This document shows positions 1 through 64,000 of a DNA stretch of 64,000 nucleotides, in pieces. The stretch comes from Lantana camara (taxonomy: Eukaryota; Streptophyta; Magnoliopsida; Lamiales; Verbenaceae), in the NCBI GenBank assembly GCA_037501455.1, contig CM074865.1:40406501-40470500 (forward strand), written 5' to 3'. Within the stretch, counting starts at the first letter, position 1. Each line of letters opens with the position of its first letter. The notes below the pieces were generated by a model. The model had not been told where the DNA came from. It saw only the letters and a program-made list of their open reading frames with translations, and did no database searches. Made by a program: the position numbers and the translations under genes.

Positions 1-1602
1 CATCCGGGTAAAGCCAACGTGGTGGCGGATGCTTTGAGTAGGAAAGTGAATGTTTCAGGTTTGGAAGCAGGTTCTAGTAGACAGGCTTCAGTAGTTCTGG
101 TTTCAGAGGCTCGATTGGCTAATATTTCGGTTCAGCCGGTTTTGAAGCAGAGATTGATAGAAGCTCAATCTGTGGATCCGGAGATTCAGAAATTAGTAAC
201 TAAGTCAAGGATTGATCCTGAAACCAAGTTTGGATTTGATGATTCGGGATTGTTTCGATTTAAGGCTCGGGTTTGTGTTCCGGAAGGATTTAAGCAGTTG
301 GTACTTGATGAAGCCCACAAGTCAGCGTATGCAGTACATCCCGGTACCACCAAAATGTACAAGGATCTAAGGACTTTATACTGGTGGAACGGCATGAAGA
401 GAGACGTTGCTAACTATGTTAGAAGATGTCAAACATGCCAAGTGGTGAAAGCAGAACACCAGAAACCGGGAGGAACTCTCCAACCACTTCCAATACCCGA
501 GTGGAAGTGGGAGCAAGTGACAATGGACTTTGTGTCCGGCTTGCCAAGGACCAAAGGAGGTTCTGACGGGATTTGGGTGATTATTGATAGGTTGACGAAG
601 TCGGCGCACTTTCTTAAAATGAAGATGTCTGATAAGGTTCCTAAGTTGGCCCGGTTATATCGAAAAGAGATTGTCCGATTACATGGTTGCCCGGTTAGCA
701 TTGTTTCAGATAGAGATCCTCGGTTTACGTCCAGTTTTTGGCAGGAATTGCAGAAATGTTTGGGGACGAAGCTCCACTTCAGTACTGCATTTCACCCACA
801 GACGGATGGCCAGTCAGAAAGGCTAATAAGGTATCTCGAGGACATGCTTCGTGCTTGTGCCTTAGATTATCAGGATTCGTGGGATGAACAGTTGGATTTG
901 ATTGAGTATGCCTACAACAACAGCTTTCAGTCTTCTATTGGGATGGCACCGTATGAGGCGTTATATGGAAGAAAGTGCCGATCCCCTCTCTTTTGGGATA
1001 TTGATGAGTGGAGATGGACCAAAGATGGAAAGCTCGAAAGGGCTAAGAAATCTAAGGAAATTCAGGATACCATCGAGAGGGTGAAAGTGATTAAACAGAG
1101 GTTGAAAGTGGCTCAAGACCGACAGAAAAGTTATGCAGATAAGAGAAGACGACCCTTAGAGTTCGAGAAAGGAGATAAGGTCTTTTTAAAGGCATCTCCT
1201 AGAAAAGGGTACGCTCGAATTGGTAAAGGCGGGAAGCTTAACCCACGCTACTTAGGCCCCTTTGAGATCCTTGATCGAGTTGGGGAAGTGGCTTACAGAC
1301 TTGAATTACCGCCGAGTTTGACCGGGATTCACAATGTGTTCCATGTTTCACAGCTTCGGAAACATTATCCCGATGAGTCTTCTATTCTTCCGGTTGAGAA
1401 AGTTCAGTTAGAGCCGGATTTGACCTTTAAGAAGTATCCAGTTCAGGTGTTGGATCGGAAGATGCAAGAATTGAGGAATAGACAGATCCCTCTTGTGAAA
1501 GTCTTGTGGCGTGATCAAGAATCCGAAAAAGCTACTTGGGAGACCGAGGATAAGATGAAACAGTTGTATCCGGATCTTTTCAAGACCTCGCCTCGGACCT
1601 GA
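1..1602 (+). CDS. E1 gag-pol 3' part: RNase H end, integrase, chromodomain
   Basis: Partial Ty3/gypsy polyprotein, open from the first base of the window to a TGA at 1600-1602 (533 codons), so the true start lies upstream. It opens with the end of RNase H ([15 protein letters not shown]). Integrase follows: an N-terminal zinc-binding domain ending CQTCQ, then a catalytic core with D176 (TMDFVSG), D237 (VSDRDPRF) and E273 (GQSERL), exactly 35 residues between the last two. Next come the GPY/F-type module (LNPRYLGPFEIL) and a C-terminal chromodomain-like tail with TWETEDKM and YPDLF. This order is typical of chromoviruses of the Tekay/Del group. There are no stops or frameshifts in the visible part, so E1 may be fairly young. 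Integrase would join the cDNA to chromatin in the nucleus, and the chromodomain probably biases it toward heterochromatin (family knowledge). Confidence 0.95.
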   Translation, partial: HPGKANVVADALSRKVNVSGLEAGSSRQASVVLVSEARLANISVQPVLKQRLIEAQSVDPEIQKLVTKSRIDPETKFGFDDSGLFRFKARVCVPEGFKQLVLDEAHKSAYAVHPGTTKMYKDLRTLYWWNGMKRDVANYVRRCQTCQVVKAEHQKPGGTLQPLPIPEWKWEQVTMDFVSGLPRTKGGSDGIWVIIDRLTKSAHFLKMKMSDKVPKLARLYRKEIVRLHGCPVSIVSDRDPRFTSSFWQELQKCLGTKLHFSTAFHPQTDGQSERLIRYLEDMLRACALDYQDSWDEQLDLIEYAYNNSFQSSIGMAPYEALYGRKCRSPLFWDIDEWRWTKDGKLERAKKSKEIQDTIERVKVIKQRLKVAQDRQKSYADKRRRPLEFEKGDKVFLKASPRKGYARIGKGGKLNPRYLGPFEILDRVGEVAYRLELPPSLTGIHNVFHVSQLRKHYPDESSILPVEKVQLEPDLTFKKYPVQVLDRKMQELRNRQIPLVKVLWRDQESEKATWETEDKMKQLYPDLFKTSPRT

Positions 1603-1612
1603 GGACAGGTCC
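1595..1612 (+). other. E1 stop-codon hairpin with GAGGAC loop
   Basis: The stem GGACCT / AGGTCC (6 bp, perfect) closes the loop GAGGAC. The pol stop codon TGA (1600-1602) overlaps the stem-loop junction. The polypurine tract follows directly. The same arrangement with different stem bases occurs in E2, E4, E6, E7 and E10, so a conserved structure is likely; its function is not known. Confidence 0.7.
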
Positions 1613-1616
1613 TTTT

Positions 1617-1630
1617 GAAGGAGGGAGGGT
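1617..1630 (+). promoter_or_regulatory. E1 polypurine tract (PPT)
   Basis: Purine run GAAGGAGGGAGGG directly 5' of the LTR start. It would prime plus-strand DNA synthesis. Confidence 0.85.
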
Positions 1631-1989
1631 TGTAACATCCCGACTGATCAGACTTTTCAGGTAACCTCTTATGTGCGCTATTTAATTAGTTCTTTAAGTG
1701 ATTATGTGATATTAACTGTCAACGTGGATCATTTGAAGTTATTTGAACTTATTTGCTTTGATATGAATTTGGTTACCCTTGATCGTTTAACTTTTCTTGT
1801 TTGGTATTTTATTCGTTTCGGGTTCGTATTTAATTCTAATTTTGTGAATTTGTGATATTTGTTAATTATATGTTTTATGAACTCGTTTATGTGCTCGTTA
1901 TATGTTTTGGTTGCTTTTTGGGTTCGTTTTGGAGATGGGACCTAAAGGAGGCTAAAGAGCACTTAGCGCTCCTTGGGTTCCGGAACGCG

Positions 1990-2377
1990 TATCTTGAGCT
2001 CGGGAATTCGGATTCGAATTCTGTCACCTCCATTGAACTCGTTTCGACGATTCGGGTTCGATGGGACAAGCCTCATATTTTTCTAAGCTCGTTAAGACCT
2101 CCGTATTTCACCCGTAACGAGCCCCTTAAGCTTGGAAGCTACCTTTTGACCTCATGAGACCTTGTGGACCCCACCTTAACCTTATCTAGCCCTTAACCAT
2201 GAGATATAACTTGAGTTAAGCTCTCCCTCAGCTTTTTCCCAAGAGAAACCAAGCCAATCCTTCTCTCTTTCACCCATTTCGATCAGCAACCAAGGAAGCA
2301 AGGAAGAAGAAGAAAACCTTTGTCCAATCTTGTGTTTTCAAGCTCAAATCTTCATCTAAACTTCTCCAAATTGAAAG
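1990..2377 (+). promoter_or_regulatory. E1 LTR promoter region and AUG-free leader with 5' splice site
   Basis: The block CTTGAGCTCGGGAATTCGG at about 1993-2011 recurs in the LTRs of E3-E8. A TATA-like GATATAAC lies near 2202. From there to 2377 there is no ATG. The stretch ends AAAG|GTAAGT, a near-consensus plant 5' splice site at 2377/2378. The transcription start is inferred, not observed. Confidence 0.55.
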
Positions 2378-2661
2378 GTAAGTTCATGGTTGTCTTCTTC
2401 ACTCTCTCTTCTATCTTTTATGTGTTCTTGAGTTCAATTCTTTGGTTGAATCATGAGTTTGAGCAAGCATGTGAATAGTAGTAGTTGGGAGATTGGTTTG
2501 ATTCTTGCTCCTTACTTGTTTCCTTGAGTTTTGTTGTTGTTTTTTTATGTTTCTAAGACTTGTTTCCTAGCATTTATTGCTTTTCCTTGCATGGTAGTTG
2601 GAGCATGAATGTTTGGTTTTGGTTTTGGAGTTGCTAAGTTACTGTAGTGCCGTCTGTGTGT

Positions 2662-2888
2662 TTTCTGTACCGTGACACGGGCGTGTCACGGTTTGCTTTT
2701 TTTGGTGACACGGGCGTGTCACCTTTAATTTTTCGTTTTCGTTTTTCTGTACCGTGACACGGGGGTGTCACGGTTTACTCTTTGTTGGTGACACGGGCGT
2801 GTCACCTTTTGGTTTCGTTTTCGTTTTTCTGTACTGAGACACGGGGGTGTCTCAGCTTGCCTTTCCCGGGGGACACGGGCGTGTCTCC
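2662..2888 (+). repeat. E1 palindrome cluster: three ~82-bp units, six hairpins
   Basis: Six compact hairpins share the core ACAC-GGGC/GGGG-GTGT: 2669-2692 (stem ACCGTGACACG), 2704-2723 (GGTGACACG), 2751-2774 (ACCGTGACAC), 2787-2806 (GGTGACACG), 2834-2855 (CTGAGACAC) and 2869-2888 (GGGGACACG). They sit in three tandem units of about 82 bp, each with one outer-CC and one outer-GG hairpin. Outer stem changes are matched on the other arm (GTGA/TCAC versus GAGA/TCTC). Confidence 0.85.
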
Positions 2889-3112
2889 TAGGAACTCTAG
2901 TTTCGTTCGTTTGTTTCCTTTCGGTTGTTCTTGTTGATTATTCTTGCCTCGTATGATATATGCTCTTATATGAATTATTTGCTTGTAATTGGCCTTAATG
3001 TGAATTCATTTCATATCATTTGCATCATAAGCATACATATTCATGTACCGAGCGTCAATGTGGTTCATATTGAGTCTAAGAGTGTTCCTTTGTTGTTTGT
3101 CTTGTTCAGAGG

Positions 3113-3117
3113 ATCTT
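3113..3117 (+). repeat. E2 target-site duplication, left (ATCTT)
   Basis: ATCTT directly precedes the E2 5' LTR and is repeated at 14501-14505 directly after the 3' LTR. It fixes both ends of E2 and shows that the E1 LTR is the insertion site. Confidence 0.95.
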
Positions 3118-4251
3118 TGTAACAGCCCGATTCAGGGCCAAGTTGAGAAAGGTAAGTAAAGGGTAATTCAGGAAGCGTTTATAACCTCGATCCTTATTAA
3201 TCCTTTTCATGCATTGCATTTTATGTGACCTATATGCTTTTATATGATATAATTTTCGTAGATTTAATTCTTTTCTCTATTTAATTTATACTTTGAAACT
3301 CTTTGCATAAAATCCTAGAATTCTAGTATTCATTCCTTTCCAGCACCTAAAACCCCTTCATATACTTCAAAACCCATTCCTACAGTTTTAGGTTGGAAAT
3401 TACAAAAATACCCCTACAACTCAAAATATTCCTACATTTCCCGAAACACTTCCACTACCCAATATTTTAACCAAAAGAATCCTCATATTATTTCGAGGAT
3501 CGTGATACTCTCCGTGAACCACAATTCCCATCCTAACTCCCGTAGTATCAAAAATCGGCAAAAACCCTAGCTTATGAGTCGATCATCAATAAATCCTTAT
3601 TCATCTACTTTTTGATATTCAAAATTATAACCAAAACGACCCTCAAATTATTTTATGAATTTTCATGCATTTACCAAAAACTCGATTTCATCCATAGCAT
3701 ATTTATAAATATTTTCCTATTTAAAAATCATCATTTTATTTTAAAACAATTAGCTTTTAATCAATAGTCGAAATTATACTTAAAACGATCCTTGAATTTT
3801 CCTTTATATTATAGTGATTTTTCCAAACTCTAAACTTTATCATAGCTTCGTTTATATGATTTTTCTTATGATTTTCATCATCTTTAGTATTCATAATTTA
3901 TAAACAAAAACTCCAAATATTTCATATTTATAATCAAAACGAAGCTCACTTTTCACTCATTCTATTATTAATTCACTACATCAAAATTTTATCTCTCGAC
4001 TCTTGAATAAATTTTATATTATTTTTACATTTATTTTTAATCAAAATGACATCATCCATGACCTCATGGTCTTCTAGAAGGATTAAACAAATGGGCATAA
4101 TTTTTCCACATTTCCTAGTTAATTACCTAGCATTTGTTCATGAAATAATTTAACCACATCTCCAACTTAATTACCAAGCATTTGTTCAAATCTTAGGCAA
4201 CCACATCTCCCATAAACTTTCATTTATTGCTTAGAAACCCCTCATGACTAC

Positions 4252-4355
4252 CTATAAATACCCCCCTTGAGCCTCATTTATACCTCACAATTCAACACAC
4301 AAAATCACTCTCTCCCTCTCCATTCTCACGCCACAACCCTCCCTCTCTCTCTAAG
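4252..4355 (+). promoter_or_regulatory. E2 promoter, short leader exon and 5' splice site
   Basis: A strong TATA box, CTATAAATA, is followed by a C/T-rich leader of about 70 nt without any ATG. It ends CTCTCTAAG|GTATG at 4355/4356. If spliced to the acceptor at 6732/6733 (GTGATTTCAG|CATT), the mRNA would carry an 80-nt leader whose first AUG is the gag start at 6741. The 2.4-kb unspliced leader contains many AUGs. The 3' LTR has the same signals (TATA about 12313-12321). Confidence 0.65.
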
Positions 4356-5540
4356 GTATGTTTTCTTCTATTATTTCATGCTTTATATAATGTTCTTAGT
4401 ATAGAAATATTAGTAGCATGTCTAGAATTAATTAAATTATGCTTTAGGAAATTATTTTATGAAATATGTGCATAATTGTTAGTTTAAATAACAATGTGTG
4501 TACATTATGAAATTTTATTCAATTAAATGCATGAATCATGATATGATATAATGTTCTTATGTATTTAAATGCTTATGATCTTGTTTGAATAAATTCATGC
4601 CTATAGTAATTTATTTAGAATTATTTTTCATAGAAAGTTCATATATTTTGCTATATTAAGCTTTAATCTTATGTTATGAATATGAATGTGATAGAACATG
4701 TTACACACCCTCTTTGAATATTCAAATGAGTTCAAGAACATGTTCATAATGTTCTTGGATATGTGTGTGTGCATGTGTGTGCCGTGAGCTATGTGTGTGT
4801 GTGTGTGAAATTAATTTTGTGTTATAAAGTGTTTAATTCATATGAAATTGAATAGTAAATGTTTTTAATAGTAATTTTGATTTTTTGGTCAACTAAAATA
4901 CCCTTTATTTCGAAATTATTTAAAAAATAATTATAAAATAAGTTTTGGAATTTTTAAAGAAATAATTTCCCAAAATTTTCCAAAAATCAATAAACTATGT
5001 AATGTTTTTCAAAAGATAACCTACATTATCAAATTAAACCTTGAATTTCATTTCAAACCTTACAATTAAAATTATAATATAGTTAATAAATATTTGATTA
5101 GTTAAAGATTCCATAAACCCTGAATTTATTAATTAAACGGGTGAATTTAGGGTTTACCGGGAAATCTTTAACGCAACACATAATGTGTACCTTCTATAAT
5201 TATTTACTACATTGTTGTGTGCAATTGGATTAGTTAGGAACCAAGAACCTAGTTCTGAGTCAGTAGTAGCTATTACTTTCAGGCGAACATAGGATCGAAG
5301 AGTGGAATCCTCACACTTCCACTTAAGTCTCGGTACCGGTGAGGGTTTTAAATCTTTTCAACTGAAATCATGATAAAATACTTTACTTTATTTTCTTGAA
5401 TTTCCTTTCAAGTTATTCTTCCCTTTATGGGAAGGTAATTCTTGTTAATTATTGAAAACATACATTTACCCGAGAAGTACTTAGTACCTTTTTACGGGTA
5501 AATATTCTCGTCTTGCAAGTAAAAATTATTGTTTTTCCTA

Positions 5541-5750
5541 TGGGCCCGGTGGTATTGGTAGAAGTAGTAGTCCGGGAGGCACGGGCCGAGGTCTACTATT
5601 ATACCAGCCGCCAACTAGATCTTGGTGGTGGTCTAACTGGAGGTTAGTTATTCCACACCAAGTGACGGGAAAAGGTACGTCCCTCCCACAATCTTGTTCA
5701 TCGTCACTAGGGCTTGCAACCCTACGTGACACCGGAGGAAGAAGGATGGT
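5541..5750 (+). other. E2 GC-rich structured island in 5' LTR
   Basis: The island begins GGGCCCGG and ends CCGGAGGAAGAAGG, in otherwise AT-rich DNA. Visible hairpins: 5633-5647 (CTAAC-TGGAG-GTTAG), and 5703-5730, where GTCAC/GTGAC and AGGG/CCCT enclose the loop CTTGCAA. The loops GGAG and TTGCAA are shared with the islands of E5, E6, E8, E9 and E10, while stems differ. The copy in the 3' LTR is at about 13603-13812. Confidence 0.65.
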
Positions 5751-6445
5751 ATTCTCGTATTGGTTTTATTAAGCACCGACACCTTGATCAGTGTCGTTAC
5801 TATTTTTCTCGGATTTTACGGTGTTAAGGTTGGAGACGCCTAACTTGCGGGCATAAAATCATTTTCAAAACGGTTCATAGATTTTCTAAAGTATTGCCTA
5901 TATTCCCCCTACTCCTATTTCAACAAATATGAACCGGATATTATTGTCATATACTTATTTGTTACTATATAGTATATATATATTTCGAACCAAGACTTTC
6001 TTGGTCAAAACATTTTCAAAATCTTACTTAAAATCCTAAATCTCAAACCCCCCGTCACTTAGTCATTTTGACTAACCCTCCTACTCTTTTAATTCATGGT
6101 TTCAGGAATCGTTACAGCGACGCCTTAGAGGTATCTTGAAGCTTTAAGGTGTCACTTTCCAGTCGTTTAGATTAATCACAAGTGCATGTACAGCTTTCAA
6201 TAAGCACTCTTTCGTGAATATAAACCTATCGTTGTAATCACTTATCCAACTTAATATCATGTGTCTCGTTATATATTGTTCCCCTTTTTATTGTTTAAGT
6301 TTATCTCCGTTGCATTTAAATTTTATACTCTGGTATTGTATAGTCTTGTCCGTTCGCCGAAGTATTTCTCGAGTGCTAGGTCTCACATCCACTCGGGAAG
6401 TACAACGGTGCGGGGTTGTAGTGTTAAGGGGCGCTACAGCTAAGG

Positions 6446-6457
6446 TGGTATCAGAGC
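6446..6457 (+). promoter_or_regulatory. E2 primer binding site (initiator-Met tRNA)
   Basis: TGGTATCAGAGC, complementary to the 3' end of plant initiator-Met tRNA, 7 nt after the 5' LTR. It primes minus-strand DNA synthesis. It lies inside the predicted leader intron. Confidence 0.95.
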
Positions 6458-6740
6458 ATCAGGTTTAGATAGAGAGAAGCATACTAACCTTGATGCATAT
6501 ATATATGACGCATTTTGATCATTTTACACTGTTATTTCATGTTACTTTACATTTCTGCATCATGAGTCTTAGAGTCGCTTCAAGATACCAGCAGGACCGT
6601 GAGTACTAATGTTATTTCTTTCTGCACTTTATGCTTGATAATTGATGTTATTTGGTGGTTATTGTTCTGAAATGATCTTTGAGACATTCTTACCCTACAT
6701 GCATTATATTTCCTATGTAATTGTGATTTCAGCATTCATC

Positions 6741-9700
6741 ATGCCTCTACGAAAGACACTACGAAACAATTCTCCTTCACCACAAGATCCACCAGGACAC
6801 CCCGAACTCGTAGAAGCCTTAAGGCAATTCGTTCGAACTTGTACACCTGGAAATAACCCTACCAACGAGCGATCCTTAGAAAGGTTTCTCCGAATGAATC
6901 CCCCAAAATTCTTTGGAGAACCTAATGACCTGAAGGCTGAAAACTGGATAGCTAGTTTGGAAAAGATTTATGAAGCTATGGATATATTTCCCGAGGAACG
7001 GGAACGAGTGCAGTACGCAGCCTTTCTCTTAGAAGGACCCGCTTTGAGCTGGTGGAAGCACGTCAAGTTAACCTGGATAGAAGACCACACTGATTACAGT
7101 TGGGCGGAGTTTGTGAAGGAATTTCAGAATAAGTATATTCCTCAAGTGATAAGGGACACTCGAGAGGCTGAATTCATGACTTTAACACAAGGTTATATGT
7201 CAGTAGCAGAATACGAGGCAAGGTTTGTGAGGCTAATCCAGTATGCTCCACATATTTTAAATGATGAACGAAGGAAGACCAAGCGATTCATTGATGGATT
7301 GAAGCCAGACCTTCGATGGGCTTTAGCTTCATTAGATATTGAAACTTATAACAAAGCAGTCGATAAAGCCCTAAAGACCGAAGCAGCTCACAAGAATATT
7401 CGTCTGGCAGCTAATCGCCCTGGTCCCCCTCAAAATAAGCCCTTTCAAGGAATGAAACGACCTGCTGGACCATCCAGCCAGAAATTTGGGAAGAAACCCA
7501 CACCAGCCCAGCAAAAGCCTAAGTCAGTCCCATCCAATTCACAAGAGGAGATCACTTGTGAATATTGTCACAAACCGGGACATACTGAACAAGACTGTCG
7601 AAAGAAAGCTGGCACATGTTTGTGGTGTGGAGACCCTAATCACCAGTTTAATACATGCCCAAAGAAACCGGGGCTTAAGGAAAAGGAGAAGACTGTGGGA
7701 AAATCTGGAAAGCCACTTGTCAAAGGAAAAGCTTACGCGTTGGAAGGAAACGAGGATCCAGACCCTTCGGATATTGTGGAAGGTACGGTACACATCTTAA
7801 ACACGCCAGTTAAGGTCTTATATGACCCTGGTGCCACGCATTCATTCATTGCATCCAATTTATGTGCGCGTTTAAATTTTCCACTTGAATGCTCATCATA
7901 TAATTTCGAGATAAGTTCCCCTTTGGGAGCTTGTTTAATAACGGATCGAGTATATAAACGCTGCCCTATACAAATTGGTGATCGTTACTACCCAATGGAT
8001 CTTATTGAACTTCCGATAACGAGATATGGAATTATTCTGGGAATGGATTGGCTCTACAAATACCATGCTAAGTTGGATTGTTTCAAGAAAGAAATCATCT
8101 TAGGACAAGATGAAAGTAGGATTCTTGAAGACAAGAGATCAGTGGCAATCATTTCTATGACAGAAGCTAAGAAGTTGGTTCAGAAGGGAGCTACAGGGTT
8201 CATTGCCTATCTCCTAAATAGGCCAAAGGACCAACTTAAAGTTGAGGAGGTAGAAGTGGTAAATGAGTTTCTCGACGTTTTTCCAGAACACCTAAACTCA
8301 CTACCACCAGATCGCGAGTTAGAATTTGTAATCGATACGATTCCTGGGGCAGAGCCTTTCTCTAAAACCCCTTATCGGATGGCCCCAGCCGAACTTCAAG
8401 AGTTGAGAAAACAACTTGATGATTTGATTGAATCAGGATACATCCGTCCCAGTACATCACCTTGGGGAGCACCAGTGTTGTTTGTAAAGAAGAAAGATGG
8501 GACATTACGGATGTGCATCGATTACCGAGAACTTAATCGAATGACCATAAAGAACAAATACCCTCTACCCCATATAGAGGAGTTATTTGATGTCCTTCAA
8601 GGATCTAGAGTCTATTCTAAGTTAGACTTAAGGCAAGGGTATTATCAATTAAAGATTAGGGAGGAAGATATCCCTAAAACAGCTTTCAATACCCGCTATG
8701 GACACTTTGAATTCATAGTAATGCCTTTCGGATTGACCAATGCACCTGCTGCATTCATGGACATGATGCACCGGATATTCCGACCATGTTTGGATAAATT
8801 TGTGGTCATTTTCATCGATGACATACTGGTATTTTCCAAAACACCTGAGGAACATGCTGAACATCTTCGCATAGTGTTAAGTACTTTGCAAGATCATAAG
8901 CTATATGCTAAGTTCAGTAAATGTGAGTTCTGGATAGAAAAAGTTGCATTCCTCGGACATATAATCTCGGGATCAGGTGTTGAGGTAGATCCTTCAAAGA
9001 TTGAAGCAATTACAAATTGGAAAGTACCAAGGAATCCCTCAGAGGTGAGAAGTTTCCTAGGACTTGCAGGCTATTACCGCAGGTTTGTAAAGGACTTCTC
9101 TAAGATAGCCGCACCTCTTACAAAGTTAACAAAGAAAGAAAGAAAGTTTGAATGGACTGAACAATGCAAACAAAGTTTTCAAGAATTAAAGCAACGATTG
9201 ACATCTGCACCAGTACTAACCTTACCTGAAGGGAAGGAAGGTTATACAGTCTATACCGATGCCTCTAAAGAAGGGCTAGGTTGCGTATTAATGCAGCACG
9301 GAAAAGTGATAGCTTATGCCTCAAGAAAGCTCAAACCTCATGAGGAAAACTACCCTACTCATGACTTGGAATTAGCAGCAATTGTGTTTGCTCTTGTCAA
9401 GTGGAGACATTATCTTTACGGGGTTACCTTTGAAGTTTTCACTGATCACAAGAGCCTACGATACCTTTTTACTCAAAAGGAGTTGAACATGAGGCAAAGG
9501 AGATGGATGGAATTTCTGGAAGATTACGACTGTGTAATCCAGTACCATCCAGGAAAAGCTAACGTAGTGGCTGATGCTTTAAGTCGGAAATCAAGCTTAG
9601 CATCACTCTCAAGAAAGCCTTCAAGTAACCCACAAAAATCGGTGAAAGTAATCTCACGAGCTCGATTAGCAAATTTAGTGGTATTGTCGCCACTAAAGGA

Positions 9701-11150
9701 AAAGATAAAAGAAGCTCAGGCTCAGGATGAATGGATTCAGAAATGTCTCAAATCCAAGGAAAAGGATCTTGAAGAAAAATTCAAAACCGATGATCAAGGG
9801 ATTTTGAGATACAAGGATCGGGTCTGCGTGCCTAATGTCATTCGAAAGGAAATATTGGACGAGGCACACAAAACTCGTTACTCGATACATCCCGGAGGAA
9901 CTAAGATGTATCAAGACCTCAAGAAACATTTCTGGTGGAACGGCATGAAAAGAGACATAGCCAATTACATCAAGAAATGTCTAACTTGTCAACAAGTTAA
10001 AGCAGAACATCAGAGACCTGGAGGATTGTTGCAACCATTATCTATCCCTACTTGGAAATGGGATCAGGTAACAATGGATTTTGTTTATGGATTACCCAAG
10101 GTTAAAGGAGGATTTGATGGTATTTGGGTTATCATCGATAGATTAACAAAATCCGCACATTTCTTACCTGTCAAAGCAACTGATAAAGTTAACTCGCTAG
10201 CAAAGCTCTATCAAAAGGAAATTATTCGGTTGCATGGAGTACCTCTTGGAATAGTTTCAGACAGGGACCCAAAGTTCACTTCACAACTTTGGCAAAACAT
10301 TCAAGAAATGATGGGTACCAAGTTAAACTTCAGCACCGCAGCACATCCTCAGACCGACGGGCAATCTGAAAGAACCATCCGATACCTGGAAGATATGTTA
10401 AGGGCTTGTGCCTTAGATTTCCAAGATAATTGGAAAGATTGCCTACCCCTTGTGGAGTTTGCATACAACAACAGCTATCAAGCTTCTATCCAAGCTGCAC
10501 CTTACGAGGCTTTATATGGAAGAAAATGTAGATCTCCATTATACTGGGATATGGATGAAACCAAGGAAATTAAAAGGAAACCCCGAGGGAATATTGCTAA
10601 GAGATGGGTAGAAGAAGCAACAGAGAAAGTTGAAATCATCAAGCAGAAAATGAAAGCTGCCCAAGATCGGCAGAAAAGTTATGCTGATAATCGAAGAAGG
10701 GACATAGAATTCGCAGCAGGCGAAAAGGTATTCTTGAAAGCATCTCCAAGAAAAGGGTTTACACGAATTGGGAAAGGAGGAAAGCTAAACCCTCGATATA
10801 TTGGACCTTTTGAGATACTGGAACGTATCGGTCCAACAGCCTATCGCCTAGACCTACCAGCAAGTCTTACTGGGACACATAACGTATTCCATGTGTCCCA
10901 ACTTCGAAAATACTTTGCTGATGATTCACATATCCTACCTGTGGAAGAAGTACCATTAGAACCCGACCTTACTTATGAAGTAAAACCAGTCAAAATCTTG
11001 GATAGGAAATTCCAAGAGTTGAGAAACAAAAGAATTCCCCTCGTTAGAATCTTATGGAAAAGAAATGGTACAGAAGAACAGACTTGGGAAACAGAGGAAA
11101 AGATGTTGAAACATTATCCAGGACTGTTCAAGGACAATAATAGAATCTGA
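6741..11150 (+). CDS. E2 Gag-Pol polyprotein with chromodomain
   Basis: Single open frame of 1469 codons. I chose the ATG at 6741 ([10 protein letters not shown]), although the frame is open back to 6642, because Gag of this lineage starts with such a basic peptide and a 3' splice site ends at 6732. Order (numbering from this Met): Gag capsid-like region; two CCHC zinc knuckles (273-286 [14 protein letters not shown], 293-306 [14 protein letters not shown]); aspartic protease (D362, DPGATHSF); reverse transcriptase with FIDD at 691-694; RNase H with D840, E877 and D902; integrase with an HHCC domain then D1113, D1174 and E1210 (DD35E); GPF module near 1355; chromodomain-like tail about 1415-1465. 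All catalytic residues looked for are present. Gag and Pol are fused without a frameshift, so separation must depend on the protease. Confidence 0.97.
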
Positions 11151-11161
11151 GGACAGATTCT
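11142..11161 (+). other. E2 stop-codon hairpin with GAGGAC loop
   Basis: The 7-bp perfect stem AGAATCT / AGATTCT encloses GAGGAC. The TGA stop (11148-11150) overlaps it, as in E1, although the stem sequence is almost entirely different from E1 (GGACCT / AGGTCC). The PPT starts 3 nt later. Confidence 0.75.
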
Positions 11162-11164
11162 TTT

Positions 11165-11178
11165 AAAGGGGGGAAGAT
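11165..11178 (+). promoter_or_regulatory. E2 polypurine tract
   Basis: AAAGGGGGGAAGAT directly before the 3' LTR, preceded by a T-run (TTTT) as is usual at retrotransposon PPTs. Confidence 0.9.
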
Positions 11179-14100
11179 TGTAACAGCCCGATTCAGGGCC
11201 AAGTTGAGAAAGGTAAGTAAAGGGTAATTCAGGAAGCGTTTATAACCTCGATCCTTATTAATCCTTTTCATGCATTGCATTTTATGTGACCTATATGCTT
11301 TTATATGATATAATTTTCGTAGATTTAATTCTTTTCTCTATTTAATTTATACTTTGAAACTCTTTGCATAAAATCCTAGAATTCTAGTATTCATTCCTTT
11401 CCAGCACCTAAAACCCCTTCATATACTTCAAAACCCATTCCTACAGTTTTAGGTTGGAAATTACAAAAATACCCCTACAACTCAAAAATATTCCTACATT
11501 TCCCGAAACACTTCCACTACCCAATATTTTAACCAAAAGAATCCTCATATTATTTCGAGGATCGTGATACTCTCCGTGAACCACAATTCCCATCCTAACT
11601 CCCGTAGTATCAAAAATCGGCAAAAACCCTAGCTTATGATTCGATCATCAATAAATCCTTATTCATCTACTTTTTGATATTCAAAATTATAACCAAAACG
11701 ACCCTCAAATTATTTTATGAATTTTCATGCATTTACCAAAAACTCGATTTCATCCATAGCATATTTATAAATATTTTCCTATTTAAAAATCATCATTTTA
11801 TTTTAAAACAATTAGCTTTTAATCAATAGTCGAAATTATACTTAAAACGATCCTTGAATTTTCCTTTATATTATAGTGATTTTTCCAAACTCTAAACTTT
11901 ATCATAGCTTCGTTTATATGATTTTTCTTATGATTTTCATCATCTTTAGTATTCATAATTTATAAACAAAAACTCCAAATATTTCATATTTATAATCAAA
12001 ACGAAGCTCACTTTTCACTCATTCTATTATTAATTCACTACATCAAAATTTTATCTCTCGACTCTTGAATAAATTTTATATTATTTTTACATTTATTTTT
12101 AATCAAAATGACATCATCCATGACCTCATGGTCTTCTAGAAGGATTAAACAAATGGGCATAATTTTTCCACATTTCCTAGTTAATTACCTAGCATTTGTT
12201 CATGAAATAATTTAACCACATCTCCAACTTAATTACCAAGCATTTGTTCAAATCTTAGGCAACCACATCTCCCATAAACTTTCATTTATTGCTTAGAAAC
12301 CCCTCATGACTACCTATAAATACCCCCCTTGAGCCTCATTTATACCTCACAATTCAACACACAAAATCACTCTCTCCCTCTCCATTCTCACGCCACAACC
12401 CTCCCTCTCTCTCTAAGGTATGTTTTCTTCTATTATTTCATTCTTTATATAATGTTCTTAGTATAGAAATATTAGTAGCATGTCTAGAATTAATTAAATT
12501 ATGCTTTAGGAAATTATTTTATGAAATATGTGCATAATTGTTAGTTTAAATAACAATGTGTGTACATTATGAAATTTTATTCAATTAAATGCATGAATCA
12601 TGATATGATATAATGTTCTTATGTATTTAAATGCTTATGATCTTGTTTGAATAAATTCATGCCTATAGTAATTTATTTAGAATTATTTTTCATAGAAAGT
12701 TCATATATTTTGCTATATTAAGCTTTAATCTTATGTTATGAATATGAATGTGATAGAACATGTTACACACCCTCTTTGAATATTCAAATGAGTTCAAGAA
12801 CATGTTCATAATGTTCTTGGATATGTGTGTGTGCATGTGTGTGCCGTGAGCTATGTGTGTGTGTGTGTGAAATTAATTTTGTGTTATAAAGTGTTTAATT
12901 CATATGAAATTGAATAGTAAATGCTTTTAATAGTAATTTTGATTTTTTGGTCAACTAAAATACCCTTTATTTCGAAATTATTTCAAAAATAATTATAAAA
13001 TAAGTTTTGGAATTTTTAAAGAAATAATTTCCCAAAATTTTCCAAAAATCAATAAACTATGTAATGTTTTTCAAAAGATAACCTACATTATCAAATTAAA
13101 CCTTGAATTTCATTTCAAACCTTACAATTAAAATTATAATATAGTTAATAAATATTTGATTAGTTAAAGATTCCATAAACCCTGAATTTATTAATTAAAC
13201 GGGTGAATTTAGGGTTTACCGGGAAATCTTTAACGCAACACATAATGTGTACCTTCTATAATTATTTACTACATTGTTGAGTGCAATTGGATTAGTTAGG
13301 AACCAAGAACCTAGTTCTGAGTCAGTAGTAGCTATTACTTTCAGGCGAACATAGGATCGAAGAGTGGAATCCTCACACTTCCACTTAAGTCTCGGTACCG
13401 GTGAGGGTTTTAAATCTTTTCAACTGAAATCATGATAAAATACTTTACTTTATTTTCTTGAATTTCCTTTCAAGTTATTCTTCCCTTTATGGGAAGGTAA
13501 TTCTTGTTAATTATTGAAAACATACATTTACCCGAGAAGTACTTAGTACCTTTTTACGGGTAAATATTCTCGTCTTGCAAGTAAAAATTATTGTTTTTCC
13601 TATGGGCCCGGTGGTATTGGTAGAAGTAGTAGTCCGGGAGGCACGGGCCGAGGTCTACTATTATACCAGCCGCCAACTAGATCTTGGTGGTGGTCTAACT
13701 GGAGGTTAGTTATTCCACACCAAGTGACGGGAAAAGGTACGTCCCTCCCACAATCTTGTTCATCGTCACTAGGGCTTGCAACCCTATGTGACACCGGAGG
13801 AAGAAGGATGGTATTCTCGTATTGGTTTTATTAAGTACCGACACCTTGATCAGTGTCGTTACTATTTTTCTCGGATTTTACGGTGTTAAGGTTGGAGACG
13901 CCTAACTTGCGGGCATAAAATCATTTTCAAAACGGTTCATAGATTTTCTAAAGTATTGCCTATATTCCCCCTACTCCTATTTCAACAAATATGAACCGGA
14001 TATTATTGTCATATACTTATTTGTTACTATATAGTATATATATATTTCGAACCAAGACTTTCTTGGTCAAAACATTTTCAAAATCTTACTTAAAATCCTA

Positions 14101-14500
14101 AATCTCAAACCCCCCGTCACTTAGTCATTTTGACTAACCCTCCTACTCTTTTAATTCATGGTTTCAGGAATCGTTACAGCGACGCCTTAGAGGTATCTTG
14201 AAGCTTTAAGGTGTCACTTTCCAGTCGTTTAGATTAATCACAAGTGCATGTACAGCTTTCAATAAGCACTCTTTCGTGAATATAAACCTATCGTTGTAAT
14301 CACTTATCCAACTTAATATCATGTGTCTCGTTATATATTGTTCCCCTTTTTATTGTTTAAGTTTATCTCCGTTGCATTTAAATTTTATACTCTGGTATTG
14401 TATAGTCTTGTCCGTTCGCCGAAGTATTTCTCGAGTGCTAGGTCTCACATCCACTCGGGAAGTACAACGGTGCGGGGTTGTAGTGTTAAGGGGCGCTACA
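11179..14500 (+). mobile_element. E2 3' LTR (3322 bp)
   Basis: Near-identical to 3118-6438. Differences seen by eye: one extra A near 11487 and substitutions near 11640, 12441, 12924, 12983, 13280, 13787 and 13836. TATA at about 12313-12321. Followed by the right ATCTT duplication (14501-14505). Confidence 0.95.
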
Positions 14501-14505
14501 ATCTT
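14501..14505 (+). repeat. E2 target-site duplication, right (ATCTT)
   Basis: Matches 3113-3117 exactly. Confidence 0.95.
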
Positions 14506-15868
14506 CCTGTAGAGGACGAGCTTGCTCCGTAGGTGTCTGGTTTCCTCTTTTGACTCCACTTCGTTCGTTGCTAAGATGAGGTTTTGTTCTTTTAGTTATT
14601 CGACCTATAACCCTACTTGATTTGAAACCTCGCATGTGGATATGTATAATATATGGTAAATAAGTGTATGATACTTATGTTGCGGGATTTATCCCATTTG
14701 TTATGAGAGTTTGAAAACGTTTGTATAAGTATATAAGCTATTTTGCTTTCGTTTACAAAGGTTTAGTTTTGAGCAAGTGTGTGTGTGTAAGCGAGATGTG
14801 GCTTTGAAAGATAAGCTTTGAGGTATGTTTGTGTGACTTTCGTGATATGTTTGGGCCCCGGAGTGTGGTATGGTAATCTCGGGACGGCCGAGGGGTCGCC
14901 GAGCTCTTCCATCAACACCTCCATTTGAGAGTCTCGCCCAACCTTAGGAGATTGAGGAAGGGTGTTTCTCTTGAGCCGGCGGAGGCAACCGCCGAAGGTT
15001 TCAAGGTAGTAATTAAACCTTGTCTCGTTTGTGTCTGTGGATAGTTAGGGCCGATCAACCCTTCTATCAACCGGTGTTGGGGATGGATTCTGATTTGCTT
15101 TGCTTTGCTTTGTTCTTCGTATTTGGAAGTTGGGGATGTGTGTGACTTGTACTCGCCGAGTTGGTTTAGCTTTGTATGATCTGTGAAACGAGAGTGGATT
15201 TCTAAGTACTTAAAATTTGGCAATTTCTCCTTTTGACTTCTTTTACTTTATGTATATATATATATCACGGGAATTAATTTGGCTTGCAAAACCCACTCTC
15301 GGTTCAAGGGTCCTTCCGTTTTGATTAAATGCTTTGCTCTATATATATATCGGGTGTGTGAGTTAGCCCCCTCACTAGTCGCTAGGACTAACCCTCGTTG
15401 TTGTTTTCCCCTTTTTCCTTTCTTTTGAGTTTGCAGGTTCTTCCGAGTCAAGCTAGGCGGCAAGTGTCTTTTGGGGGTTTACTTGTGGTTTAGCTTGAGT
15501 CTCCATGCATTCGTAGTGGATTACTTCTACCCTTACTGTTGTATTTTGGATTACATATTTATGATTACACTTTCGTTTTGGGCCTTGTTGGCATTGTATA
15601 TTCTGTATTTGATTGGCGTGAATGGTTGACCTTTCCCCATTTTTGAAATGTATATGTGATCTTGGGAGATATGTTAATCATAAATTGCTTCCGCTACTCT
15701 GATTTTAATTCTTGCAGTTCTTGAGGGTCTAGGCCGCCTAGCAAGGGTGTGAGTTTTGTGTGTCTCCCGTTCGCTATGGTCTGATGCGGGTGCGGACTTC
15801 CATTTCGCTACTCGTGTTAGACCTTAGTGCGGGGGGGATGGGGCACCCTTCGCTCTGGGGGTGTTACA
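14506..15868 (+). mobile_element. E1 3' LTR, second part
   Basis: Continues the E1 LTR after E2 and ends GGGTGTTACA at 15868. It includes a GC-rich island (14852-15000), an inverted pair GCTAGGCGGC (15452-15461) / GCCGCCTAGC (15733-15742), and the conserved LTR end CTCCCGTTCGCTATGG ... GTGCGGGGGG. The next 5 bases, TATTT, should be the E1 target duplication; its partner lies outside the window. Confidence 0.9.
14852..15000 (+). other. E1 GC-rich structured island
   Basis: Starts GGGCCCCGG. Hairpins seen: CCTTA-GGAGAT-TGAGG (14942-14957), with the GGAG loop of other copies, and GGCGG-AGGCAA-CCGCC (14978-14993), with a GCAA loop. The first long stem is recognisable only with bulges. It is the most divergent legible copy of the island. 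Confidence 0.5.
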
Positions 15869-17742
15869 TATTTAACATATAATATATATACCTCGCATGC
15901 GGGATTCAAATCAATTAGTGTTTTAGGTCATTATAGAATAAAACCTCACCTTCCGAACGTGTAGTGGTGCCAAAAGAAAGAGAACCGGACGCCTAAGGAG
16001 CGACCTCGTCATCAATAGGAGGGTCAACTGTACAAAACAAACAAGAACGGATACTCTTAGACTCAAAATGCTTCATATAGACTGTCGGCCAATGTGTATA
16101 CATGGATATGATGCAAATGAAATGAAATGAATTCATATTTAAATCATACAAGGTCACATTTTGCATATTAGGTCATATTTCACAAACGAGGGCATAAATC
16201 AAACTATAAATTCATAACATAAAGCTTAACACATAATATATCATGTTAACATAGTATATAAGTCATAAACGAACCATATAAAGCAAGCAAACATAGGAAA
16301 AATGAAGAAAGCAAACATGCAAACATGCAGGGGTGGTCGAGGCCCCTATGCAAACTCTTCATCGTTCGCGACGAAAACGTCAAGAATGGGGCCAAAAATG
16401 GTCGCGGCCACTACCTCAAAACAATGTATTGGAGGTCGCGGTCACGATCTGAAGCCTGCACAACTAGAAACTCAGCCAAAAACAGGTCGCGGCCCCAACC
16501 CAAATTACACTAAAAACGATTACGGCCATGACCTCCTGCGACAGCAGGGGAAAAACGAATATTCAAGCCAAAAACTGTACCAAAACTCACATGAATCCAA
16601 GCTATATCCAACTTAACACATATTAGGATGAAAATATATCAAGAATTCATCAATTTCATGCAATTTATAAGCCTAAACATGTAGATATAGGTGAACGAAA
16701 TGCGATAGATACATCTATGTTCATACCTTTCATGAAAACTTCAAAACCTTTAAATGAAGCCATTGATTCCCTGATTGTCATACAAAATCAGTTCATAGAC
16801 ATACTATAGGATGTCTTAAGATCAATTAGGATGCATAAAGTCCAACAAATCCCCAAGAGATCACCCAAATTCATCCAAAAGTATGAAACCCTCACTATTC
16901 ACAAAATTCTTCATATCATTATCAATTCTCCACCAAATTCAACAAATAAGGAATATAATCAAAGAAGAGAAGATGGAGAAACCAATGCCAAGCTTAACTT
17001 TGAATTTGAAGCGATTTGATGAAGATTTGAGCTCAAAATGGTGAAAAGTGAATCGTATATTTTTGCCACTTCTTGTATCTCGGTTTTGGCAGCAATTTTC
17101 TCTCTTTTTCCTTAAGATTGGTCGAAATGGAGGGCTAATAGCTGAAAGGGGATTAAGTTGGGAGAGTGTGGGGCTAAGTTTCACTTTATTTAGTTAAGTA
17201 TAGCTTGATTTATGAATAAAAGTGTGCTTAAGGGTCGAAATTGCTCACGAGGCTCGTTTCGGTCAAAGTTTGACGATCCAAATAAGATTATAAAGATATG
17301 ATGCTAAGTTTATTGAACCCAAATCATCGATACGAGTTCAACAGAGGTAATGGAATTTGAATCCAAATTCCCGAGCTCAAGTTATGCTTCTCGAAACCCA
17401 AGGTGCGCTAAATGCCCTTTAGCCCCCTTTAGGTCCCGTCTCCCAAAATAAAATAAAACGACAAGACAAACAAGTTCCAAAACATAAAGAGAGCATATGA
17501 ACAAGTTCATAACTCACGTAATTCACGTATATCAAAAATTCACAAAATTTGGATATAAGATAGAGCAAATTCGAAAACATAAAAGTATAAAAGTTTAAAA
17601 ATCGAATTCATACTTAATCAAATAAATTTAAATAACTTCAAATAATCACATTAACATTTAAATATGACATAATCACATGATTATTAAATTAAATTATGCA
17701 CATTAAGGTATACCTGAAAGTCCGATCGGTCGGGATGTTACA
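15869..17742 (-). mobile_element. E3 LTR fragment (minus strand)
   Basis: On the minus strand the LTR starts at 17742 with TGTAACATCCCGAC, as in E1, so it is a relative inserted in the opposite direction. E1 interrupts it at 15868/15869; the rest should lie left of the window. It carries the conserved GAGCTCGGGAATT block (minus strand near 17365-17385). The splice-donor position reads AAAG|TTAAG near 17000, so the donor G appears mutated. It interrupts E4 integrase at 17743. No coding sequence. Confidence 0.8.
16328..16545 (-). repeat. E3 GC-rich palindrome-like cluster
   Basis: About six copies of a GGTCGCGGCCAC-like motif (for example near 16398, 16435, 16484) with imperfect dyad symmetry, spaced 35-55 bp, in the LTR position where other elements carry their palindrome clusters. 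Decayed. Confidence 0.5.
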
Positions 17743-18490
17743 TCGAGGATATGCTTAGGGCATGTGCTTTGGAACTTCAAGATAAGTGGGACGAGCACCT
17801 GCCATTGGTTGAGTTTGCTTAGAACAACAGTTACCAGGCTGTGATCAAGATGGCTTCGTACGAGGCACTTTATGGGAAAAAGTGTAGGTCTCCTATGTTT
17901 TCGGGTATTGAGGATTGGAGGTGGACCAAGGAAGATAAGCTTGAGAGAGCAGAACCTAAGGAGAAGATTGCTGCTACCATTGAGAAGGTTCAGTAAATCC
18001 ACCAATGGATGAAAGCAGCTCAGGCTCATCAGAAGAGCTATGCCGATAAGATGAGAAGGCCTTTGGAGTTCGAAGTCCGAGACAGAGTTTTTTTTAAAAG
18101 CATCTCCTAGAAAGGGCTTCACTAGAATAGGTAAAGGTGGAAAGCTCAATCCATGATACCTAGGGCATTTTGAGATCCTAGAATGGATTGGTGAGATGAC
18201 TTATAGGTTGGACCTACCGCCAAGTTTGACCAGGATACACAACGTGTTTTCATGTTTCCCAGCTCTGCATGTACTATCCCGACGAGGCAACTATTCTCCC
18301 TATTGAAGAAGTTCAGTTAGAGTAGGATTTGACAATCAAGAAGCACCTAGTTGCGATTCAGGACCGGAAGATGCAAGAGTTGAGGAACGGACATGTTCCC
18401 TTGGTCAGAGTTCTTTGGAGAGACCAAAGAGAAGATGAGGAGTTTCTACCCCGAGTTGTTCAGTGCAGAGGCGAACCTGGGGACCAGGTT
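17743..18490 (+). pseudogene. E4 integrase/chromodomain relic
   Basis: Translates in pieces as the end of a Ty3/gypsy integrase core ([23 protein letters not shown]), the linker (KSYADKMRRPLEFE), the GPY/F region and a degraded chromodomain. It is broken by in-frame stops (near 17819, 17994, 18153) and frameshifts (near 18090 and 18247). The E3 LTR cuts it just before LEDM, losing the catalytic E and everything upstream. It is the oldest coding relic in the window and is certainly inactive. Confidence 0.9.
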
Positions 18491-18491
18491 C
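18473..18491 (+). other. E4 pre-PPT hairpin
   Basis: GAACCTG / CAGGTTC, a 7-bp stem around GGGAC: the E4 counterpart of the GAGGAC-loop hairpin of E1 and E2, with one loop change. The PPT (GAAGGAGGGGAGAT, 18495-18508) follows. Confidence 0.6.
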
Positions 18492-18508
18492 TCTGAAGGA
18501 GGGGAGAT

Positions 18509-20201
18509 TGTGACACTCCGTTCGACCGCATGTACAGGTTTGTACCACGTGTGGGTTTAATTTTCATAATTGCATTTATTTTCATATTATTTGATGCTTT
18601 TATACTTGAGTTATTTCCCTTATTATATTCCTTATATGAATATGCTCAATTTGAACGTATAATTTGGATTCGTGCTATACGTAAAAGTTTCAATTTAGGA
18701 ATTTAAATTCGGAGCATGTTAACTTCGTAAATTATGTGACGTATATGATTCTTGGACTTAATTTCAAGCTTTAAACTTGTTTTGGACTTGATTGATCTTT
18801 AGTGGACTCAATTGCTCTTTGTTTTAACTTTTGGGGCCATTTTGCAATTTAGCCATTCTTGAGTCTTTAATTCGTAACTTGAGCTCGGGAACTCGGATTT
18901 GAGTTCAGTCTTCGCCATTGGACCCAAATCGATGATCCGGAGATAATGGTACAAGAATTTTCTTTTTTTGATGCCGTTTCGACCCCTAACCGCGTAGATT
19001 TTGGCCCTACGTATCTAAAATGCCCCTATAGCCACTTGTTAGCTAGACTATCATTACCTTGTCCTTCTCTTGACTTGTTCCACAAAAGAATCAGCTATCT
19101 CTCTCTCCCTATATGCTGAAAATCAAACCAAAGAGAGAAGGAAGAAGGAAGAGAAGCTCCCCAATCTAACCTCCATTGTTGCTACCTCTTAAGCTCCAGT
19201 TTTGTGCCATTTCTTGCTTAATATTTGAAGGTAAGCCATGATTCTTGATATCCTTGCTCTTGTGGTCATTATGCGCTCTTTGAATCATGGTTATATGCTA
19301 GAGATGGTGGAATTTGATATACTTGATGAATAGTTAGGTTATTGGAGATTTTGAAGGTTATATGCATCTCTTGCCTATTTGTTGATTTGGAACTTGATAT
19401 GTTGAGCATGTTGGAGTATTAATTGCATATCTTCAGTCTTATTTAATGCTAGAAGATGTGTTGTTGAGTTATCATTAATGTTCATGGAAGTCTTGCAAGA
19501 ATTTGATCTCATTTCATGCCTCAACTTGTTCCTGGCTATGCTTTTGATGTATGCTCATTTGTGGCTCGATTTTATGGAGATTTTGTCCTTGAATTCTTGT
19601 GTATTTTTAGCTTTATCATGCCCTTATGTGTTTCCTTTGTTGTTTTTGAGTATTGGTGTGCTTTGCAAGGGTGTTTAGAGCTTAAATTTGTTCCCTTTTC
19701 GGTCCTGAAGGCACTGACGCCCGCTAGGACATTTGTGCTTGGAAGGGGGTAAGTGTCCCCTAACCCCGTTAATGGGCGTTAGCCCCTCTTGTAGGCTTAC
19801 AGGTGGTAAGGGCCGTTAGTCCTAGGCCAGAGTTTCTGACCTTGGTAACGACCGTTAGGGCTGTCTGGTTAGCCCCTCTCTTGCTTGTTTGTGTGTTCTC
19901 TGCTTGCTCTCTTGATTTGTTTACTCGTTCCTTGCCTCCTATATGATATGTATGCTTTCTATACTTTTTGAATTATGCACTTAAGTATTGCACTCTTGCA
20001 CTTCATATGCATACCTTGCACTCATGAGCATTGTTGGGCTTCTATTTGGTACATATTTGAATCTAAGTCTCGGGTGTTGTGTTCTTGTGGTTCAGAGCCT
20101 CTTCCAAAAGCCAACGAACCCGAGGTTTAGGTGGTTGTTTGCTCGTTTTGGCCCTTCTGTTTCCACTCTTTTTGCTTCAAGGTGAGGTTTAGGACTTTTC
20201 C
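18509..20201 (+). mobile_element. E4 3' LTR, first part (interrupted by E5)
   Basis: Begins TGTGACACTCCG after the PPT and is cut by E5 at 20202; the rest is outside the window. It contains the GAGCTCGGGAACTCGG block (about 18876-18895), a TATA-like CTATATG near 19109, an AUG-free leader, a donor TTGAAG|GTAAGC at 19230/19231, and a hairpin-rich patch at 19707-19870. It belongs to the same subfamily as the E7 LTR (TGTGACACCCCG). Confidence 0.85.
19707..19870 (+). repeat. E4 palindrome cluster
   Basis: Several imperfect dyads built on TAACG / CGTTA, including TAACG-AC-CGTTA near 19851-19862 and CTAAC ... GTTAG near 19759. They lie about 480-640 nt downstream of the splice donor, the same relative place as in E1, E5 and E6, but with a different stem sequence. 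Confidence 0.5.
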
Positions 20202-21582
20202 TGTAACGCCCCGACTTTTCAGTCGTACAGGTATGAGGTATGTGTTTACCAATTTGCGTGAATTAACTGTTTATAAGTGTTTTAAATATTTAATTTTATT
20301 ATAAATTGTTATTATTTTATTTTATTTTATTATATTTCATTTCATTAATTAGTATATTTAATTTGATAATTAAGAGTTAATGTTAATTAACTATATCTCT
20401 AATTATATTAATCAATTTCCAACCTTAATCGTTGACTTTGAGTTTTTAATTTGAAAATAGAATCTAAAATTGTTTATTTGATTTGAAATGTTATGAAATT
20501 GTTAATGTATTGTTTTTGGGTGATTTAATCGCCCTTCGTTCTTATATGATTTGATATCGAAAATTTGTGAAAATTTAGTATGTCATAGATTTATGTGTTA
20601 TGAACTTGTCTATATACTCGTTTCATGTTTTCGATCTTCTTTGACGTGGTAACAAATTTATTTGGAGTTGTGGAACCAAATCGGGGGCTAATGGGCAATT
20701 AGCGCACCCTTGGCTTCGTATGTGATATCTTGAGCTCCGGAACTCGGATTCGAGTTCCGTCACCTCCGCTGAACTCGTATTGAAGATTTAGGTTCAATGG
20801 AACAAGCATCATATTTTTCTAAGCTCGTTCCGACCTCCGAACTTTAATCGAAACTTGTAACGTTTGCCTAAATGACCACCTTTCACTAAATTGCCCTTAA
20901 GTCCTTCAACTCTTGCCCAATTGCCCTCAAACCTGGACCCACTTGACCCTAACTCAGCCCTTTATCACCATACACCCCTTTCATTTTGATCCATACACCA
21001 CAAGAAGAGTAAATCTGAATTTTGAGAGCAGCAACAGTTCCATTCCCGCCACTATTCACCCAAGGGAGATTTTGAGCTCCAATCTCCATTTTCTTCCATC
21101 TTCTTCAAGGGGTAAGTACATATTTGATATCTACATGTTTATATGATCATTTCCATCCATAATTTTCTGATTTTGATCCATGAATGGTATGGTTTTGGAC
21201 ATTTGAATGAATAGTTAGGTCTAATTGATGAATGTAAGATTTCTTGAATTCCTTTGGATTTAATCTTGATATGAAACTATATATGAACTCCTTGTACCTC
21301 ATTTATTGTTGTGAGAACTTTTATTAAGTGTTGGTTAAGTGGTTGTTGACTTACCATTAATGGAGCTAAGTTTTTTTCAAGCCTTTTTCCTCTTTCCCAT
21401 TCGTTGATCCATTGCTGCGTTTGAACTAATTTGAGCATGAGTTTGAGGGCTGAATTTCATGACTTGCTGGCTGGTATTATATGAGTTTATTGCTGCCTTG
21501 TACTTGGTATTTGCTACTGTTGCTGGTTGAGGTTCGAACAGGGGAGAAAAGTTTCACCTGCTGATGTTGTCTGCATGGAAGA

Positions 21583-21711
21583 TCTCCCCGGGTGGGGAGA
21601 TAGGTATGTGAAGAAGTCCCCGGCCGGGCACTTTGCCTGATTGCTTCTGTATCTTTATCCTCTTTTCCCCGGCCGGGGAATGTTGTGTAGAAATTCTCCC
21701 CGGGTGTGGAG
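21583..21711 (+). repeat. E5 CCCCGG palindrome cluster
   Basis: Four short palindromes: 21583-21600 (TCTCCCC-GGGT-GGGGAGA), 21616-21631 (GTCCCCGGCCGGGCAC), 21665-21680 (TTCCCCGGCCGGGGAA, perfect) and 21696-21711 (CTCCCCGGGTGTGGAG). Spacing is about 30-50 bp. The design matches the E1 cluster but the stems are unrelated. Confidence 0.8.
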
Positions 21712-21749
21712 TGTTTATCTGAGTTCTGTTGCTGTAGCATGTTTCCATG

Positions 21750-21754
21750 TGTGC

Positions 21755-21792
<38 letters not shown>

Positions 21793-22185
21793 GCATAATT
21801 AATACTATGCATATTAATCATGTACACACTAATTTCCAACATGCCAACATGCATATTATATATATATATATAGACAATTTCCATGCACATACTATATATT
21901 ACATAGGTGTATATATATACTTATATATATACTCACGCACACATACATGCACAAGAATACTACGCATATTAATCACGCACACACTAATTTCCAACATGCC
22001 AACATGCATATTATATATATAGAGAGAGACAATTTCCATACATATACTATATATTACATAGGTGTATATATATACTTATATATATACTCACGCACACACA
22101 CATGCACAAGCATATTATATGTATATATATATATTTTTTTTTTTTTTATGTAGTATTAATTATGCATTCATGTATACGTATATAA

Positions 22186-22236
<51 letters not shown>

Positions 22237-22270
22237 TTGCATATGAATTATATATATATATATATTATAT
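21750..22270 (+). repeat. E5 AT microsatellites and 155-bp tandem duplication
   Basis: Long (TA)n tracts at about 21757-21789 and 22190-22224. Between them is a unit of about 155 bp present twice in tandem (ACTAATTTCCAACATGCC starts at about 21828 and 21983) with few differences. Open frames here are simple-sequence artefacts. Confidence 0.85.
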
Positions 22271-22974
22271 ACATGTGCTATGAATTATTTAATTTATTTG
22301 GATTTATGGAATTAATTGATATCTATCTCGTATTCTCATATATTTAATGAGTTGAATGTCTTTATTTGTCCATTCTCTAATTGTAAACATGATATAGTAC
22401 GTGTTATGATCATTGTATAAAATTCTTGGATTGAAATTGATATCAAATGTGTATTTAGGTACTTGAATGAATTTGAACGCTTCCTTGAACGAATGATAAT
22501 GAAATATATGAAATGTTTGGGCTTGAAACCTTTATGCTATGAATGTACTTGAATGAATTATTTGATTATATGACCTCATTACAAGATTCATGTTTTTTTA
22601 TGCATCTCATATCATGTACATAACATGTCGTGCGTCTATGTGGTTTCACATTGAGTCAATTCTCACGAGTACACATTGTTCATTCCCTTGTACAGTTCGT
22701 TTCCAGGGAGGAAACTTCTGATTTGAGCAGGCACCCATTCTATTCATGTCTCTTATCTCGTGGTTTTCCAGGTGAGGTTGTTTTCATTCTAGTTACGTAT
22801 TGAACCCCTTATGTGACAAGTTTTGGCCAAAAGCCTAATATATACCTATATATTGTTTTCAAATGGAGTCATCGAGTAAATATTTTCTTAAGGATTATCA
22901 AATCTATTAATTATGTTATAAATATATTATATTTCTCATGATTTGAATGTGTTGGTGAGAGCATGTATTGTACA

Positions 22975-23200
22975 CGGGCCCAGGGACTTAGTGTATGTGG
23001 CTATCCGGGGAGGTATCGGGCCGACGGTGATCCCGTACGCTAGTCCCACTTTGATTACGGCAAAACGGACCTTGTCAGGAGTTTTGACGAGGAAACACTA
23101 ACCGGGCTTTTGAGGGTTCATGAACCTCACTAGCCACCATGCATGAGGTGGCCGGGTCTTCCAAACCCATCCACCACCCAGAGAAAGAAGGTTGGAACTT
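22975..23200 (+). other. E5 GC-rich structured island (P1-P4)
   Basis: P1: GGGACTTAGTGTATG (22983-22997) pairs with CGTACGCTAGTCCC (23034-23047), 14 pairs with one bulged T and two G-T pairs. P2: CCTTGTCA / TGACGAGG around GGAGTTT (23070-23092). P3: GAGGGT / AACCTC-type hairpin around TCATG (about 23112-23128). P4: GGTGG...GGGT / ACCC...CCACC (23147-23175). A purine-rich AGAGAAAGAAGG tail follows. Confidence 0.75.
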
Positions 23201-24044
23201 ATTTTCATGTTAACGATTATGTTATTATTGTTATGCCCCGTGCGGGAAGGCCGGGACATAGATTTCCCAAACGATTATAGCTTGCATGTATTATGGTGTA
23301 TTGCATGATCGCGTATTCAAAATATTAATTATATGTATCGTATACGGTCAGAGGTTGATTGGAGATTATGCACGCTCACTCTCCAAGCCTTAATGATTAT
23401 TCATGAATTATGAACTTAATGGAATTAATATGAATTAGTCGTAAAGACCGAGTATTGCTTGTCATTTTCTTGCCCTTCTCGGGAACTAGCTTTAAATAAA
23501 ACTTGCTCGGGATTTATGACTTGCATGTGCCTATTTCTATATATATGTATCGCTCCTGCTCACTTAGTCTTCAAGAGACTGACCCCTCTTTCCCGCTTTT
23601 CCAGATTCTTGCAGGTTCTGCTAGGCGGAAGTCGAGTCATAGCATTCTTGGTTGAGTCACACTTGTACAATCGAGTTACATTCTACATTGTTATGACTTA
23701 ATTGTAATTCCTTTATGTATTTGGGCCGGTGTGCCAAGCATGATTTATTGTTGGATATTGATTCGGGATAGGATGCATGTTGAATTTCAATTACCTTATG
23801 ATCATGTTATATGTTGGACTATTATCGAAATTTATGTATTACACGTTATTGCTTCCGCTTTGCACTCTTGGTTATTTTTTATTTATTTGGTACAGGGTTA
23901 GTTTCCGCCTAGCCAGGTTGATTTTATTTTTGTCTCCCGTTCGCTATGAGTCCGGTTCATGCTTGGATCATCCATTTAATGTGTGGACTAGACTTGTAGT
24001 GCGGGGGATGTGGTGTCTATCATCCCGGGTACTACATCCCTAAG

Positions 24045-24056
24045 TGGTATCAGAGC
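24045..24056 (+). promoter_or_regulatory. E5 primer binding site
   Basis: TGGTATCAGAGC, complementary to initiator-Met tRNA, 8 nt after the LTR. Confidence 0.9.
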
Positions 24057-25631
24057 CTCCAGGTTGCAAAACCGGAGCTTGCGTGTTGTGATTGAGTCAG
24101 TTTAGGTCGCACGACATAGGGACTAATTGTCAACGTGTGCATTGCATTGATTCTTGACCTTACTTGATGGTGTTAGATGCAAAAATGTTGAAAAATTTAT
24201 ATGTTGAACTTGTTTTACTTTACATATTTCGATTATGTGTTGTTTTTTGCATTAAATACATGCTCTTGGTGCTAATTACGTGTCATATACACTTACTAAC
24301 CGGCATGCATTTATATTTGAGATGAGTTGTGATTGTAGGATATTCTTACAACATCAATCCACGAACAATTCTCACGATCACAACTCTTCGTCCCTAGTTC
24401 TTCTTTTTGGTGTGGATGATTTAAAGAAGACTCTGGGGATTTAGAGGAATTCGGGCAATTGGTGATCCTTACGACAAGGTTATAAGATGGGAATTAAACC
24501 ATGAATTTTACATTTAAACCGAATAAAGTGTGGATTGCACCGAGAGGTTACATTCAAGGATTCGAGAGTTATCGCCTTTACGAATCTGGGGCTGTAGCTT
24601 AAAAGATTAATACTTATGCCTCTACTACGAAAAGAGATTTCAACCGGATTCCATGGGATCATCTAACTCGAGGATGGAGTGAAGAAATCTTGAAGGTACT
24701 TTATCTAGGGGTTCGGATCGCTGAAGAGATTTCTCTGGGTAGTAGCTTTACTCAGGTTAAAGGCCGTATTTTGCCCACTCCTAAGTTTAAAATCAAGGGA
24801 GAAGATCTTCTCGTTAGGAATGGGAAGTAGGATTCGGAATGGAAGATTGATTTGTGAAGAAGTTTCCGAGTTTAGTGGTAGCTGATGAATCAAGTATTTG
24901 AATTCAAGTTCGGAGTAGAAAAGTCGGAACATCTCAGGATCAGTGAAAGGGAACAATACGAATCGACAAAGAAGGATTTCCAATAAATCAGATTATTAGA
25001 AGCTAAGTTCGGAAGAAAGAGGAACTAGAGATGCTTCGGACCCTGGGTAAGGAAGAAGTTGGATTGAATAGGGTTTAAGAACATCAATCAACGTGGTAAG
25101 TACAAGGCTATGGAAGGTAACTATACTTAAAGTTCTATCATAAATCGGAATTGGAGTTTAAATTTTAGATCCAAGTTGAATTGTTGGGTGAGGTCGAAGT
25201 GAGAGATAAAGAATGGGAACAATAAAGAAAGGCAAAGAACTATTGGGGGGAAATTATGTGCTCAAGAGTAAGCAATTGGAAGGTGAGTTCCTTCAATCAA
25301 TAGAACTCATAACGAACGGTCAAAGGAACTTCAAACGAAGTGGCAACCATGGAGAAGATTGGGCAACAATTGGAGACCCATCTCAGGAAGGATTTGAAAT
25401 ACCCAATTCCATGGTGTAGAAGACTTTGGGTTCAAAAATTGTAATCTCGGGCCACGGAGACACACAAGTTGAAATAAGGGAAATTTTGAAGATTTAGAAA
25501 ACCATGGGTAAAAAAAAGGAACAATGAGCTCAAAGCAAGCCGTAATTAGAGGAATGAAGAAGAAGTTACCGAGCCAAAAGCTACTACGGTGACAAGTTCA
25601 TTGCATCCATGGCACGCGCATCATACCTTGC

Positions 25632-25636
25632 CTTTA
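25632..25636 (+). repeat. E6 target-site duplication, left (CTTTA)
   Basis: CTTTA precedes the first E6 LTR and recurs at 43478-43482 after the third LTR. One duplication brackets the whole three-LTR array. Confidence 0.93.
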
Positions 25637-26124
25637 TGTAAAGCCCCAGTTTTTTAGTTTTAATAATGTGGCGTATTTGTTTATAAATTGCGCAAATTAA
25701 TTATTTAATTATATGATTAATTGTTTATAAGTGTTTTTATTTGATTTAAACTGTAAACTATTGTTACTCTAATTTAATTCATTTTATTTTACTTTGATAT
25801 TTAGTGTTTAATTTCTTAATTAAGGTTTCATGTTACCTTAACTATTTCGGTAATTTCATTAATTAATTTCAACATGTTATTAGTTGGTTTTAATTTAATT
25901 AATATGGAATTTAAGTTTTAGTAAATTATTTATAACAATATGAATTCGTTCATGCGCATGAGTGTTCTATTTGTGCTTCGTTCATATATGTAATGATATC
26001 GGATTGGTATGGAAATTTAGTATGTCTTAAATATGTGTGTTATGAACTTACCTATATGCTCGGTTTATGTTTTCGGATTCATTTGACGTGTTTATGAATT
26101 TAATTTTGATTGTGGAACCAAATC

Positions 26125-26566
26125 GGGGGCTAACGAGCAATTAGCACACCCTTGGTTCCGTACGTGATATCTTGAGCTCGGGAATTCGGATTCGAATTCT
26201 GACACCTTCGTTGCCTTCGTATCGACGATTCGGAGACAATGGAACAAGCCTCATACCTTTTTGAAATCATTAAGACCTCTGAAATCCAACCGTAACGAGC
26301 AACTCGTGCAAGAGGAACTCCTTTGGTTGACTAGTCTTCATGGTGGGACCCCTTAACACCTCCCTAACCTAACCATACCTTAACCATGGCTTGTGTACCT
26401 TGGGATAAGCCTTTCTCTTCCCTTTGTGTTCTGAAAACCGAACAAATATCCCCCTTTTTGCAGCTGGAACTGATCGAGAGAGAGAGAGAGGAGAAAGAAG
26501 AAGGAAACCTTGGCCCTTTTGTGATTTTGAGCTCAAATCACCATTTTTCTTCACCAAATCTTCAAG
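26125..26566 (+). promoter_or_regulatory. E6 LTR promoter region and leader with 5' splice site
   Basis: The conserved block TTGAGCTCGGGAATTCGG (about 26171-26188) is followed by a leader of about 180 nt without ATG after 26385, containing (GA)n near 26475, and ending AAG|GTATG at 26566/26567. Copies end at 33471 and 40376. Confidence 0.5.
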
Positions 26567-27454
26567 GTATGAATATTTATGTCTTCTCTACTCTATTATA
26601 CTTGATTTCATCTACTTACATCATGTTTTGGATCAGATTTGATTAGGGTTTGGGTTAAGAGCATGAATAGGGTTTTGGGGGAAATTGCTCTTGTGACCTT
26701 GCTTGGTTGTGCAGCTGTTTTCCTTGCTTGTAAATGATTATATGAGCTTGTTTCTTGGCCAATTTCTTTCCCAACTGATAGTATATGATGTTAGGAGGAT
26801 TTCATCTCTTGCTCCTTTAATGAAATTATGAGATATGGAGCTCCAAACTTGATGATCTAATTGATTCCCCTGTTTTCGAACTGTTGTGTGAAATATTGTG
26901 TTGATGCTTGATCAAATGGTCTCCATTTCGTGTGAAATTGCATGGAGTTGATGTACACTCATTACTCTATATGTTAACATTCATGTTTCAAGTATTTGGA
27001 TCCATTTGAAGCCTCAAAACCGAAGTACATGGCCTGTTTTTATGCATGCTTCATGACAGAATTGTTGCTGTTGTGTTTGGTAACTTGTTGGTCGTTCTAA
27101 TGTGCTTTAAATTGTACCATTTTACATATATATGATGTATATTGGTTTTTTAGTATGTTAGCATGCATTCCCCAAAGTTTCAGATCCAAATTCAACCCCT
27201 AAGTACTTGATCAAGGCATGATGGAATCATTAGGGCTCATATGTACGATTTTGGCGACCCAGTTTTGTTGCATGGATTCGATGATCTTAACGTGTGATTT
27301 ATCCTTTGAACTCTAAATGAAAAATGTTCATAACATGCTAAATATGTTGTATATTAAGTTTCAGAGCATTTGGAGTTCATTTGGTATGTTTTTAGATTGA
27401 TTTGGTATGAGTTCAGTTTTGCCGGAAAAACTTTGTGTGTGGATAAGTTCTGTA

Positions 27455-27583
27455 TCGTGACACCCCCGTGTCTCATTTACTCATAAGAGTGAGACACGGG
27501 CGTGTCACACCTTCTGGGCAGCTCTGTACTGAGCCACGCCCGTGGCTCAGTTTGGCTAGGGTTGGTGACACCCCCGTGTCCCT
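27455..27583 (+). repeat. E6 palindrome cluster, LTR1
   Basis: GTGACACCCCCGTGTCTCA (about 27457-27475) and TGAGACACGGGCGTGTCAC (about 27490-27508) are inverse copies, pairing with one mismatch over 19 bp. A perfect hairpin follows at 27528-27551 (11-bp stem ACTGAGCCACG, loop CC), then GGTGACACCCCCGTGTCCC near 27564. It shares the GTGACAC core with E1. Copies at 34360-34488 and 41265-41393. Confidence 0.8.
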
Positions 27584-28574
27584 TCCCCTGCGCAGTCCGT
27601 GTTGCTTCCTTTTCGGTTTTTGATTTGTTTCACCTCCTTAATGACTTTATCTCCTTTTGTGTTGAACTATGAACTTGTTTTGCTTTATGTTGGGAGCATT
27701 ATGGTGTAATTTCATGGCTTTTGGATGTGTTATAGGCATGCTTTTACGTAATGCCGTTTATGTGTGTTTATATGTCGTTTATGAATCGCATAACTTATTT
27801 TCCATATCATATGATTTCTTCTTGTTGTCAAACCTTGGAAATATGCTATCTTATGTAATATGAGGTATATAGTAGCTTGTTGGGAGAGCTTGAATATGTT
27901 CTATGCTCCTATTTGAGTTCTTGAAATAAATTGATTGGACATATGAATTGAAGAATTTGAATGATTTATGATTGAACAAGTGAATGAATTGGTTATATGA
28001 TTTTCATGACTTAATATGATCTTTATGCCTTCATATCATGCTTGTGCATTGCCGTGCGTCATATATGGTTCATTAAGAGTCTTGAGCCTCACGAACACGT
28101 CTTGTGGTCTTTTGTACAGTTTGTCTCCAGGGTGGAGAGCTTTTGATCGTTCAGGCACTTGGTGCTCTATCCTTGTAACTTCACGGTTCAGGTGAGGGTG
28201 GTTTTGTTTTAACTATGTAACAAACCCTACAACCCTTATGTGAAAAGCTTTGGCCAAAACCTTATGATTATATATATATGGTTTTCAAATGAAGTTATCG
28301 AGTAAATCCTTCTGAATTGTGCGTATGAGCGTATATAAACTTAAAAATGGTTTTGTAATGAGGCTATGCTCCAAACCGTGTGTCTTCATGCTAGCTACGG
28401 AATAGGATGACACGGAGAGGTACGTATATAGCATATGCCGAATTACACGGTAAGGTATGATTCTTATAGTATGTATTGATCGAGTAAACCCTTTTCAAAT
28501 GATTTATGAATTATGATATGTACTTATGAATTGATATGTTTGGCGAGACACATTTACGATTTATGATTGAACGG

Positions 28575-28790
28575 GCCCCGGGACTTAGTATATGTGGCTA
28601 ACCGAGGAAGCAAGGGCTGACGGGGATCCCATATACTAGTCCCACTATTGAACAGCGGTACCGGACCTCGTCAGGAGATTGGCGGGGAAAGGGAGCTGAG
28701 TGCCATCTGGGGAGTCATGTAACCCCTTTTGGTCAATGATTGGGTGGTCGGGCCTTGCAAACCCACCACCAACCCGGAGGAAGAAGGTTG
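28575..28790 (+). other. E6 GC-rich structured island, LTR1 (P1-P4)
   Basis: P1: GGGACTTAGTATATG (28580-28594) with CATATACTAGTCCC (28630-28643), 14 Watson-Crick pairs and one bulged T. P2: CCTCGTCA-GGAGAT-TGGCGGGG (28666-28687). P3: GGGG / CCCC around AGTCATGTAA (28709-28726). P4: GGTGGT / ACCACC around GGCCTTGCAA (28743-28770). Tail CCCGGAGGAAGAAGG. Copies at 35480-35695 and 42385-42600. Confidence 0.78.
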
Positions 28791-29673
28791 GAACTTATTT
28801 ATGATTGAAATGATTGATTGACTGATTGATTATCGATTGATAGGCACTGTGCGGGAAGGCCGGGAATCGGATTGCCCAAACAATATATTTAGGACATGAT
28901 TTATGGTCTGTGTATTATGATATATTGCATGATCGCTTAATCAATATATTAATGATATTTGTCGTACACGGTCGGAGTTTGGATGGAGATTGTGCACGCT
29001 CACTCGCCGAGCCTTATATTTATGTATGATTTATGAATGTAATGAATTTAATATGAATTAGTCGTAACAGTCGAGCATTGTTTATCTATTTTCTTGCCCT
29101 TTTCGGGAACTAAATTCAATTAAAACCTTGCTCGGGATTTATGACTTGCATGTGCATGTTTTATAAATATGTATCGCTCCTACTCACTCAGTCTTCTAGA
29201 GACTGACCCCTTTCCCTCCCCAATCTTTTTAGTGTGCAGGTTTGATCTTTGGAGTTTCGAGCTAGGCGGAGGTGTTTGGAGTCTTTAAGTGGGTTGAGTT
29301 AGGGTAGGAGAGTTTTTGCACTCATTCATGTATTGGATTTATGTATGATTCGATTTCATAGTCTCTGGAACTTGAATAATTATATAATTGTTAGTGAATT
29401 GCTTTTACTGGGTTTTGTTATGTTTTAAAAGAGGCCTGAAGAGCCCAAATTCCGTTTATGGCTTGTATGATTCAACTTTGGCTTTGCTATGCAATATATT
29501 TTGTTGATTGGTTTTCATTGCAGGGTCTAGTTCCGCCTAGCTTAGGAGGGTTTTTATGTTTGTCTCCCATTCGCTAGGGTTTGATACGGGTACGGATTTA
29601 CTATTTCGTTACTCGTGTTGAGCCTTAGTGCGGGGGATGTGGCGCCTCACGTGCGGGGTGCTACATCCTTAAG

Positions 29674-29685
29674 TGGTATCAGAGC
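29674..29685 (+). promoter_or_regulatory. E6 PBS, first copy
   Basis: TGGTATCAGAGC, initiator-Met type, 8 nt after LTR1. Confidence 0.92.
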
Positions 29686-30146
29686 CCAGTTGCAAAACCG
29701 GTGTTCTCGTGTCGTGTGTGAGTCAGTCTAGGCCGTACGGCTTAGGGACTATATGGAAATGTGTGCATTGCATTGATCTTGAACATGAATTTGGCTTTCC
29801 TTTTTGAATTTGGCTAGACTATCTGTTGTAATTACATAAGGATCCTTGCAATAATTGTTGAAAATGTGTCATGAGCATGCACTAATCGCATGCATCTACT
29901 CTTGAAGTAAGCTATGATTATAGGTTATGAAGATAATATCAAACCACGGCCAAGTTCTATGACAAAGAAGATCGATTGCAAACCTTCTGAGGCATGGAAG
30001 ATGGGCAGGATACTCTGGGAAGAATGTAGAGCATTAGAGATGTGAGACTTCCCAAATGGAGCTGTGTACCTGGGCTCGACAAGAAGGATTTCTGATTAAG
30101 CCTAGTGAATTGAAATCAAGTCTATCGAAGTTAAGACCGGGAAGAG

Positions 30147-30383
30147 TTGGACTTGGGTGCTCTGGATTTCGATCGTGATGGGAAACTCATAAACAATAGT
30201 CACGGTAATCTTGAGCAAGGTGTTGAGTGGGAGATGAGCTTGTTTTTCCAAGACCAAGCTGAATTGTCATGTCGTGAAGTTGAAATGGAAGATATGAAGC
30301 AACAAATGGAAACGGTAAAGAAAGGCAACCACTCCTTGAAAGGAAATCATGCTGTCAAATGTAAGCAGTGGGAGGTGAATTGA
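30147..30383 (+). other. Short open frame in E6 internal region, function unknown
   Basis: 78 codons (METVKKGNHSLKGN near the end). It is repeated unchanged at 37052-37288 because the region is duplicated. The last ~20 residues resemble the start of the E5 frame at 25213 (MGTIKKGKELLGGN), with about half the residues alike. That may reflect shared ancestry of the DNA rather than selection on a peptide. I do not recognise a family and would not call it a gene without expression data. Confidence 0.25.
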
Positions 30384-32321
30384 ACTTTCGAAAGGGTAAG
30401 TGCGGGATTCTTGATTGAGACGACGATTGGAAGTAAAGGTCGAATTTAGAGAATAGATTGGATGCTAACTCCTTGGAAGTGGAAGATACAAGTTGATTTA
30501 TAAAGATGCATGGGAATCTCGAAGACCGTGGGAAAGGCAAGGAATAATTACCAAGTCAAAGTAACCGCGGGACTTGGAGTAGCAAGGAAAAGCTGTCGAG
30601 CTAACTACTTACCCCATTGGTGACAGGTTCCAAAGCATTCATAGCACGTGCATCATATTTTGCATTAATTATTTATTCTCTTGATCTTATGTTATTCGTG
30701 CATTTCTAATTGGTTTCGTTGCGCTAAGGTATTGTATAATTGCTTGATGTAAACGTGACCCATGCATGGTCATTTTAACCCAACATGCATTTTAGTGTTT
30801 ACTTGATAGGAAGTCCTTTCGCCTCAACTATCAAGTATCAGTGCAACTGAGCCGCATCTGAGTTATGAGGAAGGTGAATTTGGGAAATAAAGAACTTTAG
30901 GTAAGGGATAGGTTAGTGGAAAGGACCTCCGAAGGAAAGTCAGATTAGATTCATCTTTGGGGTGTTCGGATCGAATAAGAATGGGGAAGAGAGATTGAGG
31001 GAGTTCGATGAAAGAGCAAAATTTTAAGGGGGAGAGCACGACCGAGAGATAAAATGGAAGATGGAAGTAATGCTCGAATAAATATGTCAATAGCAACAAC
31101 GGGGATGCAAATTAAGGAGAATCCGGAAATCCTAATGGTGGCCATTGGAAATGAATAAGAGGACGGTAATGGTTAAGTTGTTAAGAGAGAAGTGACGATG
31201 CCAAATTCGGGGAAGGATTTTTCGAGATATAAAGAAGAAAGTTTGCTGAACGACTCTATGCCTGGAATTCCGAATTGGGAGTGATGAAATTATATGGGTC
31301 TTTCTGTGACCTCCTAAGATGGAATTAACTAAAGGAAAATTGGATCAATCTATTATATGAGGAGATGTTGTCGGCCAAGATTTATTTAGTAGAAGTATTA
31401 AGGGATCCGAGACAACATTATTAAGTTATCGGTTCTATCAAAAATGATCCAGAGTAATCCAATAAAGTACAAAAGGGGTTCAATAATGACAATATTATCA
31501 AGTCTTCGGTTAGTCCCACGATAATCCGGAAGAAACCAAACCGGAGAAGATGATCATTGGAGGATTTACATCGAACTTCAAGAGTCATCAAGAACACTCT
31601 ATCTTCGATTCAAGAAATGTGGAGCTAGATGCCAAATATAAACCTAAGGGGTCAAAGGGAATGAATGGATACCAGGAACAGAAGATGGAAAAAGGATTCG
31701 TGTTAAGGTAGATCCTAATGACGAATACCTCTAGGTAGGGATTGAATCGTCAAGGTGGTCAGGGGTAGTTATTCTTGAGGATATTTTAAACTCTGATATG
31801 AGTAAGATAGTAGCTATGGATCTAACATTGAGAGGGATGGTCTAAGGATATTCGGGGAGGTCAAGCGCGGTTAATTAAAAAGAATTGGATGGTCGAACGA
31901 AGATTGCGGGAAATGGTGAAGACTGGAAATAGTACAAGTCAGAACGGATCCAAGAGTATGATCCTTAAAGGATTTATCAATAGCTTCACCGAGGAACCTT
32001 GAAGAGGTTCAAGACAAGCTGACCACTGAGCTATCTTCAGGATAGATCCTACACTGGACAACGACAACTCTCAATTCTAAACTTTGAAACTTCGGTGAAC
32101 GGTACTTATAGCATTCATGATACATGCATCCATGCAAATTTAACTTATATAATTTTTATGTTAGGTGCTTTAATCTTGTATTGTGTTAAATTACTTGGAA
32201 TAATTGGATATTAATGTGGGCTACATTTATTACTTGCTTTGGGTGCCTTACGTGATTTTAAATTTGGTTTTGCGTGAGTTGCTTGGGAGTATTGGAGACT
32301 TCCTTGCTTTATTTTCGGTTA

Positions 32322-32481
32322 AGAGACGGGGATTCTCTTATTTTTGTTTGAGAGACGGGGTACTCTCTTTGTTTGCGAGAGACGGGGTTCTCTCATTGTT
32401 GTTGGAGAGACGGGGTTCTCTCATTGCTGCTCGAGAGACGGGGCTCTCTCCTTGTCGTTTGTGAGAGACGGGGAATCTCTC
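32322..32481 (+). repeat. E6 GAGAGACGGGG hairpin array, copy 1
   Basis: Six units of about 28 bp, each GAGAGA-CGGGGN-TCTCTC (32322-32338, 32350-32367, 32377-32394, 32405-32422, 32433-32450, 32463-32481). The 6-bp arms and CGGGG loop are constant and the spacers are T/G-rich. It lies just upstream of the GAGGAC hairpin and PPT. Copy 2 at 39227-39386. Confidence 0.9.
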
Positions 32482-32505
32482 ATTGTTTGATTTCAAGCGT
32501 GTTTT

Positions 32506-32523
32506 GAATCCGAGGACGGATTC
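32506..32523 (+). other. E6 pre-PPT hairpin with GAGGAC loop, copy 1
   Basis: GAATCC-GAGGAC-GGATTC, a perfect 6-bp stem, followed by the PPT. E6 has no pol frame, yet keeps the loop and a paired stem, which argues the hairpin is conserved as nucleic acid rather than as codons. Copy 2 at 39411-39428. Confidence 0.78.
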
Positions 32524-32541
32524 CTTTTAAGGGGGAGAGAT

Positions 32542-35500
32542 TGCAACGCCCCAGTTTTTCAGTTTTAATAATGTGGCGTATTTGTTTATAAATTGCGCAA
32601 ATTAATTATTTAATTATATGATTAATTGTTTATAAGTGTTTTTATTTGATTTAAACTGTAAACTATTGTTACTCTAATTTAATTCATTTTATTTTACTTT
32701 GATATTTAGTGTTTAATTTCTTAATTAAGGTTTCATGTTACCTTAACTATTTCGGTAATTTCATTAATTAATTTCAACATGTTATTAGTTGGTTTTAATT
32801 TAATTAATATGGAATTTAAGTTTTAGTAAATTATTTATAACAATATGAATTCGTTCATGTGCATGAGTGTTCTATTTGTGCTTCGTTCATATATGTAATG
32901 ATATCGGATTGGTATGGAAATTTAGTATGTCTTAAATATGTGTGTTATGAACTTACCTATATGCTCGGTTTATGTTTTCGGATTCATTTAACATGTTTAT
33001 GAATTTAATTTTGATTGTGGAACCAAATCGGGTGCTAACGAGCAATTAGCGCACCCTTGGTTCCGTACGTGATATCTTGAGCTCGGGAATTCGGATTCGA
33101 ATTCCGACACCTCCGTTGCCTTCGTATCGACGATTCGGAGACAATGGAACAAGCCTCATGCCTTTTTGAAATCATTAAGACCTCCGAAATCCAACCGTAA
33201 CGAGCAACTCGTGCAAGAGGAACTCCTTTGGTTGACTAGTCTTCATGGTGGGACCCCTTAACACCTCCCTAACCTAACCATACCTTAACCATGGCTTGTG
33301 TACCTTGGGATAAGCCTTTATCTTCCCTTTGTGTTCTGAAAACCGAACAAATATCCCCCTTTTTGCAGCTGGAACTGATCGAGAGAGAGAGAGAGGAGAA
33401 AGAAGAAGGAAACCTTGGCCCTTTTGTGATTTTGAGCTCAAATCACCATTTTTCTTCACCAAATCTTCAAGGTATGAATATTTATGTCTTCTCTACTCTA
33501 TTATACTTGATTTCATCTACTTACATCATGTTTTGGATCAGATTTGATTAGGGTTTGGGTTAAGAGCATGAATAGGGTTTTGGGGGAAATTGCTCTTGTG
33601 ACCTTGCTTGGTTGTGCAGCTGTTTTCCTTGCTTGTAAATGATTATATGAGCTTGTTTCTTGGCCAATTTCTTTCCCAACTGATAGTATATGATGTTAGG
33701 AGGATTTCATCTCTTGCTCCTTTAATGAAATTATGAGATATGGAGCTCCAAACTTGATGATCTAATTGATTCCCCTGTTTTCGAACTGTTGTGTGAAATA
33801 TTGTGTTGATGCTTGATCAAATGGTCTCCATTTCGTGTGAAATTGCATGGAGTTGATGTACACTCATTACTCTATATGTTAACATTCATGTTTCAAGTAT
33901 TTGGATCCATTTGAAGCCTCAAAACCGAAGTACATGGCCTGTTTTTATGCATGCTTCATGACAGAATTGTTGCTGTTGTGTTTGGTAACTTGTTGGTCGT
34001 TCTAATGTGCTTTAAATTGTACCATTTTACATATATATGATGTATATTGGTTTTTTAGTATGTTAGCATGCATTCCCCAAAGTTTCAGATCCAAATTCAA
34101 CCCCTAAGTACTTGATCAAGGCATGATGGAATCATTAGGGCTCATATGTACGATTTTGGCGACCCAGTTTTGTTGCATGGATTCGATGATCTTAACGTGT
34201 GATTTATCCTTTGAACTCTAAATGAAAAATGTTCATAACATGCTAAATATGTTGTATATTAAGTTTCAGAGCATTTGGAGTTCATTTGGTATGTTTTTAG
34301 ATTGATTTGGTATGAGTTCAGTTTTGCCGGAAAAACTTTGTGTGTGGATAAGTTCTGTATCGTGACACCCCCGTGTCTCATTTACTCATAAGAGTGAGAC
34401 ACGGGCGTGTCACACCTTCTGGGCAGCTCTGTACTGAGCCACGCCCGTGGCTCAGTTTGGCTAGGGTTGGTGACACCCCCGTGTCCCTTCCCCTGCGCAG
34501 TCCGTGTTGCTTCCTTTTCGGTTTTTGATTTGTTTCACCTCCTTAATGACTTTATCTCCTTTTGTGTTGAACTATGAACTTGTTTTGCTTTATGTTGGGA
34601 GCATTATGGTGTAATTTCATGGCTTTTGGATGTGTTATAGGCATGCTTTTACGTAATGCCGTTTATGTGTGTTTATATGTCGTTTATGAATCGCATAACT
34701 TATTTTCCATATCATATGATTTCTTCTTGTTGTCAAACCTTGGAAATATGCTATCTTATGTAATATGAGGTATATAGTAGCTTGTTGGGAGAGCTTGAAT
34801 ATGTTCTATGCTCCTATTTGAGTTCTTGAAATAAATTGATTGGACATATGAATTGAAGAATTTGAATGATTTATGATTGAACAAGTGAATGAATTGGTTA
34901 TATGATTTTCATGACTTAATATGATCTTTATGCCTTCATATCATGCTTGTGCATTGCCGTACGTCATATATGGTTCATTAAGAGTCTTGAGCCTCACGAA
35001 CACGTCTTGTGGTCTTTTGTACAGTTTGTCTCCAGGGTGGAGAGCTTTTGATCGTTCAGGCACTTGGTGCTCTATCCTTGTAACTTCACGGTTCAGGTGA
35101 GGGTGGTTTTGTTTTAACTATGTAACAAACCCTACAACCCTTATGTGAAAAGCTTTGGCCAAAACCTTATGATTATATATATATGGTTTTCAAATGAAGT
35201 TATCGAGTAAATCCTTCTGAATTGTGCGTATGAGCGTATATAAACTTAAAAATGGTTTTGTAATGAGGCTATGCTCCAAACCGTGTGTCTTCATGCTAGC
35301 TACGGAATAGGATGACACGGAGAGGTACGTATATAGCATATGCCGAATTACACGGTAAGGTATGATTCTTATAGTATGTATTGATCGAGTAAACCCTTTT
35401 CAAATGATTTATGAATTATGATATGTACTTATGAATTGATATGTTTGGCGAGACACATTTACGATTTATGATTGAACGGGCCCCGGGACTTAGTATATGT

Positions 35501-36570
35501 GGCTAACCGAGGAAGCAAGGGCTGACGGGGATCCCATATACTAGTCCCACTATTGAACAGCGGTACCGGACCTCGTCAGGAGATTGGCGGGGAAAGGGAG
35601 CTGAGTGCCATCTGGGGAGTCATGTAACCCCTTTTGGTCAATGATTGGGTGGTCGGGCCTTGCAAACCCACCACCAACCCGGAGGAAGAAGGTTGGAACT
35701 TATTTATGATTGAAATGATTGATTGACTGATTGATTATCGATTGATAGGCACTGTGCGGGAAGGCCGGGAATCGGATTGCCCAAACAATATATTTAGGAC
35801 ATGATTTATGGTCTGTGTATTATGATATATTGCATGATCGCTTAATCAATATATTAATGATATTTGTCGTACACGGTCGGAGTTTGGATGGAGATTGTGC
35901 ACGCTCACTCGCCGAGCCTTATATTTATGTATGATTTATGAATGTAATGAATTTAATATGAATTAGTCGTAACAGTCGAGCATTGTTTATCTATTTTCTT
36001 GCCCTTTTCGGGAACTAAATTCAATTAAAACCTTGCTCGGGATTTATGACTTGCATGTGCATGTTTTATAAATATGTATCGCTCCTACTCACTCAGTCTT
36101 CTAGAGACTGACCCCTTTCCCTCCCCAATCTTTTTAGTGTGCAGGTTTGATCTTTGGAGTTTCGAGCTAGGCGGAGGTGTTTGGAGTCTTTAAGTGGGTT
36201 GAGTTAGGGTAGGAGAGTTTTTGCACTCATTCATGTATTGGATTTATGTATGATTCGATTTCATAGTCTCTGGAACTTGAATAATTATATAATTGTTAGT
36301 GAATTGCTTTTACTGGGTTTTGTTATGTTTTAAAAGAGGCCTGAAGAGCCCAAATTCCGTTTATGGCTTGTATGATTCAACTTTGGCTTTGCTATGCAAT
36401 ATATTTTGTTGATTGGTTTTCATTGCAGGGTCTAGTTCCGCCTAGCTTAGGAGGGTTTTTATGTTTGTCTCCCATTCGCTAGGGTTTGATACGGGTACGG
36501 ATTTACTATTTCGTTACTCGTGTTGAGCCTTAGTGCGGGGGATGTGGCGCCTCACGTGCGGGGTGCTACA
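32542..36570 (+). mobile_element. E6 LTR2 (middle LTR, 4029 bp, mosaic)
   Basis: Starts TGCAACGCCCC like LTR3, not TGTAAAGC like LTR1. All diagnostic bases to about 33186 match LTR3; from about 33973 on they match LTR1. A few private changes (for example near 33320 and 34962) show it is a real separate copy. The crossover is therefore between 33186 and 33973. Confidence 0.93.
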
Positions 36571-39446
36571 TCCTTAAGTGGTATCAGAGCCCAGTTGCAA
36601 AACCGGTGTTCTCGTGTCGTGTGTGAGTCAGTCTAGGCCGTACGGCTTAGGGACTATATGGAAATGTGTGCATTGCATTGATCTTGAACATGAATTTGGC
36701 TTTCCTTTTTGAATTTGGCTAGACTATCTGTTGTAATTACATAAGGATCCTTGCAATAATTGTTGAAAATGTGTCATGAGCATGCACTAATCGCATGCAT
36801 CTACTCTTGAAGTAAGCTATGATTATAGGTTATGAAGATAATATCAAACCACGGCCAAGTTCTATGACAAAGAAGATCGATTGCAAACCTTCTGATTCAT
36901 GGAAGATGGGCAGGATACTCTGGGAAGAATGTAGAGCATTAGAGATGTGAGACTTCCCAAATGGAGCTGTGTACCTGGGCTCGACAAGAAGGATTTCTGA
37001 TTAAGCCTAGTGAATTGAAATCAAGTCTATCGAAGTTAAGACCGGGAAGAGTTGGACTTGGGTGCTCTGGATTTCGATCGTGATGGGAAACTCATAAACA
37101 ATAGTCACGGTAATCTTGAGCAAGGTGTTGAGTGGGAGATGAGCTTGTTTTTCCAAGACCAAGCTGAATTGTCATGTCGTGAAGTTGAAATGGAAGATAT
37201 GAAGCAACAAATGGAAACGGTAAAGAAAGGCAACCACTCCTTGAAAGGAAATCATGCTGTCAAATGTAAGCAGTGGGAGGTGAATTGAACTTTCGAAAGG
37301 GTAAGTGCGGGATTCTTGATTGAGACGACGATTGGAAGTAAAGGTCGAATTTAGAGAATAGATTGGATGCTAACTCCTTGGAAGTGGAAGATACAAGTTG
37401 ATTTATAAAGATGCATGGGAATCTCGAAGACCGTGGGAAAGGCAAGGAATAATTACCAAGTCAAAGTAACCGCGGGACTTGGAGTAGCAAGGAAAAGCTG
37501 TCGAGCTAACTACTTACCCCATTGGTGACAGGTTCCAAAGCATTCATAGCACGTGCATCATATTTTGCATTAATTATTTATTCTCTTGATCTTATGTTAT
37601 TCGTGCATTTCTAATTGGTTTCGTTGCGCTAAGGTATTGTATAATTGCTTGATGTAAACGTGACCCATGCATGGTCATTTTAACCCAACATGCATTTTAG
37701 TGTTTACTTGATAGGAAGTCCTTTCGCCTCAACTATCAAGTATCAGTGCAACTGAGCCGCATCTGAGTTATGAGGAAGGTGAATTTGGGAAATAAAGAAC
37801 TTTAGGTAAGGGATAGGTTAGTGGAAAGGACCTCCGAAGGAAAGTCAGATTAGATTCATCTTTGGGGTGTTCGGATCGAATAAGAATGGGGAAGAGAGAT
37901 TGAGGGAGTTCGATGAAAGAGCAAAATTTTAAGGGGGAGAGCACGACCGAGAGATAAAATGGAAGATGGAAGTAATGCTCGAATAAATATGTCAATAGCA
38001 ACAACGGGGATGCAAATTAAGGAGAATCCGGAAATCCTAATGGTGGCCATTGGAAATGAATAAGAGGACGGTAATGGTTAAGTTGTTAAGAGAGAAGTGA
38101 CGATGCCAAATTCGGGGAAGGATTTTTCGAGATATAAAGAAGAAAGTTTGCTGAACGACTCTATGCCTGGAATTCCGAATTGGGAGTGATGAAATTATAT
38201 GGGTCTTTCTGTGACCTCCTAAGATGGAATTAACTAAAGGAAAATTGGATCAATCTATTATATGAGGAGATGTTGTCGGCCAAGATTTATTTAGTAGAAG
38301 TATTAAGGGATCCGAGACAACATTATTAAGTTATCGGTTCTATCAAAAATGATCCAGAGTAATCCAATAAAGTACAAAAGGGGTTCAATAATGACAATAT
38401 TATCAAGTCTTCGGTTAGTCCCACGATAATCCGGAAGAAACCAAACCGGAGAAGATGATCATTGGAGGATTTACATCGAACTTCAAGAGTCATCAAGAAC
38501 ACTCTATCTTCGATTCAAGAAATGTGGAGCTAGATGCCAAATATAAACCTAAGGGGTCAAAGGGAATGAATGGATACCAGGAACAGAAGATGGAAAAAGG
38601 ATTCGTGTTAAGGTAGATCCTAATGACGAATACCTCTAGGTAGGGATTGAATCGTCAAGGTGGTCAGGGGTAGTTATTCTTGAGGATATTTTAAACTCTG
38701 ATATGAGTAAGATAGTAGCTATGGATCTAACATTGAGAGGGATGGTCTAAGGATATTCGGGGAGGTCAAGCGCGGTTAATTAAAAAGAATTGGATGGTCG
38801 AACGAAGATTGCGGGAAATGGTGAAGACTGGAAATAGTACAAGTCAGAACGGATCCAAGAGTATGATCCTTAAAGGATTTATCAATAGCTTCACCGAGGA
38901 ACCTTGAAGAGGTTCAAGACAAGCTGACCACTGAGCTATCTTCAGGATAGATCCTACACTGGACAACGACAACTCTCAATTCTAAACTTTGAAACTTCGG
39001 TGAACGGTACTTATAGCATTCATGATACATGCATCCATGCAAATTTAACTTATATAATTTTTATGTTAGGTGCTTTAATCTTGTATTGTGTTAAATTACT
39101 TGGAATAATTGGATATTAATGTGGGCTACATTTATTACTTGCTTTGGGTGCCTTACGTGATTTTAAATTTGGTTTTGCGTGAGTTGCTTGGGAGTATTGG
39201 AGACTTCCTTGCTTTATTTTCGGTTAAGAGACGGGGATTCTCTTATTTTTGTTTGAGAGACGGGGTACTCTCTTTGTTTGCGAGAGACGGGGTTCTCTCA
39301 TTGTTGTTGGAGAGACGGGGTTCTCTCATTGCTGCTCGAGAGACGGGGCTCTCTCCTTGTCGTTTGTGAGAGACGGGGAATCTCTCATTGTTTGATTTCA
39401 AGCGTGTTTTGAATCCGAGGACGGATTCCTTTTAAGGGGGAGAGAT
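36571..39446 (+). mobile_element. E6 internal region 2
   Basis: Same length and almost the same sequence as 29666-32541; the only difference noticed is GATTCATGG for GAGGCATGG near 36891. Includes the hairpin array 39227-39386, the GAGGAC hairpin 39411-39428 and the PPT 39434-39446. Confidence 0.92.
36579..36590 (+). promoter_or_regulatory. E6 PBS, second copy
   Basis: TGGTATCAGAGC, 8 nt after LTR2. Confidence 0.92.
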
Positions 39447-42400
39447 TGCAACGCCCCAGTTTTTCAGTTTTAATAATGTGGCGTATTTGTTTATAAATTG
39501 CGCAAATTAATTATTTAATTATATGATTAATTGTTTATAAGTGTTTTTATTTGATTTAAACTGTAAACTATTGTTACTCTAATTTAATTCATTTTATTTT
39601 ACTTTGATATTTAGTGTTTAATTTCTTAATTAAGGTTTCATGTTACCTTAACTATTTCGGTAATTTCATTAATTAATTTCAACATGTTATTAGTTGGTTT
39701 TAATTTAATTAATATGGAATTTAAGTTTTAGTAAATTATTTATAACAATATGAATTCGTTCATGTGCATGAGTGTTCTATTTGTGCTTCGTTCATATATG
39801 TAATGATATCGGATTGGTATGGAAATTTAGTATGTCTTAAATATGTGTGTTATGAACTTACCTATATGCTCGGTTTATGTTTTCGGATTCATTTAACATG
39901 TTTATGAATTTAATTTTGATTGTGGAACCAAATCGGGTGCTAACGAGCAATTAGCGCACCCTTGGTTCCGTACGTGATATCTTGAGCTCGGGAATTCGGA
40001 TTCGAATTCCGACACCTCCGTTGCCTTCGTATCGACGATTCGGAGACAATGGAACAAGCCTCATGCCTTTTTGAAATCATTAAGACCTCCGAAATCCAAC
40101 CGTAACGAGCAACTCGTGCAAGAGGAACTCCTTTGGTTGACTAGTCTTCATGGTGGGACCCCTTAACACCTCCCTAACCTAACCATACCTTAACCATGGC
40201 TTGTGTACCTTGGGATAAGCCTTTCTCTTCCCTTTGTGTTCTGAAAACCGAACAAATATCCCCCTTTTTGCAGCTGGAACTGATCGAGAGAGAGAGAGAG
40301 GAGAAAGAAGAAGGAAACCTTGGCCCTTTTGTGATTTTGAGCTCAAATCACCATTTTTCTTCACCAAATCTTCAAGGTATGAATATTTATGTCTTCTCTA
40401 CTCTATTATACTTGATTTCATCTACTTACATCATGTTTTGGATCAGATTTGATTAGGGTTTGGGTTAAGAGCATGAATAGGGTTTTGGGGGAAATTGCTC
40501 TTGTGACCTTGCTTGGTTGTGCAGCTGTTTTCCTTGCTTGTAAATGATTATATGAGCTTGTTTCTTGGCCAATTTCTTTCCCAACTGATAGTATATGATG
40601 TTAGGAGGATTTCATCTCTTGCTCCTTTAATGAAATTATGAGATATGGAGCTCCAAACTTGATGATCTAATTGATTCCCCTGTTTTCGAACTGTTGTGTG
40701 AAATATTGTGTTGATGCTTGATCAAATGGTCTCCATTTCGTGTGAAATTGCATGGAGTTGATGTACACTCATTACTCTATATGTTAACATTCATGTTTCA
40801 AGTATTTGGATCCATTTGAAGCCTCAAAACCGAAGTACATGGCCTGTTTTTATGCATGCTTCATGACAGAATTGTTGTTGTTGTGTTTGGTAACTTGTTG
40901 GTCATTCTAATGTGCTTTAAATTGTACCATTTTGCATATATATGATGTATATTGGTTGTTTAGTATGTTAGAATGCATTCCCCAAAGTTTCAGATCCAAA
41001 TTCAACCCCTAAGTACTTGATCAAGGCATGATGGAATCATTAGGGCTCATATGTACGATTTTGGCGACCCAGTTTTGTTGCATGGATTCGATGATCTTAA
41101 CGTGTGATTTAGCCTTTTCACTCTCAATGAAAAATGTTCATAACATGCTAAATATGTTGTATATTAAGTTTCAGAGCATTTGGAGTTCATTTGGTATGTT
41201 TTTAGGTTGATTTGGTATGAGTTCAGTTTTGCCGGAAAAACTTTGTGTGTGGATAAGTTCTGTACCGTGACACCCCCGTGTCTCATTTACTCATAAGAGT
41301 GAGACACGGGCGTGTCACACCTTCTGGGCAGCTCTGTACTGAGCCACGCCCGTGGCTCAGTTTCGCTAGGGTTGGTGACACCCCCGTGTCCCTTCCCCTG
41401 CGCAGTCCGTGTTGCTTCCTTTTCGGTTTTTGATTTGTTTCACCTCCTTAATGACTTTATCTCCTTTTGTGTTGAACTATGAACTTGTTTTGCTTTATGT
41501 TGGGAGCATTATGGTGTAATTTCATGGCTTTTGGATGTGTTATAGGCATGCTTTTACGTAATGCCGTTTATGTGTGTTTATATGTCGTTTATGAATCGCA
41601 TAACTTATTTTCCATATCATATGATTTCTTCTTGTTGTCAAACCTTGGAAATATGCTATCTTATGTAATATGAGGTATATAGTAGCTTGTTGGGAGAGCT
41701 TGAATATGTTCTATGCTCCTATTTGAGTTCTTGAAATAAATTGATTGGACATATGAATTAAAGAATTTGAATGATTTATGATTGAACAAGTGAATGAATT
41801 GGTTATATGATTTTCATGACTTAATATGATCTTTATGCCTTCATATCATGCTTGTGCATTGCCGTGCGTCATATATGGTTCATTAAGAGTCTTGAGCCTC
41901 ACAAACACGTCTTGTGGTCTTTTGTACAGTTTGTCTCCAGGGTGGAGAGCTTTTGATCGTTCAGGCACTTGGTGCTCTATCCTTGTAACTTCACGGTTCA
42001 GGTGAGGGTGGTTTTGTTTTAACTATGTAACAAACCCTACAACCCTTATGTGAAAAGCTTTGGCCAAAACCTTATGATTATATATATATGATTTTCAAAT
42101 GAAGTTATCGAGTAAATCCTTCTAAATTATGCGTATGAGCGTATATAAACTTAAAAATGGTTTTGTAATGAGGCTATGCTCCAAACCGTGTGTCTTCATG
42201 CTAGCTACGGAATAGGATGACACGGAGAGGTACGTATATAGCATATGCCGAATTACACGGTAAGGTATGATTCTTATAGTATGTATTGATCGAGTAAACC
42301 CTTTTCAAATGATTTATGAATTATGATATGTACTTATGAATTGATATGTTTGGCGAGACACATTTACGATTTATGATTGAACGGGCCCCGGGACTTAGTA

Positions 42401-43477
42401 TATGTGGCTAACCGAGGAAGCAAGGGCTGACGGGGATCCCATATACTAGTCCCACTATTGAACAGCGGTACCGGACCTCGTCAGGAGATTGGCGGGGAAA
42501 GGGAGCTGAGTGCCATCTGGGGAGTCATGTAACCCCTTTTGGTCAATGATTGGGTGGTCGGGCCTTGCAAACCCACCACCAACCCGGAGGAAGAAGGTTG
42601 GAACTTATTTATGATTGAAATGATTGATTGACTGATTGATTATCGATTGATAGGCACTGTGCGGGAAGGCCGGGAATCGGATTGCCCAAACAATATATTT
42701 AGGACATGATTTATGGTCTGTGTGTATTATGATATATTGCATGATCGCTTAATCAATATATTAATGATATTTGTCGTAGACGGTCGGAGTTTGGATGGAG
42801 ATTGTGCACCCTCACTCGCCGAGCCTTATATTTATGTATGATTTATGAATGTAATGAATTTAATATGAATTAGTCGTAACAGTCGAGCATTGTTTATCTA
42901 TTTTCTTGCCCTTTTCGGGAACTAAATTCAATTAAAACCTTGCTCGGGATTTATGACTTGCATGTGCATGTTTTATATATATGTATCGCTCCTGCTCACT
43001 CAGTCTTCTAGAGACTGACCCCTTTCCCTCCCCAATCTTTTTAGTGTGCAGGTTTGATCTTTGGAGTTTCGAGCTAGGCGGAGGTGTTTGGAGTCTTTAA
43101 GTGGGTTGAGTTAGGGTAGGAGAGTTTTTGCACTCATTCACGTATTGCATTTATGTATGATTCGATTTCATAGTCTCTGGAACTTGAATAATTATACAAT
43201 TGTTAGTGAATTGCTTTTACTGGGTTTTGTTATGTTTTAAAAGAGGCCTGAAGAGCCCAAATTCCGTTTATGGCATGTATGATTGAACTTTGGCTTTGCT
43301 ATGCAATATATTTTGTTGATTGGTTTTCATTGCAGGGTCTAGTTCCGCCTAGCTTAGGAGGGTTTTTATGTTTGTCTCCCGTTCGCTAGGGTTTGATACG
43401 GGTGCGGATTTACTATTTCGTTACTCGTGTTGAGCCTTAGTGCGGGGGATGTGGCGCCTCACGTGCGGGGTGCTACA
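39447..43477 (+). mobile_element. E6 LTR3 (4031 bp)
   Basis: Starts TGCAACGCCCC, ends GGGTGCTACA, followed by CTTTA. By eye it differs from LTR1 at about 40 positions (about 1%), including a 2-bp GT insertion near 42722. Donor at 40376/40377, palindromes 41265-41393, island 42385-42600. Confidence 0.93.
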
Positions 43478-43482
43478 CTTTA
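43478..43482 (+). repeat. E6 target-site duplication, right (CTTTA)
   Basis: Matches 25632-25636. Confidence 0.93.
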
Positions 43483-43590
43483 TATATCTTGATTTTATTT
43501 TATACACTTTAATATTATGATTTCCTTCGTGTTACATGTTTTATTGTGAAATATGTGGTTCATAACATTGGCACTTTAACTCGACATGCA
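43483..43590 (+). mobile_element. E5 internal region, continuation between E6 and E7
   Basis: 108 bp that continue E5 after E6. The end (GGCACTTTAACTCGACATGCA) aligns with E6 internal sequence near 30770-30790, supporting E5 and E6 as relatives. It is cut by E7 at 43591; the preceding ATGCA is the expected E7 target duplication. Confidence 0.75.
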
Positions 43591-46432
43591 TGTGACGCCC
43601 GGAGCGATGGACCACCACATCGTCCGCACCTAAACCCGAACCCACATATGAAATGGCCTTCCATACATGAGCCCAAGTCCAAGCGAACAAGGACCTACAC
43701 TCACACACTAGGCTAAGCGGGGCTAAAACCGGAACAGAGCGCATAAAAATAACATACAAATATGCAGAAGTAACAACCAGGATCAAAAGAGCTCATTATA
43801 TAACGAACATTAACATTTACATGGCCTCCCGGCCCAAAAGATCGAGTATAATCAACAAGTATTCCTAAATCTCCATAATATACAATCCAAATATCAAATA
43901 CATAGTAAGAGTAACCAAAAGCAGGAAAATATGTATGCAACTCGACCTATAGTCGAAAGTACAACAAGACTCGAAGCACTTCCCCGCCTAGCTCGAAACA
44001 ACCTGCAACTGGGTAGGGAAAAGTGAGGGTCAGTCACAACTCGACTGAGTAAGGGGGGCTAAACGCATACCCACACCTAAATACACAAATAGAGCAAAGC
44101 AAGTATCAAAGGTGATGGCCATGAATCGAGCTAAGGTTTTTCATACCAACACGTTTTAAAACATAACATATAATACACAAAGAAATCCTAACTCGATTCA
44201 CAATCCATTGAACAAAACATAAACATAAGTCCAGCGAGGACGGACTATCCCTTACTCCATCAAACGTAACATAAAACTGAAATTATAAATCAATCCAACC
44301 CCAACAACAAGGTGATCAGGAATCAAACCCTCTCCACCTACTTACTTATGTACGAGGGGTAGCTAACCCACAACGTACTCGGAGCATCACGCCTCATCAA
44401 CCTCCAAGAATCGTGCGTAACACTACGAATGGGAATCATGCACAGGCTTAACCCGACGGCCCTTGTCGTCCCGGACGTCCTTACCCCCAATTCCCGGGCC
44501 CAAGATACCTTACCACCAATTCCCATATTTCAGGACTTACCTCACTCATAGATAACATAAACGAATAAACGGATTCAAATCATAAGCTTAAATATGCTCC
44601 TACTTATACCAATTTCATAAAGTTGAAGCTTATTCATAAGATCATAAACATATCTTAAGCACACATATTTAACTATATATAAGATATATAATCGCATGCG
44701 GGATGAGAAATCAACACATATTAGGTCATTGGTCACTTAACTAGAAGATAAAAATCCTAAACCTCACCTTATAGCAAAAAGGAGTAGAAACTGGGTCAAA
44801 AGAAGCGACAACCGCCTAAACTTCGGGTTCGTGGGTGTCTGGAAGTGGCTCTGAAAGAAAAGAACACAAGACCCGAGACATAGACTCAAATATGAACCAA
44901 CTAGACGCCCGACAATGCTCATGAATGCATATGAAGTGCATAAACGTACTACTTACCGTATATCGTATCAAAACTCGTTCAAGTCATATCAAATAAATTC
45001 AAAAACCTAATATAATCGAATTAACGCATAATAATACATGTTAGCAAAGCTTAGAGATCATATTCGGGGTGGGAGAGAAGCAAACAAGCGAAAAAAACTA
45101 GAAAACAAAGTTCGGAATAAAAAAGAGTCGCTGCCCTAATCCACCCCGGTGGTTTTTTTTCAAAGGAGGAATCCACCCCCATGGATTCAAGGCAGACAGC
45201 TCTCTACCTCAAATCCACCTCGGTGGATTTGGGTCAGAGGCTAAAATTTGAAATTAAGGCTTGCAAACTCCATGAAAACTCCTTCCAAGCCAAAGCATCA
45301 ACAACAAGACATGAAATGGTGCAAATATACCACAAAATTAAGCAAGAAAAACATCCCAAATCATATCCACTCATGCATACTACAACCGGAAATGAAAAGA
45401 AGCAAAGAAGCTAAACTTACATCAAGTTCCTCCCAAGTTCTCAAAAGAACAATAATGACAATTCATAATACTTTCACCTACCATGAAAAATGAGCATATA
45501 CAAGCAATAAATAAGCCAAGTGAATCAACATATATAGCTTCAAACTCAAAGAAAGCAAGACATGCACTAGTTCTTCAAAATTCTTCAAAACCTAACTATT
45601 CATGACTCTAAGAAAATCTCATGAACTCCAACATTAATGCATGATATAAGAAGTGTAAAATTCACATAAGTTGTAGGAGAGAAAGAATTATGGCTTACCT
45701 TGAAGAAAAGTAACAAGAAATGGCTAAATCTTGAGCTTTAAGGTCACTACAATGGAGGAAAATGGCTTGGGACTCTTCTTCTTCCTTCCTCCTTGCTTTG
45801 GTTCGAAATTCTCGTCACAAAGGGGAGGAGAGAGCTGATTTTGGTGATTAAAAGTCAAGGGTAGGGGTATGGGTAGGTCTATTAGTCTCCAAGTAGGCTT
45901 ATAGGTGCGATCTAGGTACGTAGGACCGAAATTTACGTCGTTGGGGATCAAAACGGCACCGAAAAAGTACAAATGCTTATTTCATTGTTCTCGAATCGTC
46001 AATGCGAGTACAATGGTGAAGATGGAACTTGAATCCAAGTTCCCGAGCTCAAGTTACGAGAAAATGACTCAAGAGTGGCCAAATTGGAAATTGGCCCAAA
46101 AGTTTGAAATAAAAATCAATTGAGTCCAAACCAAAACAAACAAGTCCAAAACAAGTTTAAAAGATAAATTAAGTTCACGAATCATATAATTCACGTTATA
46201 CACAAATTAAGCATGCTCGGGTTCAAATTCCAAACCTCAAATCAAAAGAATTCAAGTCAAACGTTCAAGTAGGGCAAACTCGTATCCAAATTCTCACATA
46301 ATTCGTATAAGATATTAATAAAGGAATATAAATCAAATGAAATGCATCAAATAATATGAAAATAAATGTAAATACGGAAAGTAAACTCAAACGTCGTACC
46401 AACTTGTACGTGCGAACGGACGGGGTGTCACA
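43591..46432 (-). mobile_element. E7 3' LTR (2842 bp)
   Basis: Minus-strand start at 46432 (TGTGACACCCCG), end at 43591. TATAAG near 45898-45903; the leader to the donor AAG|GTAAGC (45699/45698) has no ATG. Palindrome cluster 45139-45230, GGGCCC-type island 44330-44510 (poorly resolved), inverted pair 43982-43992 / 43712-43722 with one G-T pair. The conserved GAGCTCGGGAACTTGG block lies near 46037-46055. Confidence 0.92.
45139..45230 (-). repeat. E7 palindrome cluster
   Basis: Hairpins with ATCCAC / GTGGAT arms: near 45139-45154, 45169-45188 (GAATCCA / TGGATTC) and 45211-45230 (AAATCCACC-TC-GGTGGATTT). Each reads alike on both strands. Confidence 0.75.
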
Positions 46433-46468
46433 ACCTCTCCCCTTTAAAAAGGACCTGTCCTCATGTCC
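46433..46468 (-). promoter_or_regulatory. E7 PPT and GAGGAC-loop hairpin
   Basis: On the minus strand GGACAT-GAGGAC-AGGTCC (46468-46451; 5 of 6 pairs, one A-G mismatch) is followed by a T-run and the purine tract AAAGGGGAGAGG next to the LTR. Confidence 0.7.
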
Positions 46469-48744
46469 AAACCAGGGTCTCAAACAACTCGGGGTACAAG
46501 GATCTCATCTTCCCAAGTAGACTCCTCGGATTTCTGATCTCTCCAAAGAACTCTGACCAAAGAAATCTGTCGCTTCCTTAACTTTTGCATCATCCGGTCC
46601 TGCAATGCAACCGGGTGCCTTTCTATCGTCATGTCTGGCTCTAACTGTACTTCTACGACTGGGAGGATTGTTATCTCATCGGGATAATACTTACGAAGCT
46701 AAGAGACATGAAACACATTGTGTATCCCGGTCAAACTCGGCGTAGATCCAATCTATACGCCGTCTCTCCAATCCGTTCTAGGATCTTGAAAGGCCCGAGG
46801 TATCGTGGATTAAGTTTTCCACCTTTACCTAATCGAGCAAAGCCCTTCCTTGGAGATGCCTTAAGAAAGACTCTATCTCCGAGTTCAAACTCTAAAGGCC
46901 TTCTTCTCTTATCAGCATAGCTTTTTTGACGAGCTTGAGCTGCCTTCATCCTTTGCCGGATCTTATGAACCTTCTCAATGGTTTCGGTAATCTTTTCCTT
47001 AGGTTCTGCTCTCTCGAGCTTGTCCTCATCAGTCCATCTCCAATCTTCTATATCCCAAAACAAAAGAGACCGACACTTTCACCCATAAAGTGCCTCGTAC
47101 GGAGCCATCAGAATCGAAGCCTGATAACCATTGTTACAAGCAAACTCGACCAACGCTAGGTGCTCATCCCACTGATTCTGGAAATCCAACACACACGCCC
47201 TAAGCATATCCTCCAGATAATGAATTAACCTTTCAGATTGTCCGTCAGTTTGAGGATGAAAGGCGGTGCTAAACTTGAGCCGGGTGCCCAAACACTTCTG
47301 GAGATTCTGCCAAAAGATCGAAGTGAAACCTTGGATCTCGGTCCGAAATAATACTAGCCGAAGCTCCATGTAACCTGACAATCTCCCGAACATACAACTC
47401 GGCTAATTTTGGTACCTTGTCGGACATCCGAACCTTAAGAAAATGGGCTGACTTAGTGAAACTGTCAACAATTACCCATATTCCATCATACCCTCCTTTA
47501 ACTCTAGGCAAGTCGGACACGAAGTCCATTGTCACTTGCTCCCACTTCCATTCGGGAATTGGAAGCGGTTGGAGAGTTCCTACCGGATTCTGGTGCTCAG
47601 CTTTCACTCTTCGACACGTTAGACATCGCTTCACGAAGTTTGCGACATCCCTTTTCAAGCCACTCCACCCGAATTTCTCTCTCAAATCCCGATACATCTT
47701 GGGACCTCCCGGATGGATAGAATAACCTGAGCGATATGCCTCCTCGAGTATAAGTCTCTTGAGATCTTCTGGGACACACACTCTTGCTTCAAACCTCAAC
47801 AAACCTATATCATTAGCCCTGAACTTAGAATTCGGATCATCCCTTAAACGAGCAACCAATCTCTGAATCTCTGCATCTGAATTCTGAGCTTCCAACAACT
47901 GTCGCAACAAATCTGGCTTAACTGTAAGATTAGACAACCAAGTCCCCGAAACTAACACTTTTAAACCCAAACTCGAAGAACCAGCTTCCAAATTAGCCAC
48001 ATTTACCTTTCTACTCAAGGCATCAGCTACCACATTCCCCTTACCAGGATGGTACAGGATGGTGCAATCATAATCCTCCAACAACTCCATCCAACGCCTC
48101 TGTCTTACATTCAAATCCTTCTGAGAAAAGAGGTACTTAAGGCTCTGATGATTGGTCAACACTTCAAACATTGTATCATAGAGGTAGTGTCGCCACTTCA
48201 TCAAAGCGAACACAACTGCGCCTAATTCAAGATCAATGGTAGGGTAATTCTTCTCATGCTCCTTCAATTTCCTTGAAGCATAAGCTACCACTCTACCATT
48301 CTGCATCAAAACACACCCTAGACCTTCCTTGGAAGCATCCGTATAAACTGCATAACCTTCAGTACCCTGGGGTAGTGTAAGAATCGGTGCCGAAGTCAAT
48401 CTCATCTTCAGAGTTTGAAAACTAGCCTTGCACTTATCATCCCATTCAAACTTAACCTCTTTCTTAGTTAAACGGGTCAACGGGGCTGCAATCTTAGAGA
48501 ACTCCTGATCTTTGAAGCATTCCTCGGTCTCTCCCAATGTAACACGGTATCGATCTTGGATGGATCAACCTCTATTCCATTGCCTGAAATGATATGGCGT
48601 AGGAAGATAACTCTGTTGATCCAAAACTCACACTTGCTGAACTTAGCATAAAGCTTATGTTCTCTTAGTATTTCCAAGACAATCCGAAGATGTTGTGCAT
48701 GCTCTTCAGTGGAGCTCGAATACACCAAAATGTCGTCTATAAAG
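46445..48744 (-). pseudogene. E7 pol, second half: RT end, RNase H, integrase, chromodomain
   Basis: Minus-strand remains of Ty3/gypsy pol. From 48744 down: the end of RT (the IDD of the catalytic box next to the copia-like insert, then [10 protein letters not shown] and [11 protein letters not shown]), RNase H ([17 protein letters not shown] near 48020), integrase HHCC and core ([25 protein letters not shown]), GPF module, and a damaged chromodomain (LRKRQISLVRVLW). Breaks include a frameshift with missing RT-connection sequence near 48530, a frameshift near 47330 after DRDPRF, a stop near 47080, a lost C near 46740, a CAG-to-TAG stop near 46700, and a truncated tail. It cannot encode a working enzyme. 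Confidence 0.92.
48740..48744 (+). repeat. Target-site duplication of copia-like solo LTR (TAAAG)
   Basis: TAAAG here and at 50698-50702. Removing the insert plus one copy restores the RT reading across the FIDD box. Confidence 0.93.
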
Positions 48745-49889
48745 TGTTAGGAATAGTGCCCTAGAAAGCCGATTGTATATCCGCTTTGTGCTTTTCCTTA
48801 TTGTAATCACAGACAATCTTTGAATAAAATAACGAATTGAGGCAACACTTCTTTATATGCTCTTGTTTGGTATGCGTTTACTTTAGCTGTGCATGTATGA
48901 GAACTCCCCTAATCCTGATGACTTTAGGACTCTACCATTTAGGTGAAATGGTTCATGAAACGAGCCCTATATCACATGAGTCATGATTAGTAAAATACTC
49001 CAAGCCGATGAGTCCTACAGACAGTGGGAGTGTCAACCTGACTCCTCTAAGGCTTGCTTGTGGGATCACGCCCTTAAGAAGGACCACCTTGTTTCATGGA
49101 GGTGCAAAGTGTATAGTTGATACGTGCGTGATACATGAGGGTGCTTACTTTAATAAGTAAGTTCACTGAGGTGCCCCGTGTGAGAACATTCCTAAATGGG
49201 AAAGGAAGTTTCTATTTCAGGAAATGGAAACTTCCAGATTAGGAAATATCTCACGAGTCATTGATGTGATTAATTGATCCTTAGACTTGAGGTTCCTTGT
49301 CACTTTATGAGTTAACTCTGTAGTCTTTGGTATAAGCTTTAAAGGGTGTCGCCTTAGACAACTGATTCAAGGCTTATGCTGGGGCTGCACAAGTGATTCA
49401 TGAAAGTGAATGAGAATCAAGAAAGGACCTACACTTGCATATGCAAGGTGATCTCTTATTGTGTAAGTCATTCATATGCCATATGGAGTCCTTGGCCAAG
49501 GCAGTAGATCAAGACATCAAGAAAAGGGTTTCTTGGATTGAGATCAAATGGATATGAAATGCACTTAGCTTTAAGACCAGATTATTAGGGTTCTGATTAT
49601 TCCCTTGCCCTAGATCTTGGTTGAGAGATAGTAAGTAGGAGGATTGTATCTCACATGAATCAATGACTTAAAGGTTCTGTCGAATCCGAACATTCCAATT
49701 CAGCTAGGGGTTAAACACCTGTTGCTAGACTATGGTCGTTTAATCTGTGGACTGATTAATTAATTAGTGAATTAATTAATTAGGGTCACTGCTAATTGAA
49801 TTGAGAACCTAGAGGGTCACACACAACAACTTGGTTACATGAGTTGAGGCTTGAAAATGATTAAACGAGTTAATCGGGCCAAGAGGGTT

Positions 49890-49960
49890 CCACACGTGTG
49901 AATTCACACGTGTGGCTCACGTGAGTGACACGTGCTACTGTGACACGTGTCACACACGTG
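49890..49960 (+). promoter_or_regulatory. Six-fold G-box (CACGTG) array in copia-like LTR
   Basis: CACGTG at 49893, 49907, 49918, 49929, 49944 and 49955: six in 68 bp. 49890-49915 is a perfect 26-bp palindrome (arms CCACACGTGTGAA). CACGTG is the core of plant G-box/ABRE elements bound by bZIP and bHLH factors. The array lies about 345 bp upstream of the TATA box. Confidence 0.75.
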
Positions 49961-50302
49961 TGTATATATATATATATTATATATATTAAATAATTAATTA
50001 GTTAATTATTTAATAGACTTTGGTTTAATTTTGAATTAAAAAGAAAGTCTAATTTTGGAGAAAATAATCTAGTTAATTAATTATGAATTAATTAATTAGA
50101 TAAAATAAGTTATTTATTTTATAATAAATAAAGTATAAAATTATCCAAAAAATAGTTTGGATATTTTTAAGCTCTCTTAAAAGTTGACTAGAATTAGAAT
50201 TCAAAGTCAAAGTTGGAAAATACTTGATGATCAAGTAATAGGAGAGAGAGGAACCAAATCCTAGTCCAAAAAGGACTAGTTTCGGCCGCCCCTCCCCTTT
50301 CC

Positions 50303-50310
50303 TATATATA
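50303..50310 (+). promoter_or_regulatory. TATA box of copia-like LTR
   Basis: TATATATA in a GC-rich setting (CCCTTTCC before, GGGGAGC after). Good TATA context; start site not known. Confidence 0.6.
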
Positions 50311-50697
50311 GGGGAGCTCATGCTCCCCTTTAGAGCTAATTGACAATTCTTGGTTCATGTGTTGAACACCTTCCTTTTCTCCAAGATTAAATTGAACCCT
50401 AGGTTAAGCCTAAACACTAACTAGAGAACTAGCATCCTTACTAGTTAGATTGTGATCAAGTTGGTGGACTTTCTCTAGAGGCTTCAAGTTAGAAGTTTGA
50501 AGATTCGAGCCTTACCAAGGAGAGGGGATCAAGCCGCGAGAAGAGCGTTCTTGGGTGGCTTGAAACGCTTCAAGAAAGAACAAAAGAAAAGTAAGTTTTC
50601 TATCCCTACGAATTTGGTTACACGATTGCGAGTTCAAGGTCCTTTTGTTGGAAAAATTTTTTAAATTCCGCTGCTTTCTGATTCGTGTTTTCCAACA

Positions 50698-51888
50698 TAA
50701 AGATCACCACGAACTTGTCAAGGAAAGGCCTTAACACTTGGTGCATCATGTCCATAAACACAGCCAGGGCATATGTTAATCCAAACGGCATCACAACTAA
50801 TTCAAAATGCCCATACCGAGTATTGAACCCGGTTTTCGGCATATCCTCCTCCCTAATACGCAACTGATAATAGCCCTGCCTCAGATCTAACTTGGAGTAA
50901 ACCTTGGAACCTTGCAGAATATCGAACAACTCCTCGATGTGAGGCAAAGGGTATTTGTTCTTCACGGTCATCCGGTTCAACTCACGGTAATCTATGCACA
51001 TCCGTAACGTTCCATCCTTCTTCTTTACAAATAAAACGGGAGCACCCCACGGAGAAGTGCTCGGACAGATGTACCCGCAAGCTAGAAGCTCATCAAGCTG
51101 CGATTTGAACTCCTTTAACTCCGCAGTAGCCATTCTGTAGGGAGTCTTCGAAAAAGGCTCAGCTCCGGGATATAGGTCTATTACAAACTCGATGTCCCTC
51201 TCGGGCGGTAGAGAACCTAACGTCTCAGGGAAAACATCGGCATACTCTTGCACGACCTCCGTCTCCTCAAGTTTAGCCTGATCCTTAGGTTTATTCAAGA
51301 GATAGGCCACGAAACCTGTCGCACCATCCCGGATCAGTTTACTTGCCTCAACAAAGGAAACAAATGGGCTTGACTTCACCCTCTCGCCCGTAAACACAAC
51401 TGAAGCAAAGGAGACCTTCTTCTCCCGGTAATCCATCTTAGCCCCATGCTCAAACAACCAATCCATACCAAGAATCACATCATAGCTCTGCATCGGCATC
51501 TCAATCAACTCAGCCAGAAAAATACGTCCCTCAAAACTCACCGGACACTCCCGGTACACTCTACAAGTAACCAAACTTCCCCCGAGCGGAGAAGTCACCA
51601 CATAATCATGCGCACATAAGGATACATGCAAAGACATAGAAGAAGCAGCATCCCGGGAAATAAAAGAATGAGCAGCCCCTGGATCAAATAATGCATGCAA
51701 TGTAGTGCCATGGATGCTAATGGTACCTTCAGCAACGGCGTTCGGATCAATTTCCACAGCTTCTTCCTCCTCGCCTCCTAAAGCATAGGCCCTAGCTGGG
51801 ATAGTGAGCCTTTGGTTGCCTCCCTGAGCATGTCCCTGTCTCTTTTTCAGGCAGGTACTCAACATGTGGTCCGGTGCTCCACAACCAT
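50698..51888 (-). pseudogene. E7 pol, first half: zinc-knuckle end, protease, RT start
   Basis: Minus-strand piece between the copia-like LTR and E8, open for about 388 codons. It starts with the last part of a zinc knuckle ([10 protein letters not shown]), then a linker, the protease ([10 protein letters not shown] near 51680), and RT from [11 protein letters not shown] to DKFVVIF at 50700, where the insertion falls directly before the catalytic IDD. One conserved RT stretch reads [12 protein letters not shown], where E2 has [12 protein letters not shown], a sign of decay. Together with 46445-48744 it would form one pol gene. Confidence 0.93.
51884..51888 (+). repeat. E8 target-site duplication, left (ACCAT)
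   Basis: ACCAT here and at 55701-55705. Confidence 0.92.
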
Positions 51889-52027
51889 TGTAACGCCCTC
51901 GTTTTTCTTATTTTGAACAGCATCACGTATGCGTTTATCAAATTGCGCGAATAATTAATTATACGTGTTTTACTAATTAATTTATTTTAAATGTATTAAA
52001 TGTTAATTATTTCATTTTAATAAAATA

Positions 52028-52079
<52 letters not shown>

Positions 52080-53500
52080 TTAATGATACTAATATTAAAT
52101 ATATTTATATAATATAAATATATATGTTAATTGTGTACGTGTGCATGAGTATTGTAATGCATGCATTTCATATTAACTAATAATTATGCATGCATGTATT
52201 TATTATGCATTTTAATTTGTTATATTATTTGTTAATATTATGAATTTTATTGTTACCTTGCGTATGAGCCTTATTTACTTCTTTCTATTTAATTTGATAC
52301 CAAAATTTCATGCAAATTTAATATGTTGAACTTATACGTGTCTTATATATGAATATTTGCTCGTTTCATATGTTCGGATTCATTTGCATGTGTTACGGAT
52401 TTATTTTAATTTTGGAATCCAAGTCGGGGGCTAACGAGCAATTAGCGCACCCTTGGTTCCGTAGTTGATATCTTGAGCTCGGGAACTCGGAATCGAGTTC
52501 CGTCAACTTCATTGAACTTGTATCGAAGATTCGGGTTTAATAAACTTAGCCTTATATTTTTCTAACGTCAATTGGACCTCCGAAATTCAACCGAAAAACG
52601 AGACTGCGACCAAACTGACCTTGCTGCACTAAAATGACCATATCTTGCTCAAACCTTGACCAAATTAACTATGGTTAGACTCTATGGAACCCTAACTCAA
52701 CCCTTTATTCAGTCATTAACTCCCTAAACCGAGATAACCCTTCCTACTTGCTGAAATTATCCCAAACATCTTCTGCTTCCCAGTCTCTCCCGTAACTCAA
52801 CTTTACCAAGAGATTGAAGCTCAAATCTCCTTCCAAGCCTCCATTAATCCGCAAGGTAAGCTTAGATATGTTATGTACATTCAATATGATTCATTTTCAT
52901 TCATTCATCCCCAAATTTGATCATGGTTTCATGAGGTTTTTGACTGAATTAGAAAATAGTTAGATTTAGAGCTTTTTGTTGATCTCTTTCGTTTCTTCAT
53001 GGATTTGATTGATTCCAAGCCTGAAATTTATTGTTTTAACATCCTCTTCTCAATTATGATCATTGATTACATGGTAGTCGAGGTATTTATGAGATATCAG
53101 TTATGGCATGTTCAGAAAAATTTCATGATTGGTCACGTGTGCCTTCTTTCTTGCTTGAACTCTTTTGGGAACTGATTTATACATTGAATTAGGGTTGTTT
53201 TGATGCACATTTGATAGCCTAAACTAACTTAAATATGTGGAGATGAAGAGGATCATTTATGCCCTGTTTCGTGAGGTTTATGCCCTGTTTTTTTTTGGCC
53301 TGGAAGTTGCTGTCAAATCTGCTGTGTTCTTTCCTTGCTTTAACTGTCAGTTTTAGGGGCTTGTTAGGCTGAGTTGTTGCTGCATTTCATGCCATTTATT
53401 GCTGCATATATTGCTTAATTGTTGCTTGAGTTGTTGCTGCGATGCAAGCTAGAAAACAGGGGAAGTCTGCGTGTTGTTGAACTGCTGCGTTTATATGAAA

Positions 53501-53610
53501 CGGGGTGTCAAATTTCTCATTTTCAACGAGACACGGGGGTGTAGGGTGGCCTGTTTTCTCTGTACCGAGACACCTCTATATTGGTGACACACCCGTGTCA
53601 CCTTTTAAAT
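53501..53610 (+). repeat. E8 palindrome cluster (decayed)
   Basis: Remnants of the GAGACACGGGGGTGT and GTGACAC...GTGTCAC hairpins known from E1, E6 and E10; only the last (near 53584-53602) is still well paired. Confidence 0.6.
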
Positions 53611-54756
53611 CCCAAAACCATACGTGATACTGCTGTTGCTGTTACTGCTTCAATTTCTTTCTTTTCTTTGCATGTGTGTGTGTCTGTTATGTGTGTAATG
53701 GGACTTAGTTGGTTGTATGCATGTTAATATGTATTAATTCTTTTTCATGGATGAAAGATTGGTATGATGCATGAAAATTTCATGAATATTGGGATTTCAT
53801 GCATGTGGTTTTGTGTGTGCATGTGTTTTTACGTAGATATATATATATATATACTTTAGGTTGCATGCATGTAATGTTTTAATTAAATTGTTGTGCATGC
53901 ATACTATATATATATGTATAATTAATCCATGCATGTTGTTGATTAATGCATTTGATTAATTTTATTTAATTGCATGCATGTACATTACGTATGCATGAAT
54001 TTATATATGTAATTAAATAGAATTTTGCATGCATGTGTTATATATATATATATTAATATTATATATATATTATATATATTTATATATGTTTATTAAATAT
54101 TAATTGTTATTTGATTTAATTGAATTATAGCATTTAATTGTTACCTATTTCATGCTTGATTTAATTTCCAATTTTAATTGAATGTATTTAATTGTTTATT
54201 TTCTAATTGTAAATGCGATTGAATGTGTTTAATTGTTTATGTTCTAAATTTAAATGTGATCTAATACGTGCTATGCTCCTACTTGAATTCTTGAATTAAA
54301 TTGATTGAAATGTGAATTTATGACTTGAATGAATATGAACGCTTCTAATGTCGAACGAAAGAATTGTTTATATGATTTAAATGTATTAATAGTGCACATG
54401 AACATTTTCATAACATAATCTTATCTTTTATACATTCATATCATAATCATTTCATTGTCGAGCGTCCTATTTGGTCATATTGAGTCTCACTTCACCTTTC
54501 TTGCACAGATTTTGATTTCGTAGGAGACAAGGCCGGTCTGTGAGGCTCGTGTGTTCTCCTTGTTGCCGTTTAAGATGGGTTTCTCTTCTATTAGATAGAT
54601 GACCCTATATACCTCAACATGTAAAGATTTCGGCTAAAAACATATATATGTATATAGAGTCGTTTTAATGAGTAAATGTTTTTAAAGTAAAGCCTTTCTT
54701 TCATGAACCTACCAAATGTTTTGGCGAGAATGAATGAATGTTCACAATGAATGGGG

Positions 54757-54970
54757 CCCAGGGACTTGGTGTGAGTGGGGACCCGAGGAGGCATGGGCCG
54801 ACGGGAAACCCTCACACTAGTCCCACTAATGAACGGCGTAACCGGACCTCGTTAGGAGTTAGCGAGGAATGGACGCTGAGTGCCATCTGGGCAGTCATGT
54901 TCCCCTTTTGGTCAATCAATGGGTGGATGGGCCTTGCAAACCCGCCACCAACCCGGAGGAAGAAGGTGGA
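54757..54970 (+). other. E8 GC-rich structured island (P1-P4)
   Basis: P1: GGGACTTGGTGTGAG (54761-54775) with CTCACACTAGTCCC (54811-54824). P2: CCTCGTTA-GGAGT-TAGCGAGG (54847-54867). P3: GGG / CCC around CAGTCATGTTC (54889-54905). P4: GGTGG...GGG / CCC...CCACC around the CCTTGCAAA loop (54922-54949). Tail CCCGGAGGAAGAAGG. Confidence 0.78.
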
Positions 54971-55700
54971 ATGTTATTGAATGCGTACGAAAGATTGAAA
55001 TGCATAAAAAGAATGAATGAATGAATGTTAATGAATGTTAACGAATTACACGAGGTGTTGGTTGGAGATAATGCATGCCCCCTTGCCGGGCCACTAATGA
55101 CCTTGACCTAATGTAAATGAATCGTTATAATCCCTTTTGATGATTTCTATTTGCCCACTTGGGAAATTCTTCGAAAACCTCACTTGGGATTATAGCTTGG
55201 ATGTGAATGTTTAATTACTGTCATATATTATACTTATGCCCTGTTTTTATACCCACCAGTCCCTTTTGGACTGAACCCGTTTGGCTTTCAGTTGTGTTGT
55301 GCAGGTGTCGAGGGAGCTAGGCGGGATTTCGAGTCATAGGTCTTGTTTTCGTTTCTAGCCCTTTTGTATATTGATCTTACACTTGCATATTGCACTTGTG
55401 ATCATTGTATATGAATGTTGTTATGGAGCGTACTTGTTTTGAGCCGTGACGGCAATTAATAATGTATATGACTTATTTTTGGAGTTGTGATGCTCATTGT
55501 ATGTATATATGATGTATGTTCGTTTATTGCTTCCGCTTTAATATTTATTCTGATCTTATGGTTCAAGGGTTAGTCCCGTCTAGCATAGAGTGTGTGTATA
55601 TCCCCGTTCGCCGTGATTTGGTTCGGGTATGGATCGTCCATTTCATATTCGGGTCGGGTCTCGGTGCGGGGGATGTGACACCTTGCGCTCGGGTGTTACG

Positions 55701-56352
55701 ACCATAACACCTCTTGTGCAATTTGAAGCAGTTTTCCATGAGGTGATTCCCTTAAAAATGGGTGCATTGAACTTTAGGTGGAGCCGGAAGAGCCAAAGGT
55801 TGATATGGTCGGTTGGGTCCCATGGGTCGGGGTTGCTTGTTTTAAGGCTTAGCTTGTGGAAAATTTTGAAATACCGGCCTCTTCCCGAATTTGTTATAAT
55901 TTCCCAACCTAGACCCTTGCCCAGAATGAGTGTTTTTCCTCCTCATGACCACCCTATCTTCAACTCTCAAAGCTTTGTCGGTCACCTTTACCTAAGTACT
56001 TGTGTTAGCAGCTTCCAAAGCATCTTTCATATCTTCACGAAGACCCTGGAGGAATTGAGAGGCTTTGGCTTCATCATCATTTGCAATATTCGGTTCATAG
56101 CGGGAAAGCCTCTCAAATTCATTAATATAACCCGTCACAGACATACTTCCTTGCTTAAGATCCATAAATTCCTTCGCTCGTCGGTTCCTTATAGCTTTTG
56201 GGATATATTTGTTCTTGAATTCCCGAACAAATACCTCCCACGTTATCTCTTCTCCGGAGGCTTCTAACTTTCCTTGAACGCTTGACCACCATTTGTAAGC
56301 TTGACCTTGGATCATTGTAAGAGTGTATTGTAGTTTCTCCATAGGGCCACAT
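55701..56352 (-). pseudogene. E7 gag, middle part
   Basis: Minus strand, between E9 and E8. From 56352: capsid-like region (LQYTLTMIQGQAYKWWSS, VREFKNKYIPKAIR, KEFMDLKQGSMSV) open to about 55984, then a decayed linker with stops, a damaged first CCHC box near 55740 (a Phe where a Cys is expected and a stop next to it), and the first half of the second box (CYG), which continues past E8 as [11 protein letters not shown]. It would bind genomic RNA if intact. Confidence 0.85.
56348..56352 (+). repeat. E9 target-site duplication, left (CACAT)
   Basis: CACAT here and at 59299-59303; removing E9 joins the gag frame as ...NLIPCGPMEKL.... Confidence 0.92.
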
Positions 56353-57260
56353 TGTAATGCCCCGATTTTCATTCATATATTATGTGACATTATATTAAAT
56401 TTCATAACATTATATGTAATATATTCTTATGTAATTATATGAATTATCATTAACGTGGAATTTACGTGAATTAATTGCCAATGTGATTAAATGTTCTTAT
56501 AGGACCTTATTTGATCATTTCATAACTATATGGACTTAATTGCACTAACATAATTGGATTTATTTAATCAATTACCATGGGATGAAACTTGATTGCATGC
56601 ATTTAAATATTTCAAGGACTAAGTTGCAAAAAGTGGTGAGTCATGTATTTTAGTGGAAGACTTTGTAAAATATCTTATATCATCTTAACTCTTCCATTAC
56701 ATTCCATTTCATTTCATTTCATCAAAATATCATCCAAATACACACAAACACACACACACACTAAATCACGTTACCCACACCAAGAAGAGAAGGAGAAGAT
56801 TTCATTCATTTTCAAGCTAGATTTTGGAGGTTTTGAGGAGCTAGAAGCATCATCATCATCATACCATCTTCTCATCCCATCTTTCCTTCATTTGAGAGGT
56901 AGAAGTGAAGTTATATGAATTCCTTGAATTATATTTGTTTAGGGCTTGTTGTTGAGGTGATGAATTCTTGAGTGTTTATAGTTGGAAGCATGTTTAGGAT
57001 CTTTAACCTTCAAAGCTTGCATGAATTCATGACTTATGTGAAAGTTGGAAGACATATAAATATGTGGGTTTTTGGGATGAATTATTGAGGATCTATGCAT
57101 GTTTTCTTGGATTATATGATGCCTAATTGATATATATGAATTATATGCATGACATATGTTGTTTTGGATTGATTTAATTGCCTTGGTTTGGTGTTGTATT
57201 GATTTGGGAGCCAAATTTCAAGCCTTGCCCTATTTTCCTTCGTATTGCTGCTGTAGCATG

Positions 57261-57378
57261 ATCCACGGGCGTGGATTTTTGTCCACGGCCATGGATTTGA
57301 GTCCAGAAAACTTGGATTTTCGGCAGAGGAATCCACGGGCGTGGATTTTTGTACATGGAGAAATCCACGGCCGTGGAT
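57261..57378 (+). repeat. E9 palindrome cluster
   Basis: ATCCACG-GG-CGTGGAT at 57261-57276 and 57331-57346, TCCACGGCCATGGA near 57282, and a perfect ATCCACGGCCGTGGAT at 57363-57378. Confidence 0.82.
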
Positions 57379-58379
57379 CTTCCTCTGTTTTCAGCCTGAG
57401 TTTGTTTTGCTTCGTTCTCCCTCATACGAACTTCGATTGCCCTGATTCTTGAACCGACGGAAAGATCTTGAAGTCTAGAACAACCTCCAATTGGAATCAC
57501 CTCAATATATTTTCCCATCTGTAAGATATTATCAATTATTTTGGTGTCGCTGCTTTACCGACAAATTGCAATCATCCAACTTCAAGCTTGCGCCATTTTC
57601 TCCTCACTTTGAACTAAATTATGAGCTATATATCCTCGGAAAGGTCTTTGTGTTTAGTTTCATACCCAATAAGCAAAACTTAATTCCAACTTCGATATCT
57701 CAAGATATTCCAGTTTTGCTACAGTGTGTGCATTTCCGGAAATTACCCGTTTTTGTCATACTTCAACAAAACCTTCCTTATTACATTCCTTTCACTCTCT
57801 TGGATCCCAAATGTGAATTGTGTGATATTTATACTTGGTAAATTGATAAGTATGCTCCTACTTGACACTTCTTGGTACTTACTTGCTCAAACGTGATATT
57901 GTGATTCCATACCTTGTATGAATTGAACTTGGAATAATTGGATAATATGAATACATGATTGCTTGATATTAATGTCACCTCTTAGGTGTTAATTGGTGTT
58001 TATACATGCTAGGTGTTAATTGTTAGCTTGGTTTTATTTATTTACATAAGCATGGCCGTGCGTCATACTTGGTCTCATATTGAGTGTCATCTCACGAGTT
58101 CCACTATTCCCTTTCTTGTCCAGTTTTTCCTCCGGGGCGGAGATCACTGATCGGTTGGGCCTTTCTTTTATCCTTGTCTTGTTCCGTCACTCATCAGGTG
58201 AGATTTAATTCTAGATATATAGAACCCATATAACCCTAGGTGATTATTTAAGCCAAAATGTATCTATATATCTATAAGTTTCCAAACTCTCTTGATTTTC
58301 AACTGGTTTCACGGATCGAATGGATTGATTGATTGACTGATTGATTGATTGTTTTGGCGAGTAAAGCATGTTCACTTTG

Positions 58380-58585
58380 GGCCCTAGGGTAGTGTATTGA
58401 GCCAACCGAGGAAGCAAGGGTTGACGGGTAACTCTTGCACTATCCTCACAAACCTTGGGGTCACCCCTGAATCCACTAGGAGATTAGTGGAGGAAGGAGC
58501 TCCGAGCATAGGGACTCATGAACCGTATGCCCCGTTGGATTGGATGGTGGGGCCTTGCAATCCCCCATCACCCGGAGGAAGAAGG
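58380..58585 (+). other. E9 GC-rich structured island (P1-P4, diverged)
   Basis: P1: AGGGTAGTGTA (58386-58396) with TGCACTATCCT (58436-58446), all 11 pairs formed with two G-T. P2: TCCACTA-GGAGAT-TAGTGGA (58472-58491). P3: CATAGGG-ACTCATGAA-CCGTATG (58507-58529). P4: GATGG...GGGG / CCCC...CATC around CCTTGCAAT (58543-58569). Stems differ strongly from E6 and E8, loops do not. Confidence 0.78.
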
Positions 58586-59298
58586 ATAGACGGAAATTGT
58601 TAATTGTGCACTAATTTGTATTGCTTGATCACTTAATTAGTTACAATTAAATTATTGTACACTGTTGGAGAAAGGTTGGAGATTTTCCCTCACTTGCCGG
58701 GCCACGGATCGAATTGAATTGAATTGATTGTATTGTTAAATTGATTAGTTGTAATCTCGGGCGAGTTGCCTTTTACTATTAAACTTATATTGCTTCTCTT
58801 TTAAAAACCCTTACCCGAGATTATGGCTTGCATGGTAATTGCGCTAATATTTATTTATAAACCCCTCGCTCAGTCCGTGTTGGACTGACACCTTAACTTT
58901 TCAGTTTTGCAGGATAGTGCTACGCGGGAATTAGAGTCTAGCTTGTCTTTTGTTCGGGTTTAGCACTTCACCTCATATTTTGGTTCATGTATTGATACTT
59001 CTTATATTTTATATTATGCCTTAGTCATGTTGGATACGATATTGTATTGATATGTAAATGTTGGTATCTATTAGTAAATATATATAAATATGGTACCTAT
59101 AAGTATTGAAAGTTATTGCTTCCGCTTTTATTGCTCAGAATTATTTATTGGTATTAATTGAGGGTACCCGCCTAGCTTTTGAGGTTTTTTTTTTGTCACC
59201 CGTTCGGTATAGTCTTAGTTCATGTACGGATCATCCATTTCGTATGTGGACTGAGCTATAGTGCGGGAGTGTGGCATCTTGGCATTCTGGGTGCTACA

Positions 59299-59623
59299 CA
59301 CATGGTATGAGATTCCATACCCTATTAGTTTGTACTAGCCACTCCTCTGCTTGGATGTCATTACCACCAATGAAAACCGGTTGATTCTTGAATTCCCGTA
59401 GAGTAGTCGTAATGAGATTTCCCCCATGATTCCCGTCTGGAGGAGCATTATTTCTCTCTTGAATCCTTTGATCTAAATATTCTGCAAGCCTTTCCATAAA
59501 ATTGCCCGGGTCCATTTGTGGTGGTGATGGTAGATTATTGTTCTCTTCTTGTTGGGGAGAGTGATCCCGGTGATGGCGGTGTTCAGGGGATCTATCCCGG
59601 CGATGGTGTCTTCTTGGAGGCAT
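59299..59623 (-). pseudogene. E7 gag, N-terminal part
   Basis: Minus strand from the ATG at 59623: MPPRRHHRRDRSPEH, a basic start typical of gypsy Gag, then a linker and LREFKNQPVFIGGNDIQAEEW, open to the E9 target site (about 107 codons). A 3' splice-like TTTTTGCAG ends at 59628, only 4 nt before the ATG, supporting the start and the leader-intron idea. The frame continues at 56352 after E9. Confidence 0.88.
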
Positions 59624-59800
59624 GATTCTGCAAAAATCAAGAAATTCCAGTTCATATGCGTATGGGTCAGTACATGTTCATGTGCACAATTAATCAAAGA
59701 TAAACAATTAAGCACATCAAGTCACATAACCACATTGTCCTAAACCGTACGACCTAGACAGACCTAACTCAACTCTACAGCTCCGGTTTTGCAACCGGGA

Positions 59801-59812
59801 GCTCTAATACCA
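59801..59812 (-). promoter_or_regulatory. E7 primer binding site
   Basis: Minus strand TGGTATTAGAGC, one mismatch to the initiator-Met PBS of E2, E5 and E6, 8 nt from the 5' LTR. Confidence 0.88.
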
Positions 59813-59820
59813 CTTTAGGA

Positions 59821-60558
59821 TGTGACGCCCGCAGCGATGGGCCACCACATCCCCCGCACCTAAACCCGAACCCACATATGAAATGGCCTTCCATACATGA
59901 CCCAAAGTCCAAGCGAACGGGGACCTACACTCACACATTAGGCTAAGCGGCGCTAAAACTGGAATAGAGCGTGCAAAAATAACATACAAATATGCGGAAG
60001 CAACAACCAGGATCAAAAGAGCTCATTATATAACGAACATTAACATTTACATGGCCTCCCGACCCAAAAGATCGAGTATAATCAACAAGTATTCCGAAAG
60101 CTCCATAATATACAATCCAAATATCAAATACACAGTAAGAGTAACCAAAAGCAGGAAAGTATGTATGCAACTCGACCTAGACTCGAAAGTACAACAAGAC
60201 TCGAAGCACTTCCCCGCCTAGCTCGAAACAACCTGCAACTAGGTAGGGAAAAGGGAGGGTCAGTCACAACTCGACTGAGTGAGGGGGGTTAAACGCACAC
60301 CAACACCTAAGTACATAAATAGAGCAAAGCAAGTATCAAAGGTGATGGCCATGAATCGAGCTAAGGTTTTTCATACCAACACATTTTAAAACATAACATA
60401 TAATACACAAAGAAATCCAAACTCGATTCACAATCCATCGAACAAAACATAAACATAAGTCCGGCCAGAACGGATTATCCCTTACTCCATCAAACGTAAC
60501 ATAAAACAGAAATTATAAATTAATCCAACCCCAACAAAACGGTGATCAGGAATCAAAC
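59821..60558 (-). mobile_element. E7 5' LTR, 3'-terminal part
   Basis: Aligns to 43591-44338. Cut by E10 at 60559; the rest lies to the right of the window. Confidence 0.92.
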
Positions 60559-61334
60559 TGTAGCACCCGAGCGTGAGGTACCACATCCCCCGCACCGGGA
60601 CCCGACCCGTATATGAAATGGAAGTCCATACACGTGCCAAATCCACGGCGAACGGGGACACAACACACACGCTATGCTAGGCGGGACTAACCCTTAAACC
60701 AATCAACTCAAGAATCATAAAATCAGAGTTAAAATAATACGCGGAAGCAAGAATAACATAGTATATAAACAATGAGCCACCAAGCTCCAAAATAGATATA
60801 CAAAAGCATTCAAGTGTTCAACGACGCTCATGGCCTACAAAATCATAACGCTCCAAGCATAAACTATAATCAAATACAAAAGCAATGAGAGTATGAACAT
60901 ATGAGACTGAAAAGAAGTGCTAAACATAAATGCAAGACCTAGACGACTTGTATTCCCGCCTAGCACTCCTATACCTGCACAAAACAACTGAAAACAACCG
61001 GGTTCAGTCTAAAAGAGACTGGTGGGTATAAAAACGGGGCATAAGATATATAATATCGCATAAATTAAACACATACATGCAAGCCCTAATCCCGTGTGAA
61101 GTTTGATAAGACTTTCCCAAGTGGTTAAAACAAAAGAAAACATCAACGGGATTACGACGTTCATATTCATTCATAATTGTTCATAAGGGTTTATGGCCCG
61201 GCGAGTGGGCGTGCACAATCTCCAACCTACTCCTCGTGTAATGATAATTAATTATTCAATCATTCATTATCATACATAAATCTTTTGTGCTCATAAATAC
61301 ATGATCATAATCATTCATATACACCTTCTTCCTC

Positions 61335-61540
61335 CAGGTGGTGGACGGGCTTGCAAGACCCGGCCACCGGTTCATACATAGGCCAATGGGGGTACATGAA
61401 TCCCCCAAGGGCACTCAGCTCCCATTCCTCGCTAAAACTCCTAGCGAGGGCCGGTATCACCGTAGTTTGGTTGGGACTAGTATATGGGATCCCCGTCAGC
61501 CCTTGCTTCCTCGGTTAGCCACATATACTAAGTCCCGGGG
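61335..61540 (-). other. E10 GC-rich structured island (P1-P4)
   Basis: Minus strand. P1: 61536-61522 with 61486-61473 (GGGACTTAGTATATG type). P2: CCTCGCTA / TAGCGAGG, 8 perfect pairs (61427-61449), GGAG loop. P3: five G / five C around ATTCATGTA (61388-61406). P4: GGTGG...GGG / CCC...CCACC around CTTGCAAG (61340-61368). Confidence 0.78.
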
Positions 61541-62199
61541 CCCGAACAAGCATAAATATAAATGTGTCTCGCTAAACATAAGGTAGGGTTTCATAAATAA
61601 AAAGGGGGTCATACGTTTGAAATCATTTACCCGAAATGACTCGATATATATAAATATACGATTTTGGCTTAAAACTTTGCACATAAGGGATACATAGGGT
61701 TGTCTTAACTATTAGAAGAAAAACCCACCTTTACCAAAGCAAAAGAAAGGCACAAGCGTCTCAAGGCTCGCCCTCGTCTCTGACCAAACTTGAATCTGCG
61801 CAAAAGAAAAGGTATGAGACTCAATGACCACATATGACGCTCGGCAATGAAGTGAATATGACATGAATGCATAAATGATCATATTATATCAATAAAATGT
61901 TCATGTGCACTATTAAGAAACTTAAAACATATAACCAAATCATTCGTTCGTATATTTCATTCAATTTCATAAATTCATAAATTCATATAAATTTCATAAA
62001 TTCATAACATTCATAATATTCATAAATTCATAATGCATATCAATTAATCTAAAATCCATTTAATAAGCATAACACATATTATTCAAATTCACATTTAGGA
62101 ATAAAACAAATAAAACGTTCAATCAAAAGTCGGTAATTAAATACGCGAAATGGAAATCAATTAATTTCAATAATTAAATTAAATCAAATAATATTTAAA

Positions 62200-62540
62200 A
62201 TATATAATAAATATATATATAATATATAATAAACATATATAATATAACAAATATATACTAATACATAATAACATATAGTATATATAATATATAAATATAT
62301 ACATACTCACACAAGCATGCACGTACATACACAAACACAAATATATAATATATATTGTACACACACACAACACACCCATGCATGCATTTACTATAATACC
62401 ATGCACACAATTCACAGCCATGCATATACGCACACACATTACACAATTATACATAATATATACATATACGCATGCAATTACACACACACACAAGCATTTA
62501 TATATACATTATATACACAAGCCATGCATGCAAAACTCCA
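62200..62540. repeat. AT/AC-rich simple sequence in E10 LTR
   Basis: Runs of TA and CA dinucleotides. Open frames here (both strands) are low-complexity and not genes. Confidence 0.8.
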
Positions 62541-62644
62541 TCAGTTCAAGCACACACACACAACACTAAACACCGCAGCCAAGCATTTAAACAGCAGTAG
62601 CAGCAGATCCTGGAAAATGCAGCAAAAGAGATCAAGGAAAACGG

Positions 62645-62780
62645 GGTGACACCCCCGTGTCACCTCCCAAACCTAGACCGAGACACCCCCGTGTCTCGGT
62701 ACAGCAATACCAGCCCACACAGCACCCCCGTTGCACGCCGGAAAAGCAACAACGACACCCCCATGTCGCACAGCAGCAGT
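62645..62780 (-). repeat. E10 palindrome cluster
   Basis: GGTGACAC-CCCC-GTGTCACC (62645-62664), a 24-bp hairpin at 62677-62700 (10-bp stem ACCGAGACAC, loop CCCC), then decayed units near 62725 and 62755. These are the E1/E6-type GTGACAC and GAGACAC stems. Confidence 0.82.
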
Positions 62781-62888
62781 CTCCCCTGTTATGACAGCAA
62801 AAATCGCGCGGAAAAGGCAGCCATTTCCAGCAAGAAAGAAGGCAACCAAGGCAGCTAAACTTTACGTCCGAAAAGTCGGGGCGTTACA

Positions 62889-62923
62889 ATCTCTCCCCCT
62901 TAAAAGAATCAGTCCTCGGATTC
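62889..62923 (-). promoter_or_regulatory. E10 PPT and GAGGAC-loop hairpin
   Basis: Minus strand GAATCC-GAGGAC-TGATTC (62923-62906; 5 pairs, C-T mismatch at the loop), then TTTTAAGGGGGAGAGAT to the LTR. Confidence 0.75.
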
Positions 62924-64000
62924 ACTGTTCGCTCGGAAACAACTCGGTGTGAAACCTTTTCATCTTATCCTCCGTCTCCCACGTAGCCTCTTCGGTTTTA
63001 TCACTTCTCCAAAGAACCTTGACTAGTGGAATACGCCGATTTCGAAGTTCTTGAAACTTTCGATCCGATATCTTTATCGGCTTCTGAACGAAGGTGAGAT
63101 CCAGTTCTAATTCCACTTCTTCAGCCGGTAGAACCTCGGACTCGTCTCGATAATACTTTCGGAGCTGTGAAACATGAAACACGTTATGGATTCCAGTCAA
63201 ACTCGGAGGCAGGTCCAGTCGATAGGCCGTATCCCCAATCTTCTCCAAAATCTCATACGGTCCCATACACCGAGGGTTTAATTTTTCTCCCCGTCCAATC
63301 CTTGAGAACCCTTTTCGTGGGGAAGCCTTTAAGAAAACCCTATCTCCAATCTCAAACTCCAAATTCCATCGAAACCTCCTCTCACTCTTGGTAATCCCGA
63401 AACAAAATCCATAGTTATTTGTTCCCATTTCCATTCCGGGATAGGTAATGGTCGAAGTAGCCCCGATGGCTTTTGATGTTCGGCCTTTACCACTTGACAA
63501 GTCATACAATGCTTCACGAAGTTGATAACATCCCGTTTCAATCCATTCCACCAATAGAATTGCTTAAGATCCTTATACATTTTGTTCCCTTCGGGATGTA
63601 TCGAATACCCTGACCGATGGGCTTCCTCAAGAATAATCCTTTTTAACTCTTTCGAGACAACAACTCTATTCTTGAATCTTAAAAGTCCCGTATCATCAAA
63701 CCCAAACGGACACTCTGAATCAGCTAATTTCTGAACCTCGGGATCAATCCTCTGAGCATCAAATAATCTCTGTTTAAGATCTGGTTGAACCGTAATAATC
63801 CGAATACTAGCCCTCAGTCTGAACAACTCATTCTCATCTCCAATCTCCACTTTCACATTGGACACGCTAGCTTTCCGGCTAAGCGCGTCCGCGACCAAAT
63901 TGGCTTTGTCGGGATGGTATCGGATTGTACACTCATAATCCGCCAAAAGTTCCATCCAACGCCGTTGTCTCTTGTTCAATTCCTTTGGTGAGAATAAGTA
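62922..64000 (-). pseudogene. E10 pol relic with integrase-core deletion
   Basis: Minus strand, entering from the right edge. RNase H end ([25 protein letters not shown]), integrase HHCC (HPEGNKMYKDL, CMTCQ) and the first catalytic D (TMDFVSGLP) to FDGIW near 63370. The reading then jumps out of frame directly into LEFEIGDRVFLKASP. By comparison with E1 about 195 codons, including the second D and the E of DDE, are missing. A TTTGG shared by both expected flanks could be microhomology at the junction. After it the GPY module and chromodomain are intact to a TGA at 62922-62924. Inactive. Confidence 0.9.

Follow-up and report, generated by a model that had tools for sequence, protein, structure and literature searches.

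HIV-1 has an NC with two knuckles, and the palindrome in its dimerisation loop stands in an exact 9-nt register, that is, two bases, the six-base palindrome and one base (NN-6-N). Other structured multi-hairpin elements serve unspliced RNA, such as the four-hairpin RTE of the mouse IAP and the CTE of type D retroviruses, and we know of no palindrome-preserving loop in either of them. The barley element BARE belongs to the copia lineage. To our knowledge, the choice of genomic RNA by plant LTR retrotransposons is largely open.

The portion of the HIV-1 literature available to us describes the DIS as a hairpin loop with a six-nucleotide palindrome and flanking purines that forms kissing dimers, with GUGCAC as an alternative palindrome in some strains; it also describes a GGAG hairpin loop in SL3 that is bound by NC, and reports that swapping out this tetraloop hardly affected packaging (PMC7599994). 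In MMTV, according to the available part of PMC8096270, the DIS and the single-stranded purine loop GGAGAAGAG both cap the same stem-loop, SL4, as apical loops, and the purine loop binds Gag and is required for packaging. For the yeast elements Ty1 and Ty3, the accessible text of a 2016 review places cis signals in the leader region and mentions palindromes suggested for Ty1 dimers, but describes Ty3 RNA structure as uncharacterised and the Ty1/Ty3 packaging sequences as not precisely defined (PMC4974528). For BARE, the part of PMC3735527 available to us describes a spliced RNA for translation and a separate packaged RNA, and mentions conserved dimerisation and packaging signals.

The window, that is, the whole stretch of 64,000 nucleotides analysed here, is rich in Ty3-type elements and comes from a host genome of 1.27 Gb, where it spans 40406501-40470500 of contig C11. 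Elements are referred to by labels such as E2. E2 is a young full-length element with a single open frame, in which gag, protease, RT, RNase H, integrase and chromodomain follow each other in the order of a Ty3 chromodomain element. Directly 3' of its 5' LTR lies a primer site, TGGTATCAGAGC, which we take to be of the tRNA-Met type. E6 is a tandem array, probably produced by unequal recombination. The main features of these two elements are as follows.

3117-6438, plus strand: 5' LTR of E2, found by self-comparison, 99.8% identical to the 3' LTR
11178-14500, plus strand: 3' LTR of E2, found by self-comparison, 99.8% identical to the 5' LTR
7557-7598 and 7617-7658, plus strand: two CCHC zinc knuckles in E2 Gag, a candidate RNA-binding partner
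25637-43477: E6 array, LTR-internal-LTR-internal-LTR, with three 4-kb LTR copies about 99% alike
29666-32541, plus strand: E6 internal region, longest stop-free stretch 86 codons

The internal region of E6 gave no match to eight gag/pol pieces of E2.

At least six element families in the window carry a domain of about 215 nt, which consists of a stem P1 with a nested hairpin, the hairpins P2, P3 and P4, and then the purine sequence GGAGGAAGAAGG. The copies are located as follows.

22974-23192, plus strand: E5 copy, the first one noted
28573-28787, plus strand: first E6 copy, used as the reference for coordinates
35478-35692, plus strand: second E6 copy
42383-42597, plus strand: third E6 copy
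54756-54966, plus strand: E8 copy
58378-58585, plus strand: E9 copy, clade I form
61324-61543, minus strand: E10 copy
5538-5754, plus strand: E2 copy in the 5' LTR
13600-13816, plus strand: E2 copy in the 3' LTR
44324-44504, minus strand: decayed copy in another minus-strand element

The sequence-only reading had reported this plan in E5, E6 with its repeats, E8, E9 and E10; we found it at all of these places within a few bases, and the P1 and P2 arms it quoted do pair when G-U is allowed. It had placed the domain inside LTRs, which is established for E2 and E6, whereas the self-comparison of the window gave no paired LTRs for E5, E8, E9 and E10. It had also credited E1 and E2 with partial versions. 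No copy was found in E1. In E2, P3 was not recognised in either copy, so that "partial" is fair, but the word implies less than is there: P1 with its nested hairpin, P2, P4 and the tail; the stems are largely replaced, while the CTTGCAA loop and CCGGAGGAAGAAGG are retained. A profile built without E2 matched only the two ends of the E2 domain, and the near full-length match was obtained with a profile already holding the E2 copies.

In the reference copy, with helix limits set by reading, the domain begins with GGGCCC, followed by P1, a 14-bp stem (28580-28594/28630-28643) enclosing the nested hairpin (28602-28623). P2 (28666-28687) has the loop GGAG (28674-28677), P3 (28702-28733) has the loop TCATG (28715-28719), and P4 (28743-28770) has a 9-nt loop with the palindrome TTGCAA (28755-28760). 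The purine tail GGAGGAAGAAGG (28774-28787) is unpaired in the consensus folds of the genome-copy sets. The domains are identical in all three of the near-identical E6 LTRs. In E5, P1 lies at about 22983-23047 and P2 at 23070-23092 (GGAG 23078-23081); the P3 loop is TTCATGAA, P4 (23147-23175) has the non-palindromic loop TTCCAA, and the tail is at 23178-23191. The nested hairpin follows the pattern CCG-[AG]GGA-NNC facing GNN-GA-CGG. With RNAalifold, the five window families returned P1, P2 and P4 and, mostly, the P3 hairpin, and the genome-copy sets returned all four hairpins; in the latter the leading GGG pairs with the CCC before the tail, which in these predicted folds may be a closing stem of the domain. 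By reading, the P3 stem is longer in most clade I copies than in E5, E6, E8 and E10. The consensus fold of clade III repeats the plan, and the middle part differs in clade IV. Among the genome copies, L129 has a foreign 5' half followed only by the P3-P4 end, and in L189 part of the domain is duplicated head to tail; rearrangement within the domain happens.

All genome copies used below came from one genome. The pattern CTTGCAA-N(10-30)-CCGGAGGAAGAAGG occurs at 21,144 places in it (10,475 forward and 10,669 reverse), and the backward pattern at none. From 100 listed places we read 60, all on contig C1 and mostly one per neighbouring pair. Since this pattern fixes CTTGCAA and the tail, these 60 places are uninformative on those two motifs. 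In the window, Rfam gave no match at the gathering score and nothing relevant at permissive thresholds. In public viral contigs, the RT-domain search and the two-motif pattern each gave none. Twelve exact-motif matches in viral contigs were set aside, because in 11 of them the profile gave only the motif stretch or weak scraps, and the best one, L007 (E 6.7e-6), looked on inspection like an unrelated coding stretch. Seven matches in bacterial and archaeal contigs covered the motif region only and were taken as chance.

The sequence-only reading had argued for a selected structure from constant loops on changing but compensated stems, and had suggested RNAalifold as a check. RNAalifold gave -115.6 for the five window families against -78.6±5.0 in 200 column-shuffled alignments (z -7.5), meaning that pairing is stronger than in shuffled alignments. 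Its covariation term, the sign convention of which is unverified, differed less (59.7 against 51.8±3.4 shuffled). Single-sequence folding was moderately unusual, with sense z values of -1.5 to -2.9, and the antisense values of E2 and E10 were low too.

We then have two held-out tests on genome copies, both judged against a null in which the tree is preserved and each column has as many substitutions as in the data. Near-identical copies were dropped before the counts, with a threshold set for each analysis. In one test, the structure came from the five window families, and 32 genome copies out of 57 candidates, less than 90% identical to the window copies and less than 95% to each other, served as the test set. 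Two-sided compensated cells numbered 84 against 34.6±9.7 (reached by 0 of 1000 nulls), further pair types 61 against 48.5±3.1 (0 of 1000), and pairs with two-sided changes 21 against 13.5±2.5 (2 of 1000); the canonical fraction alone was less striking (0.752 against 0.702±0.026, 29 of 1000). In the other test, the structure came from 30 copies of the E9 family, and the test set was 22 copies (subfamilies) out of 37 from elsewhere in clade I, under a sorting rule that left out L130, L137, L142 and L165, all of which read as clade I. Here the canonical fraction was 0.872 against 0.786±0.015 (0 of 1000), with 0.40-0.45 for slid partners. Two-sided cells were 64 against 17.5±6.7 (0 of 1000), pairs with two-sided changes 16 against 7.7±2.0 (0 of 1000), and pair types 46 against 38.0±2.6 (1 of 1000).

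The modal frequency in 49 sequences was 0.92 for GGAG and 0.98 for TCATG, and 0.66-0.83 for the stem arms; in 21 copies found by similarity it was 0.97 for CTTGCAA and 0.95 for the purine tract. That is, constant loops with changing, compensated stems are also found in genome copies outside the window. The set of the second held-out test has 94 G-U cells against 32 A-C cells when all helices (P1, the nested part, P2, P3, P4) are pooled, an excess to be expected under selection on the sense RNA; P2 alone (12 against 14) and the nested part alone (1 against 4) show no such excess.

The tests on single pairs and single stems gave weaker results. An all-pairs covariation scan, with our own tree-based null imitating R-scape, returned no proposed pair at E<0.05 in any set. 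The R-scape check that the sequence-only reading had asked for is thus, in its strict form and as far as this imitation goes, not passed. The best E was 5.7 with 47 sequences, and the best structural pair had E 0.66 with 50 sequences. With sets of 44 and 24 sequences, the clade sorting of which is imperfect (L116 and L120 in the first, L147 in the second), the best structural E was 0.46 and 6.4, and 0.0024 and 0.029 when only the proposed pairs were scored. L118, L129, whose 5' half is foreign, and L138, which was badly trimmed, were dropped from the scans of 50, 44 and 24 sequences and from both held-out tests. In the scans of 50 and 44 sequences, the top rank (E 0) went to a loop pair that is not structural, which we read as subfamily linkage or recombination. 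Because deep clades are few and recombination is likely, the pooled tests have power that the per-pair tests lack. The transfer of single-sequence minimum-energy folds was ambiguous: pairing was kept in 53% of two-sided changes against 37% in slid controls, and in 30% of one-sided changes against 39%. The numbers of anchored-stem shuffles, of 1000, that reached the observed score were as follows: for P1, 4 in E5, 0 in E6, 0 in E8, 81 in E9 and 4 in E10; for P2, 305, 53, 1, 58 and 31 in the same order; for P4 of these five families, 92-133; and for E2, 17 at P1, 17 at P2 and 6 at P4. Taken together, the shuffled-alignment folding and the held-out tests give good support, at the level of sequence comparison, to a selected RNA structure of the sense strand, and we regard a selected structure as almost certain.

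Among 76 distinct copies found by similarity and not by motif (L118 excluded), the P4 loop holds the six-base palindrome TTGCAA in 65. E5 in the window has TTCCAA. The other 11 loops are eight one-base variants and three from one E5 subfamily, which has CTAGCTA in L025 and L028 (palindrome TAGCTA) and CTATCTA in L029. Three E9-like copies have the non-palindromic TTGAAA.

A P4 pattern in which the closing pairs and the tail were fixed and G was barred at the loop centre matched 438 places in the genome, and the control matched none. Among the 100 matches listed of these 438, two were TTGCAA in a shifted frame. Of the remaining 98 listed loops, 50 were one change and 19 were two changes from TTGCAA, and none of these 69 was palindromic. 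In contrast to these, among the listed loops at least three changes away, 23 of 29 were palindromic (TAATTA 16, GGCGCC 5, GGTACC 1, GGATCC 1). The listed places are non-independent, several being neighbouring LTRs or one subfamily; counted as distinct six-mers, 4 of the 10 among these 29 loops are palindromic (P=1.2e-5 at 1/64). The six non-palindromic ones were TTATAG, GGCACC, AGCGCC, AGCTCC, GGTGCC and AGTACC, and the last five look like decay, since GGCGCC or GGTACC is within two changes of each. TTACTA and TTTCTA, which are non-palindromic, recur five times each among the 100 matches listed. Loops of this kind (TTTCTA/TTACTA) were also seen in L185, L186 and L188, which are otherwise good domains.

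TAATTA, GGCGCC, GGTACC and GGATCC all occupy positions 3-8 of a 9-nt loop, the same register as TTGCAA. In the GG..CC loops, the outer palindrome bases could be a stem extension; the two bases at the centre, however, have no possible partner within the hairpin, and in all of the palindromes these two (GC, AT, CG, TA, AT; GC in TAGCTA) are self-complementary. The TAATTA duplex is very weak (-0.4 kcal/mol). Ten places with divergent or neighbouring loops were fetched. The domain profile aligns to eight of them (L174, L175, L178-L181, L183 and L184) along most of its length, and to L176 and L182 in the 3' part only. By reading, the clade III copies have GGAG at P2 in L178-L181 and L183, not L184, and TCATG at P3 in L179-L181 and L184, not L178 or L183, and clade IV (L174, L175) has neither a GGAG nor a TCATG hairpin loop. 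P4 is, in sum, a hairpin loop with a six-base self-complementary sequence on a compensated flanking stem, and among the matches listed palindromicity is mostly kept when the loop changes by three or more bases. For a kissing-loop dimer interface one would predict a loop in which most bases change and self-complementarity stays; for export, splicing or translation elements one would not.

The sequence-only reading had also said that the domain would lie only in unspliced RNA. Splice signals that we predicted from the sequence agree with this.

22772-23613, plus strand: predicted intron around the E5 domain, donor CCAG/GTGAGG, acceptor TTCCAG (to 23604) or TTGCAG (to 23613)
28192-29239, plus strand: predicted intron around the E6 domain, TTCAG/GTGAGG to TGTGCAG
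4253-4260, plus strand: TATAAATA box in the E2 5' LTR
4356 to 5338, plus strand: predicted splice signals in the E2 leader, donor AAG/GTATGT at 4356, TTTCAG acceptor to 5282, 56-nt exon 2 at 5283-5338
5339-6105, plus strand: predicted E2 intron 2 holding the domain, donor CCG/GTGAGG, acceptor GGTTTCAG to 6105

The order donor, domain, acceptor was read in E5, E6, E9, E10 and the minus-strand element too. The predicted donor of E8 has AT, not GT, at 54575-54576, and the E8 domain is intact. In three families, with search ranges of 100-350 nt before and 250-700 nt after the domain, the predicted donor lies 155-235 nt before it and the acceptor 303-466 nt after it. Both signals were present in 21 of 28, 23 of 30 and 27 of 30 copies (71 of 88), and the antisense control gave 0 donors and 2 acceptors in 88; since copies within a family share descent, this result amounts to three observations, not 88. 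We rejected the idea that the purine tail ends in a splice donor, since the base after GAAGAAGG is T in E5, E6, E8 and E10 and A in E9 and E2.

When the five leaders were compared per 50 nt, mean pairwise identity was 0.55-0.78 across the domain, 0.0-0.2 in the 200 nt before and the 100 nt after it, and up to 0.4-0.64 farther out, in stretches close to the predicted splice sites and to the end of the LTR. Because identity rises again there, we count the domain as one conserved patch among several. At 29261-29269, immediately 3' of its predicted acceptor, E6 has GCTAGGCGGG-like letters, with similar ones in E5, E8, E9 and E10. About 270 nt further on, near the LTR end, lies a largely complementary CCCGCCTAGC-like stretch in E6 (29533-29541), E8, E9 and E10; in E8, the pair is GCTAGGCGGGA and TCCCGTCTAGC. 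The two stretches may form a long-range stem near the end of the LTR. Short inverted repeats were also seen upstream in several LTRs (2661-2889; 57240-57400; 62590-62760 and 45110-45250, the last two on the minus strand). Their arms vary and their centre is rich in G (GTGACACGGGGGTGTCAC, GAGACACGGGGGTGTCTC, AATCCACGGCCGTGGATT); these are perhaps a second set of compensated hairpins.

We think it probable that the domain acts in cis, as a signal for dimerisation and packaging of the genome of plant chromodomain-type Ty3 elements, and that it is confined to unspliced RNA. By analogy it would be built like a retroviral Psi region, placed inside the intron of an LTR-encoded leader. The sequence features behind this reading are the conserved structure, the loop changes that keep the palindrome, the knuckles, and the presence of the domain in an element without detectable gag/pol. 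RNA would start at the LTR promoter; spliced RNA would lose the domain and serve as mRNA, and unspliced RNA would keep it. On the unspliced RNA, the palindrome in the 9-nt P4 loop (NN-palindrome-N) would kiss the same loop of a second RNA, which we infer from the palindrome switching. Gag zinc knuckles might then bind GGAGGAAGAAGG beside P4, predicted to be unpaired, and the GGAG of P2, so that dimeric unspliced RNA is packaged, as analogy suggests. P1 and P3 may be architectural or offer extra contacts, which is a guess. A signal in the LTR-leader intron would reserve packaging for unspliced RNA; by the logic of reverse transcription, unspliced RNA needs an intact U5 to rebuild the LTR. One element, E6, keeps the domain without detectable gag/pol, and it does so identically in three LTRs, as a passenger packaged in trans would.

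The sequence-only reading had guessed at packaging or dimerisation, or at export of unspliced RNA. The former gains specific support from P4, which stays palindromic across divergent lineages. The latter, in which an intron-borne structure recruits an export receptor in the manner of the simian type D CTE or the IAP RTE, we consider unlikely. It would suit a domain within a predicted intron that has several hairpins with conserved internal loops (the GGA/GA internal loop of P1) and is kept by an element without detectable gag/pol, but it does not predict that the P4 loop switches palindromes in one register, and no relevant Rfam match was found. The same switching is unexplained if the domain regulates splicing from within the intron, its fold and the GAAGAAGG purine tract, presumably a GAA-type enhancer-like sequence, keeping leader splicing inefficient so that unspliced RNA survives. 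The domain does lie between predicted donor and acceptor, and the tract is among its most conserved parts (modal frequency 0.95 in the 21 similarity-found copies); in our judgement, however, a compensated fold of about 215 nt exceeds the needs of a splicing enhancer, and this role is quite improbable.

A translation element, that is, an IRES or a shunt structure in the long leader, would fit a position upstream of the gag-pol frame in a presumably transcribed leader. It is very improbable, because the domain is predicted to be spliced out of the mRNA and is kept in an element without detectable gag/pol. Finally, the domain might have no RNA function and be a conserved DNA patch, or shared ancestry with LTR recombination might merely make it look structured. 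The few deep clades, the local linkage visible in the non-structural column pair that tops the scans, the weak single-stem tests (P4 in five families, 92-133 of 1000; P2 of E5, 305 of 1000) and the canonical fraction reached by 29 of 1000 nulls in the first held-out test are in keeping with this. On the other hand, tree-aware nulls and slid controls were rejected in sequences not used for discovering the structure, E2 replaces stems but keeps loops, and G-U exceeds A-C. We regard this explanation as barely credible.

Returning to the dimerisation and packaging signal, we have one further speculation, which is possible but doubtful: the P4 palindrome might act as a retrotransposon mating type, so that a lineage with a new loop would lose the ability to co-dimerise or recombine with its parent. 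The types would be TTGCAA, TAATTA, GGCGCC, GGTACC, GGATCC and TAGCTA. On the same tentative footing, non-autonomous passengers would keep the loop of their helper, and the LTR intron would separate genome RNA from mRNA.

If the proposed function is true, plant chromodomain elements have a retrovirus-like dimerisation and packaging module at very high copy number, the Gag knuckles are a directly testable partner of it, large elements without gag/pol are explained, and many natural variants are at hand for studies of kissing-loop evolution. Literature searches, which covered listings and passages of open-access papers, brought up no such domain for plant Ty3 elements. Retroelement dimerisation and packaging signals are already known as a kind.

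Like the IAP RTE and the CTE, the domain has several hairpins and would serve unspliced RNA, and it has no relevant Rfam match. Ty1 and Ty3 of yeast would share leader-region cis signals with it, and the available part of PMC4974528 describes no matching four-hairpin domain. Unlike the plant Ty3 domain, the 104-nt intron of BARE is not described, in the part of PMC3735527 available to us, as holding the signal. As in SL4, near the MMTV splice donor, a palindromic loop is close to an unpaired GGAG...AAG purine tract, and the plant GGAG...GAAGAAGG resembles the MMTV purine loop as the accessible text presents it (PMC8096270); the plant tract, however, is a tail after P4, not a second apical loop, and lies 3' of the predicted donor. 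In contrast to HIV-1, the plant domain belongs to the LTR itself and lies within a predicted intron, its stems are unrelated, and it has more palindrome types, including the AT-rich TAATTA. It resembles SL1 and SL3 of HIV-1, as far as the available description goes, in having a palindromic hairpin loop with flanking bases, variants of the palindrome and a GGAG loop. The P4 loop, which changes its letters and yet remains self-complementary, suggests by this analogy that two RNA copies may pair through it and be packaged together, as in retroviruses.
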